A stretch of 64,000 nucleotides of DNA from Marivirga harenae (lineage in GTDB: Bacteria > Bacteroidota > Bacteroidia > Cytophagales > Cyclobacteriaceae): assembly GCF_030534335.1 (NCBI RefSeq), contig NZ_CP130565.1, positions 255,501 to 319,500 on the forward strand, written 5' to 3'. Below the pieces are notes generated by a model that did not search any database, was not told the DNA's origin, and saw nothing but the letters and a program-made list of their open reading frames with translations. Shown here piece after piece: positions 1 to 64,000 of this stretch. Position 1 is the first letter of the stretch. Each line of letters begins with the position of its first letter. A program made the translations under genes and the position numbers.

Positions 1-309
1 GATACAATAGATAAAAAGACTGTTACAGCCATTGATTATAGTGCTTATGAAGAAATGGCTAATAAAACCTTTCATGATATACGAGAGGCCATATTTGAAA
101 AATACAATATTACCTGTATGCATATCTACCATAGCTTAGGTATTGTAAACGTTGGAGAGGTTTGTCTTTTTGTATTTGTCTCTGCCCCACACAGGAAAAT
201 TGTTTTTGAAGCTTTGGAAGAAATTGTAGAAGCGATCAAGCAAGAAGCTCCTGTATTTGGAAAAGAACTATTTGAAAACGGAACACATCAATGGAAAGTG
301 AACAATTAA
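1..309 (+). CDS. moaE: Molybdopterin synthase catalytic subunit MoaE (5' end outside window)
   Basis: The reading frame is open from base 1, so the gene starts before the window. An internal ATG at 55 is in frame, but the 18 residues before it continue the family alignment. About 102 residues are visible, against about 140-150 for the family. MoaE joins sulfur-charged MoaD to insert the dithiolene sulfurs into cyclic pyranopterin monophosphate, making molybdopterin. The conserved HSLG, GEV and HRKIVFEALEEIVEAIK stretches are visible. They are followed by a GKE segment where the family keeps its catalytic lysine. The stop lies one base before the next moa gene, so the two are surely co-transcribed. 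Confidence 0.88.
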   Translation, partial: DTIDKKTVTAIDYSAYEEMANKTFHDIREAIFEKYNITCMHIYHSLGIVNVGEVCLFVFVSAPHRKIVFEALEEIVEAIKQEAPVFGKELFENGTHQWKVNN

Positions 310-310
310 A

Positions 311-1222
311 ATGGTAGATATCACGCATAAAAGCAGCACACTACGTATTGCAATGGCTCAGGCAACAGTAAAGGTGAGTAAACAAGAGACAATCAATGCC
401 ATTAATGATGACCTGGTCCCTAAGGGAAATGTTTTTGCTATGAGCAAAGCGGCTGGTCTCTTGGCTGTAAAAAAAACACCTGAGTTACTTCCTGACTGCC
501 ACCCCATGCCAATAGAATTCACTGGCATAGAATACGCAATAAACGGATTAGAGATTACTATAGTCTTTACAGTTAAGACGATTTATAAAACTGGTGTAGA
601 GGTAGAAGCAATGCACGGTGCAAGTATAGTAGCGCTTAACATGTATGATATGCTGAAGCCAATAGATAAGGGTATAGAAATACAGCAGATAAAATTGCTG
701 GAAAAGCGCGGTGGGAAAACTGATTTTAAAAAAGACCTAGAGCCTGCTATTAAAGCTGCCGTTGTAGTTTGTTCCGATACAATTGCAGCAGGCAAGAAAG
801 AGGATAAAGCAGGTAAAGCAATCATTGCCAAATTAGAAGCAGTAGGTGTTACTATTACAGACTATCAGGTAATACCTGATGAAAAAGACCTTATCCAGGA
901 AAAGACAAATACTTACCAATCAAGCGGACTAGATTTAATAATATTTACTGGTGGTACAGGACTTTCCCCTAGAGATGTGACTCCAGAAAGCTTACAACCA
1001 TTATTGCAACGCTCCGTCCCTGGAATAGAAGAAGCTATACGCAGTTATGGACAATCACGCACTCCTTACGCGATGCTTTCAAGAAGCACAGCTGGAATGA
1101 TAGGCAACACGCTAGTGCTTGCATTGCCAGGATCAACAAAAGGGGCAACAGAATCTATGGATGCAATCTTTCCTGCCGCCCTTCACATTTTTAAAGTTGC
1201 CCAAGGTGCTAGGCATGACTAA
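311..1222 (+). CDS. moaCB: Bifunctional MoaC-MoaB/MogA molybdenum cofactor protein
   Basis: A 303-residue fusion of two Moco enzymes. Residues 1 to about 150 are MoaC, which with MoaA converts GTP to cyclic pyranopterin monophosphate. The LLPDCHPMP segment and the EAMHGASIVALNMYDMLK segment match its active-site stretches. Residues about 150-303 are a MoaB/MogA domain, which adenylylates molybdopterin. It carries FTGGTGLSPRDVTPE and ends in the TAGMIGNT...LPGSTKGA loop. The gene starts one base after the moaE stop and ends 18 bases before moaA. Such fusions are known in Bacteroidota, so it is not novel, but it does explain why no separate moaC or moaB is present. Confidence 0.93.
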   Translation: MVDITHKSSTLRIAMAQATVKVSKQETINAINDDLVPKGNVFAMSKAAGLLAVKKTPELLPDCHPMPIEFTGIEYAINGLEITIVFTVKTIYKTGVEVEAMHGASIVALNMYDMLKPIDKGIEIQQIKLLEKRGGKTDFKKDLEPAIKAAVVVCSDTIAAGKKEDKAGKAIIAKLEAVGVTITDYQVIPDEKDLIQEKTNTYQSSGLDLIIFTGGTGLSPRDVTPESLQPLLQRSVPGIEEAIRSYGQSRTPYAMLSRSTAGMIGNTLVLALPGSTKGATESMDAIFPAALHIFKVAQGARHD

Positions 1223-1240
1223 CGATTTAAAGGAAAATAT

Positions 1241-2230
1241 ATGCTAGAAGATAGTTTTGGAAGGAAACACACTTATTTACGTATCTCGCTTACAGAGCGA
1301 TGCAATTTGAGATGTAACTATTGTATGCCTGCAGACGGCATACCGCTGTCTCCCAAGTCGCACTTAATGAACGCAGATGAGATATATTCCATAGCCAGCA
1401 CATTTGTAAAGGCTGGTGTAACAAAAATACGTTTGACAGGTGGAGAACCCTTGGTGAGAAAAGATGCCAGGGACATACTAAAGAAATTGGCTTCATTACC
1501 CGTAGAACTTGCGATAAGCACAAATGCAGTTACTACAGACAGACATATTGAAGATTTTAAAAAATTAGGTATCCAAAATATAAATATTAGTCTTGACACA
1601 TTAATTCCAGAACGTTTTAAGCAAATTACGCGGAGAGATTACTTTGAAAAGGTTTATTCAAACATTTTTCAACTGCTAGAGCATGGATTTAATGTAAAAA
1701 TCAATTGTGTGCTGATGAAGGGAGTCAATGATGATGAAATTATTGATTTCATAAAACTTTCAGAAAAGCATTTACTCCACATTCGATTTATTGAGTTTAT
1801 GCCTTTTGATGGCAACCGATGGAATATGTCCAAACTAGTTTCGCAGCAAGCGATACTAAATTGTGTAGAAAATGTATTCGAGAGAGAAGCAATAAAGCGC
1901 ATTGCAGACCGACCCAATGATACCTCGAGAAATTATCAGATTAAAGGTTACAAGGGCACATTTGCAATTATTAGTACAGTTACGAATCCTTTCTGTGATT
2001 CATGTAATCGCATACGGCTAACAGCAAATGGTCAAATTAAAAACTGTCTATTTTCGGCTAACGAAACAGACCTGCTTTCTACTTTAAGGGGAGGTGAATC
2101 TATAACCCCCTTAATTGAGAAAGCAATACAAGGAAAGTTTAAAAGCCGAGGCGGGATGGATACCCTAGAGAAATTTAAAGACCCGGCCCAACACGGACAA
2201 AACAGGAGTATGATAGCTATTGGCGGTTAA
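1241..2230 (+). CDS. moaA: GTP 3',8-cyclase MoaA (radical SAM)
   Basis: A 329-residue radical SAM enzyme that starts Moco synthesis by rearranging GTP. The N-terminal 4Fe-4S ligands are Cys21, Cys25 and Cys28 in RCNLRCNYC. A second cluster is bound by the C-terminal FCDSCNRIRLT...KNC segment. The protein ends in the conserved double glycine (IAIGG), which the family needs for activity. LTGGEPLVRKD is the SAM-binding GGEP motif. It is the third gene of the moa run. Just downstream lies a decayed copy of the end of the opposing desaturase gene, and a decayed copy of this gene's own 3' end lies 500 bases further on. Confidence 0.95.
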   Translation: MLEDSFGRKHTYLRISLTERCNLRCNYCMPADGIPLSPKSHLMNADEIYSIASTFVKAGVTKIRLTGGEPLVRKDARDILKKLASLPVELAISTNAVTTDRHIEDFKKLGIQNINISLDTLIPERFKQITRRDYFEKVYSNIFQLLEHGFNVKINCVLMKGVNDDEIIDFIKLSEKHLLHIRFIEFMPFDGNRWNMSKLVSQQAILNCVENVFEREAIKRIADRPNDTSRNYQIKGYKGTFAIISTVTNPFCDSCNRIRLTANGQIKNCLFSANETDLLSTLRGGESITPLIEKAIQGKFKSRGGMDTLEKFKDPAQHGQNRSMIAIGG

Positions 2231-2244
2231 TTACCGATGCTTTT

Positions 2245-2361
2245 TTAAGTCTTAAAAATTCGTAGGTACACATTATTATGGAATTCGTTAATAGCAAATA
2301 AACCAAAATCTACAATACCACCATATACTGGAATCTCCCCCTGTTTTCGGTAAACGACAAT
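2245..2361 (-). pseudogene. Decayed copy of the 3' end of the sterol desaturase gene
   Basis: Read on the minus strand, this stretch gives IPVYGGIVDFG, then LFAINEFHNN, then a short tail and a TAA stop. This lines up with the C-terminus of the intact desaturase whose stop is at 2862 (VPEDSGTIDLGF, PGVEEFPKDF, tail). The DNA also aligns visibly: GGAATTCGTTAATAGCAAAT here against GGGAATTCCTCTACTCCAGG there, in matching order along about 100 bases. No start or conserved histidine box remains. I infer a relic of a tandem duplication that spanned the convergent junction between moaA and the desaturase. Confidence 0.7.
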
Positions 2362-2738
2362 TGGCACTCTCATTTACAAGCAAGAGCCCACATCATCCTA
2401 TTAATAGACAAGGTAGTACAGTTTTCTTGCTAAACAATTAGGGTATTAAAAAAGCTAAGAGTAAATGAAGATGTGATTTTTGCAATTTAATCACATGCAA
2501 GAATGTCAAATCCTGGAACTTGAGGTTTTAGATGGAGCGGGAGTTTTTCTATCCAAAATTAAATCTTGTGGCACTTTTCCTTTTGTTTTTCTTAATGAAA
2601 GAGAAAGTCAAAAGCATTACTATGAGAAAATCTAGGAAATCTGCTGACCGGTCAAGTCACTTCTTCTCTGGCTCACATCACTCCTGCCCATACCCATAAA
2701 TCAAAAATTTCCTTGGAAATTCAGGCCTTGTAGTATTA
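2362..2738. other. Intergenic stretch without a recognisable gene
   Basis: This is the filler between two gene relics. It holds a 46-codon open frame (2495-2635, plus strand) that begins MQECQILELEVLDGAG and matches no family I recognise. A second frame continues with VTSSLAHITPAHTHKSK before frameshifts and stops. Given the relics on both sides, it may be the body of the duplicated segment after heavy decay. I could not align it to moaA or to the desaturase. Confidence 0.5.
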
Positions 2739-2861
2739 TTAATACCTTGTCGCAATAAAAGGGGAGGTTCAAATCCAAGATGGGATGGATATCCTACAGA
2801 AATTCAAATATCCATCCCAACACAGGAAAAAAATAGAGGTATGATAATTTTCGGTTACTGA
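2739..2861 (+). pseudogene. Decayed copy of the 3' end of moaA
   Basis: The plus strand reads DGMDILQKFKYPSQHRKKN and then RGMIIFGY before a TGA at 2859-2861. The intact MoaA C-terminus is GGMDTLEKFKDPAQHGQN followed by RSMIAIGG and a stop. The DNA similarity begins near 2739 and includes GGGATGGATA, CAACAC and GGTATGATA blocks in the same order as in moaA. One frameshift separates the upstream part. The terminal double glycine is lost. The relic ends exactly where the intact desaturase gene ends on the other strand, reproducing the convergent arrangement seen at the other copy. Confidence 0.8.
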
Positions 2862-3737
2862 TTAATTTTGACCTTTTTTAAATCCGTAAGTATTCTGATG
2901 AACAAAATCTTTTGGGAATTCCTCTACTCCAGGAAAACCTAAATCTATTGTACCGCTATCTTCAGGAACATAGTTTGTTTTGAAAATATAATCCCACAGA
3001 CTCAAACTTATACCAAAATTTACACCGTATTTTCCTTCCGGCAATGTATAAGCATGATGATATAAATGCATCACAGGATTATTAAAAATGTACTTCAAAG
3101 GACCCCATGTTAGCTTTATATTCGCATGGTTAAGGTGTCCGATCGTTATAGCTGCAAAGTGGACAATATATGCTTGCGCTGGCTCAAAGCCAAATAATAT
3201 CATCACCCCGAAAGTCTTTAGAGGTTTGTATAATATATTTTCCATCCAATGATAGCGTAAATGTGCAGCAAATCCCATTTCCTTCACACTATGATGAACC
3301 TTATGGTATTTCCACAAAAACGGGTATTTATGTAATAAGACATGAGTGAACCATTGCACGAAATCTAGAACCACAAAAAAGATAAGAAGTTGTGCCCACA
3401 TCGGCCAACCTGCGGGTTCAAATAGCGCAAGTGAACTTTCGGATATCCCTAGGTCTTCGAATCCAAGTTGTAAAATTCTGTAAAAACCACTTATAACAAT
3501 CGCAAAAACAAAGAAATTAAAGAACATATAAGAAGCGTCTAACCAGAAATCTTTCCTAATAATGGATTGATTTTTTCTCCAAGGAAAAGCTATCTCCAAG
3601 CCCCACACTACAAGGGAAATCACAATAAGACCCCAAAAATAATTGGTATACCATGGCACCTCGAATAAGATCGACTTCCAAGTCCAATCCAAAGTACCCA
3701 TAAATGAATTCACAAACGCATCTATATATTTCTCCAT
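2862..3737 (-). CDS. Sterol desaturase / fatty acid hydroxylase family membrane protein
   Basis: A 291-residue integral membrane di-iron enzyme of the sterol desaturase superfamily. The histidine clusters that bind the two irons are HVLLH, then YHKVHHS, then HLNHAN and HLYHHA. Hydrophobic segments lie near residues 28-48, 67-90 and 111-130 and again in the C-terminal half. The family hydroxylates or desaturates lipids and sterols and includes carotenoid hydroxylases and alkylglycerol monooxygenase relatives. The actual substrate cannot be told from sequence. It faces moaA, and a decayed fragment of its own 3' end sits at 2245-2361. The minus-strand start at 3737 gives the expected cytosolic N-terminus. 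Confidence 0.85.
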   Translation of the reverse strand: MEKYIDAFVNSFMGTLDWTWKSILFEVPWYTNYFWGLIVISLVVWGLEIAFPWRKNQSIIRKDFWLDASYMFFNFFVFAIVISGFYRILQLGFEDLGISESSLALFEPAGWPMWAQLLIFFVVLDFVQWFTHVLLHKYPFLWKYHKVHHSVKEMGFAAHLRYHWMENILYKPLKTFGVMILFGFEPAQAYIVHFAAITIGHLNHANIKLTWGPLKYIFNNPVMHLYHHAYTLPEGKYGVNFGISLSLWDYIFKTNYVPEDSGTIDLGFPGVEEFPKDFVHQNTYGFKKGQN

Positions 3738-4242
3738 AACTAGATTATTAAAATTACTAAGTTGTTAAGTTTGAATATTGTCTTGTTCATAAGGTAAATC
3801 ATTTAGGATACGCCATTATGTCTAAGAACAGTAATATATTTTTAGTCTTTATATTTTATTTTTTTTAAAGCATGTAAATGAAATAAACGCGCCTCTATGG
3901 AAAAGGAATTAATCACTAATCCTCATTTTATTTTAATCAATCAATACAAGATCTACTTTATTTAATTCGCATTTTCAACCTAAACCTTTATCTCATTTTA
4001 TATTTACAGCATGCCTCAATCAAAGCATTTTACATTATTTCATGCTACTACTATTCCTTTTTTCCGTGTTCTTCATTAGCAGTGCTTGAGTATATCTAAA
4101 GACCACTTGTTTATCGAAATAGTTTTGCTAAAACTCTATGAAGGATTCACTTTGGGTATTTTCAATGCTTTACTCATTGGTCCACTTTGTATTAGGTTTA
4201 CCATCTCTACAAACGGAGAAAAATAACACAGAAAACACTATT
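3738..4242. other. Long AT-rich intergenic region
   Basis: 505 bases between the start of the desaturase and the end of the cytochrome gene, both on the minus strand. There is no complete gene. At 4092-4226 on the plus strand a 44-codon frame contains YEGFTLGIFNALLIGPLCIR, which resembles the first membrane helix of LysE-type exporters (compare LFGLLLAVMLGPVFFALI at 19706). It lacks the rest of the family and may be a relic or chance. No terminator or clear promoter was recognised. Confidence 0.45.
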
Positions 4243-4710
4243 TTAATTCTCCAATTGATACCATTCTATATTTGCTAAATTCTCGCGTCTTCCTTTATCT
4301 GAAACAGGATAATTTGAAACTAAGTATTCAACAATAGCTTCTTGATTTTCCCCTAAATCCCATAATCCTTGTGTTTCCTGCATCCATTTTATTGTTGCAT
4401 TCCAACGCTCCTCGTTCATCCTATTTGCAGTTACTAACTTAGAAGAATGGCATCCAGTACAGTTATTGACCACTAACATCAAACCTGGTGCATCAATTAA
4501 GCCGGTTCGAACGTGAATACCGTCTTTAATTAGATCTTGATCTGTTTCTTGAACAACTGCCACAGCAGGCGCTTCTTCTTCAAAAGTAAAAATATTGGGA
4601 TTTTGATATAAAATAGTTACAAAAACACCCATCACTACAATAAAACTAAGGCCCGTAAGTGTTAAGTGGTATAATCTTTTAACTTTTTTAAACAATTCTT
4701 CGTCCTTCAT
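4243..4710 (-). CDS. Membrane-anchored monoheme cytochrome c, partner of the sulfite-oxidase-like protein
   Basis: 155 residues. A single transmembrane helix spans about residues 17-35. An acidic linker follows, then one heme c site NCTGCHSS with Cys84, Cys87 and His88; a methionine such as Met98 could be the sixth ligand. The gene starts three bases after the stop of the upstream sulfite-oxidase-like gene, so they form an operon. By analogy with SorAB-type sulfite dehydrogenases, the cytochrome should take electrons from the molybdoenzyme and pass them to the respiratory chain from the periplasmic face. The pairing is inference from context and motif. Confidence 0.8.
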   Translation of the reverse strand: MKDEELFKKVKRLYHLTLTGLSFIVVMGVFVTILYQNPNIFTFEEEAPAVAVVQETDQDLIKDGIHVRTGLIDAPGLMLVVNNCTGCHSSKLVTANRMNEERWNATIKWMQETQGLWDLGENQEAIVEYLVSNYPVSDKGRRENLANIEWYQLEN

Positions 4711-4713
4711 AAA

Positions 4714-5934
4714 TTATTTCACTTTAACTGCAATTCTGTGACAAGCATTATTTAAATAACCCTTAGGATTCCAACCAGGTAAAAGCATTGGCTGCGATTG
4801 ACCTCTTTCATCTGTTGCTCTTGCCCAAACTTCATAATACCCTTTTTTCGGAAATTCAACTGTGGCAGAAAATTGTTGCCATGCTAATCGATTTACAGGT
4901 TTTTCAATTGCACATTCTTTCCAGGTTGAGCCAAAATCTATGGAATATTCCATTTCAGAAACGGCTAACTCTCCAGCCCAAGCGTGTCCTCTAATCTGTA
5001 AAGAATTTCCCTCATCAATCATTACTCCAGTTTTAGGATAGGTAATTAAAGATTTTACTGGCATAGATTCAATGATACACATATCTTCATCTTTCACCTT
5101 TTCCCCAGGGGCAACAGGCTCACAAGGTACCCGATATGCCTGCCCCAACATTTTTGTACCATCATGTACCTGATCTCTAATGCTTATTCTATTAACCCAT
5201 TTGCCTGAAACAGAAGCAGGCCATCCCCCTGCAACTAAACGCAACGGATATCCATGTACTAATGGGATATCTTTTCCGTTCATTTCAAATGCTAATAATG
5301 TTTCATTTTGAAGTGCCTTTGCCATTGGTGCTCCTCTGGATATAGGTTCTTTACTAGGATTTCTGCTCAAATGCATATCTGCAGCGTGGAAGCCAATGTA
5401 GACTGCATCATCCTTTATTCCAGCATCTTCTAGCACATCCTTCAAACGGACACCTGTCCAATTAGCGCAATGCACTGCACCTACGGTCCACTGATTCCCT
5501 TTTGCCGGAGGATTAAACTCACTTCTTCCGTTTCCTCCACACTCTAATGTTAACTGATAAGTGTGTTTTTGAAATTTAGATTTCAGCTCAGCAAGCGTGT
5601 ACGTCTTTTTTTCTTTCACAGACTCACCGTCAATGGTCAGCGTCCAAGTACTTGCATCTATATCTTCAGGAACCAATCCATTATTTCTAATGAACATTTT
5701 CGATTCAGGTGTTACTTTGTCATCTAATAAATGAGCCTGAGCTTCAATATTCCAAGGTTTATCATTTAAAACAACCATCTCGTTGCTTTTATTGAACATT
5801 TTAAATGGATCAGGATCTTGAAGTGCTAATGGCTTATAACCTTCAATTATATTAGAACCAAATACAATATCTGCTCCTATAATGGTAGCAAACGAACTTA
5901 AGGTTGCTTTTTTAACAAAATCTCTTCTTTTCAA
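4714..5934 (-). CDS. Tat-exported molybdopterin-dependent sulfite oxidase/dehydrogenase-like protein
   Basis: A sulfite oxidase family molybdoenzyme. An upstream ATG at 5979 would give 421 residues, but the twin-arginine signal (KRRDFVKKATLSS) begins right at a TTG at 5934. I prefer that start, giving 406 residues. The Moco-ligating cysteine lies in TLECGGNGRSEF, about residue 132 from the TTG. The C-terminal Mo-co dimerisation domain is present (IRGHAWAGELAVSEMEYS and GYYEVWARATDERGQ). It should oxidise sulfite, or a related S- or N-oxide, in the periplasm and pass electrons to the cytochrome c encoded next. The nearby moa genes supply its cofactor. Confidence 0.86.
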   Translation of the reverse strand: MKRRDFVKKATLSSFATIIGADIVFGSNIIEGYKPLALQDPDPFKMFNKSNEMVVLNDKPWNIEAQAHLLDDKVTPESKMFIRNNGLVPEDIDASTWTLTIDGESVKEKKTYTLAELKSKFQKHTYQLTLECGGNGRSEFNPPAKGNQWTVGAVHCANWTGVRLKDVLEDAGIKDDAVYIGFHAADMHLSRNPSKEPISRGAPMAKALQNETLLAFEMNGKDIPLVHGYPLRLVAGGWPASVSGKWVNRISIRDQVHDGTKMLGQAYRVPCEPVAPGEKVKDEDMCIIESMPVKSLITYPKTGVMIDEGNSLQIRGHAWAGELAVSEMEYSIDFGSTWKECAIEKPVNRLAWQQFSATVEFPKKGYYEVWARATDERGQSQPMLLPGWNPKGYLNNACHRIAVKVK

Positions 5935-6030
5935 AATTATTATATTTTTATATCCAGTAAAATAAACGTTTAAGCGCAACTTCAGAATAAACCAAAAAAA
6001 TAGATCGCTACAACTAACAATATATAGATA

Positions 6031-6060
6031 AACTCCAGACTATTGAACTCCAGATTATTA
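6031..6060. repeat. Two-copy 15-bp tandem repeat
   Basis: AACTCCAGACTATTG is followed directly by AACTCCAGATTATTA, identical at 13 of 15 positions. It lies about 100 bases upstream of the sulfite-oxidase-like start. It could be a paired regulator site or simple slippage. There is no other evidence for function. Confidence 0.6.
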
Positions 6061-6340
6061 AAAGTAGCAATTTCACAATTTGCACTAAGTAACTTAAGTT
6101 ACACACTTGAGCCGTGCTAGGCTGAAAACTAAAGCAACTTAATTCAGAAGACATAATTGCAAATCATCAGCATACTAATGCTAGAAACAAGTATTGGAAA
6201 TGTATCTTCAACTCAAAATATTCAATCTCAACCCAAAAAATCAATATTGATTTCTCAGAAGAATTGATAAAGAGCATAAAAATATGTTTTGTAATGAATA
6301 ATTAAAATTGGTTTTACTTAATCTTTTAAGACTATCAAAT

Positions 6341-6472
6341 ATGCCAAGCAAACAGAAGACTTTTCGACTAAGGCCATACCCTCGTGGGTTCCATTTAATT
6401 GAAAATGAGAAGGGAAAAAAGAAAACATCCCTCGGTGTCTATAAAAAAATAATTATGAAGTATAGATTATAA
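6341..6472 (+). pseudogene. Truncated yjbQ-like gene fragment
   Basis: A 43-codon frame starting at ATG 6341 reads MPSKQKTFRLRPYPRGFHLIEN before running into lysine-rich sequence and a stop. The intact YjbQ at 9223 begins MNTLQKTFTLRPYPRGFHLIER. Fifteen contiguous aligned residues are nearly identical, while the DNA differs at many third positions. This is therefore an old or independently acquired paralogue, not a recent copy. The rest of the about 140-residue family is missing. The remainder of 5935-6524 holds the tandem repeat at 6031 and otherwise nothing I recognise. Confidence 0.72.
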
Positions 6473-6524
6473 TGCTGCGAGGGAGAACTAAAGCAGTTGC
6501 GTCTAAAGAGAAAAATAAAAAGAC

Positions 6525-7166
6525 ATGCAACATTTAATTAAAGCTCTATCGCTCGTACTGATAATATTTTCAACTTTTAAACTAAGCGCTAATGAGCCCA
6601 AGAAATCTTCATTTTCACTTATTGAAAATGTGACTGGCGAATGGATAATTAATCTAAACGCATCTATTACCGCCTTCCAATATGAATTAGAGTTTCAAGA
6701 GCGTGCAACTAACTATACTAGTATTGAGGAATTTAAACAGGTACTACTTAAGCATATCAAAGAAAGTATACACTTGACTATTAATGGAGGAATCAAACCT
6801 ATACTTTTAGAAGGAGAAGTAATGGTTGATAAAACGACCACTGTAGCCTTCAAACTTGGTGGGCTTCCTGACCATATCGAGCAAGTGTATCTAAAAAATG
6901 AAAGTTTCACTCACATAAATAGTGACAAATTTATTTTTATTATCAGTAAACTGGGGCTTGCAAATCAAGAATTCATTGTCAGTACTGCAACTAACAACCA
7001 GTTAAATATAATTATCAATGAAAATGAAATCACTCCTACAGCAATCCCCATTAAATCTAACTTATCCAGTATTTCTATCCTTGCAACCGCAGTAGGTTTA
7101 TTAGTTTTTATTATTGCGAAAGGTCAAAAATTAACTGGGAGAAAGATGGATTCCTATTATTATTAA
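6525..7166 (+). CDS. Exported protein of unknown function with C-terminal membrane anchor
   Basis: 213 residues that I do not assign to a named family. A signal peptide (MQHLIKALSLVLIIFSTFKLSA) leads into a domain starting with a GEWIINLNASITAFQYELEF segment. That is followed by a helical EEFKQVLLKHIKESIHLTING region and beta-rich sequence. Residues about 184-200 form a hydrophobic helix with a short basic tail, which suggests a periplasmic domain tethered to the inner membrane. It lies between the yjbQ relic and an orphan histidine kinase on the same strand, with a 211-base gap before the kinase. A periplasmic sensor or accessory role is possible but unproven. Confidence 0.6.
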   Translation: MQHLIKALSLVLIIFSTFKLSANEPKKSSFSLIENVTGEWIINLNASITAFQYELEFQERATNYTSIEEFKQVLLKHIKESIHLTINGGIKPILLEGEVMVDKTTTVAFKLGGLPDHIEQVYLKNESFTHINSDKFIFIISKLGLANQEFIVSTATNNQLNIIINENEITPTAIPIKSNLSSISILATAVGLLVFIIAKGQKLTGRKMDSYYY

Positions 7167-7377
7167 CAACAATTTGGTGATTAATGATGGAGACAGTCTA
7201 GAGAATTTACTTTAAAAAACTACTTCCTGCAAATATTTTGTAGTCTATGCCTCACCCAAGGCATCGGTCTGTCACTAATTTTTTTCCACGCTTCATCGAA
7301 AGATGCATTGCTAAAAAATACCGTAAGTATTTTTTTTGTATATTTAAAAAATGCAAATCATCTATTAATAATACAAA

Positions 7378-9012
7378 ATGGGGGAGTATTATAACTATTT
7401 GATAAATCTGGGGATGCAGCCAGAATTAGATAAGCTGGAAATCAATCGAATTAAGCTGATTAATTCTGTAGCTTTCTTTTCTACAGCTACTTGCTTGGTA
7501 ATTGGAATATTAACTATTTTCGAGGGTTTACTGGTTCAATCGGTCTTCATATTTACGGCAGGTGTGCTATTTGCAGTCACCTTCATATTTAGCTACTATC
7601 ATAAACATCCTCAAGGCAGAAGCTACCTAGTAAGTGTTGGATCTCTCCTCATTATCGGCCTGGCAGTTAATGCTTATCGTAATCAATTATATACTGACAC
7701 TGAAAATATTTTATTTGCCTTTATGGCTTTATCTATCTTAATTTTCAGTGGTCCCTCTCAACATTATCGCTATTGGGTTCTATTTGGCATCATCATTTAC
7801 TTAAAATTCCTTAAGGCTCAGTATAGTAGTCAGGTGTTAGACCTATCCTTCTATATCTTAATACAAAACACCACAGTTCTTGCAATTTTACTATATTCTT
7901 TCCTCGTCTATTTTTATCGCGCGTTTACAAGTTCTGTGAAAGCTTTGGATGAATCTGAAAAAACACTTTACAATTTAATTGATAATGTCTCCCTTTTCGT
8001 TGCTTTATTCAATCCGGATGGGACATACAAAGTGGTGAATCGGCATTATGAAAAGGCTTTGAATCTGAAAAAAGAACAGATTCAAGGAAAGCGTGCGCAA
8101 GAAGTATTTCCTCAAGATATTGCCAATTGGCAAAGCGATGTAGTTAAAGAAGCAGTGAGAACAGGAGAATCCATTAAAACCAAAAAGTCCTTTCTATTAC
8201 CAAATGGCAGTTCTTTTGTAGGTTTTGGAAGAGCAAACCCCATAAAAAATGCTAATGGCGATGTAATTGCTGTAGCTGGATACATTAATGATATCAGCGA
8301 ACTAGAAAATATAAGGCGAAAACTGGAAGAAGTAAATCAGTCAAAGGATAGAGTATTTTCTATCGTTACGCATGACATCAGAAGTCCATTAAATACGTTT
8401 GAAGGAATCTTAAATAGTACAAGATATCAAATCATTACTTCCGAAAACTTTGGTGAATTCATTGAAAAGCTAAAAAGTGAATTTACTCCCATTAAAGAGA
8501 CTATAGATGATTTATTTCGCTGGGCAAAGGCTAATATGGAAGATATTGAAGCTAATATAATAGAATTTGACTCAGATAAAATAATTAAAGAAATGATTGA
8601 AGGTAGCAGTTCACTTGCCAATCAAAAAGAAATTAAAGTGGAAATTAAAGGTGAATGCTTAAAATTAAAAATGGATCCCGACCATTTTAAGATAGCGCTC
8701 AGAAATTTAATTCAGAATGCAATTAAGTTCTCAAATATTGGCGCTACCGTCACTATTAATCAATATCAAGACACTAAAAACTTATTTGTGACTGTTGAAG
8801 ATGAGGGGATGGGAATATCAAGCGAACAAATAGATGCAATTAAAAGCGGCACAGCATGCAAACCCAACTACGGGACAGCAGGGGAATTAGGCTCAGGTAT
8901 TGGTCTTTCAATGGTAAAAGAATTGTTAATCAAAAATAGGTGCGATTTGCATCTACAAAGTGAAATGAAGAAAGGGACGATTTTTTCAATAGTTTGCCTA
9001 AAGCAAGTATAA
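7378..9012 (+). CDS. Orphan sensor histidine kinase with 6-TM and PAS input
   Basis: 544 residues. About six transmembrane helices occupy residues 28-180 without a large periplasmic loop. A PAS domain follows at about 194-310, with ALFNPDGTYKVVNRHYEKAL and the PANPIKNANGDVIAVAGYINDI-like end. The HisKA box has the phospho-accepting His332 in SIVTHDIRSPLN. The HATPase domain carries the N box (LIQNAIKFSN), G1 (DEGMGIS) and G2 (GSGIGLSMVKELL). No response regulator is adjacent, so its partner must be encoded elsewhere. The membrane module suggests sensing within the membrane or of redox/energy state. The signal is unknown. Confidence 0.9.
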   Translation: MGEYYNYLINLGMQPELDKLEINRIKLINSVAFFSTATCLVIGILTIFEGLLVQSVFIFTAGVLFAVTFIFSYYHKHPQGRSYLVSVGSLLIIGLAVNAYRNQLYTDTENILFAFMALSILIFSGPSQHYRYWVLFGIIIYLKFLKAQYSSQVLDLSFYILIQNTTVLAILLYSFLVYFYRAFTSSVKALDESEKTLYNLIDNVSLFVALFNPDGTYKVVNRHYEKALNLKKEQIQGKRAQEVFPQDIANWQSDVVKEAVRTGESIKTKKSFLLPNGSSFVGFGRANPIKNANGDVIAVAGYINDISELENIRRKLEEVNQSKDRVFSIVTHDIRSPLNTFEGILNSTRYQIITSENFGEFIEKLKSEFTPIKETIDDLFRWAKANMEDIEANIIEFDSDKIIKEMIEGSSSLANQKEIKVEIKGECLKLKMDPDHFKIALRNLIQNAIKFSNIGATVTINQYQDTKNLFVTVEDEGMGISSEQIDAIKSGTACKPNYGTAGELGSGIGLSMVKELLIKNRCDLHLQSEMKKGTIFSIVCLKQV

Positions 9013-9222
9013 TATTCCTTTCCCATCCGTGTAATAGCTACGGTCAATCAATAACTGTTGGCACAGGCTTTTCAGAGTCAACAATTACTTATTTCAGGTG
9101 ATTAGAGTACAAATAAACCAAAGGTTACTCTTTTCGTCTTTAAACTGCAGTGTTGTCTATAATTTTCATTTATTTCCATTATTAAACTTTAGATCTTTCT
9201 TGTTACTAAAGCAAACACCGAA

Positions 9223-9645
9223 ATGAATACATTACAAAAAACATTTACACTTCGCCCGTACCCTCGAGGCTTTCATCTGATAGAAAGAGAAATTGAAGAA
9301 AATATGCCTCAACTAAAAAATATAAAAGCTGGCATCGCCCATGTCTTTATTCATCACACTTCTGCTGGGCTTACTTTGAATGAAAATGCTGATCCCACCG
9401 TTAGAGGAGATTTTGAGCGACATTTCAATAAGATGGTGCCCGAGAACATGGATTATTACCAACATACTCAAGAAGGCGCAGATGATATGCCTGCTCACAT
9501 CAAAGCTTCTCTTTTAGGCAGTTCAGTAAGTGTACCGATTCAAGAGGGCAAACTTCTAACAGGAACTTGGCAAGGTATCTATCTTTGCGAGCACCGAAAT
9601 CATGCGAGTGGGAGAAGAATTACGATTACTGTTATGGGAGATTAA
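9223..9645 (+). CDS. YjbQ/UPF0047 family protein
   Basis: 140 residues, the normal family length. Conserved segments are HVFIHHTSAGLTLNENADP, RGDFERHF, MPAHIKASLLGSS and the C-terminal CEHRNHASGRRITITVMG. The family has thiamine phosphate synthase activity in E. coli YjbQ when overproduced, but its physiological role is unsettled. The histidines in HHTSAG, MPAHIK and CEHR form the probable metal or active site. A truncated N-terminal paralogue lies 2.9 kb upstream at 6341. It converges on the PH-domain gene with a 30-base gap. Confidence 0.88.
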   Translation: MNTLQKTFTLRPYPRGFHLIEREIEENMPQLKNIKAGIAHVFIHHTSAGLTLNENADPTVRGDFERHFNKMVPENMDYYQHTQEGADDMPAHIKASLLGSSVSVPIQEGKLLTGTWQGIYLCEHRNHASGRRITITVMGD

Positions 9646-9675
9646 TTTGATCCATACAAATGTATATCGATATTT

Positions 9676-10107
9676 TTAGGATTCCTCTAGCCTGTTCTCA
9701 ATCTTAGGATTAAGTTGCACCAGAGCTTTTGATAGTGAGGTTTTATCCTTTGGAGAAATGATAACACTACCGAATTCACCATGCTCTATTTCAATTCGAT
9801 CAAAAGAGGGAGCTGGCGAGGAAAAGACGCTATTAGTTTTTGAGATTTTCTTTATTTCGTCAATCTTAATTGCCCTAAATGTGATAAATCCCATTCTAAT
9901 ATTTAATGTTTTATTTGCAATAGTATACACGGTTTGCATAAAAATATACAATATAAAGACATACATCACGATCATAAACGCAAGCGCAATTATTACCGTC
10001 TGACTCCATTCTGTTGTACTACCATTAACTAAAAATGGAGCGAAAAAGATCACGAAAATAAATAGTAACAATCCGTAAGATACTTTAGAGGGGTATTTCG
10101 TTTTCAT
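9676..10107 (-). CDS. Two-TM membrane protein with a bacterial PH-like (bPH_4/DUF1200-type) domain
   Basis: 143 residues. Two hydrophobic helices (about 10-28 and 36-58) are followed by a domain that reads YTIANKTLNIRMGFITFRAI, then IDEIKKISKTNSVFSSPAPS. It ends with VIISPKDKTSLSKALVQLNP. The I.I.EI..I..T.S..SSPA.S.DR pattern and the ISPKDK...L...NP end are what I know from YyaB-like bPH domain proteins. Function is unknown in the family. A membrane-associated structural or scaffold role is only a guess. Convergent with yjbQ. Confidence 0.68.
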   Translation of the reverse strand: MKTKYPSKVSYGLLLFIFVIFFAPFLVNGSTTEWSQTVIIALAFMIVMYVFILYIFMQTVYTIANKTLNIRMGFITFRAIKIDEIKKISKTNSVFSSPAPSFDRIEIEHGEFGSVIISPKDKTSLSKALVQLNPKIENRLEES

Positions 10108-10152
10108 TTGCTATCATGTAATGATAAATCTTGGTGAAATATAGAGAATTAC

Positions 10153-10734
10153 TCAGTCTACAAAAATAATTTCTTCTGTTTCTTCTGTAAAAGTTTCACC
10201 AGATTCCAAAGTTGCAGTTACTTGAAAGCTTGCCTTTTCATAGATACTATCATAATCTACTAGCAATAAATCTAAAGAAAACTGGTCTTGATATTCATTC
10301 TGTATTTCTATTAAATCTTTTACACTAATTATCTCAGAATTAAAATTGCTTCCAAAATTAGTAGTTACATCTATCATTTGGTTCCTATCCTCTTGATTAA
10401 TCATCAGGATGTTTAAATCTTTTAATTTGTCAGAATAATTATAAAGCGGAGTGGGACAATCTAAAGCATTTGCCTTGTTAAAACCGAAATGAAAGGATGA
10501 TCTTTGTTCTGAAAGTGCGACTTGCTCGTGCTCTAAATAGATTTCAAGTCTGAAATTCTCTGTTCGAATAGTATCTTCATCCAAATTCAATCGACTATCT
10601 ATTTCAGCACCAGTCCTTAAACTTAAACCGGTGTAAAACATCTCAAATGTAGGGATTGGCCCACATTTCTCACAAGAAAGTAGGAATTGGATTGCAAACC
10701 CACCAACAAGTATTAATAAGAGTTTTCTAAGCAT
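10153..10734 (-). CDS. Lipoprotein of unknown function (DUF5034-like)
   Basis: 193 residues. The signal peptide ends in a lipobox (FLLSC) with the lipidated cysteine at about residue 20. The mature part begins EKCGPIPTFEMFYTGLSLRT and ends with a strand-rich ESGETFTEETEEIIFVD. The pattern resembles the Bacteroidota lipoprotein group DUF5034, but I hold that loosely. It is probably anchored in the outer membrane. It is followed by the PH-domain gene 45 bases downstream on the same strand, so the two may be co-transcribed. Confidence 0.65.
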   Translation of the reverse strand: MLRKLLLILVGGFAIQFLLSCEKCGPIPTFEMFYTGLSLRTGAEIDSRLNLDEDTIRTENFRLEIYLEHEQVALSEQRSSFHFGFNKANALDCPTPLYNYSDKLKDLNILMINQEDRNQMIDVTTNFGSNFNSEIISVKDLIEIQNEYQDQFSLDLLLVDYDSIYEKASFQVTATLESGETFTEETEEIIFVD

Positions 10735-10793
10735 GAAAATGTTTTTGAAATAGACCCTGCAAAGTAATTAGTGGTTGTAATACAAATAATTTA

Positions 10794-11402
10794 TTAATCC
10801 TCAATAGTGCGAAAAGTGAGGTTCACCCTAGGAGTCAGTACTTTTTTGGTCGGTGGCAATCGATGTAGCCAATGTAATTGAGTTGTGCCTTTCATGACCA
10901 AAAGGCTTCCGTCCTCAAGCCAAATTTCTACTTTCTCTTTTGAATCTTTATGTTTAAAGGCAAATTTCCGTTCGGCTCCAAAGCTGACAGAAGCAATAGC
11001 ACCATTTTTCTTCAAGTCTTTTTCTCCATCGCTGTGCCAGGCCATCCCCTCCTCACCGGAGTGATATAAATTCAATAAGCAAGAATTATAGGTTTCTCCT
11101 GATCGCTTCTCCACTTCCTGCTTTATTTCTTGGAGAGCAGGTGTCCAGAGTTTCGCATATTTTGTAACTTTAGAATAAGTATAGGAAAAAGGTTTCTCTC
11201 CGTACCAAGCTACTTTTCGTTTGGTGATAATTTCTTTTCCAAAAATAATGGCTTTATCGTGCTCCCATTCTATTTCATCAAAGAGCTTATGGTAGAAAAG
11301 GGAAGATTCATTATCACTGAAGATTCTACCATGGTAATTCACGGTGCCATCAAAAGGAAGTAGATTTTTACCAGCATCAAAAGGTTGGTCAAATAACATC
11401 AT
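10794..11402 (-). CDS. alkB: AlkB-type 2-oxoglutarate/Fe(II) dioxygenase
   Basis: 202 residues of the AlkB superfamily, which removes alkyl lesions from DNA or RNA bases by oxidative dealkylation. The iron-binding HxD is WHSDGE, and the distal histidine lies in LHWLHRLPPTKK. The 2-oxoglutarate-binding arginines are in RVNLTFR. The NLYHSGEEGMAWHSDGE and SFGAERKFAFKHK segments match the ALKBH2/3-like branch common in bacteria. It is alone on its transcription unit, with the SOUL gene 59 bases upstream on the same strand. There is no Ada partner nearby. Confidence 0.9.
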   Translation of the reverse strand: MMLFDQPFDAGKNLLPFDGTVNYHGRIFSDNESSLFYHKLFDEIEWEHDKAIIFGKEIITKRKVAWYGEKPFSYTYSKVTKYAKLWTPALQEIKQEVEKRSGETYNSCLLNLYHSGEEGMAWHSDGEKDLKKNGAIASVSFGAERKFAFKHKDSKEKVEIWLEDGSLLVMKGTTQLHWLHRLPPTKKVLTPRVNLTFRTIED

Positions 11403-11461
11403 ATAGGTAAAGCATTCAAGATAACGAAGAAAGGATTTAGCAGTTCGGGCAAAACATGCAT

Positions 11462-12055
11462 TTATTTCTCTTCTGGTAATTCTACCACAATTTCATTCTT
11501 CCGATTAAAAAGCTCATATGGAGCATTGTAACCAAACATATAGAACTTATTAGTGTAAGTTATACCATTTTCTTCCAATGACGCAATCAGCTTCTTTTTA
11601 TTCTTTTCAATTTTGCTATCATCAGCCCATCCTCCAAAAGTGATGGCTGCCATTCTTCTCTGAGCTTGTTCTTTAATTTCAATATTTGACTGATTGGGTT
11701 TTGGCAAATCTTCTTTCTCATACTTTTGAGGAACCAAAAAACCCATAGTCATAGAGTCCTCCAACGACATACTTACAGGAGAGGTCATAGCAATTTTTTC
11801 ATTACTGTCATTTCCTCCAAAGATGTATGCTGCAAGCATTGAAAATCCTTTGCTAGACATTTTCTTATAACTACTACCTGGAAGCTTTACAGATGTGAAA
11901 AGACTCTTTTCATAAGAGCGGATCTCAAAGTTCTCGAACTTACGAACCACTTCATAATCATAGGTTTCAATACCTTTTTGACTATATATTGCAAATACCT
12001 GTACGAAAATAAAGACTAAAACAAGTACTGCTATTACAATAAACACAATTTTCAT
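11462..12055 (-). CDS. SOUL-type heme-binding family protein
   Basis: 197 residues. An N-terminal hydrophobic helix (about 2-20) acts as anchor or signal. A SOUL/HBP domain follows: YEVVRKFENFEIRSYEK, the hydrophobic YIFGGNDSNEKIAMTSPV loop, FLVPQKY, and the MFGYNAPYELFNRKNEIVVEL end. Relatives bind heme or act as small-molecule carriers, and in bacteria the role is mostly unknown. The protein would face the periplasm if the helix is a signal anchor. It precedes alkB on the same strand. Confidence 0.85.
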   Translation of the reverse strand: MKIVFIVIAVLVLVFIFVQVFAIYSQKGIETYDYEVVRKFENFEIRSYEKSLFTSVKLPGSSYKKMSSKGFSMLAAYIFGGNDSNEKIAMTSPVSMSLEDSMTMGFLVPQKYEKEDLPKPNQSNIEIKEQAQRRMAAITFGGWADDSKIEKNKKKLIASLEENGITYTNKFYMFGYNAPYELFNRKNEIVVELPEEK

Positions 12056-12388
12056 ACTTAGTTAACGTCATTCTTCAATCTGATGTTTCTGGTTTCAGTC
12101 CACTCAATCAAGATTAGATCTGTAGACCGATGCAGTGATCCTGGCTACCAAACTACAATGAAAGCAAGTCTATGTCATAACGCCTGCAGAATTGAACGTT
12201 CGCTTTCAAAGGACATCCCACGGTGAACAAATCATAAGATTCACAGTTCTTTATTATTAATGTTTTATGCATATTTCAATATTGTATAAACCATCTTTAA
12301 TCTAGGCCTAAATGGATCTCAAAATTGAAACATATTGCTTTTAAAGAGTAATCTTATTAAATTAAATAGAATCATTTAACGAGACTGA
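12056..12388. other. Intergenic region between divergent genes
   Basis: 333 bases separating the SOUL gene (minus) and the TPR histidine kinase (plus). It should carry both promoters, but I could not pick a convincing TAnnTTTG box. No RNA gene, repeat or relic was recognised. Confidence 0.5.
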
Positions 12389-14254
12389 ATGAAGAGTACC
12401 ATCTGCTTATTTTTTTTATTTGCAGCAGCTAGTTTTTATACTCACTGTCAGGAATTGGATAATAAAAAGTGTAGCTCAAAAACGGAAGATATCCTATCAC
12501 TGGCACTTGAAAAAGCTCAAGAAGGAAATTCTGAAACAGCAATAGCCCTATTGCAAGAGGGATTAGGGAAAAGTCTAAGCGTTTCTTGCAAGGGTAAAAT
12601 ATACTTGCAGTTGGGGACTATCTATCACAACTCTAATCAATTGGTCCAGGCAGTAAAATACCTTGACGAAGCTGCAAAAATCTTTGCCGCCAATGGCATG
12701 CCAAACCAACAGATATTAGCAATGAATATTATTGGGGGGTGTTATTATCTGTTAGGGGACTATGATATAAGTGCCAAAAACACATTAAAAGCGATAAGAA
12801 TTGCGAAAGAGAACCTTAAGTTTGACCTTTTAGGAGAATTATACAACAATTTAGCAGGTTCCTATCTAGAACTACAAATGAATGATTCAGCACTTAAATA
12901 TGCTGAAATCTCTATCAAAATGTCAACAGAAGAACAGGATCGTAGCACATTGCTTCATGCGTTATCAACTAAGGCAGAAATTCAACTTAAGCAGAAAAAC
13001 TATAGTGAAGCGGAACGAGAGTTTGAAAGGGTGTTGGAACTTGGAAGAAAAGAAGGATTACTAAATCCATATATCGAATCTAATTGTTTGTATGGCATAG
13101 CTAGCTCAAAATTTATGACTCAACAATATGTGAGTGCGCGTGAATTTGGAAGAAAGGCTTTCCAACTCGCAATTTTCGATGAACACTTAAAGATAGCTGA
13201 AAACAGTGCGAAACTTTTGTACGAACTGTGGAAGAGATCGGATCAAAAAGATAGCGCTTATCACTATCTAGAGCAATTGGTATTACTTCAAAAGAGAATT
13301 CAGCCCAGTGAAAACCTTAGTCAACTGAATAGATTCAGGATGAGGCAAGCGGAAATTCAAATTACGGAAAAAGAAAAGGAGGCGGAGAAGCAAAAATACT
13401 ACACCACATTAGGTATCATCACTGCAGTCTTACTTTTTCTTTTATTTATTTCAATTTTCTTGTTTTATAGGAACACCAAAAGACTGAATCGAAGATTACA
13501 GGAAAGTAATCAAACGATTAATACAGCCAATTCTCAATTAGCCATCCAAAGAGATGAATTAAATAATCTAAATAAAATCAAAGACAAGATTTTTTCGGCA
13601 GTTATTCATGATTTTAAAACGCCAATGAACACTTTGGAAAGCATGCTAAATATGCTAATCAAGAAATACTTGACTCCTGAAGAAGCTTCAGAGCATTCAA
13701 AAACACTTCTTGAAAAATTAAAAAAATCAAAACTGGCTATCAACAATACGATAGCATGGATTAAAACTCAACTTGAAGGCTACGAAGTTCAAAGGCAAGT
13801 GATTCAATTAGGTGAGTTTGTTAATGAAATTAAAAGTTATCATAGTAGCGAATTACAAAAAAAACAAATAAAGATAAAGACAAATATTAACGAGGAATTA
13901 ATGTTTTACTCGGATAAAGAGTTACTTTTTATAATACTAAACAATCTTGTTTCCAATGCTATAAAATTTTCTGATAAGAATACCGAAATAAAAATTATTT
14001 CGGAGGAATCATCTGATCGTTTAAATATCACGGTAAAAGACGAAGGTATTGGCATGAAAAAGTCTGATTTAGAAAAGATACTTTCTTTAAAATCATTATC
14101 GCAAGAGAGTGGAACAGAGCATTCAGGGTCTGGTTTGGGTTTAAGAATTTCAAATGAGTTGCTTACAAATATAGGAGGCAAAATGTCTGTAGAAAGTACT
14201 AAGGGTAAGGGAACATTGTTCTCTGTGCGTATTCCACTGCACAAAACCTCATAA
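12389..14254 (+). CDS. Orphan TPR-containing sensor histidine kinase
   Basis: 621 residues. A signal peptide (about 1-20) precedes a periplasmic array of tetratricopeptide repeats (about 32-300). Visible repeat units are GKIYLQLGTIYHNSNQLVQAV, LGELYNNLAGSYLELQM and EIQLKQKNYSEAEREFERVL. One transmembrane helix (341-360) and a coiled coil lead to the HisKA box with His407 in SAVIHDFKTPMN. The ATPase shows the N box (LVSNAIKFSD), G1 (DEGIGMK) and G2 (GSGLGLRISNELL). TPR histidine kinases of this build are typical of Bacteroidota. No response regulator is adjacent. The ligand is unknown. Confidence 0.9.
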   Translation: MKSTICLFFLFAAASFYTHCQELDNKKCSSKTEDILSLALEKAQEGNSETAIALLQEGLGKSLSVSCKGKIYLQLGTIYHNSNQLVQAVKYLDEAAKIFAANGMPNQQILAMNIIGGCYYLLGDYDISAKNTLKAIRIAKENLKFDLLGELYNNLAGSYLELQMNDSALKYAEISIKMSTEEQDRSTLLHALSTKAEIQLKQKNYSEAEREFERVLELGRKEGLLNPYIESNCLYGIASSKFMTQQYVSAREFGRKAFQLAIFDEHLKIAENSAKLLYELWKRSDQKDSAYHYLEQLVLLQKRIQPSENLSQLNRFRMRQAEIQITEKEKEAEKQKYYTTLGIITAVLLFLLFISIFLFYRNTKRLNRRLQESNQTINTANSQLAIQRDELNNLNKIKDKIFSAVIHDFKTPMNTLESMLNMLIKKYLTPEEASEHSKTLLEKLKKSKLAINNTIAWIKTQLEGYEVQRQVIQLGEFVNEIKSYHSSELQKKQIKIKTNINEELMFYSDKELLFIILNNLVSNAIKFSDKNTEIKIISEESSDRLNITVKDEGIGMKKSDLEKILSLKSLSQESGTEHSGSGLGLRISNELLTNIGGKMSVESTKGKGTLFSVRIPLHKTS

Positions 14255-14271
14255 TTCCCTTAGGCTAAGAT

Positions 14272-14706
14272 CTAAATCAATGGAACCAGTAGTAAGGGTA
14301 TCTTTGATTTTTTTATTAATCCATTAGAAACACTTTCCATAAATGCCTTGTACAAAAAGTTGTGATCATGGTGCCCCGTAATAATTAAATCCGCATCTAA
14401 TTTCTTGGCTTCTTTAATAATCATTTCTACCGTAGCTCCTTGAACTAATAAAGCCTCCGATTCTACTCCTTTTTTAATCAGTTTCTGTGAGTACTTTTGA
14501 AGCAAATGATGTTCTTCTCTAAGCTCGGAAGCACGCATTGCCCTCACATATTGTGGACCAACTCCATACCCTACAAAATCAGGCTCTGGTGCAGCTATGT
14601 GTACCAACCAGATTTTAGCATCAAAAGCTTTCGCAAGTTCAAATGCCTTATCTAATAATAGTTGCTCCTGCTCTTTAAAATCGATCGATACAAATATATT
14701 TTTCAT
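14272..14706 (-). CDS. Universal stress protein (UspA family)
   Basis: 144 residues, one Usp domain: it opens MKNIFVSIDFKEQEQLLLDKAFELAK and contains IWLVHIAAPEP and DADLIITGHHDH, ending IPLLLVPLI. The C-terminal ATP-binding motif of the ATP-binding class (G-2x-G-9x-G-S/T) is replaced by GHHDHNFLYKAFMESVSNG. This is therefore probably the non-canonical or non-nucleotide-binding type. It converges with the histidine kinase, with 17 bases between the stop codons. Confidence 0.85.
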   Translation of the reverse strand: MKNIFVSIDFKEQEQLLLDKAFELAKAFDAKIWLVHIAAPEPDFVGYGVGPQYVRAMRASELREEHHLLQKYSQKLIKKGVESEALLVQGATVEMIIKEAKKLDADLIITGHHDHNFLYKAFMESVSNGLIKKSKIPLLLVPLI

Positions 14707-14772
14707 AAGGCTTTTAGTTAGATACTAGTTTGTAAAATAACGATTTTTAAGCCAAAAAGATAATCTTATGTT

Positions 14773-15153
14773 TTATTCTTCAACAAGTTCAATTGCTAAT
14801 GACCCAAACTCTTCATTTGGATTGTCAGTATACAGCTCATAGGAATATTTACCGTTCTTTAAGGGAGTTTCTCCAACATAATCAAACGGTTGAATTGTAA
14901 GAGTGTTTCCCTTAATTTCTAACTTAACATAAGCATATCGATAGGCCGTATCAAATACTTTATAGTCAGAGGATTTGCCACTTTTCAAATCTCCGAAATC
15001 AACGTTTCCAGTTGAGGTATTCACGACAATGTTCTGGAAATTAAAATCACTTTTATTCACCAAACGAATATTTACCGCTGCAGGGTTGATGTTAGATTCT
15101 GAACAACCAAAGACCACAATGATTGTAGCAACAAAGAGTAGGATGTTTTTCAT
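14773..15153 (-). CDS. Small lipoprotein of unknown function
   Basis: 126 residues with a signal peptide and lipobox (VFGCSES, lipid cysteine about 17). The mature domain reads VNIRLVNKSDFNFQNIVVNT, and later a SDYKVFDTAYRYAYVKLEIKG stretch. It is an all-beta pattern that recalls small immunoglobulin-like or pilin-assembly folds without clear family membership. I do not recognise a named family. It is transcribed alone, away from lysS's terminator. Confidence 0.55.
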   Translation of the reverse strand: MKNILLFVATIIVVFGCSESNINPAAVNIRLVNKSDFNFQNIVVNTSTGNVDFGDLKSGKSSDYKVFDTAYRYAYVKLEIKGNTLTIQPFDYVGETPLKNGKYSYELYTDNPNEEFGSLAIELVEE

Positions 15154-15210
15154 AAAACATAGACACTAAAAAACTCATTCTGGTTGTAATAATATCTATT
15201 TTAGAAAACA

Positions 15211-15237
15211 AAAAGAGCCAGATAAACCGGCTCTTTT
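15211..15237 (-). terminator. Rho-independent terminator of lysS
   Basis: AAAAGAGCC (15211-15219) pairs perfectly with GGCTCTTTT (15229-15237) across a nine-base loop. On the minus strand the stem is followed by a T-rich tail, as expected for transcription leaving lysS. Confidence 0.8.
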
Positions 15238-15318
15238 CTCTACTTTCAAATGTCAATTTTCCTTTTTTCTCAAAAAAGCTAAAAGCGGCCTGCTCCCTAG
15301 TGCCAACCTAGGTGGTGC

Positions 15319-17049
15319 TTAGCTAGTCCACACTTTTACATCCTCAGGGCTTACGCTCGGAATATCGAGCTTCATTTTCTTTTTCAAGCCTGAAATTTGA
15401 TGATGTAATTTAGTATGCTTCATTTCTTTTAGTTCTTCTACCGTTTTGATTCCTGCTTCCATCACTACTGGAGCCCATTCTTTAGGAACTCCTGCTTCAA
15501 CAAAATCAGCTTCTGTTGCTACTTTAGCTTTTTTCTCTGGCTTCATTTGAGGGAAGAATAAAACATCTTGTATAGAGTTGCTATTGGTCATAATCATACT
15601 TAGACGATCAATTCCGATACCCAAACCTGCTGTTGGTGGCATACCATACTCCAGCGCACGCAAGAAGTCCTCATCCAGCATCATAGCCTCATCATCTCCC
15701 CTTTTACCTAATTCTAATTGCTCTTCAAATCGTTGGCGCTGATCAATTGGATCATTCAACTCGGAGAATGCATTACAAATTTCTTTTCCATTACAAATGG
15801 CTTCAAACCTTTCCACTAAACCTTCTTTAGTTGGGTGTTTTTTAGCCAGGGGAGACATTTCAATCGGGTAATCTGTTATGAAAGTTGGCTGAATTAATTG
15901 CGCTTCACATTTCTCACCAAAAATCTCATCGATCAACTTCCCTTTACCCATAGAGTCATCAATTGGAACATGCAGCTTTTCGGCCGTTTTCCTCAACTCC
16001 TCCTCATTCATTTCCGAGATATCAATACCAGTAAAATGCTCAATGGCTTCATACATGGTGTATCTTTTCCATGGCCTTTGGAAATTAATTATGTTCTCAC
16101 CTACTTTTACTTCTGTGGTTCCGTGAATATCCATGGCTACTTTCTCCACCATTTCTTCTACCAAATTCATCATCCACTCATAGTCTTTGTAAGCAACGTA
16201 CAACTCAACTTGTGTAAATTCGGGATTATGAAAACGGGACATTCCTTCATTTCTGAAATCTTTTGCAAATTCGAATACGCCATCATATCCACCAACAATT
16301 AATCTTTTTAGGTATAATTCATTGGCAATTCTTAGATATAAAGTCATATCTAAGGTATTATGATGAGTTTTAAATGGCCGTGCTGCTGCTCCACCATAAA
16401 GTGGTTGCAAAATAGGAGTCTCAACTTCTAGGTATCCCTTATCGCCTAAAAAATAGCGCATAGAGTTTACCAATTGAGTCCTTTTCCTGAAAGTATCTCT
16501 AACTTCAGGATTCACAATCATATCCACATAACGCTGACGGTATCTTTGCTCCGAATCTGTAAAAGCATCGTGTCTTTTTACATTTCCTTGCTCGTCAGTA
16601 GTTTCTTTAGTGATAGGCAATGGACGTAAAGACTTGCTCAATACAAAAAATTCTTTTACGTGTATTGAAATTTCACCGACTTGCGTGGTAAAAACATAGC
16701 CCTTGATACCTATGATATCACCGATATCTAATAATTTCTTGAAAACGGTATTATAAAATGTCTTATCTTCATCTGGACAGATTTCATCTCTGTTCACATA
16801 CACTTGAATTCTACCCGTACTATCTTGAATCTCAGCAAAAGACGCTTTTCCCATGATTCTCTTGCTCATCAAACGCCCAGCAATGCTAATGTTTTTATAA
16901 TTCAGCTTATCGCTATCATAGTTTTGTTTGATATCTTTAGCGGTCACATTAATATCAAATGTTTCTGCGGGATAAGGATTGATCCCCAATTTCTGTAGTT
17001 CTTCCCTACCTTTTCTTCTTTCAATTTCCTGTTCGCTTAAATGCATCAT
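15319..17049 (-). CDS. lysS: Lysyl-tRNA synthetase, class II
   Basis: 576 residues. The N-terminal OB-fold anticodon domain occupies about 55-150 ([20 protein letters not shown]). The class II catalytic core has motif 2 [17 protein letters not shown] and motif 3 [14 protein letters not shown]. The enzyme charges tRNA-Lys. After motif 3 a C-terminal extension of about 70 residues ([21 protein letters not shown] onwards) is longer than in E. coli LysS but usual in Bacteroidota. The start [13 protein letters not shown] places the usual helical N-terminus. A TATCTTTG box lies 47 bases upstream and a strong terminator downstream, so it is probably monocistronic. Confidence 0.96.
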
Positions 17050-17095
17050 TTTTTGCTAATATATTTTGGAATCGCCTTTCTACTATTTTAGTCTG

Positions 17096-17103
17096 CAAAG
17101 ATA
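17096..17103 (-). promoter_or_regulatory. Putative -7 promoter box of lysS
   Basis: The minus strand reads TATCTTTG, matching the Bacteroidota -7 consensus TAnnTTTG, 47 bases before the lysS start. No clear TTTG -33 element is seen. A perfect 7-bp hairpin ATGGCTA/TAGCCAT (17133-17153) lies just upstream. Confidence 0.45.
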
Positions 17104-17297
17104 GAAGAAAGTTGTTTAAATTTTGATACTTAATGGCTAGATTCTATAGCCATCTCCATGTTTTAAGGTCCTTTGGAGATTTTAAAATTTAACGGTTTTT
17201 AAAGATAGTAGAGGGAGTATTCTACTGAAAAACTACATAGTAATAGTAAAATTCTAATCTCACTTTTTACTATGGGAAATAAATGGAATTCCCAATA

Positions 17298-17957
17298 TTA
17301 CCTTTCCCCAAAAATTTTACTACCTATTCTCACCATCGTACTACCTTCTTCAATGGCAATTTCATAGTCCCCACTCATTCCCATCGATAATTCCTTTAGG
17401 TTCAGTTTTTCATCATTGTAGTCTTTCGCAGTTTTGTCAAACAACTTTTTCAGACTTTTGAATTCTCGCCTAATTTTATCTTTATCGTCTGTAAAAGTTG
17501 CCATACCCATTAAACCCTGCACATCTACATGATTCATTTCATTAAAGGCTTCCGATGATAATAATTCATGCAGCTCCTCTTCATCTAAGCCATACTTATT
17601 TTCTTCCTCCGCAATATGAATTTGCAGCAGTACAGGAATAACCCTATCAATTTTTCTACCTTGTTTATTAATTTCTTTTAGCAAACGAACACTGTCCACT
17701 GAATGGATCAAATGCACGAATGGAGCAATATATTTCACTTTATTTCTCTGCAAATGCCCAATCATGTGCCATTCAATATCTTTCGGTAAGGCTTCAGCTT
17801 TATCGGTCAATTCCTGAACTTTATTTTCACCTAAAGCTCTTTGTCCAGCTTCATAAGCTTGAATCAAATCTTCATTGGGCTTTGTCTTACTTACTGCAAC
17901 CAGTTGGCAATTCCCCAAGGATTCTTTAACTGTTTTTAATTTATCTGCTATACTCAT
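17298..17957 (-). CDS. YggS/PLPBP family pyridoxal phosphate homeostasis protein
   Basis: 219 residues. The PLP-lysine lies in LVAVSKTKP near residue 24. Family signatures are GENKVQELTDKA, WHMIGHLQRNKVKYI, LLQIHIAEEENKYGL and the C-terminal SMGMSGDYEIAIEEGSTMVRIGS. The protein is a single-domain fold III PLP carrier that buffers PLP and affects amino-acid metabolism; no enzymatic activity is established. It is divergent from the GH3 gene and upstream of lysS on the same strand, with a 248-base gap. Confidence 0.93.
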   Translation of the reverse strand: MSIADKLKTVKESLGNCQLVAVSKTKPNEDLIQAYEAGQRALGENKVQELTDKAEALPKDIEWHMIGHLQRNKVKYIAPFVHLIHSVDSVRLLKEINKQGRKIDRVIPVLLQIHIAEEENKYGLDEEELHELLSSEAFNEMNHVDVQGLMGMATFTDDKDKIRREFKSLKKLFDKTAKDYNDEKLNLKELSMGMSGDYEIAIEEGSTMVRIGSKIFGER

Positions 17958-18040
17958 GAAAACTCTTTTTTTAGGATCTGATTAAAGTAAATAAAAAAAT
18001 CACTTTAACATAAATTTATTTTTATGTATTTTGAATGTTA

Positions 18041-18048
18041 TATATTTG
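18041..18048 (+). promoter_or_regulatory. Putative -7 promoter box of the GH3-LysE operon
   Basis: TATATTTG matches TAnnTTTG and lies 98 bases before the GH3 start, in the divergent gap with the YggS gene. The region upstream is T-rich but lacks an exact TTTG at the expected spacing. Confidence 0.42.
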
Positions 18049-18145
18049 CCTTCTGAACTATTTTTTAATAATTAAAATCAAAGGTAAAAGTTTAAGATTT
18101 TTCATTCACTTAAATTTTAATTTTTGAATATCAACCATATCATAA

Positions 18146-19702
18146 ATGACACTCTTAGGTAATCTTATAAAACAAGGCATACGTATTCGAGAGAGTTTGG
18201 ATCAGGATTTCACTCCTGCATTTGAATTACAAAAAACTGAATTTCGCAAATTAATCATTGCCGCTCGAAATACGCAGTTTGGTAAGGCTCATAATTTTTC
18301 TGGGATTCTGCAATCTTTAAAAAAACATGACAATAAAAGTTTTTATGAAGACTACAAGAACCAAGTACCAGTTCACGACTACGATAAAATGTTCAAAAAC
18401 TGGTGGCACAAATGCCTTGAGGGCGAAAAGGATGTAACTTGGCATGGGGCCATTAAATATTTTGCTTTAAGCTCAGGAACTTCAGGATCCTCCTCAAAAC
18501 ACATTCCAGTATCTTTAGAGATGGTGAAAGCCATCCAAAAAACCAGTGTCCGTCAGATCTTGTCTCTATCACGATATGAAGGCTTGCCTTCTTCAGTATT
18601 TGAGGGAGGTACACTAATGGTTGGAGGAAGTACTGATCTGCAAGATAACGGAAATTATGCTGAAGGAGATTTGAGTGGAATTACTACTTCTAGGATTCCT
18701 TTTTGGTTTCAGCGCTTTTATAAGCCGGGAAAAGCTATTTCTCGAAAGAAAGATTGGGAAGACAAACTGGAGCAAATGACATTAAAGGCAAAGGATTGGA
18801 ATATCACCATTATAGCTGGTGTTCCTGCATGGATAACGATATTAATAGAAAAAATCATTAAGCACTATAATCTTAATAATATCCATGAAATTTGGCCCAA
18901 TTTTGAAATTTATGTTCATGGTGGAGTCGCTTTCGAGCCTTATAAAAAAGGATTTGAAAGACTTTTGGGAAGAGATATTAATTACATAGAAACCTACCTG
19001 GCTTCTGAAGGATTTATTGCTTTTCAAGGGTCTCAAGGAGCTGATAGTATGAAATTGGTTTTAAACAACGGGATATTCTATGAATTTATCCCATTTCCAG
19101 GTGATAACTTTGACGAAGACGGCAATATGTTAGGGAATCCAAAAACCCTAATGATAGATGAGGTAGAGGAAGACGTTGAGTATGCACTTCTGATTACAAC
19201 TTGCTCCGGTGCCTGGAGATATCTCATAGGTGATACGATAAAGTTTGTTTCTAAGGCGGATTCAGAAATCATAATAACGGGTAGAACCAAGCATTTTTTA
19301 AGCCTTTGCGGTGAGCATTTATCAGTTGATAATATGAACCATGCATTATTAGATGTCTCTAATGACTTAGGATTTGATTTAAAAGAATTTACTGTCTTAG
19401 GCGTTAAGCATGGATCTTTATTCGGACATGATTGGTATGTTGGAACAGATAATACAGAAGTTGATGAAGCTATTTTGAAAGACAAATTAGATGCTAGATT
19501 GAAAGACTTAAATGATGATTACAAAGTAGAAAGAATTGCTGCCTTGAAAGATATAAGTGTTAAAGTGCTACCCAATGATGTATTTATTGAATTTATGGAA
19601 AGAAACGGAAAAGTGGGCGGCCAGAATAAATTTCCCCGAGTATTAAAAGGCGATAAGCAAAAAGATTGGTTATCGTATTTAGCCGAAAAAAGCATTCAAT
19701 AA
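18146..19702 (+). CDS. GH3 family acyl-amido synthetase
   Basis: 518 residues, the size of plant GH3 and bacterial homologues. The adenylate-forming signature is FALSSGTSGSSSKHIPVS (about residues 109-126). The second region has YLASEGFIAFQ. It is followed by TCSGAWRYLIGDTIKFVSK and ITGRTKHFLSLCGEHLSVDNM, which are the family's ATP-binding loops. GH3 enzymes activate a carboxylic acid with ATP and join it to an amino acid. In bacteria the natural acids are unknown. It is followed after three bases by a LysE-type exporter, which suggests that the product or an amino acid is exported. Confidence 0.88.
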   Translation: MTLLGNLIKQGIRIRESLDQDFTPAFELQKTEFRKLIIAARNTQFGKAHNFSGILQSLKKHDNKSFYEDYKNQVPVHDYDKMFKNWWHKCLEGEKDVTWHGAIKYFALSSGTSGSSSKHIPVSLEMVKAIQKTSVRQILSLSRYEGLPSSVFEGGTLMVGGSTDLQDNGNYAEGDLSGITTSRIPFWFQRFYKPGKAISRKKDWEDKLEQMTLKAKDWNITIIAGVPAWITILIEKIIKHYNLNNIHEIWPNFEIYVHGGVAFEPYKKGFERLLGRDINYIETYLASEGFIAFQGSQGADSMKLVLNNGIFYEFIPFPGDNFDEDGNMLGNPKTLMIDEVEEDVEYALLITTCSGAWRYLIGDTIKFVSKADSEIIITGRTKHFLSLCGEHLSVDNMNHALLDVSNDLGFDLKEFTVLGVKHGSLFGHDWYVGTDNTEVDEAILKDKLDARLKDLNDDYKVERIAALKDISVKVLPNDVFIEFMERNGKVGGQNKFPRVLKGDKQKDWLSYLAEKSIQ

Positions 19703-19705
19703 AAT

Positions 19706-20332
19706 ATGATTTCAGTTATCACCAATGGTGTATTGTTCGGATTGTTACTGGCCGTAATGTTAGGGCCAGTTTTTTTTGCATTGATCCAAAATAGCATTAT
19801 CAAAGGATTCAAGGCGGGAATTTACATGGCTTTAGGTATAGCTATTGCTGATACCGCTTACATTTTCCTAATGTATTTTAGTGTGAAGCTTTTTGAAAAT
19901 AATGATGTTGTTTCTTTTTGGATGGGTGCTGCAGGCGGATTTATTATCTTGATTACAGGAATAATGAGTCTTAGGAAAAAGAGTGTAAAACTAGAGGAAC
20001 AACAAGTCAATACACAAAGATCTAATTTCTTCAAGCAATTTGCAAAAGGCTTTATCTTAAATGGCATTAACCCCTTCGTACTACTTTATTGGCTTGGCGT
20101 AATGACACTAGTCACCAAAAGTTATCAATATGATCAAGCTGAAATTATTGTATTTTTTACTGGAATTATTGCCACTTTATTAATTACTGATTTTTCCAAA
20201 GTGGCGCTTTCTCACCGCTTAAGGGCATGGGTGACGCCCAGGAAATTAAATATTATGAATAAAATAGTAGGAGTAGCACTCATTTTATTCTCATTTAGAC
20301 TGTTTTATCACGCCTTTGAGCATTATAACTAA
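19706..20332 (+). CDS. LysE/RhtB family amino-acid exporter
   Basis: 208 residues with six hydrophobic helices. The family opening NGVLFGLLLAVMLGPVFFAL is clear, and the central GFILNGINPFVLLYWLG motif is the NP segment conserved in LysE proteins. These proteins export amino acids or related small metabolites across the inner membrane. The start is three bases after the GH3 stop, so the two genes are translated from one message. This makes export of a GH3 product or its amino acid partner plausible. That link is inference. Confidence 0.9.
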   Translation: MISVITNGVLFGLLLAVMLGPVFFALIQNSIIKGFKAGIYMALGIAIADTAYIFLMYFSVKLFENNDVVSFWMGAAGGFIILITGIMSLRKKSVKLEEQQVNTQRSNFFKQFAKGFILNGINPFVLLYWLGVMTLVTKSYQYDQAEIIVFFTGIIATLLITDFSKVALSHRLRAWVTPRKLNIMNKIVGVALILFSFRLFYHAFEHYN

Positions 20333-20417
20333 TCTATCATAATGCAACATCCAGTTCCGATGCTTAAATAGATCATCTAGTCAGCAATTTTTCTTCTCTG
20401 TAATTAAGAGGTATTGG

Positions 20418-20453
20418 CTGTCAGGTTTTAAAATCAATGGTAAAACCTGACAG
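20418..20453. terminator. Bidirectional hairpin with CTGTCAGGTTTTA arms
   Basis: CTGTCAGGTTTTA (20418-20430) pairs perfectly with TAAAACCTGACAG (20441-20453) across ten bases, between convergent genes. The same TGTCAGGTTTT core recurs in the hairpin at 33486, so it may be a dispersed intergenic element as well as a terminator. Confidence 0.65.
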
Positions 20454-20470
20454 GCTTTTGAAGTCATACC

Positions 20471-20845
20471 CTATTGAATCACAATAGCCACTTTATTTAA
20501 CTTACCGCCTTCCAGGGTGTCTGTTTGAACTCCTAAATTATTATTATTCATTTTGCCTTTTTCAGCATGGATATGATAAACTTTTGGCTCTAAATCTTTG
20601 AAAGTGACCCTTCCCTTCTTGTCGGTAACTTGAGACTCTGCTACAGGATTTTCACTCTTTCTGTAATCGTCATTATTTCCATAAAGTGTCACTGTTGCAC
20701 CTTCTTGAATATTCCCTAAATCATCTTGAATTACAATCCTTAAATTAGTTTTAAGAAATTGACTGTTGTCATTCTTTGGGGTGAATTGAAAAAACAAAAA
20801 AGCCGATACGACTAAAAGAGACAATGTGAATGTTAATTTTTTCAT
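20471..20845 (-). CDS. Exported protein with a carboxypeptidase-regulatory-like (Ig-like) domain
   Basis: 124 residues. A signal peptide (MKKLTFTLSLLVVSAFLFFQF) is followed by one beta-sandwich domain: LRIVIQDDLGNIQEGATVTLYGN, then the KKGRVTFKDLEPKVYHIHAEKG loop. This V.D..G....GA.V.LY and G.V.F..L....Y.. pattern is that of CarboxypepD_reg or SdrD B-like folds. It is a small secreted binding or structural domain without catalytic residues. It is a single-gene unit between the LysE gene and the desaturase. Confidence 0.7.
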   Translation of the reverse strand: MKKLTFTLSLLVVSAFLFFQFTPKNDNSQFLKTNLRIVIQDDLGNIQEGATVTLYGNNDDYRKSENPVAESQVTDKKGRVTFKDLEPKVYHIHAEKGKMNNNNLGVQTDTLEGGKLNKVAIVIQ

Positions 20846-20906
20846 AGTTTAAGATTTTTGACTAGATACGACTACTAAACGGAATAGTTTTTATTCCTAA
20901 AACAAA

Positions 20907-20938
20907 AAAAGCAACAAACCTTCCGGTCTGTTGCTTTT
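20907..20938 (-). terminator. Rho-independent terminator of the fatty acid desaturase gene
   Basis: AAAAGCAACAAACC (20907-20920) pairs with GGTCTGTTGCTTTT (20925-20938) with one mismatch and a four-base loop. On the minus strand it ends in a run of seven Ts, 20 bases after the desaturase stop. Confidence 0.8.
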
Positions 20939-20958
20939 AATTTAATGCTTTTTAATAA

Positions 20959-22035
20959 TTAAGCAGTTTGCCCAATTAATTTTAAGTGCCTTGTATGCGA
21001 CCCCATAGCGGCCATCATGGATGGAAATTCATTATAAGCAATATTGAATTGCTCACAAGTTTCTTTCACTAACTTATTGATTGCCGGGTAGTGCACATGG
21101 CTAATTCTTGGGAATAAGTGGTGTTCAACTTGGAAATTCAAACCGCCTGTATACCAATTTAAAACTTTACTTTTTGTTCCGAAATTAGCAGTAGTTCTGA
21201 TTTGATGAATAGCCCATTCTGTAGGAATGATTTTTTCTCCTTCAACAGGTGCATCATGGAAATCAGTAGATTCAACTACGTGAGCTAATTGAAATACCAC
21301 CCCAATAGTCCAGCCAGTTACAACTGATACGATTAGATATCCAAGTACAGTTGCTAAAACTCCTTTCATTAAGATTGGCAGTACAAAGAATGTTGTGATA
21401 TACGCTAATTTTGTAGCCCAAAAGATGATATGCTCTTTTGCACTCATTTTTGCTAATTCTGTATTGGCAACTTTTCTTGTGAAATACTTCTTAAAGTCTT
21501 GAAAGAAAACCCAAAATGCGTACGAAGTAGCATAAAGAGGATATGCATAAACATGTTGAAATTTATGATACCATCTTTTCTTTTGATGGGTTGATACTCT
21601 AATAAAAGGACCAATATTAATATCATCATCCATTCCTTCGATATTAGTGAAAGAGTGGTGATTCTTATTGTGTTTATTTTTCCAAATGAAAACTACGCCC
21701 CCCATTAAGTTTAAGGTAAGTCCCATCATATAATTTACATGCTTATTATTAGAGAAACTACCATGAGCTCCATCGTGCATAACATTGAAACCAATTGCGG
21801 CTAAATTCAAACCAAATATTGCACACAATGTAATAGAAAGCCATACTGGCATGCTTACAAATACAATTAAGCTGTAAAGGGTAGCAAAAGAAACCAATAA
21901 AATAGTGGCTTTAGTATAAAGTTTGCTGTTACCCCAGGTTTTCAAATCGTTTTGTTTGAAATAGGCGTCAACCTTCTTTTTCAGTGTTGGGAAAAAGTTG
22001 TTGTCAGTGATTTTTGTTGCTGATACTTCTTGCAT
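20959..22035 (-). CDS. Membrane fatty acid desaturase (front-end/acyl-lipid type)
   Basis: 358 residues. The three di-iron histidine boxes are HDGAHGS, HNKNHHSF and QVEHHLFP. A glutamine in the third box is typical of front-end (delta-5/delta-6 type) desaturases, though here no cytochrome b5 domain is fused. Hydrophobic segments lie at about 46-84, 99-115 and 204-245. It should introduce a double bond in membrane acyl chains using ferredoxin or another electron donor. The gene has its own terminator, and an upstream TAGATTTG box overlapped by an ACGAAACATT motif, so it is probably regulated singly. Regiospecificity cannot be told. Confidence 0.9.
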   Translation of the reverse strand: MQEVSATKITDNNFFPTLKKKVDAYFKQNDLKTWGNSKLYTKATILLVSFATLYSLIVFVSMPVWLSITLCAIFGLNLAAIGFNVMHDGAHGSFSNNKHVNYMMGLTLNLMGGVVFIWKNKHNKNHHSFTNIEGMDDDINIGPFIRVSTHQKKRWYHKFQHVYAYPLYATSYAFWVFFQDFKKYFTRKVANTELAKMSAKEHIIFWATKLAYITTFFVLPILMKGVLATVLGYLIVSVVTGWTIGVVFQLAHVVESTDFHDAPVEGEKIIPTEWAIHQIRTTANFGTKSKVLNWYTGGLNFQVEHHLFPRISHVHYPAINKLVKETCEQFNIAYNEFPSMMAAMGSHTRHLKLIGQTA

Positions 22036-22066
22036 AGTTAATTCAATAATTGACTTGCTAAACGAG

Positions 22067-22074
22067 CAAATCTA
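22067..22074 (-). promoter_or_regulatory. Putative -7 promoter box of the desaturase
   Basis: The minus strand reads TAGATTTG (TAnnTTTG) 32 bases before the desaturase ATG. It is directly abutted upstream by AACGAAACATT, a near match to the half of the palindrome at 22205-22219. This looks like an operator next to the promoter. Confidence 0.45.
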
Positions 22075-22204
22075 ATGTTTCGTTCATAAAATTAGAAGTA
22101 ATTCATAAGTACTCATAGAAATTAACAAATAAATCGACAAATGTGGAAAAATAATCCTTTTTGTGAAGTATTTTATTCGGAAACTTCTACAATTATTAAA
22201 CAAA

Positions 22205-22219
22205 TACGAAACATTCGTA
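22205..22219. promoter_or_regulatory. Candidate operator palindrome TACGAA-ACA-TTCGTA
   Basis: A perfect 6+3+6 dyad in the 431-base gap between the desaturase and the transport operon. The core ACGAAACATT recurs on the minus strand at 22074-22083, overlapping the desaturase promoter. The rest of the gap (22084-22439) is AT-rich with nothing else recognised, and no riboswitch. Confidence 0.4.
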
Positions 22220-22439
22220 AACAATTTTAAATAACTTCCCAATAGAATGGAAATTCAATAACCTCGTATTTCTATTTAGATTTTCATTTGAAATAAAGTC
22301 AAACAATTGAACAGATAATCAACATTGGATTGAGCATTCAAAAACTAAAACAATTGTAATTATTTCAAGTTATTTGATAAAATTGACAATTTGTAAATCC
22401 GCTATTGTCTTAAAAGTCGTTAGTTTGACAATACATTTA

Positions 22440-22447
22440 TAACTTTG
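22440..22447 (+). promoter_or_regulatory. Putative -7 promoter box of the uptake/salvage gene run
   Basis: TAACTTTG (TAnnTTTG) ends 19 bases before the TTG start at 22467. A TTTG occurs 12 bases upstream, which is closer than the usual -33 spacing. Confidence 0.4.
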
Positions 22448-22466
22448 GATTTATCATTGCTACAAT

Positions 22467-23156
22467 TTGAAAAAGCAGAACAACATAGCGCTCATTTTCT
22501 TCAGCCGAAATAAAGCCGAGGAGGCAAAGCAAAAATCATGGTTTAAGGAGCAATCCAAAAATCAAATGCTTGCTGAAATGCTGATTACGAGGGCTAGTAC
22601 TGCTATTCAATCATCTGGAATTCCTGTTTATCATTTCAACGAAGCAAAGCAAATAGGGAATTCCTTTGGAGAAAGAATTGCAAATGCCTATCAGGCAATG
22701 TTTGATTTGGGCTATGAACAAGTAATTTCCGTTGGTAATGATTGTCCTGACCTACAAAACATTAATTGGATTGAATTATCTCAATCTCTCCAAAGTGGCA
22801 AATCAGTTTTAGGCCCAGATACAAGAGGGGGCGCTTATTTGATAGCTATTCAGAAAAAATCTTTCGATAAGTCACAATTTGAAAAACTAAATTGGCAAAA
22901 AAATACACTTTATGAGGAGCTTTCGCAACTCTGTGAAGAAACGACCGAACTAGTAGAATTAAACCAATATAGAGATATCAATTCTTTTCACGATATCCGA
23001 TTCTTATCCAGGCAGAAATCATTTACAAAGTCGTTCTTGAAATTAATTGCTCAACTGCTTCAAGGATTTAAAGGAATAGCAATTGAATTTCAAATAAAAT
23101 CGCACAACTTTTATATTTTCAAAGACTCCCCTTTACGAGCACCCCCAATAACATAA
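22467..23156 (+). CDS. DUF2064/TIGR04282-like glycosyl- or nucleotidyltransferase
   Basis: 229 residues from a TTG start, the only start that keeps the N-terminal strand IALIFFSRNKAEEAKQK. The fold is the GT-A type of DUF2064. GNDCPDL is the metal-binding loop and LGPDTRGGAYLIAI is the second loop, where relatives usually have a DGG instead of RGG. The first substitution-sensitive Asp is kept. A C-terminal extension of about 45 residues ends in SPLRAPPIT. The family is best known from arsenosugar and other sugar-transfer loci, but no arsM or arsS is nearby here. It opens a run of nine genes on the plus strand, 98 bases ahead of the binding protein. Confidence 0.72.
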   Translation: MKKQNNIALIFFSRNKAEEAKQKSWFKEQSKNQMLAEMLITRASTAIQSSGIPVYHFNEAKQIGNSFGERIANAYQAMFDLGYEQVISVGNDCPDLQNINWIELSQSLQSGKSVLGPDTRGGAYLIAIQKKSFDKSQFEKLNWQKNTLYEELSQLCEETTELVELNQYRDINSFHDIRFLSRQKSFTKSFLKLIAQLLQGFKGIAIEFQIKSHNFYIFKDSPLRAPPIT

Positions 23157-23254
23157 ATTTACCGCTTCTTTTTATAGCATCTCTTGGAGAATGAAAGATC
23201 CACAACTCACGAGTTTGCTTGTTCCTATTAATTATTAAAACACGATACAAAATT

Positions 23255-24472
23255 ATGATGCAAAGATTTTTATTCTTTTTGCTGTTTGCTATTACCCTAT
23301 TTTTGATGAGTTGTGAAAACCCTAAAGAATCCAGAAACTGGAAGCAAGCTTCGTGGCAAGAAATAGAACAACAGGCCAATGATACCACTGTCAATTTTAT
23401 GATGTGGCAAGGAAGCCCGATCGTCAATGATTATATCAACAATTATGTAAAACCTACTTTAAAAGAAAAGCACAACATCACACTGAATATTAGCAGCGGT
23501 CAAGGGCCGGAAATCGTGCAATTGATGATGGGTGAAAAGCAAGCGGGTTCTGAAAAGGGACAAGTAGATATGGTTTGGATTAATGGAGAAACATTCTTTC
23601 AACTTAGAAAAATAGAAGGACTTTGGGGTCCATTCACAGAGAAACTTCCTAATTCACAATATATTGACTTTAATAATCCATTTATCGGGATAGATTTTCA
23701 GCAAGAAATAAACGGGATGGAATGCCCATGGGGGATCAATCAATTTGCTTTTGTTTATGATTCTATTAAAACCCCTGCCCCACCTAAGACACTTGCTGAA
23801 CTAGAAACATTTGTAAAAGTAAATCCTGGCACTTTCACTATATCCAATGATTTCTCAGGCATGACCTTGTTAAAATGCTATATGGCCGAATTGAGCGGCA
23901 GTCCTGATGGATTGGATGGTGAATTTGATCAACAGAAATATGATACGCTTTCCACTCAACTTTGGGAATACATCAATCGAAATCGAAAATACTTCTGGAA
24001 AGAAGGACAGACATTTCCCAAAGAACACAGCAAAATGGATCAGATGTTTTCATCTGGAGAAATACTGCTCACTTATGGATTCAGTGAAGGTGGAATTGAA
24101 GAAAAAGTTTTACAAGGATTATTTCCAGAAAGTACAAAAGGTTATGCCTGGAAAAACGGAACTATCCTAAACTCTAATTATTTAGGGATCACCTATAACG
24201 CGACCAATAAAGCGGGGGCTATGCAAGTCATTAATTTCCTGATTTCACCCGAAGCTCAATTGAAGAGAGCGGAACCTTCAGGTATGAATGCCAATCCAGT
24301 ATTGGATATTTCAAAGCTTCCTACCGAGTACAAAGACAAATTTGAAAAAATTACTGCAAGGCAATACGGCCCTTCTTTGGACGAATTATCTGAGAATGCT
24401 ATAAAAGAGCCAGCTCCAGAGTATATGCTTAATATTTACGAAGATTTTAGAACCTACGTGATTGAAAAATAA
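23255..24472 (+). CDS. YnjB-like ABC transporter solute-binding lipoprotein
   Basis: 405 residues from the ATG at 23255. An upstream in-frame codon at 23219 would add 12 residues before the signal peptide and is less likely. The lipobox is FLMSCEN. The mature domain shows MMWQGSPIVNDYINNYVKP, VDMVWINGETFFQLRK, LWGPFTEKLPNSQYIDFNNP and MECPWGINQFAFVYD. These are the conserved blocks of E. coli YnjB, a family 1 binding protein related to ThiB and spermidine binders. The lipid anchor holds it at the inner membrane's outer face. Its stop overlaps the first permease gene. Confidence 0.87.
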   Translation: MMQRFLFFLLFAITLFLMSCENPKESRNWKQASWQEIEQQANDTTVNFMMWQGSPIVNDYINNYVKPTLKEKHNITLNISSGQGPEIVQLMMGEKQAGSEKGQVDMVWINGETFFQLRKIEGLWGPFTEKLPNSQYIDFNNPFIGIDFQQEINGMECPWGINQFAFVYDSIKTPAPPKTLAELETFVKVNPGTFTISNDFSGMTLLKCYMAELSGSPDGLDGEFDQQKYDTLSTQLWEYINRNRKYFWKEGQTFPKEHSKMDQMFSSGEILLTYGFSEGGIEEKVLQGLFPESTKGYAWKNGTILNSNYLGITYNATNKAGAMQVINFLISPEAQLKRAEPSGMNANPVLDISKLPTEYKDKFEKITARQYGPSLDELSENAIKEPAPEYMLNIYEDFRTYVIEK

Positions 24473-25316
24473 GGGAAAACATATCGGTTTTGTGCTATTC
24501 GTGGTATTTGCTGTACTACCATTTACGCTCGCATTTGGCTATGCTTTGCTCTATTCTTTCGGGATCATTGGGGTAGTTAATGAAGGCTTTACTTTATCGT
24601 TTTGGAAAGAGGTTTTTACATCAGGCACTCTAGGAACCTCCTTTTTATACAGTGGAATTATTGCTGCAGTAGGTGTATTTCTATCCGTTAGTTTGGCACT
24701 ATGGGTAGTTTTGAAATTCAAAGAAGGCTTCAATAATAAGTACTTATCTTTTATTATTTATATGCCCTTGGCAGTTCCCGGTATCGTTTCCGCATTTTTT
24801 ACTTATCAATTATTCGCTCAATCAGGATTTTTTGCAAGATTAAGCTATCAGCTCAATTGGATTGAAACAGCACAGCAATTTCCTGATTTAGTGAATGATA
24901 ATTGGGCCATTGGCATCATCATTACTTTCATTAGTCTGCTAACTCCTTTCTTCATTCTGCTTTATTTAAATATATATAAAGATGAAAGAATAGAAGAGCT
25001 AAGCCAATTATCCAGAGCACTGGGAGCAAACAAAAAACAAATAGCACTCAAAGTGAGCTTACCGATTATGCTCAAAAAGTCTTGGGTTTTAATTGTGCTG
25101 TACTTCATTTTCTTATTAGGCGCTTATGAAGTACCGCTAATTTTAGGTCAAGAATCTCCTCAAATGCTATCGGTGCTGATTTTACGAGAATTAAAACAAT
25201 TTGACCTTACTAAAACCTCAGAAGGTTATGTAATGGCGGTGGTCTACACAGTAGTCATTATGTCAGCGACTATATTCATTTTTTCACGAAAAAAACTGAG
25301 AAACAATGCGTATTAG
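24462..25316 (+). CDS. YnjC-like ABC permease, first half
   Basis: 284 residues from a TTG overlapping the end of the binding protein gene by 11 bases. Six hydrophobic helices are visible. The cytoplasmic coupling (EAA) loop is EELSQLSRALGANKKQIALKVSLP. E. coli YnjC is one protein with two such domains, whereas here the two halves are separate genes. It forms the inner-membrane channel with the next gene. The overlap with both neighbours points to tight translational coupling. Confidence 0.87.
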   Translation: MKNKGKHIGFVLFVVFAVLPFTLAFGYALLYSFGIIGVVNEGFTLSFWKEVFTSGTLGTSFLYSGIIAAVGVFLSVSLALWVVLKFKEGFNNKYLSFIIYMPLAVPGIVSAFFTYQLFAQSGFFARLSYQLNWIETAQQFPDLVNDNWAIGIIITFISLLTPFFILLYLNIYKDERIEELSQLSRALGANKKQIALKVSLPIMLKKSWVLIVLYFIFLLGAYEVPLILGQESPQMLSVLILRELKQFDLTKTSEGYVMAVVYTVVIMSATIFIFSRKKLRNNAY

Positions 25317-26079
25317 TTTAAAGCCTTTCTTCTTATCGATCATGGTATTGCTGATACTGTTTCCCTTTGTGTATCTACTTTGGCTGTCTCTTTCTGCAGA
25401 ATGGTCATTCCCAAATGTTATGCCTGAGTATTTCGGGTTAAAAAACTGGAAGGCCTTATTGATTTCAGAAACAGGCTTATTGTGGAGCTTTCTACAATCT
25501 ATCATCATTTCTGTTTCCGTAGGATTTACTGCCACTCTTAGTGGTTTTATTATCAGCCGGAATATTGCCTATCATCCTAGAAAGAACACCTTCACCTTAT
25601 TAAGCTATTTCCCTTACATTATCTCCCCTGTTGTTTTTGGGGCATGCTTAAGTTATTTCTTCCTCAAGCTTGGGATTTTCGGTCAAATGACGGGCGTGAT
25701 TGTAGCTCAATTCATGATTAGCTTTCCTTATGCACTGATTTTCTTTAATAGTTTTTGGGGGCAAAAAACAAAAAATATGGAAGATTTAGTCTCGACACTA
25801 GGTGGAAATAGACTGTATAGTTTCACGAAAGTTTTATTTCCATTGGCCAAAGGAATGCTCTTGGTCTGCTTCTTTCAAACATTCCTGATTTCTTGGTTTG
25901 AATATGGTTTAACATCTGTAATTGGAGTTGGCAAAGTGCAAACCCTCACCATCAAAGTATTTTTATTCATCCGCGAGGCCAACTACTTCTATGGTGCTTT
26001 AAGCTGCTGCTTATTGATTTTACCGCCATTAGTTCTGATGTATATCAACAAGAAATATGTATTTAATAAACTGACCTGA
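25306..26079 (+). CDS. YnjC-like ABC permease, second half
   Basis: 257 residues, overlapping the first permease by 11 bases. Six hydrophobic helices are visible, and the coupling loop is MEDLVSTLGGNRLYSFTKVLFPLAKG. It is the second half of the channel. Its TGA stop shares one base with the ATG of the ATPase gene (TGATG), typical of a coupled operon. Confidence 0.87.
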   Translation: MRISLKPFFLSIMVLLILFPFVYLLWLSLSAEWSFPNVMPEYFGLKNWKALLISETGLLWSFLQSIIISVSVGFTATLSGFIISRNIAYHPRKNTFTLLSYFPYIISPVVFGACLSYFFLKLGIFGQMTGVIVAQFMISFPYALIFFNSFWGQKTKNMEDLVSTLGGNRLYSFTKVLFPLAKGMLLVCFFQTFLISWFEYGLTSVIGVGKVQTLTIKVFLFIREANYFYGALSCCLLILPPLVLMYINKKYVFNKLT

Positions 26080-26819
26080 TGTTTTTAGAAATTCAACATA
26101 TTAATAAAAGCTTTGGCAAAGAGCAGATCGTAAAGGATCTGAATTTTTCGCTAGCTCCGCAAAAAACCTTAAGCATTTTGGGTAAATCTGGTTGTGGAAA
26201 AACCAGCATGCTTAAAATAATTGGTGGCTTGCTTAAGGCAGACAGTGGTAATATAATTTTGGATGGGAATGATATCAGCGAATTGGAAGCTGAGAAGAGA
26301 AATATCGTTTACCTCTACCAAGAAGATTTACTTTTCCCACACTTAAATGTATTCGAAAATATTGCATTTGGTCTTCGAATAAAAAAACAAAAAGAAGAGC
26401 ATATTCAAAGCAAGGTCAAGGAAATGCTGGAGCTTTTGGAATTGGAAAATCATGGCCAAAAAATGCCTCATCAGCTTTCAGGGGGGCAAAGACAAAGGGT
26501 TTCCTTTGGAAGAGCCATCATCATCAACCCTGCTTTGCTTCTATTAGATGAGCCTTTTGGTAGCCTAGATGCCGGCACTCGGCAAAGAATGCAACAATTA
26601 TTTAAAGACATAGCACATAAATTTAAGATCACCTCACTTTTTGTCACCCACGATTTGAAAGAAGCTATACTAATGGGGGATGAAATTGCCTTTATGCAAA
26701 GTGGAAAACTCAAATTATATAAAAATAAAGAAGAATTTATAGCAGACCCTTCAACTGGTGTGCAAAATGAAATCGGCTTTTGGGAAAATCTAATCCCAAA
26801 AGAACAAGACATAATTTAA
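26079..26819 (+). CDS. YnjD-like ABC transporter ATP-binding protein
   Basis: 246 residues. Walker A is GKSGCGKTS (about 36-44), the Q loop is in LYQEDLLFPHLNV, the signature is LSGGQRQRVSFGRA, Walker B is LLLLDEPFGSLD and the switch histidine is in VTHDLKEA. It powers the YnjBC-like importer. The importer set is complete (binding protein, two permeases, ATPase) and in the standard order. The imported substrate is unknown, and neighbours point to a nucleoside-like compound. Confidence 0.92.
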   Translation: MFLEIQHINKSFGKEQIVKDLNFSLAPQKTLSILGKSGCGKTSMLKIIGGLLKADSGNIILDGNDISELEAEKRNIVYLYQEDLLFPHLNVFENIAFGLRIKKQKEEHIQSKVKEMLELLELENHGQKMPHQLSGGQRQRVSFGRAIIINPALLLLDEPFGSLDAGTRQRMQQLFKDIAHKFKITSLFVTHDLKEAILMGDEIAFMQSGKLKLYKNKEEFIADPSTGVQNEIGFWENLIPKEQDII

Positions 26820-26830
26820 ATCAAAAATAT

Positions 26831-27757
26831 ATGGAAACGAAAAATATTTGGATTGATACCGACCTCTCTGTAGGCATGAAAAGACACATCAGAGAAGGAT
26901 ATTGCGATGTGGATGACGGATACGCACTGTTACAATTATTTAAAGCTGAAAATATCCATATAAAGGGGATAAGTGCAGTATTTGGAAATACTCTAATTGA
27001 TGACGCCTACAGACTTTGTCAGCAAATGAGTAAAGAATTTGCTAAGAATGAAATCCCTGTTTACAAAGGAGCTGGGACAGCAATTGATCTTAGCAAGGTA
27101 GAAACCAATGATGCTGTGGAAGCTTTGGCAACAGCCTTGAAAGAAACTCAATTGACCATTTTAGCTATCGGTCCAGCTACCAATGTGGGAATATTACTTT
27201 TGCAATATCCTGAATTGAAAAACCAAATTAAAGAAGTAGTTCTAGTGGCTGGAAGAAGAAAACCAACTGATTATTTCAAAATTGGCAATCAAGGAAATCA
27301 TGCAAGGGATTTAAATTTCGATTTAGATAATCAAGCTTTTAACATCATGTTTGAAGCAGGTGTCCCTGTCACTTTATGTCCTTTCGAAATTTCAAGCAAA
27401 GTATGGATTGGATCAGATGATCTAAAAAAACTAGATAATGGCGAGGCCGGAAATAAATGGCTAGCAGAGCATTCTCAGCCATGGTTAGCACAATGGATCA
27501 ATCAAGGCGCTAGTGGTTTTAATCCTTTTGATGTTTTGGCGAGCCACTACATCATATCACCCGAAGATATTATCAGTGAAGACCTAAAAGCACAATTAGA
27601 AATTCATCCAGACGATACAGTAAAGGACAATGACAAGTTAGTATTCAAGAACTACCTGCTGTGTCGTAGTGAGGGATCATTTCCTGTAAAATACTGCCAT
27701 GATGTGGTATCAGACTATCATGAAAAATTAATGGATTCTTTAACCAAAAAAAGCTAG
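26831..27757 (+). CDS. Variant inosine-uridine-preferring nucleoside hydrolase family protein
   Basis: 308 residues from ATG 26831; an in-frame codon at 26780 overlaps the ATPase gene and adds residues unlike the family. The calcium-binding N-terminus is split. IDTDLSVG is followed by about a dozen inserted residues before CDVDDGYALLQLF, where typical members have one compact DTDPGIDDALAL. AIGPATNVG and NQGNHARDLNFDLDNQAF match the family core. The C-terminal motif reads NPFDVLASHY, so the catalytic histidine of the usual HD pair is a phenylalanine. Expected reaction: N-glycosidic bond cleavage of a nucleoside or similar. Its place in the importer operon supports this. Confidence 0.82.
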   Translation: METKNIWIDTDLSVGMKRHIREGYCDVDDGYALLQLFKAENIHIKGISAVFGNTLIDDAYRLCQQMSKEFAKNEIPVYKGAGTAIDLSKVETNDAVEALATALKETQLTILAIGPATNVGILLLQYPELKNQIKEVVLVAGRRKPTDYFKIGNQGNHARDLNFDLDNQAFNIMFEAGVPVTLCPFEISSKVWIGSDDLKKLDNGEAGNKWLAEHSQPWLAQWINQGASGFNPFDVLASHYIISPEDIISEDLKAQLEIHPDDTVKDNDKLVFKNYLLCRSEGSFPVKYCHDVVSDYHEKLMDSLTKKS

Positions 27758-27761
27758 CACT

Positions 27762-28754
27762 ATGATTAAACTTGACAATCAATTAGAAACCATCGATAGT
27801 TATTTAAGCGATAAAAAATGGTTAGAAGAAAATGAAAAAGTAGCTTCAGTTGAAAAGCCTGGTGAAGGGAATATGAACTTTACCTTAAGATGTAGAACTT
27901 CAAATGACCACTCTTTCATCATAAAACAAAGTCGTGATTTTGTTGAAAAGTTTCCACAAGTACCCGCTCCAGCAGAACGGGTTCTAAGAGAATCTGAATT
28001 CTATGAAATTATTAGAAAGAACCCCGATTTAAGTCGTAGAACTCCTGAAATTATAGCGGTCGATGAAGAAAACCATATCATCCTGATGGAAGATCTGGGC
28101 GAGAGTAGTGATTACTCTTTTTTATATCAGGAGGGTAAGAACTTATCTGAAACCGAGCTCAAAGAAATCATGCACTTCATAGCCGATTTACACACCCATT
28201 TTACAACTGACAGTAGCTCGAAAACCATTCAGAATAAGGAAATGCGGCAGCTTAATCATGAGCATATCTTCAAATTCCCTTTTATGAAAGATAACGGGAT
28301 GAATTTGGATGATGTTATGCCAGGATTGGAAGCTGTGAAACAAAGTATAATTCGTAATGAAGCACTTCATTTAGCACTCAAGCAGCTTGGTGATCTGTAT
28401 TTATCTGATGGCAAGCACTTACTACATGGAGACTACTTTCCGGGAAGCTGGCTCAATACCAAATCAGGCTTAAAAATCATCGATCCTGAATTTTGCTTTT
28501 TTGGTCCTAAGGAATTTGAAATAGGAGTATGTATGGCACATTTATATTTGGCAAAACAACCCTACCCTATTATCCAGAAAGCAATGGATTTCTACAAAGA
28601 AAAAGCGCCCTTCGATGATGTATTAATGATGAAATTCATGGCTGTGGAAATGATGCGAAGAATCTTAGGATTAGCTCAACTACCGATCAGTCAAACACTG
28701 GAAGAAAGGAAAGCACTAGTGGAAAGAGGCGTCATGATGCTGACTAAATATTAA
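27762..28754 (+). CDS. MtnK-like phosphotransferase (APH/choline kinase fold)
   Basis: 330 residues, starting five bases after the hydrolase stop. The N-lobe has GEGNMNFTLRCR and the lysine in FIIKQSRDF; ILMEDLGE is the hinge. The catalytic loop is LLHGDYFPGSWL, and the metal-binding Asp is in LKIIDPEFCFFGPKEFEIG. The pattern IKQ...ME-DL...HGD...IDPEF is closest to methylthioribose kinase MtnK. It probably phosphorylates the sugar or another product released by the hydrolase. No mtnA or later methionine-salvage gene is visible, so methylthioribose itself is not assured. Confidence 0.78.
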   Translation: MIKLDNQLETIDSYLSDKKWLEENEKVASVEKPGEGNMNFTLRCRTSNDHSFIIKQSRDFVEKFPQVPAPAERVLRESEFYEIIRKNPDLSRRTPEIIAVDEENHIILMEDLGESSDYSFLYQEGKNLSETELKEIMHFIADLHTHFTTDSSSKTIQNKEMRQLNHEHIFKFPFMKDNGMNLDDVMPGLEAVKQSIIRNEALHLALKQLGDLYLSDGKHLLHGDYFPGSWLNTKSGLKIIDPEFCFFGPKEFEIGVCMAHLYLAKQPYPIIQKAMDFYKEKAPFDDVLMMKFMAVEMMRRILGLAQLPISQTLEERKALVERGVMMLTKY

Positions 28755-28771
28755 AAACCAAACACTATACA

Positions 28772-31700
28772 ATGAAGAAATTAATACTAATCTTATGCTA
28801 TTTGCTGAGTTTCCATCTATCTGCTCAAAATAGCAATACTTATTCTTCTGTAGTCATCGACTCAAGAGGAGAGCCTATTCCCGGGGCAGTTGTAAATGAA
28901 ATGGGTACTGAAAGATTTGCAGTCACTTTAAAAGATGGTAGTTTTCAACTGAAAACACCGTCTGAGAACTTCTTACTGAACATTCAATTCTTAGGCTTTG
29001 AGGATTTGCAGATAGATATTCGAAATGGAAATATCCCTGCTAACATCATGTTGACTGAAGATCTGGAGCAGCTCGATGAAGTGGTTGTAACTGCATTAGG
29101 GATTGAAAGAGAGAAGCAGTCTTTAGCCTCATCAATAGGAAAAATAGACAGCAAGCAGCTAACAGATGTACCCATGACAAATCTTGTTAACAGTATGGCA
29201 GGTCAAGTTTCTGGTGTCCAAATTACCAATGGTTCCTCAGGAGTGGGGTCCTCATCTAGAATTATAATCAGAGGTGAAAATTCTTTAACTGGCACTAATC
29301 AACCATTATTTGTGGTTGATGGCGTACCTATCAGTAACGAACAAATCACCAGCGATTTAGTAAACAACGGATCATTACAAGAAGTGGACTGGGGAAATGG
29401 TGGTGCTGAAATTGATCCAGAAAATATTGCTTCAATATTTATTTTAAAGGGAGCAGGATCTGCTGCCCTTTATGGTTCCAGAGCGGCAAATGGTGTTGTT
29501 TTAATCACTACTAAAAGAGGAAAGGCTCAACAAGGTTTAGGAATTAGCACGAGCAGTTCACTTACATTTGAAACACTCTTAACATTACCTGATTATCAAA
29601 ATGAATATGGTGGTGGAATTGGTGATTTCGCGTTTGATACAGGTCTTGGTGCCCTGGATGGAACAGCTGGCATTTTCAGCTACGGTCCAAAATTAGATCA
29701 AGGTGATTTAATAGCGCAATTTGATGGACCTTCTACTGATATCAACGGAAACCCTGTAAGGGGTGGAGATGTAATAGCTAGGACTCGGGCAGATGGTAGC
29801 TTGACAGAAATCAGACCAACTGAATGGGTATCTAGACCCAACAATATCAGGAATTTCTTTGAGACAGGCATCACGGCTCAAAATAATATTGCAGTAAATT
29901 CAGCTAGTGACAAAGGAAATATACGGCTGGCTTACAGCAACTTGCGAAATGAGGGTATACTACCTAATACTGATTTAAACAGAGACGGTCTGGCGATCAG
30001 TTTAGACCAACAATTAACTGACCAATTAAGTGTAAATACTTATGTTAATTACATCAATACAAGAAGTAAAAACCGCCCTAACTTAGGTTATGGCTACGAA
30101 AATGTAATGTATGGCTTTAACTGGACACAAAGACAAACAGACTTTGATCCGCTCAAAAATTATTGGCAGGCCGGTCAGGAAGGTTTAGAGCAGTTCAACT
30201 ACAATTACGCTTGGGTCAATAATCCTTACTTCACCTTATTTGAAAACACGAATAGTTTTGACAAGCATCGAGTTTTAGGAAATGCCTCTGCAAATTATGA
30301 TTTCAGTGAGAAATTACGTTTTACGGTAAGAAGCGGTACTGACATCTACAATGACAACAGGGCATTTCGAAGGGCACTAAGCACCAACGCCAATCCTACG
30401 GGTAGTTATCGTGAAGATCAGGTGTTTTATAAAGAAATGAATACAGATTTCCTACTGTCTTATTCCGATCGAATACATGAAGATTTCACTTATGATCTTT
30501 CGGTAGGAGCAAATCGCTTCGATCAGACCGTCACCTACAAATTTACTGAAGCTTCTCAACTAGCGCTACCAAATATTTATACATTAGCCAATTCTAATGC
30601 ACCCTTAACAGGGAATAATGAATTATTTGAAAAGCGTATCAATAGTATTTATGGCACAGGAAATATCAGTTTTAGAAATGCCCTCTATCTTGACGTTACC
30701 GTACGTAATGACTGGAGCAGCACGCTACCCATCGACAACAATTCATTTGCTTACTATTCAAGCGGCTTAAGTTATGTATTATCCAATATGGTAGAACTAC
30801 CACAGCTTTTCACTTTTGTGAAACTGAGAGCCAGTGCAGCCAGCGTAGGTAATGACACGGATCCATATCAACTGCTGAATACTTTTGCTTTCAACCAGAA
30901 CTATGGTGATAAGCTTAAGGTAACTAACCAAAGCACTTTAAAAAATCTGAATTTGAGGCCTGAAAGACTTACCGCCTACGAAACAGGAGCAGAAATTTGG
31001 CTTCTTAAGGATAGGATTCAAACAGATATTACCGTTTACCAAAACACTAGTACCGACCAAATCATTGCTCGGCCTATTTCCTTAACTACTGGTTTTGCCA
31101 ATAAACTGGAAAACGGTGGAAAAGTACAAACTAGAGGACTTGAAGCCTCAATCACAGGATTAGCCATCAAGCAAAACAACTTTCAATGGAAAGTAGCGGC
31201 TAATTATTCAGCTTACAGAAGTCGAGTACTAGAATTACCTGAAGGGGTAGATCAGTTCGTAACAGGTAATGCTGATTTCTTTGGCGGTGCAGGCGGCTCC
31301 AATTCTTTATTCTATATAGCTAAAGAAAATGGTCTAGTTGGAGATATGTACGGGACTGGTTTCAAAAAGGTAAACGGAAGAACCGTATATGACAGCAATG
31401 GAGCTCCTATTACAGACGGGACATTACGACTGTTAGGCAATTACAACCCTGATTTCTCTGTAGGTCTCAGCAATGAGTTCTCCTATAAGAATATAATCAT
31501 GAATGTCCTGTTTGACTTCAGATATGGAGGTATTATCGCTTCAAGGACAAGGTCTTTAGGTAATACTTCTGGAGTTTTGAAAGAAACTTTAGCAGGTCGA
31601 GAAAATGGAATTATTGGAGATGGAATAGTCAACATTGGAACCGAAGAAAACCCTAACTATGTCGAGAACACCACCAGTGTTTCAGCAATTTCTTACTATA

Positions 31701-31990
31701 ACGCCATTTACTCAAGAGGAAACGAAGAAAGCTCTATTTATGATGCTTCTTATATTAAATTGAGGCAAGTAGGTCTTTATTATAGTTTAAGTAAGCAGCT
31801 GAGCCAAAGAATCGGCTTCCAGAGTGTCAAATTTGGATTCATCGGCAGCAATCTTTTACTGTTCACCGAAAACCCTCATGTTGATCCCGAATTAAATGCT
31901 CTACAAGGCAGAAACATAGTACAGGGTGTAGATGATATGTCATTACCCTCCACAAGAAGTTTCGGTTTCAGCATTAAAACAAAATTTTAA
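28772..31990 (+). CDS. SusC/RagA-type TonB-dependent outer-membrane receptor
   Basis: 1072 residues. The signal peptide is MKKLILILCYLLSFHLSAQ. An N-terminal CarboxypepD_reg domain follows (VIDSRGEPIPGAVVNEMG). The conserved LDEVVVTALGI stretch leads into the plug (PLFVVDGVPIS, GSAALYGSRAANGVVLITTK). The barrel fills the rest and ends with the aromatic-tailed SFGFSIKTKF. It would form the outer-membrane channel with the SusD partner encoded 10 bases downstream. Being in one run with the YnjBCD-like importer is the notable point, because SusCD pairs usually serve glycans. Confidence 0.93.
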   Translation: MKKLILILCYLLSFHLSAQNSNTYSSVVIDSRGEPIPGAVVNEMGTERFAVTLKDGSFQLKTPSENFLLNIQFLGFEDLQIDIRNGNIPANIMLTEDLEQLDEVVVTALGIEREKQSLASSIGKIDSKQLTDVPMTNLVNSMAGQVSGVQITNGSSGVGSSSRIIIRGENSLTGTNQPLFVVDGVPISNEQITSDLVNNGSLQEVDWGNGGAEIDPENIASIFILKGAGSAALYGSRAANGVVLITTKRGKAQQGLGISTSSSLTFETLLTLPDYQNEYGGGIGDFAFDTGLGALDGTAGIFSYGPKLDQGDLIAQFDGPSTDINGNPVRGGDVIARTRADGSLTEIRPTEWVSRPNNIRNFFETGITAQNNIAVNSASDKGNIRLAYSNLRNEGILPNTDLNRDGLAISLDQQLTDQLSVNTYVNYINTRSKNRPNLGYGYENVMYGFNWTQRQTDFDPLKNYWQAGQEGLEQFNYNYAWVNNPYFTLFENTNSFDKHRVLGNASANYDFSEKLRFTVRSGTDIYNDNRAFRRALSTNANPTGSYREDQVFYKEMNTDFLLSYSDRIHEDFTYDLSVGANRFDQTVTYKFTEASQLALPNIYTLANSNAPLTGNNELFEKRINSIYGTGNISFRNALYLDVTVRNDWSSTLPIDNNSFAYYSSGLSYVLSNMVELPQLFTFVKLRASAASVGNDTDPYQLLNTFAFNQNYGDKLKVTNQSTLKNLNLRPERLTAYETGAEIWLLKDRIQTDITVYQNTSTDQIIARPISLTTGFANKLENGGKVQTRGLEASITGLAIKQNNFQWKVAANYSAYRSRVLELPEGVDQFVTGNADFFGGAGGSNSLFYIAKENGLVGDMYGTGFKKVNGRTVYDSNGAPITDGTLRLLGNYNPDFSVGLSNEFSYKNIIMNVLFDFRYGGIIASRTRSLGNTSGVLKETLAGRENGIIGDGIVNIGTEENPNYVENTTSVSAISYYNAIYSRGNEESSIYDASYIKLRQVGLYYSLSKQLSQRIGFQSVKFGFIGSNLLLFTENPHVDPELNALQGRNIVQGVDDMSLPSTRSFGFSIKTKF

Positions 31991-32000
31991 GAAGTAAAAA

Positions 32001-33446
32001 ATGAAAATATTCAACTATACATTCACCTTACTGCTAGCCGCTCTGTTAATTACGGCCTGCACAGATAACTTTGAGGAAATCAATGAAAATCCCAATTCCC
32101 CGGAAAATGTGGAGCCTCAATTTTTACTCACTAATATTATTTCAGTTTCTAGTGATCAGAATACCTACTATCAAGGCTTTGATCAGTCAAATTACTTTTC
32201 TCAACATGTTGCAGCGATTGACTTTGGATTTTTAGACAGATACATCATTGGTTCTAATTCAACCTATTGGGCTGTGGTAAATGGGTTGCTGACCGACATC
32301 AACTCAATGAAGGCATCTCCTACCTCAAATGAAGCATACGCAGCAGTAGGAGATATTATGAGGTGTTTCCTGTTCACCCAAATGACCGATATGTGGAATG
32401 ATGTCCCTTATACCGAGGCAGGAAGATTAGAGGAAGGAATTGACAAACCAAAATATGATACTCAGGAAAGTATTTATACGGATCCTGAAACCGGTATTTT
32501 AGCAGTATTGACAAGGTCAGCGAATACGTTAGAGAGCACAAATCAGCTGATAAACGGTGATGTAATGTTCAATAACGACTTGGATAAATGGGTAAGGTTC
32601 GCAAATTCGCTTCGAGTAAGATACCTGATGAGGATAAGCAAGAGATTGAATGACTTCTCTGAATTATCTTCTTTAGCCAACTCTGGAAAATTGATGGAAT
32701 CCAATGCAGATAATGCCGTATTGCCGTATTTGGCATCCGCTCCGAACCAGTTTCCATTTTTTCTTTCTTCTGTAGGTGGGTTAGTAGAGCATGTGATGAG
32801 CAAGACAGCTGATTCTGTCCTTAGCCTTTGGGATGATCCAAGGATTGCAGTACTATATCAGCCAGTAGCTGCCGGTTTAGCTAATGACTCTGTTTACTAT
32901 CGAGGCATCCAAAATGGTCAAACTAATGAGCGAGTGCAACAACTTGGACTAGGAGTCAATGATTTATCAGTTGTAGGATCAATTTTTAGGGATGTTCCTG
33001 ACGGAGCAGACGCACAATTCATGCAGTATGCAGAAGTACAATTTGCTTTGGCTGAAGCAGTTGAAAGAAATTATATTGCTGGAAATGTTCAGCAGTACTA
33101 TGAAAATGGAGTAAGAGCAAGTTTCGAATATTATGGTGTTGATGTCCCAGAAGACTACTTCTCAAGGGATGCAGTTGAATTGAACGGTACTGATAACATC
33201 ACCAAAATAATGACCCAAAAATGGTTGAGTCTCATCAATATTGGGCACGAAGCATGGTTCAACATCAGACGAACTGGCATACCTTCTTTACAGGCCGGAC
33301 CAGACGCAGTTAATGAAGGAAGATATCCTGTTCGGTATTTATACCCGGAATCAGAGCAAGCCACAAATACTGAAAATTATCAAGAAGCAGTCCAAAGAAT
33401 TGGTGGTGATGATATCAACAGCAAAGGATGGTGGGAACGTGATTAA
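32001..33446 (+). CDS. SusD/RagB-like outer-membrane lipoprotein (SusD-like_2 type)
   Basis: 481 residues. The lipobox is LITACTDN. The segment NENPNSPENVEPQFLLTNI is the typical beginning of the SusD-like_2 group, and helical TPR-like pairs such as LFTQMTDMWNDVPYTEA are clear. LVE and AEAVERNYI belong to the ligand-binding core. It forms the lid of the SusC channel on the cell surface. It ends the gene run; a hairpin terminator lies 40 bases downstream. Confidence 0.9.
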   Translation: MKIFNYTFTLLLAALLITACTDNFEEINENPNSPENVEPQFLLTNIISVSSDQNTYYQGFDQSNYFSQHVAAIDFGFLDRYIIGSNSTYWAVVNGLLTDINSMKASPTSNEAYAAVGDIMRCFLFTQMTDMWNDVPYTEAGRLEEGIDKPKYDTQESIYTDPETGILAVLTRSANTLESTNQLINGDVMFNNDLDKWVRFANSLRVRYLMRISKRLNDFSELSSLANSGKLMESNADNAVLPYLASAPNQFPFFLSSVGGLVEHVMSKTADSVLSLWDDPRIAVLYQPVAAGLANDSVYYRGIQNGQTNERVQQLGLGVNDLSVVGSIFRDVPDGADAQFMQYAEVQFALAEAVERNYIAGNVQQYYENGVRASFEYYGVDVPEDYFSRDAVELNGTDNITKIMTQKWLSLINIGHEAWFNIRRTGIPSLQAGPDAVNEGRYPVRYLYPESEQATNTENYQEAVQRIGGDDINSKGWWERD

Positions 33447-33485
33447 TTAGTAATTAATCATTAGGCAATTAATAATTCGATATCT

Positions 33486-33518
33486 AGACCTGTCAGGTTT
33501 TGAAAAGCTGACAGGTCT
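33486..33518 (+). terminator. Terminator-like hairpin after susD, sharing the CTGTCAGGTTTT core
   Basis: AGACCTGTCA (33486-33495) pairs with TGACAGGTCT (33509-33518), followed by CTTTCTCTT. The CTGTCAGGTTTT stretch is also in the hairpin at 20418, which suggests a dispersed element. The flanks are rich in AATTAAT/AATTCGTAATT words. Confidence 0.6.
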
Positions 33519-33579
33519 CTTTCTCTTGAAACGCTAGCCATATTCATAATCAAAAAATTCATAATTCGTAATTAAAAGT

Positions 33580-33933
33580 ATGGAACTAATATTTGTTTAC
33601 AATGCCAATTCAGGAAAATGGAATGGCTACATGGACATCATGCACAAAATATTCTCTCCCAAAACTTATCCCTGCAGCTTATGTGACATCACCTACGGGA
33701 CTTTCAAAATCAGGGAAGAATGGGCTGAATTTAAAAAGACTTTGGATATCCCGCTAACCTTTTTACACAAGGATGAATGGTTGGAACAATACGGAATTAA
33801 AGATAATCTCCCTGCTATTTTCATAAAAGAAGGTGAAGATATTAAAAATTGGATTCCTGCTGAAACACTGGATCAGCAGGATTTAGGATCATTGAAAAGT
33901 CTTATTGTGGAGAAATTGGAGATGGTTAAATAA
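33580..33933 (+). CDS. Small conserved-looking cytoplasmic protein with a CxxC motif
   Basis: 117 residues without signal or membrane helix. It opens MELIFVYNANSGKWNGYMDI and contains TYPCSLCDITYGTFKIREEW, then LTFLHKDEW and DNLPAIFIKEGEDI. The C-S-L-C pair with a following strand and the PAIF segment give it a loosely thioredoxin-like look. I recall similar unnamed Bacteroidota proteins but no defined function. It stands 134 bases after susD beyond a terminator, and it is divergent in function from the RAYT that faces it. Confidence 0.6.
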   Translation: MELIFVYNANSGKWNGYMDIMHKIFSPKTYPCSLCDITYGTFKIREEWAEFKKTLDIPLTFLHKDEWLEQYGIKDNLPAIFIKEGEDIKNWIPAETLDQQDLGSLKSLIVEKLEMVK

Positions 33934-33960
33934 CATCCGTGTAGTTTTATTTTTTATGCA

Positions 33961-34611
33961 CTAATTCTCAAAAAATCTATCCTCCTCCCAATTTTTAGTA
34001 TTATTGCGGATATATTTTTTGATCCTATAATATTCTTCTTTTGTTCTGATGATATGGTCATGGAATCGGGTTTGCCAGCCATTTTCCAAATTTAAACGAT
34101 TAGCATGTTTTGTAACAGCAGATTTGTAGGAACCAATAATGGATGAGATAGAATTTTTCCCAGGGTTTTGGAACCTGGTTTTGCCCGTCAATATTTCTGG
34201 ATTATTCATTTCCGTGGGTGTAGAGACAATGCATGCATTGTCTCTGCCGTACCCTGTTCTACCGTTATCAGCACCATCATTCCATAATGAATTAAAATCA
34301 AAAACCTCAAAATAGACAGGTGGCGGAAAACCATTTTGCAAAACCAATATTCCATGGATATGATTTGGCATTACCACAAACTCATCTAAATGCACTGATA
34401 TTGCGTGGTGGGGAATTTCATGCCAGAATACATTTGCCAAAATGCCCTGATGAGACAATTGCATTTTTCCATCGATTATTTCACCAAAAAAATGATGCCG
34501 ATCTTTTGTACAAATTGTAACGAAATAACTGGCATCCCATCTGTAATCCCATTTTTGCCTTCGGGCAGATGCTGTTCTATAGGTGTTTTTGAACTTTTCA
34601 CTCATAATCAA
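33961..34611 (-). CDS. REP-associated tyrosine transposase (RAYT, Y1_Tnp) with in-frame palindrome
   Basis: 216 residues of the IS200-like Y1 family. The metal-binding HUH pair is in VVMPNHIHGILVL, and the catalytic tyrosine is in SIIGSYKSAVTKH. RAYTs are single-copy, domesticated relatives of IS200 transposases that act on REP palindromes. Between the two motifs is a low-conservation insert including DNACIVSTPTEMNN, and its DNA is a 24-bp perfect palindrome. Typical members are about 170-190 residues, so the insert accounts for the extra length. The gene has no inverted repeats or partner ORF, so it is not an IS by itself. Confidence 0.88.
   Translation of the reverse strand: MIMSEKFKNTYRTASARRQKWDYRWDASYFVTICTKDRHHFFGEIIDGKMQLSHQGILANVFWHEIPHHAISVHLDEFVVMPNHIHGILVLQNGFPPPVYFEVFDFNSLWNDGADNGRTGYGRDNACIVSTPTEMNNPEILTGKTRFQNPGKNSISSIIGSYKSAVTKHANRLNLENGWQTRFHDHIIRTKEEYYRIKKYIRNNTKNWEEDRFFEN
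34222..34245. repeat. 24-bp perfect palindrome (REP-like) inside the RAYT gene
   Basis: The left half AGAGACAATGCA is followed immediately by its exact reverse complement TGCATTGTCTCT. The GTAGAGAC...GTCTCT form is that of REP hairpins that accompany RAYT genes in many genomes. It is translated in frame as GRDNACIVST. Confidence 0.8.
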
Positions 34612-34671
34612 TGGGGAATTGCTTACAAATTGAAAATCTAATTATCCCATATTTGTTGGTCTAATATCAAT

Positions 34672-36009
34672 CTACAACACATCATTAGCCAAATTGGCCA
34701 ATTCTGAACGCTCCCCTTTTTCGAGTGTGACATGCGCATACAGTTCATGTCCTTTTACCCTATCTATCAAATAGCTAAGTCCATTGGATTGGGAATCTAA
34801 GTAAGGCGTATCAATTTGATTAACATCACCAGTAAATACGATTTTTGTATTCTCTCCTGCCCTTGTAATAATGGTTTTCACCTCATGAGGTGTTAAGTTC
34901 TGTGCTTCATCAACAATAAAATAAATATTAGATAAACTTCTTCCCCTGATATAAGCCAAGGGCTGAATAGTTAATTTCTCCTTATTGACCATGTCCGTAA
35001 TATTCAAAAACTCTCGTTCATGCTCCTGAAATTGATGTTGAATATATTTAAGGTTATCCCAAAGCGGTTCCATATAAGGGTTCAATTTGGATTTTATGTC
35101 TCCAGGAAGATAGCCAATATCTTTATTTGATAACGGCACAATAGGTCTTGCTAAAAATATCTGTTTAAAATCTTTGCGTTGTTCCAAAGCAGAAGCTAAT
35201 GCAATCAAGGTTTTACCAGTACCCGCCACTCCTTGCAAGGTCATTAATTTTATTTCCGGATTAAGCAAGGCATGAATAGCAAAGGCCTGTTCTGCATTTT
35301 TAGGCATAATGCCATAAGCCGACTTTTTATCAACCTTATCTATTTGATTAGTCAATGCATTGTAATAACCCAGGGCTGAATTCTTATTACTTTTCAAAAT
35401 ATAAAAAGTATTGTTCATGGGTTTCTTCTTGCCCATAATGTCTGATACCTCACAATGATAAGTATCATAAAGCTTATTGATAGTCTCGGTGGTAACAGTC
35501 TCCAACTGCAATTTCCCTGAATGTAAATCACTCACATTTTTCACCTTACCTGTCTGATAATCTTCTGAGCGTAATCCACAGCTTTTGGCCTTCAACCGCA
35601 GATTAATATCCTTCGTGACCAAAATAACCGTTTTATCTTTTAACTCCTTTTGCAGTTGTACGGCACTTCCTAAGATTTTGTGATCGGGTATATCTTCTAA
35701 AAATATTTGATCTGATTCCACAGCTTCTTTGCTTGGCATCAAGACTTTAAATACACCTTTCGTCTTCCCATTCAATGGAATCCATTCACTCAAAGATTGG
35801 CCATCAGCCAATTTATCTATCATTCTGATGAACTCACGGGCTTCAAAATTCTTCGTATCATTTCCTTTTTTGAACTGATCGAGTTCCTCTAAAACTGTAA
35901 TAGGTATAGCCACATCATGCTCTGCAAAGTTCATGATGGAGTCATGGGAATAAATAATAACTGAGGTATCGAGTACAAATACTTTTTCTTCTTTCTTCGC
36001 CTTCGCCAT
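34672..36009 (-). CDS. PhoH2: PIN domain fused to PhoH ATPase
   Basis: 445 residues. An N-terminal PIN nuclease domain (about 8-140) starts VFVLDTSVIIYSHDS and keeps acidic residues in VLEELDQFKKG. The C-terminal PhoH domain has Walker A GVAGTGKT and Walker B YFIVDEAQNLTPHE, followed by VFTGDVNQID. PhoH2 proteins are RNA helicase/ribonuclease fusions. The start follows a 234-base gap that contains a striking 35-bp palindrome at 36175. Likely single gene. Confidence 0.93.
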   Translation of the reverse strand: MAKAKKEEKVFVLDTSVIIYSHDSIMNFAEHDVAIPITVLEELDQFKKGNDTKNFEAREFIRMIDKLADGQSLSEWIPLNGKTKGVFKVLMPSKEAVESDQIFLEDIPDHKILGSAVQLQKELKDKTVILVTKDINLRLKAKSCGLRSEDYQTGKVKNVSDLHSGKLQLETVTTETINKLYDTYHCEVSDIMGKKKPMNNTFYILKSNKNSALGYYNALTNQIDKVDKKSAYGIMPKNAEQAFAIHALLNPEIKLMTLQGVAGTGKTLIALASALEQRKDFKQIFLARPIVPLSNKDIGYLPGDIKSKLNPYMEPLWDNLKYIQHQFQEHEREFLNITDMVNKEKLTIQPLAYIRGRSLSNIYFIVDEAQNLTPHEVKTIITRAGENTKIVFTGDVNQIDTPYLDSQSNGLSYLIDRVKGHELYAHVTLEKGERSELANLANDVL

Positions 36010-36174
36010 ATATAGTAAAGTTGATATGATTTTAGAATCAATTTAAAAAATTATTGGTATTGTCAACCAGAAAAACGGTTCTAATATTTAAAAAATATAT
36101 AAGTGACAGAGAATCAATTAGCTAAAAATGTAAAAAACTGATTTGATAATTCTAACTTGTTTAGTGTATTGATT

Positions 36175-36209
36175 TATTAAGTAAAGTACGTGACGTACTT
36201 TACTTAATA
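36175..36209. repeat. 35-bp near-perfect palindrome upstream of phoH2
   Basis: TATTAAGTAAAGTACG (36175-36190) pairs perfectly with CGTACTTTACTTAATA (36194-36209) around TGA. It sits between the stop of the surface-repeat gene and the phoH2 start. No T-run follows on the minus strand, so it does not look like an ordinary terminator. The rest of 36010-36243 is AT-rich. Confidence 0.75.
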
Positions 36210-36243
36210 TAAACAAATATATATTTATGACTTAAAATTTCAT

Positions 36244-37383
36244 CTAAAGCTTAAACCCAAAATCAAAGCCAATCCAGTGTGTGCGGTTTTCAGTTGCTTT
36301 CATTATTAAAGGCAAATCCAACTGTGCTTCTTCATTGGAGAAATAGCCAATATTGTAGGACACTCCTACTAATAAAGGAGGTGCGTATTTTTTAAATAGA
36401 TCATAACTGAAATTCAAAGAAATCCTGCTGCTGGGCAAACCTTGGGTCCATTTCTCCCCTCTTTGCATCAAATACAATAAGTCATGGGATAGAGAAACTG
36501 AATTGTAATTTTTATTTTTATAATACTTCAATTCCAAACCATAACCCGTTGTCCAATTAATGTTTTTATTCCAACTATAATTGTAACCTACTATCAATCG
36601 ATTGAGCAAATATTTACTGCCATTGGAAATGGTTAAATAAGTATTCATGATCTCATTGGCTGCCAAATTTCCTTCTCCATGACTAGTATTAGTATTAATC
36701 AACCCAACCGGAATACCTTTATTATCTTTACTTAAATTAATCAATCCGATTTGCCAGCCATGATTGTCATTAGTAATATTCATTAAGCCTAATTGGAAGT
36801 GGTCACGCATAAAAAAGAATCCTTTTTCATACATCAGACCAGCATCAAATGAATAATTAAACAAACCAATTTGAGCCATAGAATTCCTTTTAGGTGCATA
36901 ATTCAAAATCCCCCCGATTTGCAAACCTAATGCGCCACGTTGAATGGCATTAAACATCCCAAGCTGAACCCCTTCAAAAGTTTTACTCACTCTGTTGAAA
37001 GCACCCATTTGAATTCCCTTTCCGTCACCTTCCACTTTATTGATTAAAGTTCCTATTTGAGCACCTCGAAACTCAAAATCAACTTGCTTTTTGGATCTGA
37101 AAGCTAAATTTCCAGTAACATTTGAAAATGCGGAAAGTTGCATTCCGTTGGTGTATAAAAATGAACGATTACTAATCCCACTAATCTGAAATCCTTGAAT
37201 GGCTCCCGTATAACCAGAAAGCAGATGTAAAGAAAGATTAGATAAAATATAGTGGCTATGTTGGGAATTGTCCGCACCCGAACTAATACCGAGTTGTACT
37301 TTATGACGAACTAATTTATTGACTTGTGCATGCAAATTGAAAAGTGGTAATAGCAGAATACATAATAGTAAACGATAACCCAT
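36244..37383 (-). CDS. LA_2272-type surface repeat outer-membrane protein
   Basis: 379 residues. A signal peptide (LLLCILLLPLFNLHAQ) is followed by a long series of short repeats of the form GxQIG-xxN: GFQISGISN, GAQIGTLIN, GIQMGAFN, GVQLGMFN, GLQIGGILN, MAQIGLFN, FQLGLMN, GWQIGLIN and GIPVGLIN. This is the LA_2272 surface-repeat signature, which resembles a beta-solenoid or barrel. The C-terminal third has longer beta strands ending in WIGFDFGFKL, as in outer-membrane proteins. Function is unknown, and exposure at the surface is inferred. It ends 35 bases before the 35-bp palindrome. Confidence 0.82.
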   Translation of the reverse strand: MGYRLLLCILLLPLFNLHAQVNKLVRHKVQLGISSGADNSQHSHYILSNLSLHLLSGYTGAIQGFQISGISNRSFLYTNGMQLSAFSNVTGNLAFRSKKQVDFEFRGAQIGTLINKVEGDGKGIQMGAFNRVSKTFEGVQLGMFNAIQRGALGLQIGGILNYAPKRNSMAQIGLFNYSFDAGLMYEKGFFFMRDHFQLGLMNITNDNHGWQIGLINLSKDNKGIPVGLINTNTSHGEGNLAANEIMNTYLTISNGSKYLLNRLIVGYNYSWNKNINWTTGYGLELKYYKNKNYNSVSLSHDLLYLMQRGEKWTQGLPSSRISLNFSYDLFKKYAPPLLVGVSYNIGYFSNEEAQLDLPLIMKATENRTHWIGFDFGFKL

Positions 37384-37760
37384 AATTAGTTTGTTGATAG
37401 TGAAACATAATGCGTCTGTGCTACTACCAATTATGGTAAAGGCAAAGCAATTCCAGCTCGGTTCAAGCCCGAATTTTTAAAATGGAAAAGGTTCTATATA
37501 ATTTCAAGTAGAAAAGACCGATATCCATACACCCATAAAATGCATTCACTTTTTGAAATGCATACAAACACAAACACGAACTGAAAATAGATAGTCTAAA
37601 AGAAAAAACCAACAATTCAGTAGCTAAAATGGAAATAGCTTGGAAAAATAGTACCTAAAATCAAATGACAACCGTATATCAAAATAACTGCCTAACAATC
37701 GGTAGGAAAAACAAAGAATTCCGTATTTTTGACTTCAGGAAACGAAAATAGATTTAGAGT
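37384..37760. other. Intergenic region between divergent genes
   Basis: 377 bases between the surface-repeat gene (minus) and the E1 dehydrogenase gene (plus). ATGCATTCA and GAAATGCAT at about 37539-37563 form a weak imperfect dyad. Apart from the TATTTTTG box at 37724 no feature is recognised. Confidence 0.45.
37724..37731 (+). promoter_or_regulatory. Putative -7 promoter box of the fused E1 gene
   Basis: TATTTTTG matches TAnnTTTG and lies 29 bases before the start codon. No TTTG is visible at the -33 position. Confidence 0.4.
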
Positions 37761-39842
37761 ATGAGTGTTAAGACGGCTAAGAAAACCAATATATCAAACG
37801 AAATTTTAGAAAAGGCATATCGCTTAATGCATACTGCCAAAAGAATGGCTGAAATTTACGATGAAAATAAAGCCATTGCCTCAAAATATGTGCATAGTAC
37901 TTCTCGCGGGCATGAAGCTATACAATTGGCCGCTTCTATGCAATTAAAGCCTATCGATTATTTAGCGCCTTATTATCGAGATGAAAGTATATTATTAGGA
38001 ATTGGTATGGAGCCTTACGAACTAATGCTCCAATTGATGGCTAAGAAAGATGACCCTTTTTCAGGAGGAAGATCATACTATAATCACCCTTCTTTAAAAA
38101 GAGAAGGAATGCCGACCATTCCGCACCAAAGTTCAGCCACGGGGATGCAGGTGATTCCTGCAACAGGAATGGCTCATGGATTAAAATTTAAAGAAGAGCA
38201 CGGATTAGGAAGTGAAGGAGAAAAACCTGTCGTAGTATGTTCACTTGGTGACGGGTCTGTTACTGAAGGAGAAGTGGCAGAAGCATTCCAAATGGCTGTA
38301 TTGAAAAATCTACCGATCATTTACTTGATACAAGATAATGACTGGGGAATTTCTGCTACAGGAAAGGAAATGCGTGCAATGGATGCTTATGAATACGCAG
38401 CAGGATTTAAAGGTTTGAAAAGAATGCAAGCCAATGGAACTGATTTTGAAGATTCTTATAATAAAATGGGAGATGCTATAAAGCATGTTAGAAATCGTAA
38501 GGGTCCTGTTTTGCTACATGCTAATTGTCCACTTTTAGGTCATCATACCTCAGGGGTAAGAAAAGAATGGTACAGAAGTGAAGACGATCTAGAGCTTCAC
38601 TCAATGGGAGACCCGATCCCAAAGTTTCATCAATTCCTGTTAAAACATGATTTCTCAGAAGAGGAGTTAAAGAAACTAGAAAAGGAAGCCATAAAGACTG
38701 CCAATGAAGCATACCAAAAAGCTTTGGATGCTGAAGATGTTGATGCCAGTGAAGTAGAATTACATGAATTTGCAGAAACCCCTATAACGGAAGAAAAAGG
38801 ACAAAGAAAGCCAAAAGGCGCTGAGAAATCCGTAATGGTAGATGCCGCATTGCATGCTGTTGACGATATTTTACAAAATAATCCGGAAGCACTTTTCTAT
38901 GGACAAGATGTTGGAGGTACGCTAGGAGGTGTTTTCAGAGAGGCCGCTAACTTAGCTAAGAAATATGGCGATGGGCGTGTTTTCAATACGCCTATTCAAG
39001 AAGCTTATATTATTGGGAGCACTGCTGGTATGTCAACGGTCGGAGCAAAACCAATTGTTGAAATTCAATTTGCCGATTACATCTGGCCAGGTATGAATCA
39101 ACTGGTTGAAGAACTTTCTAAGTCCTGCTATTTGTCAAACGGTAAATTTCCAATTCAATCTTTAATTAGGGTACCTATAGGAGCATACGGAGGTGGTGGT
39201 CCTTATCACTCTGGTTCAATTGAGTCAACTTTGTTGACTATCCGAGGAATAAAAGTAGTTTATCCCTCCAATGCAGCAGATATGAAAGGACTAATGAAGG
39301 CTGCTTTCTATGATCCAAATCCAGTAATAATGTTGGAGCATAAAGGCTTGTATTGGTCTAAAGTACCAGGAACAGATGGTGCTAAAAATCATGAGCCGGA
39401 TGAAGATTATATTATTCCATTAGGGAAAGCAAGAATTGAGCAAGAGGCAGACCAAGAGAAAATTGATAATGGAGAAAGCATGACCATTATTACTTACGGA
39501 ATGGGGATTTATTGGGCAAAAGCAGCTTCTAAAAAATTTAAAGGCCAAGTTGAGATCATCGATTTGAGAACATTAAATCCTTTGGATTGGGGATTAGTAA
39601 AAGAAAGAACAGAGAAACATGGCAGAGCATTGGTGCTGACGGAAGAGCCTCTGATGAATTCATTTGCGGAATCATTATCCGGTAGACTTAACCAAGAATG
39701 TTTCGAGTATTTAGATGCACCAGTTCGCTCCTATGGAGCTTTAAATCTACCTGCCATAGGACTTAATGTTGAATGGGAGAAAGCGATGTTGCCAAATGCT
39801 GAGAAAGTTGAGAAGCAGATCGAGGATCTTTTAGGCTATTGA
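37761..39842 (+). CDS. Fused E1 alpha-beta 2-oxoacid dehydrogenase
   Basis: 693 residues. The alpha domain (about 15-330) has the thiamine diphosphate motif GDGSVTEGEVAEAFQM...IQDNDWGIS and the SRGHEAIQLAAS opening. The beta domain (about 355-693) has FYGQDVGGTLGGVFREA, FNTPIQEAYIIGSTAGMS, AYGGGGPYHSGSIES and IIDLRTLNPLDW. It is the decarboxylating component of a branched-chain or similar 2-oxoacid dehydrogenase complex. The alpha-beta fusion is common in Bacteroidota. E2 and E3 are not adjacent. A strong bidirectional terminator follows. Confidence 0.92.
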   Translation: MSVKTAKKTNISNEILEKAYRLMHTAKRMAEIYDENKAIASKYVHSTSRGHEAIQLAASMQLKPIDYLAPYYRDESILLGIGMEPYELMLQLMAKKDDPFSGGRSYYNHPSLKREGMPTIPHQSSATGMQVIPATGMAHGLKFKEEHGLGSEGEKPVVVCSLGDGSVTEGEVAEAFQMAVLKNLPIIYLIQDNDWGISATGKEMRAMDAYEYAAGFKGLKRMQANGTDFEDSYNKMGDAIKHVRNRKGPVLLHANCPLLGHHTSGVRKEWYRSEDDLELHSMGDPIPKFHQFLLKHDFSEEELKKLEKEAIKTANEAYQKALDAEDVDASEVELHEFAETPITEEKGQRKPKGAEKSVMVDAALHAVDDILQNNPEALFYGQDVGGTLGGVFREAANLAKKYGDGRVFNTPIQEAYIIGSTAGMSTVGAKPIVEIQFADYIWPGMNQLVEELSKSCYLSNGKFPIQSLIRVPIGAYGGGGPYHSGSIESTLLTIRGIKVVYPSNAADMKGLMKAAFYDPNPVIMLEHKGLYWSKVPGTDGAKNHEPDEDYIIPLGKARIEQEADQEKIDNGESMTIITYGMGIYWAKAASKKFKGQVEIIDLRTLNPLDWGLVKERTEKHGRALVLTEEPLMNSFAESLSGRLNQECFEYLDAPVRSYGALNLPAIGLNVEWEKAMLPNAEKVEKQIEDLLGY

Positions 39843-39898
39843 TAGACTAGGAAGCACAAAAATGAAAGTGTTTAGAATCGCTTAACTTACTGGAACAA

Positions 39899-39932
39899 AA
39901 AAGAGCACTCGCAATAATGAGAGTGCTCTTTT
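39899..39932. terminator. Bidirectional terminator between the E1 gene and ferredoxin
   Basis: AAAAGAGCACTC (39899-39910) and GAGTGCTCTTTT (39921-39932) form a perfect 12-bp stem with a ten-base loop, between convergent genes. Both strands have the A/T-rich flank expected. Confidence 0.85.
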
Positions 39933-39956
39933 ACTTTCTAAGAAATTTTAACTTTT

Positions 39957-40283
39957 TTATTCTTCATCAGCAGCAAGGCGAACCATCATCCCATCCATAT
40001 CAGGATGCAATCTCATCTGGCAAGCTAATCGACTATTGTGCTCTGCATTAGGTAATATATCCAGCTGATCCATTTCCTGATCCCCCGGTTCATTTAAACT
40101 GTCAAAACCTTCTTCCACTTTCACATGACAAGTAGCACATAGTGCCATTCCCCCACAAGTAGCCAAAACTGGATACTCATTTGCTTTTAAGAATTCCATA
40201 AGGCTCAAGCCCATATCGGTTGGAGCCTCCAATTCTTGGACATCACCTGAATAATCTTGTACTTTTATTTTTATATCATTCAT
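39957..40283 (-). CDS. 2Fe-2S ferredoxin (adrenodoxin type)
   Basis: 108 residues. The cluster ligands are Cys43, Cys49, Cys52 and Cys88 (CGGMALCATC and LACQM), a C-x5-C-x2-C-xn-C spacing as in adrenodoxin-like ferredoxins. GDQEMDQLDIL and SRLACQMRL are family blocks. A small soluble electron carrier. A thioredoxin-reductase-like ferredoxin reductase gene lies upstream on the same strand, 48 bases away. The ferredoxin has its own TATATTTG box in that gap. Confidence 0.92.
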   Translation of the reverse strand: MNDIKIKVQDYSGDVQELEAPTDMGLSLMEFLKANEYPVLATCGGMALCATCHVKVEEGFDSLNEPGDQEMDQLDILPNAEHNSRLACQMRLHPDMDGMMVRLAADEE

Positions 40284-40317
40284 AACTTATTGCTTGCAGA
40301 TTTCACTTTTCAAATCG

Positions 40318-40325
40318 CAAATATA
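40318..40325 (-). promoter_or_regulatory. Putative -7 promoter box of the ferredoxin gene
   Basis: The minus strand reads TATATTTG (TAnnTTTG), 35 bases before the ferredoxin ATG, in the short gap after the reductase gene. Confidence 0.42.
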
Positions 40326-40331
40326 AAGTAA

Positions 40332-41333
40332 TTAGAAAGATTCGATACCGTTTACAGTAGTATATTTAAAACTAAGATGCTTTTCAGGATAAATGTGTTT
40401 AAAAGCTGATTGTGCCATCAATGCTGCTTCATGAAAACCACATAAAATCAATTTCAGTTTACCTGGATATGTATTGATATCACCTATCGCATAAATCCCA
40501 GGCACATTAGTTGAATAATCAGTAGTATTTACCTCTATTTGATTTTTGTGAATACTTAATCCCCAATCGGCAATTGGTCCCAATTTAGGACTCAAGCCAA
40601 ACAAAGGAATTAAATAATCAGCGTCCAACTCTATTTCAGATTTATCAGCTCCTGTAACTTTTACTGAATTTAATTTACCATTTCCTGACAGAGAAGCTAA
40701 ATTACTTTTCAACAATAAGTTGATTTTTCCTTCTTTGGCTAATTCAAATACTTTATCAGCTGAATCTGGTGCTCCACGGAAAGTCTCATTTCTATGTACC
40801 AAGGTAATTTTCTTAGCGATTTTAGAAAGTTCAATCGTCCAATCCAAAGCAGAGTCTCCTCCACCAGCTAATATGACATTTTTATCTCTGAATTGCTCAG
40901 GATCTTTCACCATATAAGAAACTCCTTTACCCTCAAAGTCAGCAATTTCTTTCATAGGTGGCTTACGAGGTTCGAAACAGCCTAATCCACCTGCAATAAC
41001 AACCACTTTACAGTCAATTTCAGTCCCATCCGAAGTTCTTAAATTAAAACCAGTAGCAGTTTTTTCCACTTTATCTAATCTTTCGCCCAAAGTATAGGTC
41101 GGATTGAAAGGTTTTATTTGTTCAGTCAAATTATCCACCAATTCTTGTGCTTTGATAGTCGGATATCCCGGAATATCATAAATTGGTTTTTGCGGATAAA
41201 TTTCAGAAAGTTGTCCTCCCACTTGTGGAAGCGCATCCACTAAATGGCATCGCAACTTCAATAATCCTGCTTCAAATACTGCAAATTGACCTACTGGTCC
41301 AGCTCCGATAATGCAAATGTCAGTTTGTATCAT
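40332..41333 (-). CDS. Thioredoxin-reductase-like ferredoxin--NADP(+) reductase
   Basis: 333 residues. The FAD-binding motif is CIIGAGPVGQFAVFEAG and the NADP-binding motif is VILAGGGDSALDW. The C-terminal FAD loop is GIYAIGDINTYPGKLKLI. There is no CxxC between the nucleotide sites, which separates it from true thioredoxin reductase. It matches the YumC/FNR2 group that passes electrons between NADPH and ferredoxin. Adjacent ferredoxin is the obvious partner, and the pair could feed the desaturases or other oxygenases in the cell. Confidence 0.9.
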   Translation of the reverse strand: MIQTDICIIGAGPVGQFAVFEAGLLKLRCHLVDALPQVGGQLSEIYPQKPIYDIPGYPTIKAQELVDNLTEQIKPFNPTYTLGERLDKVEKTATGFNLRTSDGTEIDCKVVVIAGGLGCFEPRKPPMKEIADFEGKGVSYMVKDPEQFRDKNVILAGGGDSALDWTIELSKIAKKITLVHRNETFRGAPDSADKVFELAKEGKINLLLKSNLASLSGNGKLNSVKVTGADKSEIELDADYLIPLFGLSPKLGPIADWGLSIHKNQIEVNTTDYSTNVPGIYAIGDINTYPGKLKLILCGFHEAALMAQSAFKHIYPEKHLSFKYTTVNGIESF

Positions 41334-41472
41334 TGTTTTAATAAGTTATTATAAGTATAACTTCAATTCGCTGACAAAGTTCGTATAAAAATAGTTGTTT
41401 TACTAACTATATTGGAAAATATCTAAAAATGGGGATTACTTGATACTTAAAAAAAAAGATTAAAGTCGGTAG

Positions 41473-42396
41473 TCAGTCTTTTACGGAATAATCAGTTCTA
41501 TCTACTATCAACCCACTATCTAACCAATGAAGCGTATTTAAAACAAATTGAACATTTTGAGGGGCTGTAGGAGAATTGAAACCTACTTTAATCTCGTCCT
41601 GAACTATTTGAGCGGTAAACATAGCCGCTTCGGTAAAAAAGGCCACTTTCCCCTTTCCGTATTTCATTATTGCTCCCATTACTACTTTTTCCGTGGGCTT
41701 TACAACTGTACTTTCATCAAATTGCCAGGCCACATCCGGAATTAAAAGGCGGTGGGTTGTCGGAAACTTAGCAATAACTATTGCGTCTGAAGGTGCCATT
41801 AAGGCTGAACCCGTAAATGCTGCTATGGAATCAATACCTTTAGTAATAGGTGTTTCAAATAGATTAGCTGCTTTCTTAGAATACGTTTCAGGAGGCCAAC
41901 TGCTTCTTCCCGATTTCATAACGAAGCCGTCTTCATATGAAAATCCGAACTTTTTAGCCAGTTCATTTGCCGCTCCAGCAAACGGCATATGGTCTGCGAT
42001 CACAAGCAAACTACCGCCATTTTCCACCCAAGATTCCAGCATATCTATTTCATTTTCAGAAAACGCATTAGCAATGGGACGGCTCCAATTACCGACATTA
42101 GTACTGTGCAAGGCATTGGAGATCACAAAGATATTCAAAGGATCAAGTGACTGTTTAGTGATTTCCTCTATGGAAATGGGATTATAACCGTCTGCGCACA
42201 TCAATTTAGCAAAAGGGGCGAAATTGGTTTTAAGCTGGTGCAGATTATGATGTGAGGCATCAATTCCGATCAAAGCAGTCTTATCTACACCATATTTAGG
42301 GTTTTCAATAGAAATGGGGAAATCCATGTCTGGCTGCTGCTGAGCGTAGAGCTTAAAATTGAGAGCGAGAAAAATTAATAATAGATATTTCATCAA
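41473..42396 (-). CDS. Exported DUF4350/GATase-like protein
   Basis: 307 residues with a signal peptide (MMKYLLLIFLALNFKLYAQ). The domain is Rossmann-like: TALIGIDASHHNLHQLK, then LNIFVISNAL, then MLESWVENGGSLLVIADHMPFAGA. It continues through MAPSDAIVIAKFP to VMGAIMKYGKGKVAFFTEAAMF. These are DUF4350 features. The glutamine amidotransferase fold without an obvious nucleophile suggests a binding rather than catalytic role. It is exported to the periplasm or surface. It lies 58 bases downstream of the three-part protein on the same strand. Confidence 0.7.
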   Translation of the reverse strand: MMKYLLLIFLALNFKLYAQQQPDMDFPISIENPKYGVDKTALIGIDASHHNLHQLKTNFAPFAKLMCADGYNPISIEEITKQSLDPLNIFVISNALHSTNVGNWSRPIANAFSENEIDMLESWVENGGSLLVIADHMPFAGAANELAKKFGFSYEDGFVMKSGRSSWPPETYSKKAANLFETPITKGIDSIAAFTGSALMAPSDAIVIAKFPTTHRLLIPDVAWQFDESTVVKPTEKVVMGAIMKYGKGKVAFFTEAAMFTAQIVQDEIKVGFNSPTAPQNVQFVLNTLHWLDSGLIVDRTDYSVKD

Positions 42397-42454
42397 TTTC
42401 TATTTACAATGGATCAAGAACAAAATATAAATCTACTCCGATCTTCCCTGAAAA

Positions 42455-44491
42455 CTAATTAATATTTTTAACATATTTGCCCCAAAAAGCCTCACTCCAG
42501 CTTTTTCCTTGGTCCGTAGAGATTTCCCAAATTTGGAAAACGCTTCCGTCTTTTTGCGGGACCCACTTTATTTGATCAATTTTCCCATTTAGCTCTTCAG
42601 ATTGCATAATCATTTGTCCATCTTCAACATTACCATTAAGCAACAAAGCGTTTCCAGAATTGGAGATCCAACTTTGATGCCACATTCCGGTCTTGTTATT
42701 ATAAAAATTATAGCTTGTTCCTGCTCCTCCCCTCTTGGAATTCCAGTTTTCTTGAATTCCGCAAGCATTTTGGATAATATGAATGATATTTGTCCCGATG
42801 TGATCGCCATTTTTATTATATACTTCCCAATTGCCTAACCAAAAATCGAAAGCCCGATGGTTTTCAGATTCACAATCTTGATTTTGAAATTCTTCCGAAG
42901 CTAAATTTGTATAGTTCTCGACTGTTTCATTTTTCACATTCTCTCGAAATTCATTAGGTTTTAAGTCATTCAAAAAATCACCATCAGGATTTTCACCGAG
43001 CCAATCATTAAAATGTTTTTCAATTTCATCTAACTGGCTTTTATTTGCATATCGAGTTTCTAATATAATGTCATATTCTTGACTTTTAGACTTCATCATT
43101 CTAAAACCCGAGATAACCCCTTTACCCAAAGCATATCTACGAAATTCAGCCCAGTTATTCTCGTAAAAATGAAAGGCTTCTTTTTCCTTTCCATTCAAAA
43201 TCTTGACATAATCTAATACCGATAGGGCATTTGAATTCTCAATAGGTAATGGTAATTTCAGAATTACCGGAAGATTGCCATCCTCATTTTTAATAACTCC
43301 ATTCTCATTTAAACCCCAAAAACTTGTAGCTACATATATCAAATGATTCTTTTGCACAAAGCCTAAAGTGGGCTCTCCCATTGCAGGATGATTCTTTTCT
43401 AAATAATCAAAACCCTCTATTTCAACTCTGTCTGTACTCAGTTGCAATAAAATGACTCGATGTGGTGTCACGCCATTTTGAATCGCTAGGAGGTTTCCTT
43501 GGTGAGCATAAAGACCATCAATTCCTTTCAAAGACAAATCAGGTAGGGATTTCATTTTCTGAATTCTTTTAGTAGCTGAATCGAAAACGAATAGTCCTTG
43601 ACTATAGTCAGCTAAAAACACTTTACTACCAATCTGCACTACCCCTTGAAGCGACAAGATATATTCTGAACTAATCCAGCTTTCCAGTTTATCATCTTTA
43701 AGTCTGTAAACTGTATTGGTTTTGCTGTCGGAAACCAATAATTGGTCATTTTCGGTTAAAATCACGTCTCCAAAAATATGATTTTTATCATCTTCAACTG
43801 AAATACTATCCAACAACTTTCCACTTCTCAAATCAGCTTTATACAGCTTAGATTGCTCAAAATGAGCTGAGCTTTCGCTTAAGCCAGCTTGTGTAAATCC
43901 TGCTCCTGTAAACCAAAGTAAACTGTCCTGAACCACCATTCCTGTGATGGCATAGGAGAAATTATTTTTAAAAAATGTTACTAAATCCCCATCTTTATAG
44001 GAGTAAATATTGCGCTTATTGATACTACTTAGAAGATAACTATTTTGGTATGGATTGTAGGCAACGTCTTCAATGTGGAGATTTGAGATAGGGATCACGA
44101 AGGCAGAATCAGAGGAAATAATAGGTTCCATCATTTCTTTTTGATAGGCTAAAAGCTCTCCATATGCTTGTGTGCTTTCTAATTTCTTGAAATCCACTCT
44201 TTGAGGATCATAATTTTCAGCATCTGTATTGATTACATATCTTAACCAATAATTAGCATTATCGATTGAATCATTAAGTGCATACGCCATCGCCAAATAA
44301 TAATTGATGGTTTGATGTTCTGGCCGCAGATCATGAGCTTTTTTGATCTGGGAGAGCATTTCTGGATAATTCCCTTCCCTGTAAGTTCGTGAAGCATCCT
44401 GAAAGTACGATTGATAAGTTTGTGCCTGAAGTGAAAAGCAGATGAAGCTGAAACATATAAATAAAGAAGAGCAAGTTCGCATAAATTTCAT
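42455..44491 (-). CDS. Exported multi-domain protein: TPR, beta-propeller, DUF1579-like tail
   Basis: 678 residues. The signal peptide (about 1-23) leads into a pair of TPR-like helices (SYFQDASRTYREGNYPEMLSQ). Then a propeller of six-bladed type covers about 110-460, with repeats such as IEDVAYNPYQNSYLLSSI, VILTENDQLLVSDSKTN, VFLADYSQGLFVFD and IDGLYAHQGNLLAIQNG. A short linker follows, then a C-terminal domain starting FDFWLGNWEVYNKNGDHIG. It has YNFYNNKTGMWHQSWISNSG, as in DUF1579 lipocalin-like proteins. The combination of a propeller with a lipid- or sugar-binding domain is unusual. Function is unknown. Confidence 0.72.
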   Translation of the reverse strand: MKFMRTCSSLFICFSFICFSLQAQTYQSYFQDASRTYREGNYPEMLSQIKKAHDLRPEHQTINYYLAMAYALNDSIDNANYWLRYVINTDAENYDPQRVDFKKLESTQAYGELLAYQKEMMEPIISSDSAFVIPISNLHIEDVAYNPYQNSYLLSSINKRNIYSYKDGDLVTFFKNNFSYAITGMVVQDSLLWFTGAGFTQAGLSESSAHFEQSKLYKADLRSGKLLDSISVEDDKNHIFGDVILTENDQLLVSDSKTNTVYRLKDDKLESWISSEYILSLQGVVQIGSKVFLADYSQGLFVFDSATKRIQKMKSLPDLSLKGIDGLYAHQGNLLAIQNGVTPHRVILLQLSTDRVEIEGFDYLEKNHPAMGEPTLGFVQKNHLIYVATSFWGLNENGVIKNEDGNLPVILKLPLPIENSNALSVLDYVKILNGKEKEAFHFYENNWAEFRRYALGKGVISGFRMMKSKSQEYDIILETRYANKSQLDEIEKHFNDWLGENPDGDFLNDLKPNEFRENVKNETVENYTNLASEEFQNQDCESENHRAFDFWLGNWEVYNKNGDHIGTNIIHIIQNACGIQENWNSKRGGAGTSYNFYNNKTGMWHQSWISNSGNALLLNGNVEDGQMIMQSEELNGKIDQIKWVPQKDGSVFQIWEISTDQGKSWSEAFWGKYVKNIN

Positions 44492-44714
44492 TTTTCAAAA
44501 AGTTGCATCATTAATTACACACAATATAAACCTAATTTAGGTGAAATGTATTGGGCACACCAATTAAGAGCCGCTTAAAAACAACCATCACAATAAATGC
44601 TTTGCATATAATTATTAAAAAGGTGATTATCGTCAAATAGTTTTTCAGCCTGTGATCGATAATAGTCGTCAAAATATTTGATTAACTTCAAGTCAAACTT
44701 AAACTAATGTGTCG

Positions 44715-46391
44715 ATGAAGAGTATTTCAAGTTTCCTCATTACTTTATTGCTTAGTATATCCTTGGGGTTTTCCCAAAACCACTACGGCAAAAACGGAAT
44801 GGTATCTAGTGCATCTACCTATGCTTCTCAAGCTGGTATAGAAATTCTAAAAGATGGAGGCAATGCGGTGGACGCCTCTGTTGCTACTGCATTTACGTTA
44901 GCAGTTACATGGCCGTTTGCAGGAAATTTGGGCGGTGGTGGATTTATGGTCATTCATACAGGGGAAGGAAATGTCACCACTTTTGATTTTAGGGAAAAAG
45001 CACCATTGGCCTCCACCAAAGATATGTTCTTAGATGAAAAAGGGAATCTGAAATCCGGTAGCAATCATTATTCTGCTCTTGCAATTGGAGTACCAGGAAC
45101 TGTAGCTGGTTTATATGATGCCCATCAAAAGTATGGTAAAATACCTTGGGAAAAGCTGTTAGAACGTGCCATTCAGTTAGCAGAATACGGCTTTCCGTTA
45201 CCCAAATCTTTGGCAAACGATTTCCTATATTTTGCAAAAAATCTTGACCAATTTCCAGAAATGCAAAGTTTTATTGAGAGAGATGGACAAGTTGTCGAGT
45301 TTGGAGAGTACTGGAAGCAACCTGCTTTGGCGGAGACTTTAAAAAAGATTCAAAAAGAAGGTAAAACAGCCTTTTATGAAGGAGAAGTAGCAGAAACCAT
45401 GGTCGAATATATCCAATCGCAGGATGGTATTGTCACTTTAGAGGACTTAAAGCAATATGAGGCGATCGAACGTGCCCCTATTCATTCTATCTTTAAGAAT
45501 TATGAATTGTACGGGATGCCTTTACCAAGCTCTGGAGGTGTGGCTGTCACTCAAATGATGAATATGTGGGAGCATTTAGAAGAAACACCTACAATGGGTT
45601 CAGTTCAATACTATCATACTTTAGCCGAGATCATGCGCAAAGCATTCAAAGATCGGGCACAATATTTGGGTGATGCAGATTTCATTGATATACCGGAATT
45701 GGAAAAATTACTTTCCGAAGATTATGCTGGTGAACTATTGAAAGAAGTAGATTTTGAGCAAGCTGGTAAAAGCGACAGTAATGATCTTCAATTGATTTCC
45801 GAAGGACAAGAAACCACCCACTTATCGGTCATGGATCAAAATGGGATGGCAGTTTCTTTAACTACTACCTTAGAGCAAGGCTATGGGGTAAAAATGCAAT
45901 CTCCTAAACTAGGCTTTTTATTCAATAATGAAATGGGAGATTTCAATGCCGTTCCTGAAAAAACTACTAATAGTGGACAGATTGGAACTCCAGCTAATAT
46001 TATAGCACCGGGAAAAAGGATGTTATCCAGTATGAGTCCATTTATTGTAATGAAAAATGATATACCATTTTTAGTAATTGGCAGTCCTGGTGGTAGAACA
46101 ATTATCAACACTGTTTTTCAAACCATTCTTGCCACCACAGTTTATGATTTCCCCATGGCTGAAGCCATAGAAGCAGCTAAAATTCATCACCAATGGCTGC
46201 CTGACCAAATTACTTATGAGAAATACAAAATGTCTCCTGAAGCACTTGATGCTTTAGAATCAATGGGGCATGAACTTCAAATGCGCACTTTCTTAGGTAG
46301 ATTAATGGGAATAAAATTTAATGCTGAAACGGGCTATATGGAGGGAGCGGCTGATAGCAATAGTCCCGATGGCGGAGTTGCTTCTTATTAA
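44715..46391 (+). CDS. ggt: Gamma-glutamyltransferase
   Basis: 558 residues from ATG 44715 (a GTG at 44709 would add two residues). The signal peptide ends near FSQ. The self-processing nucleophile threonine is in the TTHLSVMD motif at about residue 369, with EQGYG behind it. LGGGGFMVIH and SSMSPFIVMKNDIPFLVIGSPGG match the family. It is cleaved into two subunits and transfers or hydrolyses gamma-glutamyl groups, for example from glutathione, in the periplasm. The stop overlaps that of the opposing TPR gene by four bases. Confidence 0.93.
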   Translation: MKSISSFLITLLLSISLGFSQNHYGKNGMVSSASTYASQAGIEILKDGGNAVDASVATAFTLAVTWPFAGNLGGGGFMVIHTGEGNVTTFDFREKAPLASTKDMFLDEKGNLKSGSNHYSALAIGVPGTVAGLYDAHQKYGKIPWEKLLERAIQLAEYGFPLPKSLANDFLYFAKNLDQFPEMQSFIERDGQVVEFGEYWKQPALAETLKKIQKEGKTAFYEGEVAETMVEYIQSQDGIVTLEDLKQYEAIERAPIHSIFKNYELYGMPLPSSGGVAVTQMMNMWEHLEETPTMGSVQYYHTLAEIMRKAFKDRAQYLGDADFIDIPELEKLLSEDYAGELLKEVDFEQAGKSDSNDLQLISEGQETTHLSVMDQNGMAVSLTTTLEQGYGVKMQSPKLGFLFNNEMGDFNAVPEKTTNSGQIGTPANIIAPGKRMLSSMSPFIVMKNDIPFLVIGSPGGRTIINTVFQTILATTVYDFPMAEAIEAAKIHHQWLPDQITYEKYKMSPEALDALESMGHELQMRTFLGRLMGIKFNAETGYMEGAADSNSPDGGVASY

Positions 46392-47206
46392 TTCAAGGAT
46401 TTTTGTTCCACTTTGATCATACTCCAAAAAATTTTATCTACCGGATGCACATAAGGATCTGACATCACATAACCAATTTCATATAGTTCTACGGCTTTTT
46501 GCAATTCGATTTTTGCCTTTTTTAGATTGTTTTCTGCTTTGAAGACCTTAGACATGTAAAAATGATTTTCTGCCAAATCATTATAGTCTTGCTGCTTTTT
46601 AAAATTTAATTTAGCATTGGATAAATCTCCATTTTCTAAATACAGGACGCCCAAATGGATATAATCGTAAATCCCAATCACATATCCTTCAGCCTGTAAT
46701 TGAGTTTCTATGAGGTCGATTGCCTTTTGCTTCCTACCAAGTGCTTTGTAGCAAAGTGCACGGACTACTTGTAAATGATAATTACCATTAGCTGAATGCC
46801 CAATATCTGCATTAGAAATTCTCAGTAATTCTTCAATATCTATAATTGTTCCACCGTAATCACGGAAGAATTGATATCTGCAGGAAGCCCTATAGCCTAA
46901 ATTTCCAAGAGGATCATATTTTACCGCTAAATCAATTAGTCTTTTCCATTCAATAAAATCACCACTTTTTAAGTACGCAACTGATTTCGCTCTATAAGGA
47001 TAAGCAAAAGTAGGGTCTATCTTTATAGCCTTATCCATAGCGATTTGATATTCTTTACTGAATTGATAGTGACCCTTGGCATTTTCAGTTTGCAAGCAAG
47101 CTTCATATTTCAATGTATCCCCTTCATTTAAAAAGTAATTGCAGTTAGGCTGAGTAAAGGAATTATAACTGAAGGCTAAAAAGAAGAAAGATAAATATAA
47201 CTTCAT
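46388..47206 (-). CDS. Exported TPR protein
   Basis: 272 residues with a short signal peptide (LYLSFFFLAFSYNSFTQ). Several TPR units are visible: FSKEYQIAMDKAIKIDPTFAYPYRAKSVAYL, ALCYKALGRKQKAIDLIETQL, LGVLYLENGDLSNAKLNFKKQ and NNLKKAKIELQKAVELYE. It is a scaffolding protein in the periplasm with no enzymatic domain. It lies 16 bases downstream of the TonB_C-like lipoprotein and is probably co-transcribed with it. Confidence 0.75.
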   Translation of the reverse strand: MKLYLSFFFLAFSYNSFTQPNCNYFLNEGDTLKYEACLQTENAKGHYQFSKEYQIAMDKAIKIDPTFAYPYRAKSVAYLKSGDFIEWKRLIDLAVKYDPLGNLGYRASCRYQFFRDYGGTIIDIEELLRISNADIGHSANGNYHLQVVRALCYKALGRKQKAIDLIETQLQAEGYVIGIYDYIHLGVLYLENGDLSNAKLNFKKQQDYNDLAENHFYMSKVFKAENNLKKAKIELQKAVELYEIGYVMSDPYVHPVDKIFWSMIKVEQKSLN

Positions 47207-47222
47207 AGATTTTTGGGCTAGG

Positions 47223-47747
47223 TTAAGGCATTATTTCAATAATATTACCTCTATCAATTTTAAAAATAAGGTATTGGTAATAATCCCAGGGCGTATTGTT
47301 CATCTCCTCCATTTCGATAGGAAGCCAACCGTCCATTTTCTTGCTCAAACTGAGAATTTGATCAGTGATTGATTTATCAAAAGCCATGGGTTGATAATCT
47401 TGTCCCATACCCTTCAAACGGAACCTTCCAGTCTCTCCTTTGCAATTTACGATAAATCTAATGCGCAGGAAGCCAATCTGCTTAGATTCAGTTGGTTTAT
47501 AGTTTTCTAGGAAATACTTATCAATGGCGGGCTTTTCACCTTTATATTGTACACCTTTGCTGAAATTGAAATATTGCCGAACGTTATTATCTGTATAGCA
47601 TAATTTAAAATCAGGATTATCAATTTCTTCATCAAATTGGATATCTCCAACCCAACGTAAATAGGGTTCTTTTTCAATATCCTTAATTTCATTACAAGAA
47701 AACATACCTATTGAAAGGCAAAGAAAGCTCATTAATATTTTATTCAA
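47223..47747 (-). CDS. Lipoprotein with a TonB_C-like domain
   Basis: 174 residues with lipobox MFSCNE (about residue 18). The C-terminal part has GFLRIRFIVNCKGETGRFRL and then DKSITDQILSLSKKMDGWLP, the V.F.V...G..G.....I......I...L....W.P layout of TonB C-terminal domains often found in Bacteroidota lipoproteins. No TonB N-terminal helix is present. Its role is unknown, perhaps in envelope interactions. It shares a unit with the TPR gene. Confidence 0.6.
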   Translation of the reverse strand: MNKILMSFLCLSIGMFSCNEIKDIEKEPYLRWVGDIQFDEEIDNPDFKLCYTDNNVRQYFNFSKGVQYKGEKPAIDKYFLENYKPTESKQIGFLRIRFIVNCKGETGRFRLKGMGQDYQPMAFDKSITDQILSLSKKMDGWLPIEMEEMNNTPWDYYQYLIFKIDRGNIIEIMP

Positions 47748-47799
47748 AATAATAAATTAAGGTTGATAGTTTATTGATTTTTGGCTGGTCTATTTAAGA

Positions 47800-48597
47800 T
47801 TAATCCTCGCAGGATACATCTTGTAAATCTTCATTCCAGCAATGGAAATCCGTATCATTAAAGTGATTTTCGCTTTTCACCCGACCAAATTTCAGCTCAC
47901 TGTTCCAATAGATTTCTATCAAATCATTCGTTTGAGTATTGGAAATTTCCACTGAGCGATTCAAATCACTATTGTCATCTCTACTGTAATTGATATAACT
48001 ACCTAGTAATTCACCTTCTTTTTCTATAGTGAAATCAGCGTTTGCAACAGTTCTGTCTTCATTTCTAGACCATTCAGTGCTGATCCAAGCTGAAGGATTC
48101 TGTGGACTTTCGTAGAGTGTCCAACTTCCGCTATTACCATCGACATTAGATTGACCTTCAAACCAAACAAAATCATCTACATTGTTAGAGTTGGAAGAAA
48201 TATAGCCTTTCCAATCCACATTTCCGTCCACAACATCAGCAGTTAAACGAATGGAAAAATCATTGGCGTTGGCCGAAAAATTACTTTCCCAAGTCCAAAG
48301 TCCGGCATCAGTGTCAAAAAACGGATCTTGACTGATAGTAGCCTTGAAAGCGGTAACTGGAACAGCCAAACCACCTGTTAGTAAAGCAGAATATACACTA
48401 ACATTAATTGCTGAGTAAAACCAGTTTTCAATTGTTTGATTCCTTTGGTTTCCTTCCGTTTGGAAATCATCAAAGTTTGGTGCCATGCTGTATTCAGGCG
48501 GCATGACAGGTTGTGGATCTTGGTCATTTTCATTGTTAGAATCACAAGACCATAAAATTACTGTTAGACTCAAAAATAGACTCAATAACTTTTTCAT
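47800..48597 (-). CDS. Lipoprotein of unknown function
   Basis: 265 residues from ATG 48597; an upstream codon at 48636 would add 13 residues before the signal peptide. The lipobox is ILWSCDSN. A low-complexity NNENDQDPQP linker follows the cysteine. The mature part contains FDTDAGLWTWESNF, WKGYISSNSNNVDDFVWFEG and a strand-rich end, suggesting a beta-barrel/lipocalin-like shape. Not recognised as a named family. It stands alone, divergent to egtB across about 250 bases. Confidence 0.6.
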   Translation of the reverse strand: MKKLLSLFLSLTVILWSCDSNNENDQDPQPVMPPEYSMAPNFDDFQTEGNQRNQTIENWFYSAINVSVYSALLTGGLAVPVTAFKATISQDPFFDTDAGLWTWESNFSANANDFSIRLTADVVDGNVDWKGYISSNSNNVDDFVWFEGQSNVDGNSGSWTLYESPQNPSAWISTEWSRNEDRTVANADFTIEKEGELLGSYINYSRDDNSDLNRSVEISNTQTNDLIEIYWNSELKFGRVKSENHFNDTDFHCWNEDLQDVSCED

Positions 48598-48784
48598 AAT
48601 TACATAAATTTTATTCTGTACTATACTAAGATACACTATTCTTTGTAAAAGTTGGAATCTTGCATTCTAAACGTTACAAAAGTTTTTAAATTTTATGAGA
48701 TTTAAGATTTATCGAATTCGCTAAAACTTTCATTCCTTCTAACAGTTAACTAAGTATGTCTTCAAAACGCCATTTTACTAGTTT

Positions 48785-48792
48785 TACCTTCG
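48785..48792 (+). promoter_or_regulatory. Possible -7 box of the egtB-egtD operon
   Basis: TACCTTCG is one mismatch from TAnnTTTG and lies 55 bases before egtB. TTAATTTG follows at about 48794. Weak evidence. Confidence 0.28.
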
Positions 48793-48846
48793 TTAATTTG
48801 ATTTTTTCTCCGTTTTTGAAGCATTATTTATTAGTTTAAAGTTTCT

Positions 48847-50004
48847 ATGCAAAATTATTTCAATCGCTACCAAGAAATCAGGAAAACAACAGAGGGCATC
48901 TGCGAACCTCTTCAAATAGAGGATTACGTTGCACAGCCAACCGAGGATGTAAGCCCTCCAAAATGGCATCTAGCTCATACTACTTGGTTTTTCGAGACTT
49001 TTTTATTGAAGAAATTTTCAAAAGAATATAAAGAATTTCATCCTCAGTTCGCCTTCCTTTTCAATAGCTATTATGTGAGTGCAGGGGAAAGGATGTTGCG
49101 ACCCAATCGCGGTAATATGACCCGACCAACCGTAAAAGAAATCTATCAGTACAGGAAATATGTAGATATTGCCGTTGGGGAATTGCTTTCTCAAATCATT
49201 ACGGATGAAATGAAAAACATTCTAGAGATTGGCTTCAACCATGAACAGCAACATCAGGAATTATTATTTTATGACATCAAATATATTCTAGGTCACAACC
49301 CTCTATTCCCTGTTTATGACAAAGGCTTTGAGGAATATTTCACTGAAGATTGGGAACAAGATTGGGTGCAAATCAATAAAGGAAACTATAAAATAGGCTT
49401 TGAAGGCAAGGGTTTTTCATTTGATAATGAGCATAATTATCATGAAGTACATTTGGAAGGGGCGAAAATCAGTAATCGACTTGTAACAAATGGAGAATAT
49501 ACCGAATTCATAGCAGCAAAAGGCTATGAAAATCATTCCTACTGGCACTCAGATGCCCGAGCTTGGTTAGAAGAAACGGGGATTTTATCTCCTTTATATT
49601 GGCATAAAATAGAAGGAAAATGGCATTATTACACTTTGGCAGGTTTAAAGCCAATCGATGAATCAGCTCCTCTAATGCATATCAGTTTTTATGAAGCTTA
49701 TGCATTTGCAGAATGGAAAGGACTGCGGCTACCTACAGAAATTGAATGGGAAACAGCATCTAACTTATTTGACTGGGGTAAACGGTGGGAACATACAGCC
49801 AGCGCATATCTTCCATACCCTGGCTATAAAAAACCAGAAGGTGCCATAGGCGAGTACAATGGAAAATTTATGGTTAACCAAATGGTAATGCGCGGTTCTT
49901 CTCGAGCCACCTCAATCAATCACTCACGTAAAACATACAGAAACTTTTTTCATCCGCATTTGCAATGGCATTTCAGTGGGATCAGATTAGCAAAAGATTT
50001 ATGA
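48847..50004 (+). CDS. egtB: EgtB-type ergothioneine biosynthesis non-heme iron enzyme
   Basis: 385 residues. The N-terminal DinB-like domain provides the iron histidines: HLAHTTWFFETF and HEQQHQELL. The C-terminal FGE-sulfatase-like domain has ISFYEAYAFAEWKGLRLPTEIEWE and MRGSSRATSINHSRKTYRNFFHP. EgtB joins hercynine with a thiol donor (gamma-glutamylcysteine or cysteine) to give a sulfoxide. Its stop codon overlaps the egtD start (ATGA), confirming the pathway. No egtA, egtC or egtE is next to it. Confidence 0.92.
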   Translation: MQNYFNRYQEIRKTTEGICEPLQIEDYVAQPTEDVSPPKWHLAHTTWFFETFLLKKFSKEYKEFHPQFAFLFNSYYVSAGERMLRPNRGNMTRPTVKEIYQYRKYVDIAVGELLSQIITDEMKNILEIGFNHEQQHQELLFYDIKYILGHNPLFPVYDKGFEEYFTEDWEQDWVQINKGNYKIGFEGKGFSFDNEHNYHEVHLEGAKISNRLVTNGEYTEFIAAKGYENHSYWHSDARAWLEETGILSPLYWHKIEGKWHYYTLAGLKPIDESAPLMHISFYEAYAFAEWKGLRLPTEIEWETASNLFDWGKRWEHTASAYLPYPGYKKPEGAIGEYNGKFMVNQMVMRGSSRATSINHSRKTYRNFFHPHLQWHFSGIRLAKDL

Positions 50005-50963
50005 CAACAACCGAAAAAATTAATTTCTCTGTAGGAGATGCAGTAAAAGAAGGTCTCACACAAAAAGAAAAATCACTTCCTAGTTGGCTTTTTTATGACG
50101 CTGAAGGAGATCGTTTATTTCAGGAAATAATGAATATGCCAGAATATTATCTCACTAATTGTGAGTACGATATTTTTCAGAAATATAAGGATGAAATTCT
50201 TTCCATAATTTCAACTGATGCTGATGGATTTAATTTGATTGAATTTGGCGCGGGAGATGGTTTGAAAACAGAAATTCTATTGAAACATTTTGTAGCGGAG
50301 AAAGCAAATTTCAATTATAAGCCAGTCGACATTTCTCAAAATGTACTTAATCTATTGCAGGAAAGAATGCAAAAGTCTATTCCAGATCTGGATATTAAAC
50401 CTATTAATAAGGAATACTTTTCTGCTTTGGATGCATTAAATGCTGAAAGAAAAAATCCAATGGTAGTTCTTTTTATGGGTGGAAATATTGGGAATTTTGA
50501 ACTACCCGCTGCACAATCTTTTGTAAATCACATATCAAGTAAGCTTAGAAAAGGCGACCGAATTATCATGGGTTTTGACATGAAAAAAGACCCGGAAATG
50601 ATCAGAAATGCCTACAATGATAAACAGGGTATTACTCGCCTGTTTAATATGAATTTATTAAAAAGACTAAATAGTGAATTGGATGCCAATTTTAATTTAG
50701 AGGAATTTAAGCATTATCCATCTTATGACCCGCAAACTGGTACCACGAAAAGTTTCTTAATTTCGCAGAAAGAGCAGGAGGTCAACTTAAAATTCATTAA
50801 TACCACTGTCCATTTTAAAGCTTGGGAACTTATTCATGTGGAAGTATCCCAAAAATTTGATGAGGATATGATTGAAACCTTAGCCACAAGAGCAGGATTG
50901 AAAGTTGAAAAATATTTTTACGATGAAAAGAAATATTTTGCGGATGTCATCATGAGGAAATAA
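50001..50963 (+). CDS. egtD: L-histidine N-alpha-methyltransferase EgtD
   Basis: 320 residues from ATG 50001, which overlaps the egtB stop; the open frame begins earlier inside egtB but that part is not family sequence. It shows the DUF2260/EgtD blocks LPSWLFYDAEGDRLFQEI, EYYLTNCEYDIF, FGAGDGLKTEILL (SAM-binding), FMGGNIGNFE and RIIMGFDMKKDPEMIRNAYND. It trimethylates histidine to hercynine, the substrate of EgtB. Together they form the minimal ergothioneine pair. Confidence 0.93.
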   Translation: MTTTEKINFSVGDAVKEGLTQKEKSLPSWLFYDAEGDRLFQEIMNMPEYYLTNCEYDIFQKYKDEILSIISTDADGFNLIEFGAGDGLKTEILLKHFVAEKANFNYKPVDISQNVLNLLQERMQKSIPDLDIKPINKEYFSALDALNAERKNPMVVLFMGGNIGNFELPAAQSFVNHISSKLRKGDRIIMGFDMKKDPEMIRNAYNDKQGITRLFNMNLLKRLNSELDANFNLEEFKHYPSYDPQTGTTKSFLISQKEQEVNLKFINTTVHFKAWELIHVEVSQKFDEDMIETLATRAGLKVEKYFYDEKKYFADVIMRK

Positions 50964-51042
50964 AGATCAGGTGTTTTGTACTACATTTCTTAGCCTTTTA
51001 TCTGAAAGTTGAAACCCTTAGGCCTACTTTGAAGGTCGTAGC

Positions 51043-51130
51043 GAGCCACTAAGACTAGGAGGTAACACAGAACAAAATTTTCGCTTTAGCGAAAATACCT
51101 TTGTTTTCTTTCGACTCTTTTGTGGTTAAA
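51043..51130. repeat. Degenerate inverted intergenic repeat with central hairpin
   Basis: A GCCACTAAGACTAGGAGG-type left arm and its degenerate complement (CTTTCGACTCTTTTGTGG) flank a perfect stem ATTTTCGCT (51077-51085) / AGCGAAAAT (51088-51096). It lies between egtD and rsgA. The word pattern (CACTAAGAC, ACACAGAA, CTTTTGTGGTT) looks like the short dispersed repeats common in Bacteroidota intergenic DNA. Confidence 0.5.
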
Positions 51131-51261
51131 TCCCAGCCATCAGCTGTCCTTATTCATATTTTCTATGTGGTTTGGCGCCTTTGCGCTTAATTTCAGTCTT
51201 AGGTTGTCACTTTTTCTGCATTTAAATAGAGTATATATTAAATACCATACTTTGTATTTAA

Positions 51262-52179
51262 TTAGCGATGACTATCCTCATCCTCTAAAATACTTAGATA
51301 ACTCTCGTAACGGCTTGGTGCTATTTTTCCCACTTCCATGGCTTCACGGAAAGCACAGCCTGGCTCATGGGTGTGAGTACAATTATTAAATTTGCAATCA
51401 CCAATATATTGCCTCATTTCAGGAAAGTAATGACTAAGCTCTTCATTGCCAATATCCCATAAGCCCAATTCCTTAATGCCTGGGGTATCAATCACGAAAG
51501 TTCCTGCCCATGCCTCAAACATTTCGGCAAAAGTAGTGGTATGCACTCCTTTTCCAACTGATTCGGACACCTCCCCTATTCTTTGTTCTATATATGGTGA
51601 AATTAAGTTCAGCAAGGTAGATTTCCCTACTCCTGAATGACCTGCAAGAAGTGAGGTTTTTCCTTCTAAAGAGGCTTTAAATTCTTCTATCCCTACATTC
51701 TCTTCAGCCGATACCAATAAAACTTTATATCCCAATTCCTGATAATCGAATTTAAGTGCTTCATAATATTCTAAGCCCTCTTCATCCAATAAATCTGCTT
51801 TATTAAATACCAATACTGCAGGAATTCGAAACGACTCGCAACTCACTAAAAAACGGTCAATAAATCCTAAACTCGTTCTGGGAAAGGCCAAAGTGACTAC
51901 CAGAACTGCTTGGTCAAGATTGGCCGCCAATCGGTGGCTATGCTTCTTTTTTCGAGTAGATTTCCTGATTATATAATTTTCTCTTGGTAAAACATCTTTG
52001 ATAATAGCTTCCTTATCATTTTCAGGCGCAATATTCACCCAATCTCCTACCGCCACAGGGTTAGTCACTTTCTCATCATCCAAGCGAAGTTTACCCCTCA
52101 ATCGGCACTCATAGAATTTACCGTCAGCAAAAACTGTGTACCAACTTCCAGTCGATTTAAAAACTCTTCCTTTAATCAT
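51262..52179 (-). CDS. rsgA: Ribosome small-subunit-dependent GTPase RsgA
   Basis: 305 residues, a circularly permuted GTPase. The order is OB domain, then G4 FNKADL, then G1 GHSGVGKSTLLN, then G3 DTPG. The zinc finger is at the C-terminus: CKFNNCTHTHEPGCAF. It helps in late maturation of the 30S subunit. Its start overlaps the stop of waaA by four bases, so the two are co-transcribed. The C-terminal ILEDEDSHR is an unusual but harmless tail. Confidence 0.95.
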   Translation of the reverse strand: MIKGRVFKSTGSWYTVFADGKFYECRLRGKLRLDDEKVTNPVAVGDWVNIAPENDKEAIIKDVLPRENYIIRKSTRKKKHSHRLAANLDQAVLVVTLAFPRTSLGFIDRFLVSCESFRIPAVLVFNKADLLDEEGLEYYEALKFDYQELGYKVLLVSAEENVGIEEFKASLEGKTSLLAGHSGVGKSTLLNLISPYIEQRIGEVSESVGKGVHTTTFAEMFEAWAGTFVIDTPGIKELGLWDIGNEELSHYFPEMRQYIGDCKFNNCTHTHEPGCAFREAMEVGKIAPSRYESYLSILEDEDSHR

Positions 52180-53426
52180 GATAACTCCATTTTGTGGATG
52201 ATAGGCCCTATATGTTTCATTATCTTCTCAGTAGCTCCGAAATTCTTATTAACATATTCCAATGCTCTTTGAGAGGATTCCTCTAATTTAATCTCCTCTG
52301 ATTTTATTAGGGACAAAAAATCCTGTGAATCTGCCACTTTAAAAGCTGCTTTAGCCTTTATTAAATCCACTGCTTCTTGAAATTTACTGTAATTTTTGTT
52401 TCCAAAAAAAATAGGTAAGCCAAAGCAAGCAGCTTCCAACGTATTATGCAATCCGTCCCCAAATGCTCCTCCAATGAATGCTATTTTCCCATATTGATAG
52501 AGGGATGACAGCATGCCTATATTATCAATCAGAATAACTCTTGTTTCTGATTTATTAGCAGACTCTATTTCACTTAAACGACAAGTAGAAATTGCCAATA
52601 TCTCTTCATGTACTCTCAAATTACTCTCACTAATATCATGTGGAGCAATAATGGCTTTCCACTCCGGGTTTTGATGTAAAAATGGTGCAATTACTTCAAT
52701 GTCAGACTCCCAGGTACTTCCTCCAATTAAAATAGGATGGTCGTTAGAGAATTCAACAAACATTTCCTCAGGCCTAACATTATCCGTAATAGACTTCACC
52801 CTATCAAAACGTGTGTCTCCACTAACCGTCACATTATGAATGTGAATCCCTTTCAGTAGTGCCGCTACAGTTTTGTTTTGGACAAAAAGATGATCAAAAT
52901 ATGTTAATATATTTCTATGGAAACTTCCATACAATTTAAAGAACCGTTGATTAGAACGGAAAATAGCTGAAATGGAATATACCCAGCAATCTGATTCTGA
53001 CAATGCTTTTAAATGATAGTGCCAGAATTCATATTTTATAATGAATGCCATCTTAGGATTTGTAATATTGACGAACTGCCTGGCATTTGCAGCAGTATCC
53101 AAAGGCATGTAACAAATGTAATCTGCCAACTCATAGTTCTTTCGAACCTCATAACCAGAGGGTGAAAAAAAAGTCAACAAGATAAAGAAGTTTGGATGAT
53201 CTTTCTTAAATGCTTCCATGACAGGTCTACCTTGCTCAAATTCACCTAAGGACGCACAGTGGAACCAAACTATTGGCTGCTCAACCGACTTAAACCTTTG
53301 CTCCAAATCAGAAAATAAATCTTTACGACCCTCTACAAACTTCTTGGATTTCTTACTAATGACTGCATGAAGTTTTACCCCCAGACTTAAAAACAATATA
53401 CCCAACCGATAAAAAAATTCACCCAT
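52176..53426 (-). CDS. waaA: 3-deoxy-D-manno-octulosonic acid (Kdo) transferase
   Basis: 416 residues. An N-terminal hydrophobic segment (about 2-24) tethers it to the inner membrane. The GT-B halves show WFHCASLGEFEQGRPVMEAF and KMAFIIKYEFWHYHLKAL in the first half. The second half has IGGSTWESDIEVI and IAFIGGAFGDGLHNTLEAACFGLPIFFGNKN. It adds Kdo to lipid A precursors. Overlaps rsgA at its end. A 63-base gap separates it from the DUF4199 gene upstream. Confidence 0.93.
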   Translation of the reverse strand: MGEFFYRLGILFLSLGVKLHAVISKKSKKFVEGRKDLFSDLEQRFKSVEQPIVWFHCASLGEFEQGRPVMEAFKKDHPNFFILLTFFSPSGYEVRKNYELADYICYMPLDTAANARQFVNITNPKMAFIIKYEFWHYHLKALSESDCWVYSISAIFRSNQRFFKLYGSFHRNILTYFDHLFVQNKTVAALLKGIHIHNVTVSGDTRFDRVKSITDNVRPEEMFVEFSNDHPILIGGSTWESDIEVIAPFLHQNPEWKAIIAPHDISESNLRVHEEILAISTCRLSEIESANKSETRVILIDNIGMLSSLYQYGKIAFIGGAFGDGLHNTLEAACFGLPIFFGNKNYSKFQEAVDLIKAKAAFKVADSQDFLSLIKSEEIKLEESSQRALEYVNKNFGATEKIMKHIGPIIHKMELS

Positions 53427-53489
53427 GAGGTAAAATTAAGGGTAAATATTCTCTAAAAAGAACCATTTAAAAATATTAATGTAATTTCA

Positions 53490-53969
53490 TCACCCCTTTC
53501 TCCTCACAAAAATAGCAACAAGGGCAGAAGTTAGGGCACCCATGATTAAAGCTCCAACTACACTTTGTAATAAATAACTATTCAAATTGAAATAATCTTT
53601 TGCTTCTTCTTGTGTCATCTGTCCTTGCTCGATCGCGTAAGCTTTTAGGTTCTCAAAATATTCAGGTGTGATTAATTCATGCGTAACCAATTGACTAAAT
53701 GGTGTCAATATCACAACCACGGCCGTAATGATCATACCTGAAACAAACCCTTGCTTCCAAGTCATTACATTATTGAAATGCTTTTTACGTTTTTCTAACA
53801 ATGCTAACACGTATACAATAATAGAAGGAATCGCTACAAAATTGGTATAAGTAGCATGATCTGCTATATTTTCATCATGCCACCCCATAGCCTTTTCAAA
53901 AAACATCCAGAGAAGCATCATAATCACAAATATTAATCCCCATTTAATTTCAATCAGGTACTTTTTCAT
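53490..53969 (-). CDS. DUF4199 membrane protein
   Basis: 159 residues with four hydrophobic helices (about 8-28, 38-56, 74-92 and 132-155) and the central KQGFVSGMIITAVVVILTPF. The layout is that of DUF4199, a Bacteroidota membrane family of unknown role. It overlaps the EamA transporter gene by 20 bases and should be translated from the same message. Confidence 0.85.
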   Translation of the reverse strand: MKKYLIEIKWGLIFVIMMLLWMFFEKAMGWHDENIADHATYTNFVAIPSIIVYVLALLEKRKKHFNNVMTWKQGFVSGMIITAVVVILTPFSQLVTHELITPEYFENLKAYAIEQGQMTQEEAKDYFNLNSYLLQSVVGALIMGALTSALVAIFVRRKG

Positions 53970-54855
53970 GTCTTATTTTCTTTTGTTGACTTACTAAATA
54001 TACTCCAAAAAATATCATCATTGCAAATAATGTCTTTTCCCAGCGAAAAACTTCTTGACCAATTAGAATAGTAATAAGCGTAGCAAATACAGGTTGTAAA
54101 TAAATATAATATCCCACAATGGTAGAATTAACATGCTTCAAAGCCATGGCATTCAAAAGATAAGCCAAAAACGTAGTTCCAATTATTACATAAATGATAC
54201 TATACCAAATTCCTGTTGGGAACGTCTGAAATTCCACATCGATGATTGGCACAATTCCAAAGGGCACAATCATGATCGTCCCGAAGAGGAACACCCATTT
54301 AATCACCGTAATGGGTTCATATCTGTGCATGAGTGGCTTCACCATTACCAAATAAATTCCATAAAAAGTAGCATTAAGGAAAATAAAAATGTCTCCTAAA
54401 AACGCATCGTTATCTATACTCACTTCTTTATTTAGTACTAGCAAAATTACTCCTAGTGCACCAATCAAAATACCGATCACTTTGCGCCAGGTAATCTTCT
54501 CGTTCAGCAGCCAAAAGGAAATTGCCAAGACTATGATCGGATTGGCTGTCATGATGATACTCGCATTCACAGGACTGGTCAGACTTAGTCCATTGAAGAA
54601 AATAAGCTGATTTCCCATCACCCCAAAAACTGCACACTTAGCAAATAACCAGTAATCTTTTTTTCTGATGACTTTTTCTGAAGAGGTGAGAGCATGATAA
54701 ATCCAAAAAAGAACAGTGGCCACCGTTGCTCTCAACAATATAAAAGCATTGGGACTCATATAATTAGGCATCACTCCTTTTGCGATAACATAATTCGCTC
54801 CATAGATCAAGCCTACAAGTGCCAGTGCTCCGTGAATTTGCCAGGTCTTATTCAT
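53950..54855 (-). CDS. EamA/DMT family transporter
   Basis: 301 residues with ten hydrophobic helices in two EamA halves. Landmarks are ALALVGLIYGANYVIAKG, GNQLIFFNGLSLTSPVNASII and GVILLVLNKEV. The second half shows GYYIYLQPVFATLITILIGQE. It is a metabolite exporter or transporter of unknown substrate. A TACTTTTG box sits five bases before the ATG, which would make this a leaderless message. It is divergent from rarA across 54 bases. Confidence 0.9.
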   Translation of the reverse strand: MNKTWQIHGALALVGLIYGANYVIAKGVMPNYMSPNAFILLRATVATVLFWIYHALTSSEKVIRKKDYWLFAKCAVFGVMGNQLIFFNGLSLTSPVNASIIMTANPIIVLAISFWLLNEKITWRKVIGILIGALGVILLVLNKEVSIDNDAFLGDIFIFLNATFYGIYLVMVKPLMHRYEPITVIKWVFLFGTIMIVPFGIVPIIDVEFQTFPTGIWYSIIYVIIGTTFLAYLLNAMALKHVNSTIVGYYIYLQPVFATLITILIGQEVFRWEKTLFAMMIFFGVYLVSQQKKIRHEKVPD

Positions 54856-54859
54856 TTGG

Positions 54860-54867
54860 CAAAAGTA
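54860..54867 (-). promoter_or_regulatory. Putative -7 box of the EamA-DUF4199 genes, almost touching the start codon
   Basis: The minus strand reads TACTTTTG (TAnnTTTG), four bases before the ATG. A transcript started about seven bases downstream of this box would have no leader. No good alternative start lies downstream within the conserved N-terminus. Confidence 0.35.
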
Positions 54868-54909
54868 AGGGATTATGCGGATATTGCAGATTATAAAGTT
54901 AGAAGGATT

Positions 54910-56187
54910 ATGATATTTGGAGAAGATAAACCGTTGGCGGAAAGAATGCGACCTACACGATTGGATGAATTAGTTGGTCAGCAACATTTAGTGGGTGAAA
55001 AAGGCGTTTTAAGATTAACAATTGCTCAAGGAAAAGTACCCTCAATGCTCTTCTGGGGACCTCCAGGAGTCGGAAAGACTACCATTGCTAATATTATTGC
55101 TAATCAAGTGAAGGCTCCATTCCAGACTTTAAGTGCAATAAGTGCCGGGGTAAAGGATGTACGAGAAGTGATTCAACAGGCATCCCGTTCGGGAAAAATC
55201 ATCCTATTTATTGATGAAATTCATCGCTTCAACAAGTCTCAGCAAGATGCTCTTTTGGGTGCTGTAGAAAAAGGGGTGATTACTTTAATAGGTGCCACTA
55301 CAGAAAATCCTTCCTTTGAGGTGAATTCAGCTCTCCTTTCTAGATGTCAAGTTTATACCTTAAAAGCACTCGAATTGGACGATCTAAAAGGGCTAATAAA
55401 AACTGCATTAGGGAAAGATGAAAAATTAAAAGAGCTCAATATTGATATTAAAGAATATGAAGCCCTAATTCAGCTGTCAGGTGGTGATGCAAGAAAACTT
55501 CTGAACTTATTCGAATTGGTAATCGATGCCTTTGGTCAGAATGAACAAATCGAGATTACTAACGACAAAGTGAAAGAAATTGCACAGAATAGAATGGCAA
55601 TTTATGATAAATCCGGTGAGCAACACTACGATATCATATCAGCATTCATCAAAAGTATAAGAGGAAGTGACCCAAATGCCGCACTTTACTGGCTAGCAAG
55701 AATGATCGAAGGAGGGGAAGATGTGAAATTTATAGCCAGAAGATTATTGATTTCTGCCTCTGAGGATATTGGACTAGCCAACCCAAATGCTCTATTAATT
55801 GCTACTAACACTTTTCAAGCCGTTACGATGATTGGGTATCCAGAAGCAGAAATTGTTTTGGCGCAATGTGTAACCTATTTAGCCTGTTCTCCGAAAAGCA
55901 ACGCTTCCTACCTGGCCATTAAAAAAGCTAAACAATTAGTTCGAGAAACTGGTGATTTACCTGTGCCTTTGCATTTACGAAATGCCCCGACAAAGCTGAT
56001 GAAAGACATGAATTACGGTAGCGGATATAAGTATTCTCACGACTTTCCTGAAAATTTTGCCTTCCAAGAGTTTATGCCCGATGAGATTAGTAAAAAGACT
56101 CTCTACGAGCCTCAGGGCAATGCAAGAGAAAAAGATTTTCGACAAAAGCTACAAAATCTATGGCGAAAAAAGTACAATTATGACTAA
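54910..56187 (+). CDS. rarA: Replication-associated recombination protein RarA (MgsA)
   Basis: 425 residues from ATG 54910. The open frame extends back to 54694 over the divergent transporter, but family sequence begins at [20 protein letters not shown]. Walker A is GPPGVGKTT, Walker B is [10 protein letters not shown], and sensor 1 is [14 protein letters not shown]. The C-terminal half has [20 protein letters not shown] and the [20 protein letters not shown] end. This clamp-loader-like AAA+ protein acts at stalled replication forks and at single-strand gaps. Confidence 0.95.
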
Positions 56188-56232
56188 TCTAAGAATTATG
56201 GTATTTTTTTTATTCATTTAATTAGCTACCTT

Positions 56233-56240
56233 TAATTTTG
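56233..56240 (+). promoter_or_regulatory. Putative -7 box of the NUMOD4/HNH gene
   Basis: TAATTTTG matches TAnnTTTG and lies 35 bases before the start codon in the gap after rarA. The upstream 20 bases are T-rich without a clear -33 element. Confidence 0.33.
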
Positions 56241-56275
56241 ATATAACTAAGCACAAACTATAACTAAGAAAGCAC

Positions 56276-56812
56276 ATGGATCCAAAACTGGAAAAGTGGA
56301 AAGAGATTGAATTCAATGTGGATCTACCGCATGCAAAATATGAAGTCTCTAATTACGGTCGGATAAAAAGTTATTCTACACGTGAAACCGGAAAAATCAT
56401 CAAGGGCTCTAATGTTAATGGCTATCAAGCCATTATGGTTCGATTTGACAAAAGAATTACACAAAGCTATTATGTACACCGTCTGGTTGCTGAATCATTT
56501 ATCCCAAAAGATAATGACAATCAGGTCTATGTGACTCACTTGGATTACGATAAATCAAATAATCATGTTAGTAATTTAAAATGGGTTTCTGAAAGAGAGC
56601 TGGCAGACCACAATAACAAAAATCCAAAAGTTTTAAAGAAAAGAGTTACAGGATATAAATTAACAGAATCTGATGTTAGAGTGATTAAAAAAATGTTGAA
56701 AAACGAGAAGACGAGATACAGTCAAATCGCCAGACAGTTTGGAATCACTCATACACAACTGAATAGAATTAGAAAAGGACACAATTGGGGACATGTAACA
56801 ATTGATGATTAA
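56276..56812 (+). CDS. Free-standing NUMOD4-HNH protein with C-terminal DNA-binding helix
   Basis: 178 residues. NUMOD4 domain first (WKEIEFN...KYEVSNYGRIKS), then an HNH_3-type core: YYVHRLVAESFIPK, THLDYDKSNNHVSNLKWVS. The preceding asparagine of the usual NHIDG is a threonine here, while His and both downstream Asn are kept. A C-terminal helix-turn-helix reads ESDVRVIKKMLKNE and SQIARQFGITHTQLNRIRK. This is the layout of homing endonucleases, but no intron or intein is visible; it sits between rarA and glyA with its own promoter and terminator. It could be a mobile endonuclease or a domesticated regulator. Confidence 0.82.
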   Translation: MDPKLEKWKEIEFNVDLPHAKYEVSNYGRIKSYSTRETGKIIKGSNVNGYQAIMVRFDKRITQSYYVHRLVAESFIPKDNDNQVYVTHLDYDKSNNHVSNLKWVSERELADHNNKNPKVLKKRVTGYKLTESDVRVIKKMLKNEKTRYSQIARQFGITHTQLNRIRKGHNWGHVTIDD

Positions 56813-56837
56813 TTAATTATCAATTTCATCTTGAATT

Positions 56838-56874
56838 AAAAAGCATGCTTACTTTAATTAGGAGCATGCTTTTT
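56838..56874 (+). terminator. Rho-independent terminator of the NUMOD4/HNH gene
   Basis: AAAAAGCATGCT (56838-56849) pairs perfectly with AGCATGCTTTTT (56863-56874) across 13 bases, 26 bases after the stop codon. Confidence 0.82.
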
Positions 56875-56998
56875 TACTTTTACGAGCTATATCTTTATCC
56901 TAATCATAAATTTATACTCTGGATTGCAAAAGCTTCAAGCAATACAATTGTTTATCCCGTAATTCTGCGCTAATTTTAAGCCCAAATTGGTATACAAA

Positions 56999-58270
56999 AT
57001 GCAAAGAGACAATATTATATTCGACCTTATTAAAAAGGAGCAAAAAAGACAGGAAATCGGTGTGGAATTGATCGCATCTGAGAATTTCACTTCGCCCGAA
57101 GTAATGGAAGCAATGGGCAGCGTGTTGACCAATAAATATGCAGAAGGCTTACCAGGTAAAAGATATTACGGTGGATGCGAAGTGGTAGATGAGGTTGAAA
57201 ATTTGGCCATAGAAAGAGTTAAAGAATTATTTGGTGCTACTTGGGCTAATGTTCAGCCACATTCTGGTGCTCAAGCAAATGCAGCTGTGATGCTAGCTTG
57301 TCTGAATCCTGGCGATAAAATATTAGGTTTTGACTTATCCCATGGTGGTCATCTAACACATGGCTCGTCAGTTAATTTTTCTGGTAAATTGTATCAGCCT
57401 TCTTTTTATGGCGTAGAGGAAGAAACAGGCTTGATTGACTGGAATAAAGTTGAGGCCACTGCTAAAAAAGAAATGCCGAAAATGATCATTTGCGGTGCCT
57501 CTGCATATAGCCGCGAATGGAACTATAAAAAACTAAGGGAAGTTGCCGATGAAGTAGGCGCTATCCTGTTAGCAGATATATCTCATCCTAGCGGTTTAAT
57601 TGCCAGAGGGCTCTTAGATGATCCTCTGGACTATTGTCATATTGTAACCACGACAACTCATAAAACTTTAAGAGGGCCAAGAGGTGGCTTAATTATGATG
57701 CGGGATGATTTTGACAATCCATTTGGATATAAGAATCCTAAAGGTGAATTACGTAAAATGACTCAACTATTGGATTCAGGTGTATTCCCAGGTACGCAAG
57801 GAGGACCTTTAGAGCACGTCATAGCTGCCAAGGCTGTTGCATTTGGACAATGTTTGACCGATGATTATTTCAATTATATTCTTCAAGTGAAGAAAAACGC
57901 TGAGGTTATGGCTAAAGCGTTTATGGAGCGAGATTATAAAATCATATCAGGTGGAACAGACAACCATTTAATGCTGATCGATTTACGTTCAAAAGGAATT
58001 ACCGGTAAAATCGCTGAGGCCGTTTTAGGTGAAGCAGATATCACTATCAATAAAAATATGGTACCATTTGATGATAAATCACCATTTGTTACTTCCGGTA
58101 TGAGAATAGGAACTGCTGCAGTAACATCGAGGGGATTAGTTGAATCTGATATGGGAAGAATTGTGGATTTCATTGATACAGTAATCACTCAGCATGAAGA
58201 CAAGCAAAAAATTGCACAAGTTAAGAGTGAAATCAATGAATGGATGGTAGAGTTTCCTTTGTTTAAATAA
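56999..58270 (+). CDS. glyA: Serine hydroxymethyltransferase
   Basis: 423 residues from ATG 56999 (a TTG four codons upstream is also in frame). Fold I PLP enzyme: [14 protein letters not shown]-like opening ([19 protein letters not shown]), [11 protein letters not shown], and the PLP-lysine in [14 protein letters not shown]. It interconverts serine and glycine with tetrahydrofolate as one-carbon acceptor. It is the first gene of a run with tatC and holB, with gaps of 3 and 12 bases. Confidence 0.96.
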
Positions 58271-58273
58271 ATT

Positions 58274-59116
58274 ATGCCAGCAGATCAACCACAAGCGGAG
58301 ATGAGCTTTTTAGATCATCTGGAGGCATTTCGATGGCACATCGTTAGGGCCTTATCCGCAGTTGTACTTTTTTCTATCATAGCTTTTGCTTCAAAAGAGT
58401 TTGTCTTTGGAACCTTAATTTTGGGCCCTTCAAGACCTGACTTCTGGTTTTACCAAATGGCATGTAATCTGGGGCAAACTGTAGCGAATTCAACTGCTTT
58501 TTGCATAGAAGAGCTACCATTCATTATTCAAAGTAGGAAAATGACTGGGCAATTCAGTATGCACATCACATCTTCCATAGTATTGGGTATTATAGTGGCC
58601 TTTCCATATTTCTTTTGGGAAATGTGGCGATTTGTGAGTCCAGCATTATATGATAATGAAAAGAAGACAAGCAGAGGCGCTACTTTTTTTGTAAGCTTGC
58701 TATTTATGTCTGGAGTTTTGTTCGGATATTATATAGTCGCACCTATTTCTATCAACTTTTTGGCAAATTATCAAGTAGATGCTTCCGTTTTGAATGAATT
58801 CGATATTACTTCCTATGTTTCTACTTTAACCATGTTGGTACTAGCATGTGGATTAATGTTTCAGCTGCCTATGGTGATTTTGTTTATGAGTAAGGCTGGG
58901 ATTATCAATCCACAGATTTTGAAAAAGTATAGAAAAATTGCTATTGTAGTTATTTTAGTAATTAGTGCTTTCATAACTCCACCTGATCCTATAAGTCAAT
59001 TGCTGATTTCCTTTCCGTTATTGATTTTATATGAGATAAGTATTTATATTTCTGCTATTATCCACAAGAGGAAAGATAAGAAAGAAGCAGATTTAAAGAA
59101 ATTAGAAGAAAGCTAA
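58274..59116 (+). CDS. tatC: Twin-arginine translocase subunit TatC
   Basis: 280 residues with six transmembrane helices. It opens MSFLDHLEAFRWHIVRALSA, and the conserved FPYFFWEMWRFVSPALYDNEK motif follows helix 2. The first periplasmic loop (about 50-90) is long, with GPSRPDFWFYQMACNLG, which is usual in Bacteroidota. It is the Tat signal receptor; the sulfite-oxidase-like protein at 4714 is a likely client. The tatA gene is not next to it. It begins three bases after glyA. Confidence 0.95.
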   Translation: MPADQPQAEMSFLDHLEAFRWHIVRALSAVVLFSIIAFASKEFVFGTLILGPSRPDFWFYQMACNLGQTVANSTAFCIEELPFIIQSRKMTGQFSMHITSSIVLGIIVAFPYFFWEMWRFVSPALYDNEKKTSRGATFFVSLLFMSGVLFGYYIVAPISINFLANYQVDASVLNEFDITSYVSTLTMLVLACGLMFQLPMVILFMSKAGIINPQILKKYRKIAIVVILVISAFITPPDPISQLLISFPLLILYEISIYISAIIHKRKDKKEADLKKLEES

Positions 59117-59128
59117 TAAACACATAGT

Positions 59129-60259
59129 ATGCTATTTGCCAATATACCGGGACTTACAGATTTAAAAGATCAGCTGATAAAGGGTGTTAAAACCGGTAAA
59201 ATTGCCCATGCACAATTATTTTGGGGAAATCCAGGTACTGCCAACTTACCAATGGCTTTGGCTTATGCAACCTATTTAAATTGCGAAAATCCTAATGAAG
59301 ATGATGCTTGTGGAGAGTGCAATTCCTGCCATAAAAATGCGAAATTCATTCATCCCGATTTTCAGTTCTCATTTCCAACTGCAGCTAACGACAATATTAA
59401 AGGCGATGACTCTAAACTGAGTAATAACTTTATGAAGTATTGGAGATCTTTTCTCCTGAAAGATCCTTTTGCGTCAGTATCAAATTGGATTGATCATATT
59501 GGTACAGGAAATAGGCAGTTGAATTTAGCAAAAGACGAAAGCAAAAACATTATCCGAAATTTATCTTTGAAAGCATTTGAAGGAAAATACAAGATTATGC
59601 TGATCTGGTTACCAGAATATTTACACCCTTCTGCTGCCAATGCACTTTTGAAAATTATTGAGGAACCTTCTGATAAGACTGTATTTTTATTAGTGTCCAA
59701 TAATAGAGAAAAACTAATCGGTACAATCATTTCAAGAACTCAAGCCGTGCATGTACCGAATTATTCTGATGAAGAAGTAAAGAGTATTCTGGTCTCCAAA
59801 TATGAGGTCGCTGAAAATCAAGCAAAGCAACTAGCTCATATTGCCCAGGGTGATTTGCATAAAGCTGTAGAATTGATAGATGACGTTTCAGATGATGCAC
59901 AACAAGAATTTGAACAATGGATGCGTGAATGTTGGGCTAACGATTACACTAAACTAGTGAGGCGATCAGAAGACTTTCATAAGTGGGGTAAAATGAATCA
60001 ACAACAATGGCTTGTTCATGCAGAAAATATTTTGAGGGAATCACTAGTAGCACTAATGCAAAGTACTGAATTGATGAGAGTTCCTGACGAACACGAGCAA
60101 TTTGTTATGAAATTCAGCAAAACCTTAAGCTTAGAAAAAATTGCTCAGATGAATGACATCCTTAATAAGGCCACATACTATTTGGAAAGAAATGCCAGTG
60201 CAAAAATGACATTACTAAATGTTTCTCTTCAGCTTTCTGCTATTCTGAGAATGAAATAG
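59129..60259 (+). CDS. holB: DNA polymerase III delta' subunit
   Basis: 376 residues. AAA+ clamp-loader subunit with a degenerate P-loop (FWGNPGTANLPMALA) as expected for delta', which does not hydrolyse ATP. The zinc module CENPNEDDACGECNSC is intact. YLHPSAANALLKIIEEPSDKTVFLLVSNN and SRTQAVHV complete the family core. Third gene of the glyA-tatC run. The next 45 bases hold no clear terminator. Confidence 0.9.
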   Translation: MLFANIPGLTDLKDQLIKGVKTGKIAHAQLFWGNPGTANLPMALAYATYLNCENPNEDDACGECNSCHKNAKFIHPDFQFSFPTAANDNIKGDDSKLSNNFMKYWRSFLLKDPFASVSNWIDHIGTGNRQLNLAKDESKNIIRNLSLKAFEGKYKIMLIWLPEYLHPSAANALLKIIEEPSDKTVFLLVSNNREKLIGTIISRTQAVHVPNYSDEEVKSILVSKYEVAENQAKQLAHIAQGDLHKAVELIDDVSDDAQQEFEQWMRECWANDYTKLVRRSEDFHKWGKMNQQQWLVHAENILRESLVALMQSTELMRVPDEHEQFVMKFSKTLSLEKIAQMNDILNKATYYLERNASAKMTLLNVSLQLSAILRMK

Positions 60260-60304
60260 TAAACATAGCTTTCGCAAGGCTCTCCATTTTCAACTTGACT
60301 CTTT

Positions 60305-60652
60305 TTACAACAAAAAACCGTTTTCCGCCTTTGACGGCTGAGGTATATTTTGATCATTGATCATTTCCCGCAAATCAATTTCAATTGTTTATGATATGGC
60401 CGTAATTGGAACATCATTATAGCTGCCCTCAAAGGGGTTCTCAGAAAAATCACCTATCTTCTCCATAAGAAAGAAAACCCAAATCACTAATGCTGGTAAA
60501 ATTGGTGACAGCCAATACATCCAGTGTATCATATTCTGAAAGATATCCAACATCCCAAATAAAACTAGAAACGCAAATACAAATGTCAGCCTCAAAGCAC
60601 TTGATTTAGCATTAAACAGTATAAACTTATACATAAATTTCAATAAATACAC
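60305..60652 (-). pseudogene. Bestrophin-family membrane protein, truncated and interrupted by a stop
   Basis: The frame from 60652 has two membrane helices, then MEKIGDFSENPFEGSYNDV and PITAIS, a TAA, and continues TIEIDLREMINDQNIPQP, ending at 60305. Intact bestrophin-like proteins have the same ENPFE.S.NDVP.TA..RTIEIDLREM. The stop replaces the conserved arginine. The N-terminal two thirds (family length about 290-330) are missing. Both the truncation and the internal stop argue for a pseudogene of a chloride-channel-like protein, not for a short gene. Confidence 0.85.
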
Positions 60653-60760
60653 AACACAATAAAATTGGAGTTTGACTGTAAATTCTAAACAATCTGCTGC
60701 TCAGTGTATTTTTCTTAATAAAATTTCCATAAATTATACAGACAACGTATCGACAGTCAT

Positions 60761-61558
60761 ATGCCTAAAATATTTTTTACAATAGCTCTATTTATTTTGT
60801 CTTTTTCTGCAGTAGGTCAAATTCTACATTTTGAGAACTTTGCAGTTATTTTAGACACCACTAAGCATATTACAGGAAATATTGTACCTAGTTTCCAATA
60901 TCAAAACCTAAAAGAAGACCTGATTAAGTTTGAAAATACTGCTGATTTTTCAATTCTTTTTGATCACAATGCCTTCACAATTGCCAATAAGGTAGAATTA
61001 TCACGCTTTGGTGATGAGACATTTGAAAGCGGTGGCTATTTTTTTATCGAATATAGAAGAATACAAGACACCCTCCCTTTCGCTTTAGAACCCTATTTTC
61101 AGGCTCATTGGAACGAAGTAAGAGGGTTGGACAGGAAGTATGCAGCAGGAGCAAACTTTAGGTGGAGAATACTGTATAAAAAAAGTGCTGGAATTTTCGC
61201 TGGAATTGGTCCTTTTTATGAGTACGAAAGATGGGATTACAGAGGTGTTCCTGATTCCGAAGTTATTCCCAACCCAGCAAACCCGATCACCAACGAACAA
61301 ATAAGATTAGGTAGCTACATTAGCTACAAACAAAGAATTTCGGACAAGTTCCTGTTGGATTTAAGTATCTACTACCAAGATAAAATCGAAAACCTTTTTA
61401 ATGTACCCAGAGCAGGAAGTAGCTCAAGATTAACTTATAAACTAACCAAATATCTGGGCCTAACCCTGCTATATCAAAATACATATGACCCAAGCCCAGT
61501 AGTTCCTATTGATAAATTATATCACAATGTGACTTTTAGTTTCAGTATTAATATTTGA
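60761..61558 (+). CDS. DUF481 outer-membrane protein
   Basis: 265 residues with a signal peptide (FFTIALFILSFSAVGQ). The barrel part shows alternating strands such as GGYFFIEYRRIQDTLPFALEPYF, AAGANFRWRIL, GPFYEYERWDYRG and SIYYQDKIENLFNVPRAGSS. It ends in aromatic-hydrophobic KLYHNVTFSFSINI. This matches DUF481, a family of outer-membrane proteins without assigned function. It converges on the PhoD-like gene with a three-base gap. Confidence 0.8.
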   Translation: MPKIFFTIALFILSFSAVGQILHFENFAVILDTTKHITGNIVPSFQYQNLKEDLIKFENTADFSILFDHNAFTIANKVELSRFGDETFESGGYFFIEYRRIQDTLPFALEPYFQAHWNEVRGLDRKYAAGANFRWRILYKKSAGIFAGIGPFYEYERWDYRGVPDSEVIPNPANPITNEQIRLGSYISYKQRISDKFLLDLSIYYQDKIENLFNVPRAGSSSRLTYKLTKYLGLTLLYQNTYDPSPVVPIDKLYHNVTFSFSINI

Positions 61559-61561
61559 TTA

Positions 61562-62581
61562 TTAATAAACTATTCCAAAAACCTGAAGTAAATCTTGGTT
61601 TTCACCTCTTATTTCTGAAATAACCCTTAAGCCGCTTTCAGATTCTTCGATTTTTACTAAACCATAATTTAGCTTGTTTACTAACTTTCCAATTCGGTGT
61701 TGATTGGGTTCTTGTGGTGCATTTTCCCAAACATGAGTTAAGCCACTAGAAGTAACATCAATCAATGGATAATCTAGATCCTCTACCTGTAAACTGGAAA
61801 TTTCGGAAATATGTCGATCTCCACTTAAAAGTAATGCGCCTTTTGGTTGCTTCTTTTGAATTAAATCAATTAGCTTCTGTCTCTCTTTCGGAAAGTTGGC
61901 CCATTTTTCATAATCATGATCTTCTGGGATGAATTGAATACCACTAGCAATTATATAAAGAGAAACTGTCGGATCCGATAATTCCTTTTCCAACCAAGCC
62001 CACTGAGCCTCACCTAGAATCGTACCTTTTTCGTTCTTTTGATAAACTCGGTTAACGCGATCCAAATGATCCCTATGATATCGGGCATCCAATAAAATCA
62101 CTTTAATGGTATGTGATTTCCACTTTAAATTATAGGAAGAGTAAGCCCCTTCTCTTTCTCTTCTAGGATCATCTTGAGATACGTCAAAGAAATCTAAAAA
62201 TAATTGTTGGCTCTCTTTCTTAAACTCATATTCTTGTCCAGCGTCATTTTTACCGTAATCATGATCATCCCAAACACCAATAATCGGCACTTGTTCTCTC
62301 AGGGTTTTGTAATCAATCTGATTTTTCTGCAACTCATATTTCTCTCGCAAGACTGTCATGTCATCTGTATCACCATAAATATTATCCCCCAGAAACATAA
62401 AAAGATCTGGACTATGTTCAATTATAGGTTGCCATAAGGGTTGTTCTAAGTTTTGTCGATTACATGAGCCAAAGGCCAAAGTCAATGTGTTTTTGGAGTC
62501 GAATTCAAAAGTTTGATCCTGAGCAAAAACGGAAGTGATGGTAAAAAGAGAAATCAAAAATGATAAAGTAAATCTTGGCAT
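61562..62581 (-). CDS. PhoD-like metallophosphatase
   Basis: 339 residues with a signal peptide (LSFLISLFTITSVFAQ). Metal-binding motifs are GSCNRQN, FMFLGDNIYGDTDDM, IGVWDDHDYGKNDAG and LLSGDRHISEIS. The family (alkaline phosphatase D type) cleaves phosphomonoesters or diesters in the periplasm or medium with Fe/Ca. It is smaller than B. subtilis PhoD and lacks the N-terminal Ig-like domain, like many Bacteroidota members. A TAAATTTG box lies 26 bases upstream. Confidence 0.9.
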   Translation of the reverse strand: MPRFTLSFLISLFTITSVFAQDQTFEFDSKNTLTLAFGSCNRQNLEQPLWQPIIEHSPDLFMFLGDNIYGDTDDMTVLREKYELQKNQIDYKTLREQVPIIGVWDDHDYGKNDAGQEYEFKKESQQLFLDFFDVSQDDPRREREGAYSSYNLKWKSHTIKVILLDARYHRDHLDRVNRVYQKNEKGTILGEAQWAWLEKELSDPTVSLYIIASGIQFIPEDHDYEKWANFPKERQKLIDLIQKKQPKGALLLSGDRHISEISSLQVEDLDYPLIDVTSSGLTHVWENAPQEPNQHRIGKLVNKLNYGLVKIEESESGLRVISEIRGENQDLLQVFGIVY

Positions 62582-62606
62582 AGTTTCTTCGTTTGTCGAT
62601 TAATCG

Positions 62607-62614
62607 CAAATTTA
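62607..62614 (-). promoter_or_regulatory. Putative -7 promoter box of the PhoD-like gene
   Basis: The minus strand reads TAAATTTG (TAnnTTTG), 26 bases before the ATG. Confidence 0.42.
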
Positions 62615-62717
62615 TTGCATTAATCAACAATGACAGCTATTAAAGATTAAATTTTTGCTAATTTCTATTAAGAATTGATATTATTCGCAGCGCTATGCAG
62701 ATAAAGGAAAACTGAAT

Positions 62718-63491
62718 CTATTGAGCCACAATTTTAAACACTGTATTGATACGCTCAGAATTATAAAGATTTAAGGCTTGCTGCAGTCTTCTTGTAGCCA
62801 GTCGGTAATCTTGGTTGTGTATTGCAATCAGCCCCTGATTGAAATACTGTAATGCGCTTAATTGTCTCAAACTTATCTCTTTATAAATAGTCTTCGAATT
62901 TGGTTGACCGTAGCTATTAGCTCCTACCGATTGCTGTTGATTCATCAAAGCAGAATTAGTATCCGGTAAAAAATCTTTTTTAAAATCCTGAACCTCTTCT
63001 TCATCAGAAATCCAACCGTTTCCCGGGTCGGTGGTTTCTAAAACATATTCTTGCTCACCTATTTCTGCAATTATAAAAACGTGATAGTCTGTTTCGATTA
63101 TCTTGTGGGTAATATCAAAATACTTTAACAAGATAGAATAAGTGATACTCGCTGATACGCAATCGTAATCCCCAGTTTCCAATAAATTATTGAAAGTAGT
63201 TCCTTTTTTATATTCTTTAAGAAGTTTTTGATGTGTTTTGTAAAACAAATACTCCAAAAAGTACTCGTTATCTGCTTTTGATTTGCTCTCTAACTTTCTA
63301 ATTAATCTATTCCAAGCATTATGATTTTCAAATTTATCAACTGACGCAATAAATGTAATGTCATTCAAAAGCTCTTTGTTCTTTGGGTCAAAATTTTGAG
63401 CTTTTATATGAAGTGTGCTTAAGAGAATTAAAACAAGCCCTCCTGAAATATAATTTAAAATATGCCGATATGGTGTTAAAACTGTTTTCAA
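62718..63491 (-). CDS. Exported transglutaminase-like protein with TPR tail
   Basis: 257 residues from a TTG at 63491, chosen because it sits after an AAGG and directly precedes the signal sequence; a TTG at 63542 would add 17 residues. After the signal (GGLVLILLSTLHIKAQ) the catalytic-looking triad is Cys in GDYDCVSASITYSILL, His in DYHVFIIAEIG and Asp in ETTDPGNGWI. This is the C-H-D order of transglutaminase/cysteine peptidase folds. The C-terminus has one TPR-like pair, YFNQGLIAIHNQDYRLATRRL. It may act on peptides or cell wall, but the substrate is unknown. Confidence 0.68.
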   Translation of the reverse strand: MKTVLTPYRHILNYISGGLVLILLSTLHIKAQNFDPKNKELLNDITFIASVDKFENHNAWNRLIRKLESKSKADNEYFLEYLFYKTHQKLLKEYKKGTTFNNLLETGDYDCVSASITYSILLKYFDITHKIIETDYHVFIIAEIGEQEYVLETTDPGNGWISDEEEVQDFKKDFLPDTNSALMNQQQSVGANSYGQPNSKTIYKEISLRQLSALQYFNQGLIAIHNQDYRLATRRLQQALNLYNSERINTVFKIVAQ

Positions 63492-63637
63492 TATTACCTT
63501 AATGTTAACATACAACGATTTAGCATTATATAAAGTTAACAATTTATTAATAAATATAATAAATAGATAATATAAAATTTCTCTTAAGCAGTTTTTTAAT
63601 TGGCTGACTTATAGTTTTTTATACTAAACAAATCAGT

Positions 63638-64000
63638 TTAAAGCTCATTAACGTGTTCTAAATAGTAATCTGCTTGTTCTAATAATTTATGTTTCTCTTG
63701 ATCGGATTTTTTATCCCAGGTCCTGTACATCATCGAAACTCGCTGGTTTTTTTTCAGTTTATCCCTGTGTGTATTATAGAAGTTCCAGTAGAGACTATTA
63801 AAAGGACAAGCTTTTTCTCCTACTTTCTTCTTGTGGTCATAGAAACAATTGGAGCAATAATTACTCATTTTATGCATATAATTAGCACTAGCAAGATAGG
63901 GTTTAGAGCCTACGATTCCTCCATCTGCAAATTGGCTCATTCCTCTTGTGTTGGTTATTTCTACCCATTCTATTGCATCAATATAAATTCCCAGATACCA
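63638..64000 (-). CDS. FeS-type cryptochrome/photolyase, C-terminal part (5' end outside window)
   Basis: The frame is open to the edge, giving 120 visible residues. WYLGIYIDAIEWVEITNTRG, then SQFADGGIVGSKPYLASANY are the flavin-binding part. YCSNC and ACPFNSLYW hold three of the four 4Fe-4S cysteines of the FeS-BCP/PhrB class. The rest of the about 500-residue protein is beyond the window. Enzymes of this class repair (6-4) photoproducts or act as light sensors. The C-terminus is intact. Confidence 0.93.
   Translation of the reverse strand, partial: WYLGIYIDAIEWVEITNTRGMSQFADGGIVGSKPYLASANYMHKMSNYCSNCFYDHKKKVGEKACPFNSLYWNFYNTHRDKLKKNQRVSMMYRTWDKKSDQEKHKLLEQADYYLEHVNEL

Follow-up and report, generated by a model that had tools for sequence, protein, structure and literature searches.

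A predicted YnjBCD-containing import and processing cassette that alternates with ArsS in Marivirga

Results

The window analyzed here is a 64,000-nucleotide stretch of DNA of the marine bacterium Marivirga harenae (GCF_030534335.1, NZ_CP130565.1, positions 255,501 to 319,500 of the forward strand), and all coordinates are given within it. Nine plus-strand genes lie between 22467 and 33446, as the original prediction had described, and this observation was confirmed by the open reading frames and by family searches. The first gene (22467-23156, +, with a TTG start) encodes a DUF2064-type protein (PF09837, 55 bits), followed by YnjB (23255-24472, +), a substrate-binding lipoprotein with an LMSC lipobox by sight, for which we took ATG 23255 as the start rather than the listed TTG at 23219. 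YnjB scored 363 bits with NF008633, against a cut-off of 203. Next come permease A (24462-25316, +) and permease B (25306-26079, +), both PF00528, and a YnjD-like ATPase (26079-26819, +; PF00005), so that a binding protein over its cut-off stands next to permease and ATPase genes. The set continues with a variant of the nucleoside hydrolase family (26831-27757, +; PF01156, 116.6 bits), taken from ATG 26831 although the frame is listed from TTG 26780, and an MtnK-like kinase of the APH fold (27762-28754, +). It ends with a SusC-type TonB-linked outer-membrane protein (28772-31990, +; TIGR04056, 588 bits) and an adjacent SusD-like protein (32001-33446, +; PF12771 SusD-like_2, 276 bits).

From YnjB to SusD the genes overlap or lie at most 17 bases apart. 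Two gaps are longer: 98 bases between DUF2064 and the YnjB ATG, and 133 bases before a tenth gene (33580-33933, +), which encodes a 117-aa protein without a Pfam match and follows SusD in all 5 Marivirga cassettes. To the left lies a fatty-acid desaturase gene (20959-22035, -) and to the right a PhoH-like gene, named by sight (34672-36009, -). As the original prediction had stated, no glycan-degrading enzyme, as would be expected in a polysaccharide utilisation locus, was found by a Pfam scan of the nine proteins and the desaturase; such loci share the SusC/SusD pair, whereas the present locus has an ABC importer. No tRNA and no Rfam match at gathering score, and hence no indication at that threshold of riboswitch control, was found in the window.

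Two corrections to the original prediction were needed. The permease is split into two genes, which together correspond to the single permease gene of the Klebsiella locus, and the hydrolase, kinase and DUF2064 proteins all score below the curated cut-offs of the functions for which they were named. The hydrolase is below the cut-off of all four NCBIfam hydrolase models that it hits (best RihC, 87.7 against 382 bits), the kinase scores 128.6 bits with TIGR01767 (MTRK) against 275, and the DUF2064 protein scores 70.7 bits against 134 with TIGR04282, the arsenosugar glycosyltransferase model. The DUF2064 protein also lacks the KTRL motif seen in the canonical TIGR04282 protein of locus L148 (G and L denote genomes and loci of our sample), and carries a C-terminal LRAPP peptide.

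To investigate the hydrolase and kinase further, we aligned them with related proteins. In the hydrolase, the conserved aspartates of the metal site are retained (D9, D11, D28, D29 and D234 are invariant in the nine rows aligned). However, the protein has an extended loop between DTD and DVDDG, an Asp where RihA has the Glu of AEFN, and a Phe in place of the His that precedes the C-terminal Asp (the HD motif) in others; L077 and L098 have Trp at this position. By sight, the window hydrolase has no signal peptide; the 10 aligned hydrolases next to YnjBCD have none, while the 4 aligned ones away from it seem to have one. The kinase (HGD, IDPEF and EMMRRILGLA motifs) keeps the HGD, IDPE and RR motifs of solved MtnK when aligned to 2olc and 2pyw, the RR motif having a role with the substrate. 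Predicted structures of the hydrolase (mean pLDDT 46.5) and of YnjB (37.8), made with the window sequence and one named relative only, were too poor to use.

Conservation of the genes in relatives had been named beforehand as a test of the prediction, and the set was found in the same order in 5 of 10 Marivirga genomes (G008 with one extra gene) and in three genomes labelled f26, which is far from chance. M. sericea (L016) is one of the cassette-bearing Marivirga. Related YnjBCD loci across Bacteroidota carry an MTA-phosphorylase-like enzyme (6 of 26 YnjB loci) or a radical-SAM protein in the hydrolase's place. The phosphorylase-like proteins are also below the cut-offs of the named functions, and in 6 of 6 GHK stands where solved MTA phosphorylases have the start of DYD. 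Outside Bacteroidota, a hydrolase lies directly before YnjBCD in Peptoclostridium, 1 of 9 annotated loci read. The closest known importer is the E. coli/Klebsiella-type YnjBCD. In the Klebsiella locus the order of binding protein, permease and ATPase is the same, but the importer is joined to carboxymuconolactone decarboxylase, sulfurtransferase and CDP-alcohol phosphatidyltransferase genes instead of SusCD, hydrolase and kinase.

The original prediction had read the locus as a dedicated pathway of outer-membrane capture, ABC import, glycosidic cleavage and phosphorylation for a nucleoside-like or S-ribosyl-like nutrient. This interpretation is partly supported. A dedicated outer-to-inner-membrane uptake set, conserved together with a hydrolase and kinase, is supported, and a glycoside-type substrate is further supported by the phosphorylase replacement and the Peptoclostridium locus. 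In methylthioadenosine salvage or the DHAP shunt, a nucleosidase or phosphorylase is paired with an MtnK-type kinase, and here too a hydrolase precedes a kinase. Nevertheless, recycling of methylthioadenosine or S-ribosyl compounds through an MtnA-type isomerase is not supported for this genus and is unlikely in it, since TIGR00524 was absent from 22 of 25 genomes examined, including 10 of 10 Marivirga and the 4 f25/f26 cassette genomes tested. The isomerase was present in the other three, G329, G419 and G376; 3 of the 4 phosphorylase-type cassette genomes labelled f42 that were tested have it, so such recycling remains possible there.

What the original prediction missed, and what is new here, is the alternation of the cassette with ArsS, the radical-SAM enzyme that starts arsenosugar biosynthesis; it is the strongest clue to the substrate. 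In Marivirga, YnjB is present in G000, G002, G003, G004 and G008, with the hydrolase in the same five, and ArsS in exactly G001, G005, G006, G007 and G009; no ArsS over cut-off was found in the window's genome (best E 1.7e-10), which has an importer instead of this adenosylating enzyme. In a second genus (g133), YnjB is in G329, G403, G419 and G451 and ArsS in the other eight of 12. Thus, 22 of 22 genomes carry one and none carries both. In a 395-genome sample of the phylum, 0 of 21 YnjB genomes were over the ArsS cut-off, compared to 155 of 374 others (Fisher p 3e-5, not corrected for kinship). In plasmid records, none of 51 with ArsS was among the 40 of 82 with YnjB that were compared, which makes this weak evidence.

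In Marivirga the two modules occupy the same site. The orthologue of the desaturase gene borders ArsS in all 5 ArsS-bearing Marivirga loci read, and the orthologue of the PhoH-like gene borders the ArsS-AhpD site in G006 and G007. G004 (cassette) and G001 (ArsS) pair in the flank tree with 99.0% identical desaturase DNA, yet differ at this site. It is conceivable that the alternation is an accident of lineage history and one recombination hotspot, without functional equivalence: the Marivirga site is an exchange hotspot, the counts are small, kinship is not corrected, and many Bacteroidota have neither gene. We consider this the least likely of the explanations, because g133 shows the same exclusion with no shared flank above 45% identity between YnjB and ArsS loci, and because three state changes, counted by hand, fall on the Marivirga flank trees.

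To ask whether the receptor is shared, we searched the window SusC against three ArsS genomes, chosen because a SusC of this type lay near ArsS. In each, its best match was that SusC (848-860 bits; next 723, 593 and 579). DUF2064-SusC-SusD stand directly beside ArsS or AhpD-ArsS in L148, L166 and L169. However, this is a minority pattern. SusC of this type lies in 3 of 20 Bacteroidota ArsS loci and window-type DUF2064 in 1 of 20, plus 2 of the 5 Marivirga ArsS loci; none of the 20 has the hydrolase or kinase, and a PNP-family gene is in 2 of 20. Furthermore, a second SusC of G238 (46%, 928 bits), with neither ArsS nor YnjB in the 20 kb examined, is closer to that of the window than the ArsS-side ones. 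ArsS loci (TIGR04167) occur with TIGR04282, TIGR04283 and in some cases the MtnP family; MtnP-family phosphorylases and TIGR04282 were found in 2 of 4 annotated plasmid ArsS loci and not in the other two. The arsenite methyltransferase model NF008823 was over cut-off in 12 of 12 g133 genomes whatever their state, in 1 of 10 Marivirga (G002; weak in G006 and G007, absent in G000), and in G012 and G046 of six others, although ArsS loci can carry another ArsM, so that these counts speak neither for nor against arsenic methylation.

Discussion

We infer, tentatively and at somewhat less than even confidence, that the block is a one-compound uptake and processing cassette that functionally replaces the ArsS module. 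In this view, SusC/SusD would carry the compound across the outer membrane, YnjB would bind it in the periplasm, the two permeases and YnjD would import it, the variant hydrolase would cleave its ribosyl bond, and the MtnK-like kinase would phosphorylate the freed, probably 5-modified, ribose at C1, with the DUF2064 protein acting on the product or accompanying the receptor. Because genomes hold either this cassette or ArsS, the compound most likely belongs to the pathway that ArsS starts, that is, a 5-deoxy-5-substituted riboside such as an arsenosugar or its adenosine precursor, scavenged in place of being synthesized. Our analysis establishes the gene set, its conservation, the alternation with ArsS in two genera and in the phylum sample, the same-site exchange in Marivirga, and a SusC/SusD/DUF2064 type shared with some ArsS loci, whereas every reaction step, the substrate, its binding and the involvement of arsenic are inferred. 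Several observations sit poorly with this view. Phosphorylase-type cassettes still carry a kinase, which phosphorolysis should make needless; some ArsS loci have their own SusCD, so that uptake and ArsS are not simply opposites; and G426 has a hydrolase-kinase pair and also ArsS. The rarity of the SusC link and the closer SusC of G238 lowered our confidence further.

An alternative is that the cassette scavenges and catabolizes ordinary or modified nucleosides, as originally predicted, and that the alternation is a by-product of niche or of a shared insertion site. The hydrolase, MTA-phosphorylase-like and MTR-kinase-like families act on nucleosides or ribose derivatives, and the Peptoclostridium locus and the isomerase of f42 cassette genomes agree with this. 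Still, it seems unlikely given the sub-cut-off scores, the GHK substitution, the lost His and the missing isomerase in Marivirga, and it does not explain the exclusion from ArsS in g133 or the SusC near ArsS. It is about equally unlikely that SusCD imports one compound, for example a methylated arsenical or another ArsS substrate, which ArsS adenosylates in some genomes and the YnjBCD cassette handles differently in others, without salvage of an ArsS product. SusC/SusD/DUF2064 of this type do stand beside ArsS in G344, G005 and G009 and with YnjBCD in the window, but ArsS-AhpD without adjacent SusCD fills the site in G006 and G007, and a hydrolase and sugar-kinase family suit a riboside, not a small arsenical.

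YnjBCD has no agreed substrate, as the original prediction stated, and no title or abstract opening in a partial literature search assigns one. The alternation narrows the question from any nutrient to one pathway, giving a concrete lead, and G004 and G001 are a natural pair of near relatives that differ at the locus. If the substrate is an arsenosugar-type riboside, this would point to an uptake route for organoarsenicals in marine bacteria and suggest that the product of ArsS is worth importing, which bears on why arsenosugars are made at all; a review calls the uptake of arsenosugars largely unknown, in a passage on animals and people (PMC12608789). A bolder possibility, which we regard as unlikely but not excluded, is that YnjBCD-family importers, in this branch with SusCD, take up arsenosugars or the equivalent ribosides of ArsS, and that bacteria swap at one chromosomal site between making and scavenging them, as they do with vitamins. 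The compound would then be needed, not merely a detoxification product.

Because some cassettes hold a radical-SAM protein, we also considered queuosine salvage by the hydrolase QueK and the radical-SAM lyase QueL. The best solved relatives of that radical-SAM family were YydG and BtrN, at E of about 1e-5, no entry named queuine lyase was among the 17 sequences up to E 0.1, and passages of PMC11130926 make no mention of SusC or TonB. This reading was set aside. Finally, an RNA element at the end of DUF2064, suggested by the conserved LRAPP, was rejected because the codons vary between loci, so selection is on the peptide.

Gene content of the cassette

To verify the gene content proposed in the original prediction, we examined the open reading frames and scanned the proteins with Pfam and NCBIfam models. 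The nine predicted plus-strand genes at 22467-33446 are present at their predicted positions, and the observation is therefore confirmed. The models identified DUF2064, YnjB (over its cut-off), two permeases, an ATPase, a member of the inosine-uridine hydrolase family, an APH-fold kinase closest to methylthioribose kinase, SusC and SusD. From YnjB to SusD the genes overlap or lie at most 17 bases apart. A tenth gene, at 33580-33933 (+), encodes a 117-aa protein without a Pfam match; it follows SusD and is kept in all five Marivirga cassettes. Because the hydrolase, kinase and DUF2064 proteins score below the curated cut-offs of the named functions, their functions are assigned at the family level only.

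A hydrolase 91% identical to that of the window is found in Marivirga sericea. When we compared the window's genome with nine others of its genus, the cassette was present in 5 of the 10.

Conservation across Bacteroidota and beyond

To ask how widely the set is conserved, we searched 395 genomes of the phylum. A YnjB match was found in 22, of which 21 pass the cut-off. We then examined 26 YnjB loci: the window, four from other Marivirga, one from genome G012 and 20 from the phylum sample. A DUF2064 gene of this type is in 16 of 26, and an outer-membrane receptor is in 17 (SusC of this type in 9, another TonB-dependent type matching PF25183 in 8). A variant nucleoside hydrolase is in 9, an MTA-phosphorylase-family enzyme in 6, and a radical-SAM protein in 7, with one locus (L020) having both hydrolase and radical-SAM. 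An MtnK-like kinase is in 14 (8 of the window's type, 6 more distant). Five of the 26 loci show none of the three enzymes; however, two of these (L059 and L069) are short contig ends, and the other three (L052, L062 and L064) are G+C-rich (63-68%), where our simple gene calling dropped frames.

In the same 395 genomes, a hydrolase profile built from YnjB-linked copies gave 8 matches at E 1e-20 or better. Five were below 1e-160, all in YnjB genomes, while three weaker ones were in genomes without YnjB (G426, G210 and G199). At three loci without YnjBCD (L098, L099 and L100), copies of the variant hydrolase with an apparent signal peptide lie beside the MtnK-like kinase, and L099 and L100 also have DUF2064 and a TonB-dependent receptor. 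A radical-SAM profile, built in the same way, gave 8 matches, six in YnjB genomes and two in genomes without it (G327 and G445). This radical-SAM family (L020 at 11070-12026; also L049, L054, L055, L058, L096, L097 and L101) has CxxxCxxC, PCCPGT and CLWCDEF-like motifs and accompanies YnjBCD, or only DUF2064 and, in L096 and L097, a receptor; no close named family or solved relative was found.

Outside the phylum we read nine annotated YnjBCD loci, leaving out a tenth that had no annotation. In one of the nine, that of Peptoclostridium, a hydrolase with similar loop features lies directly before YnjBCD. Six of nine have a CDP-alcohol phosphatidyltransferase, five a FAD-dependent oxidoreductase, four a TVP38/TMEM64 gene, three a carboxymuconolactone decarboxylase, and one (Pseudoalteromonas) DUF547 and a sterol desaturase. 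The Sinorhizobium stretch shows none of these, although its gene table is incomplete.

Sequence features of the enzymes

Alignments indicated that the hydrolase keeps the aspartates of the family but has a longer loop after DTD, Asp where RihA has the Glu of AEFN (Glu is kept in the copy from locus L077), and Phe or Trp in place of the His before the C-terminal Asp. Judged by eye, the 10 aligned YnjBCD-linked copies lack a signal peptide, while the 4 aligned copies away from YnjBCD (L021, L098, L099 and L100) seem to have one, as expected if the enzyme follows its substrate. In the phosphorylase-type cassettes GHK stands, in 6 of 6, where two solved MTA phosphorylases have TDY of the TDYD stretch. 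The window's kinase keeps HGD, IDPEF and the RR motif of solved MtnK. DUF2064 (22467-23156) lacks the KTRL motif of the canonical TIGR04282 protein of locus L148. Most DUF2064 copies of this type, in the window, L053, L148 and others, end in an LRAPP-like (or KGSP-like) peptide encoded by varying codons.

A link to ArsS

The closest DUF2064 model, TIGR04282, is named by NCBI as an arsenosugar biosynthesis protein, and one of the radical-SAM loci (L101) also held a TIGR04283 protein over its cut-off. Two annotated plasmid ArsS loci hold ArsS, TIGR04282, TIGR04283, an MtnP-family phosphorylase and a TVP38/FAD oxidoreductase, and one of them also holds DUF547 and a sterol desaturase. In two other such loci, no MtnP-family or TIGR04282 gene is annotated in the stretch. 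According to a review (PMC12159101, citing Cheng 2021), ArsS adenosylates arsenic in oxo-arsenosugar biosynthesis.

To investigate this link further, we searched for ArsS in the phylum sample. ArsS is over cut-off in 155 of 395 genomes, but in 0 of the 21 YnjB genomes (Fisher p 3e-5, not corrected for kinship). Within Marivirga, YnjB is in G000 (the window's genome), G002, G003, G004 and G008, and ArsS is in exactly the other five, G001, G005, G006, G007 and G009. Within a second genus, g133 of family f42, YnjB is in G329, G403, G419 and G451, and ArsS is in the other eight. Thus, 22 of 22 genomes hold exactly one. Although two Marivirga drafts (G001 and G007) are only 86-88% complete, in both of them ArsS itself sits at the site. 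The two radical-SAM genomes without YnjB (G327 and G445), as well as two genomes with DUF2064, receptor, kinase and secreted hydrolase but no YnjB (G199 and G210), also lack ArsS over cut-off. The alternation has its limits, since many Bacteroidota hold neither gene, and G426 has ArsS together with a separate hydrolase-kinase pair.

Exchange at the same chromosomal site in Marivirga

We next compared the loci themselves. In G006 the order is desaturase, ArsS, AhpD-like gene, a 295-aa gene and PhoH-like gene, and the next two genes match the right side of the window at 89 and 93%. In G007 the interval is about 2 kb, and in G001 the contig ends after desaturase-ArsS-AhpD. In G003 the cassette stands between the same desaturase and the same 295-aa and PhoH-like genes. 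In the window, a gene that looks by eye like a REP-associated transposase (33961-34611, minus strand; Y1_Tnp only at E 0.53) sits between the cassette and the PhoH-like gene, where G003 and G006 carry the 295-aa gene. In G005 and G009 the site holds ArsS-AhpD plus DUF2064, SusC (42%), SusD (34-35%), an SSS-type symporter and a phosphatase-like gene, the last two named by sight. G002 carries its cassette elsewhere.

DNA trees were built from one, two or three flank genes, with the third missing in G001, G005 and G009, the second missing in G008, and G002 not included. These trees put G004 (cassette) and G001 (ArsS) together with support 1.0, and the desaturase genes of the two are 99.0% identical. 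Counted by hand, each tree needs three state changes. Recombination of the flanks is not excluded. In g133, no flanking gene above 45% identity is shared between the YnjB and ArsS loci fetched, indicating that the exclusion there does not come from one site.

Receptor shared with some ArsS loci

Among 20 Bacteroidota ArsS loci, a SusC 41-43% identical to that of the window lies near ArsS in 3 (G046, G344 and G234), with an SSS-type symporter and a phosphatase-like gene, and a window-type DUF2064 is in 1. In those three genomes, that SusC is the best match of the window's SusC, with a clear gap. However, the link is not exclusive: the cassette genome G238 has a second SusC (46%) that is closer still and has neither ArsS nor YnjB in the 20 kb fetched. 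No hydrolase or kinase of the cassette was seen in the 20 ArsS loci.

Taken as a whole, our best but still tentative reading is that the cassette supplies from outside what ArsS lets other bacteria make: a 5-deoxy-5-substituted riboside, which would be cleaved and phosphorylated after import. The gene set, its conservation, the alternation with ArsS and the exchange at one Marivirga site are observed directly, while the substrate and each reaction are inferred. There are weak points, as the phosphorylase cassettes keep a kinase, some ArsS loci have their own SusCD, and the one arsenite methyltransferase searched, which is not the only ArsM type, does not track either state. Literature searches for arsenosugars in connection with TonB-dependent uptake, Bacteroidota and transport, ArsS, radical SAM or nucleoside phosphorylase found, among open-licence papers, none whose listing describes such an uptake system. 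The original prediction, that the locus is a dedicated uptake and salvage pathway for a nucleoside-like or S-ribosyl-like nutrient, is only partly supported; MTA recycling is unlikely in Marivirga because the isomerase is missing.

In the ArsS locus L150, a phosphatase-like region is joined in one frame to an AhpD-like region (10627-11868), beside ArsS, an SSS-type symporter and SusCD.
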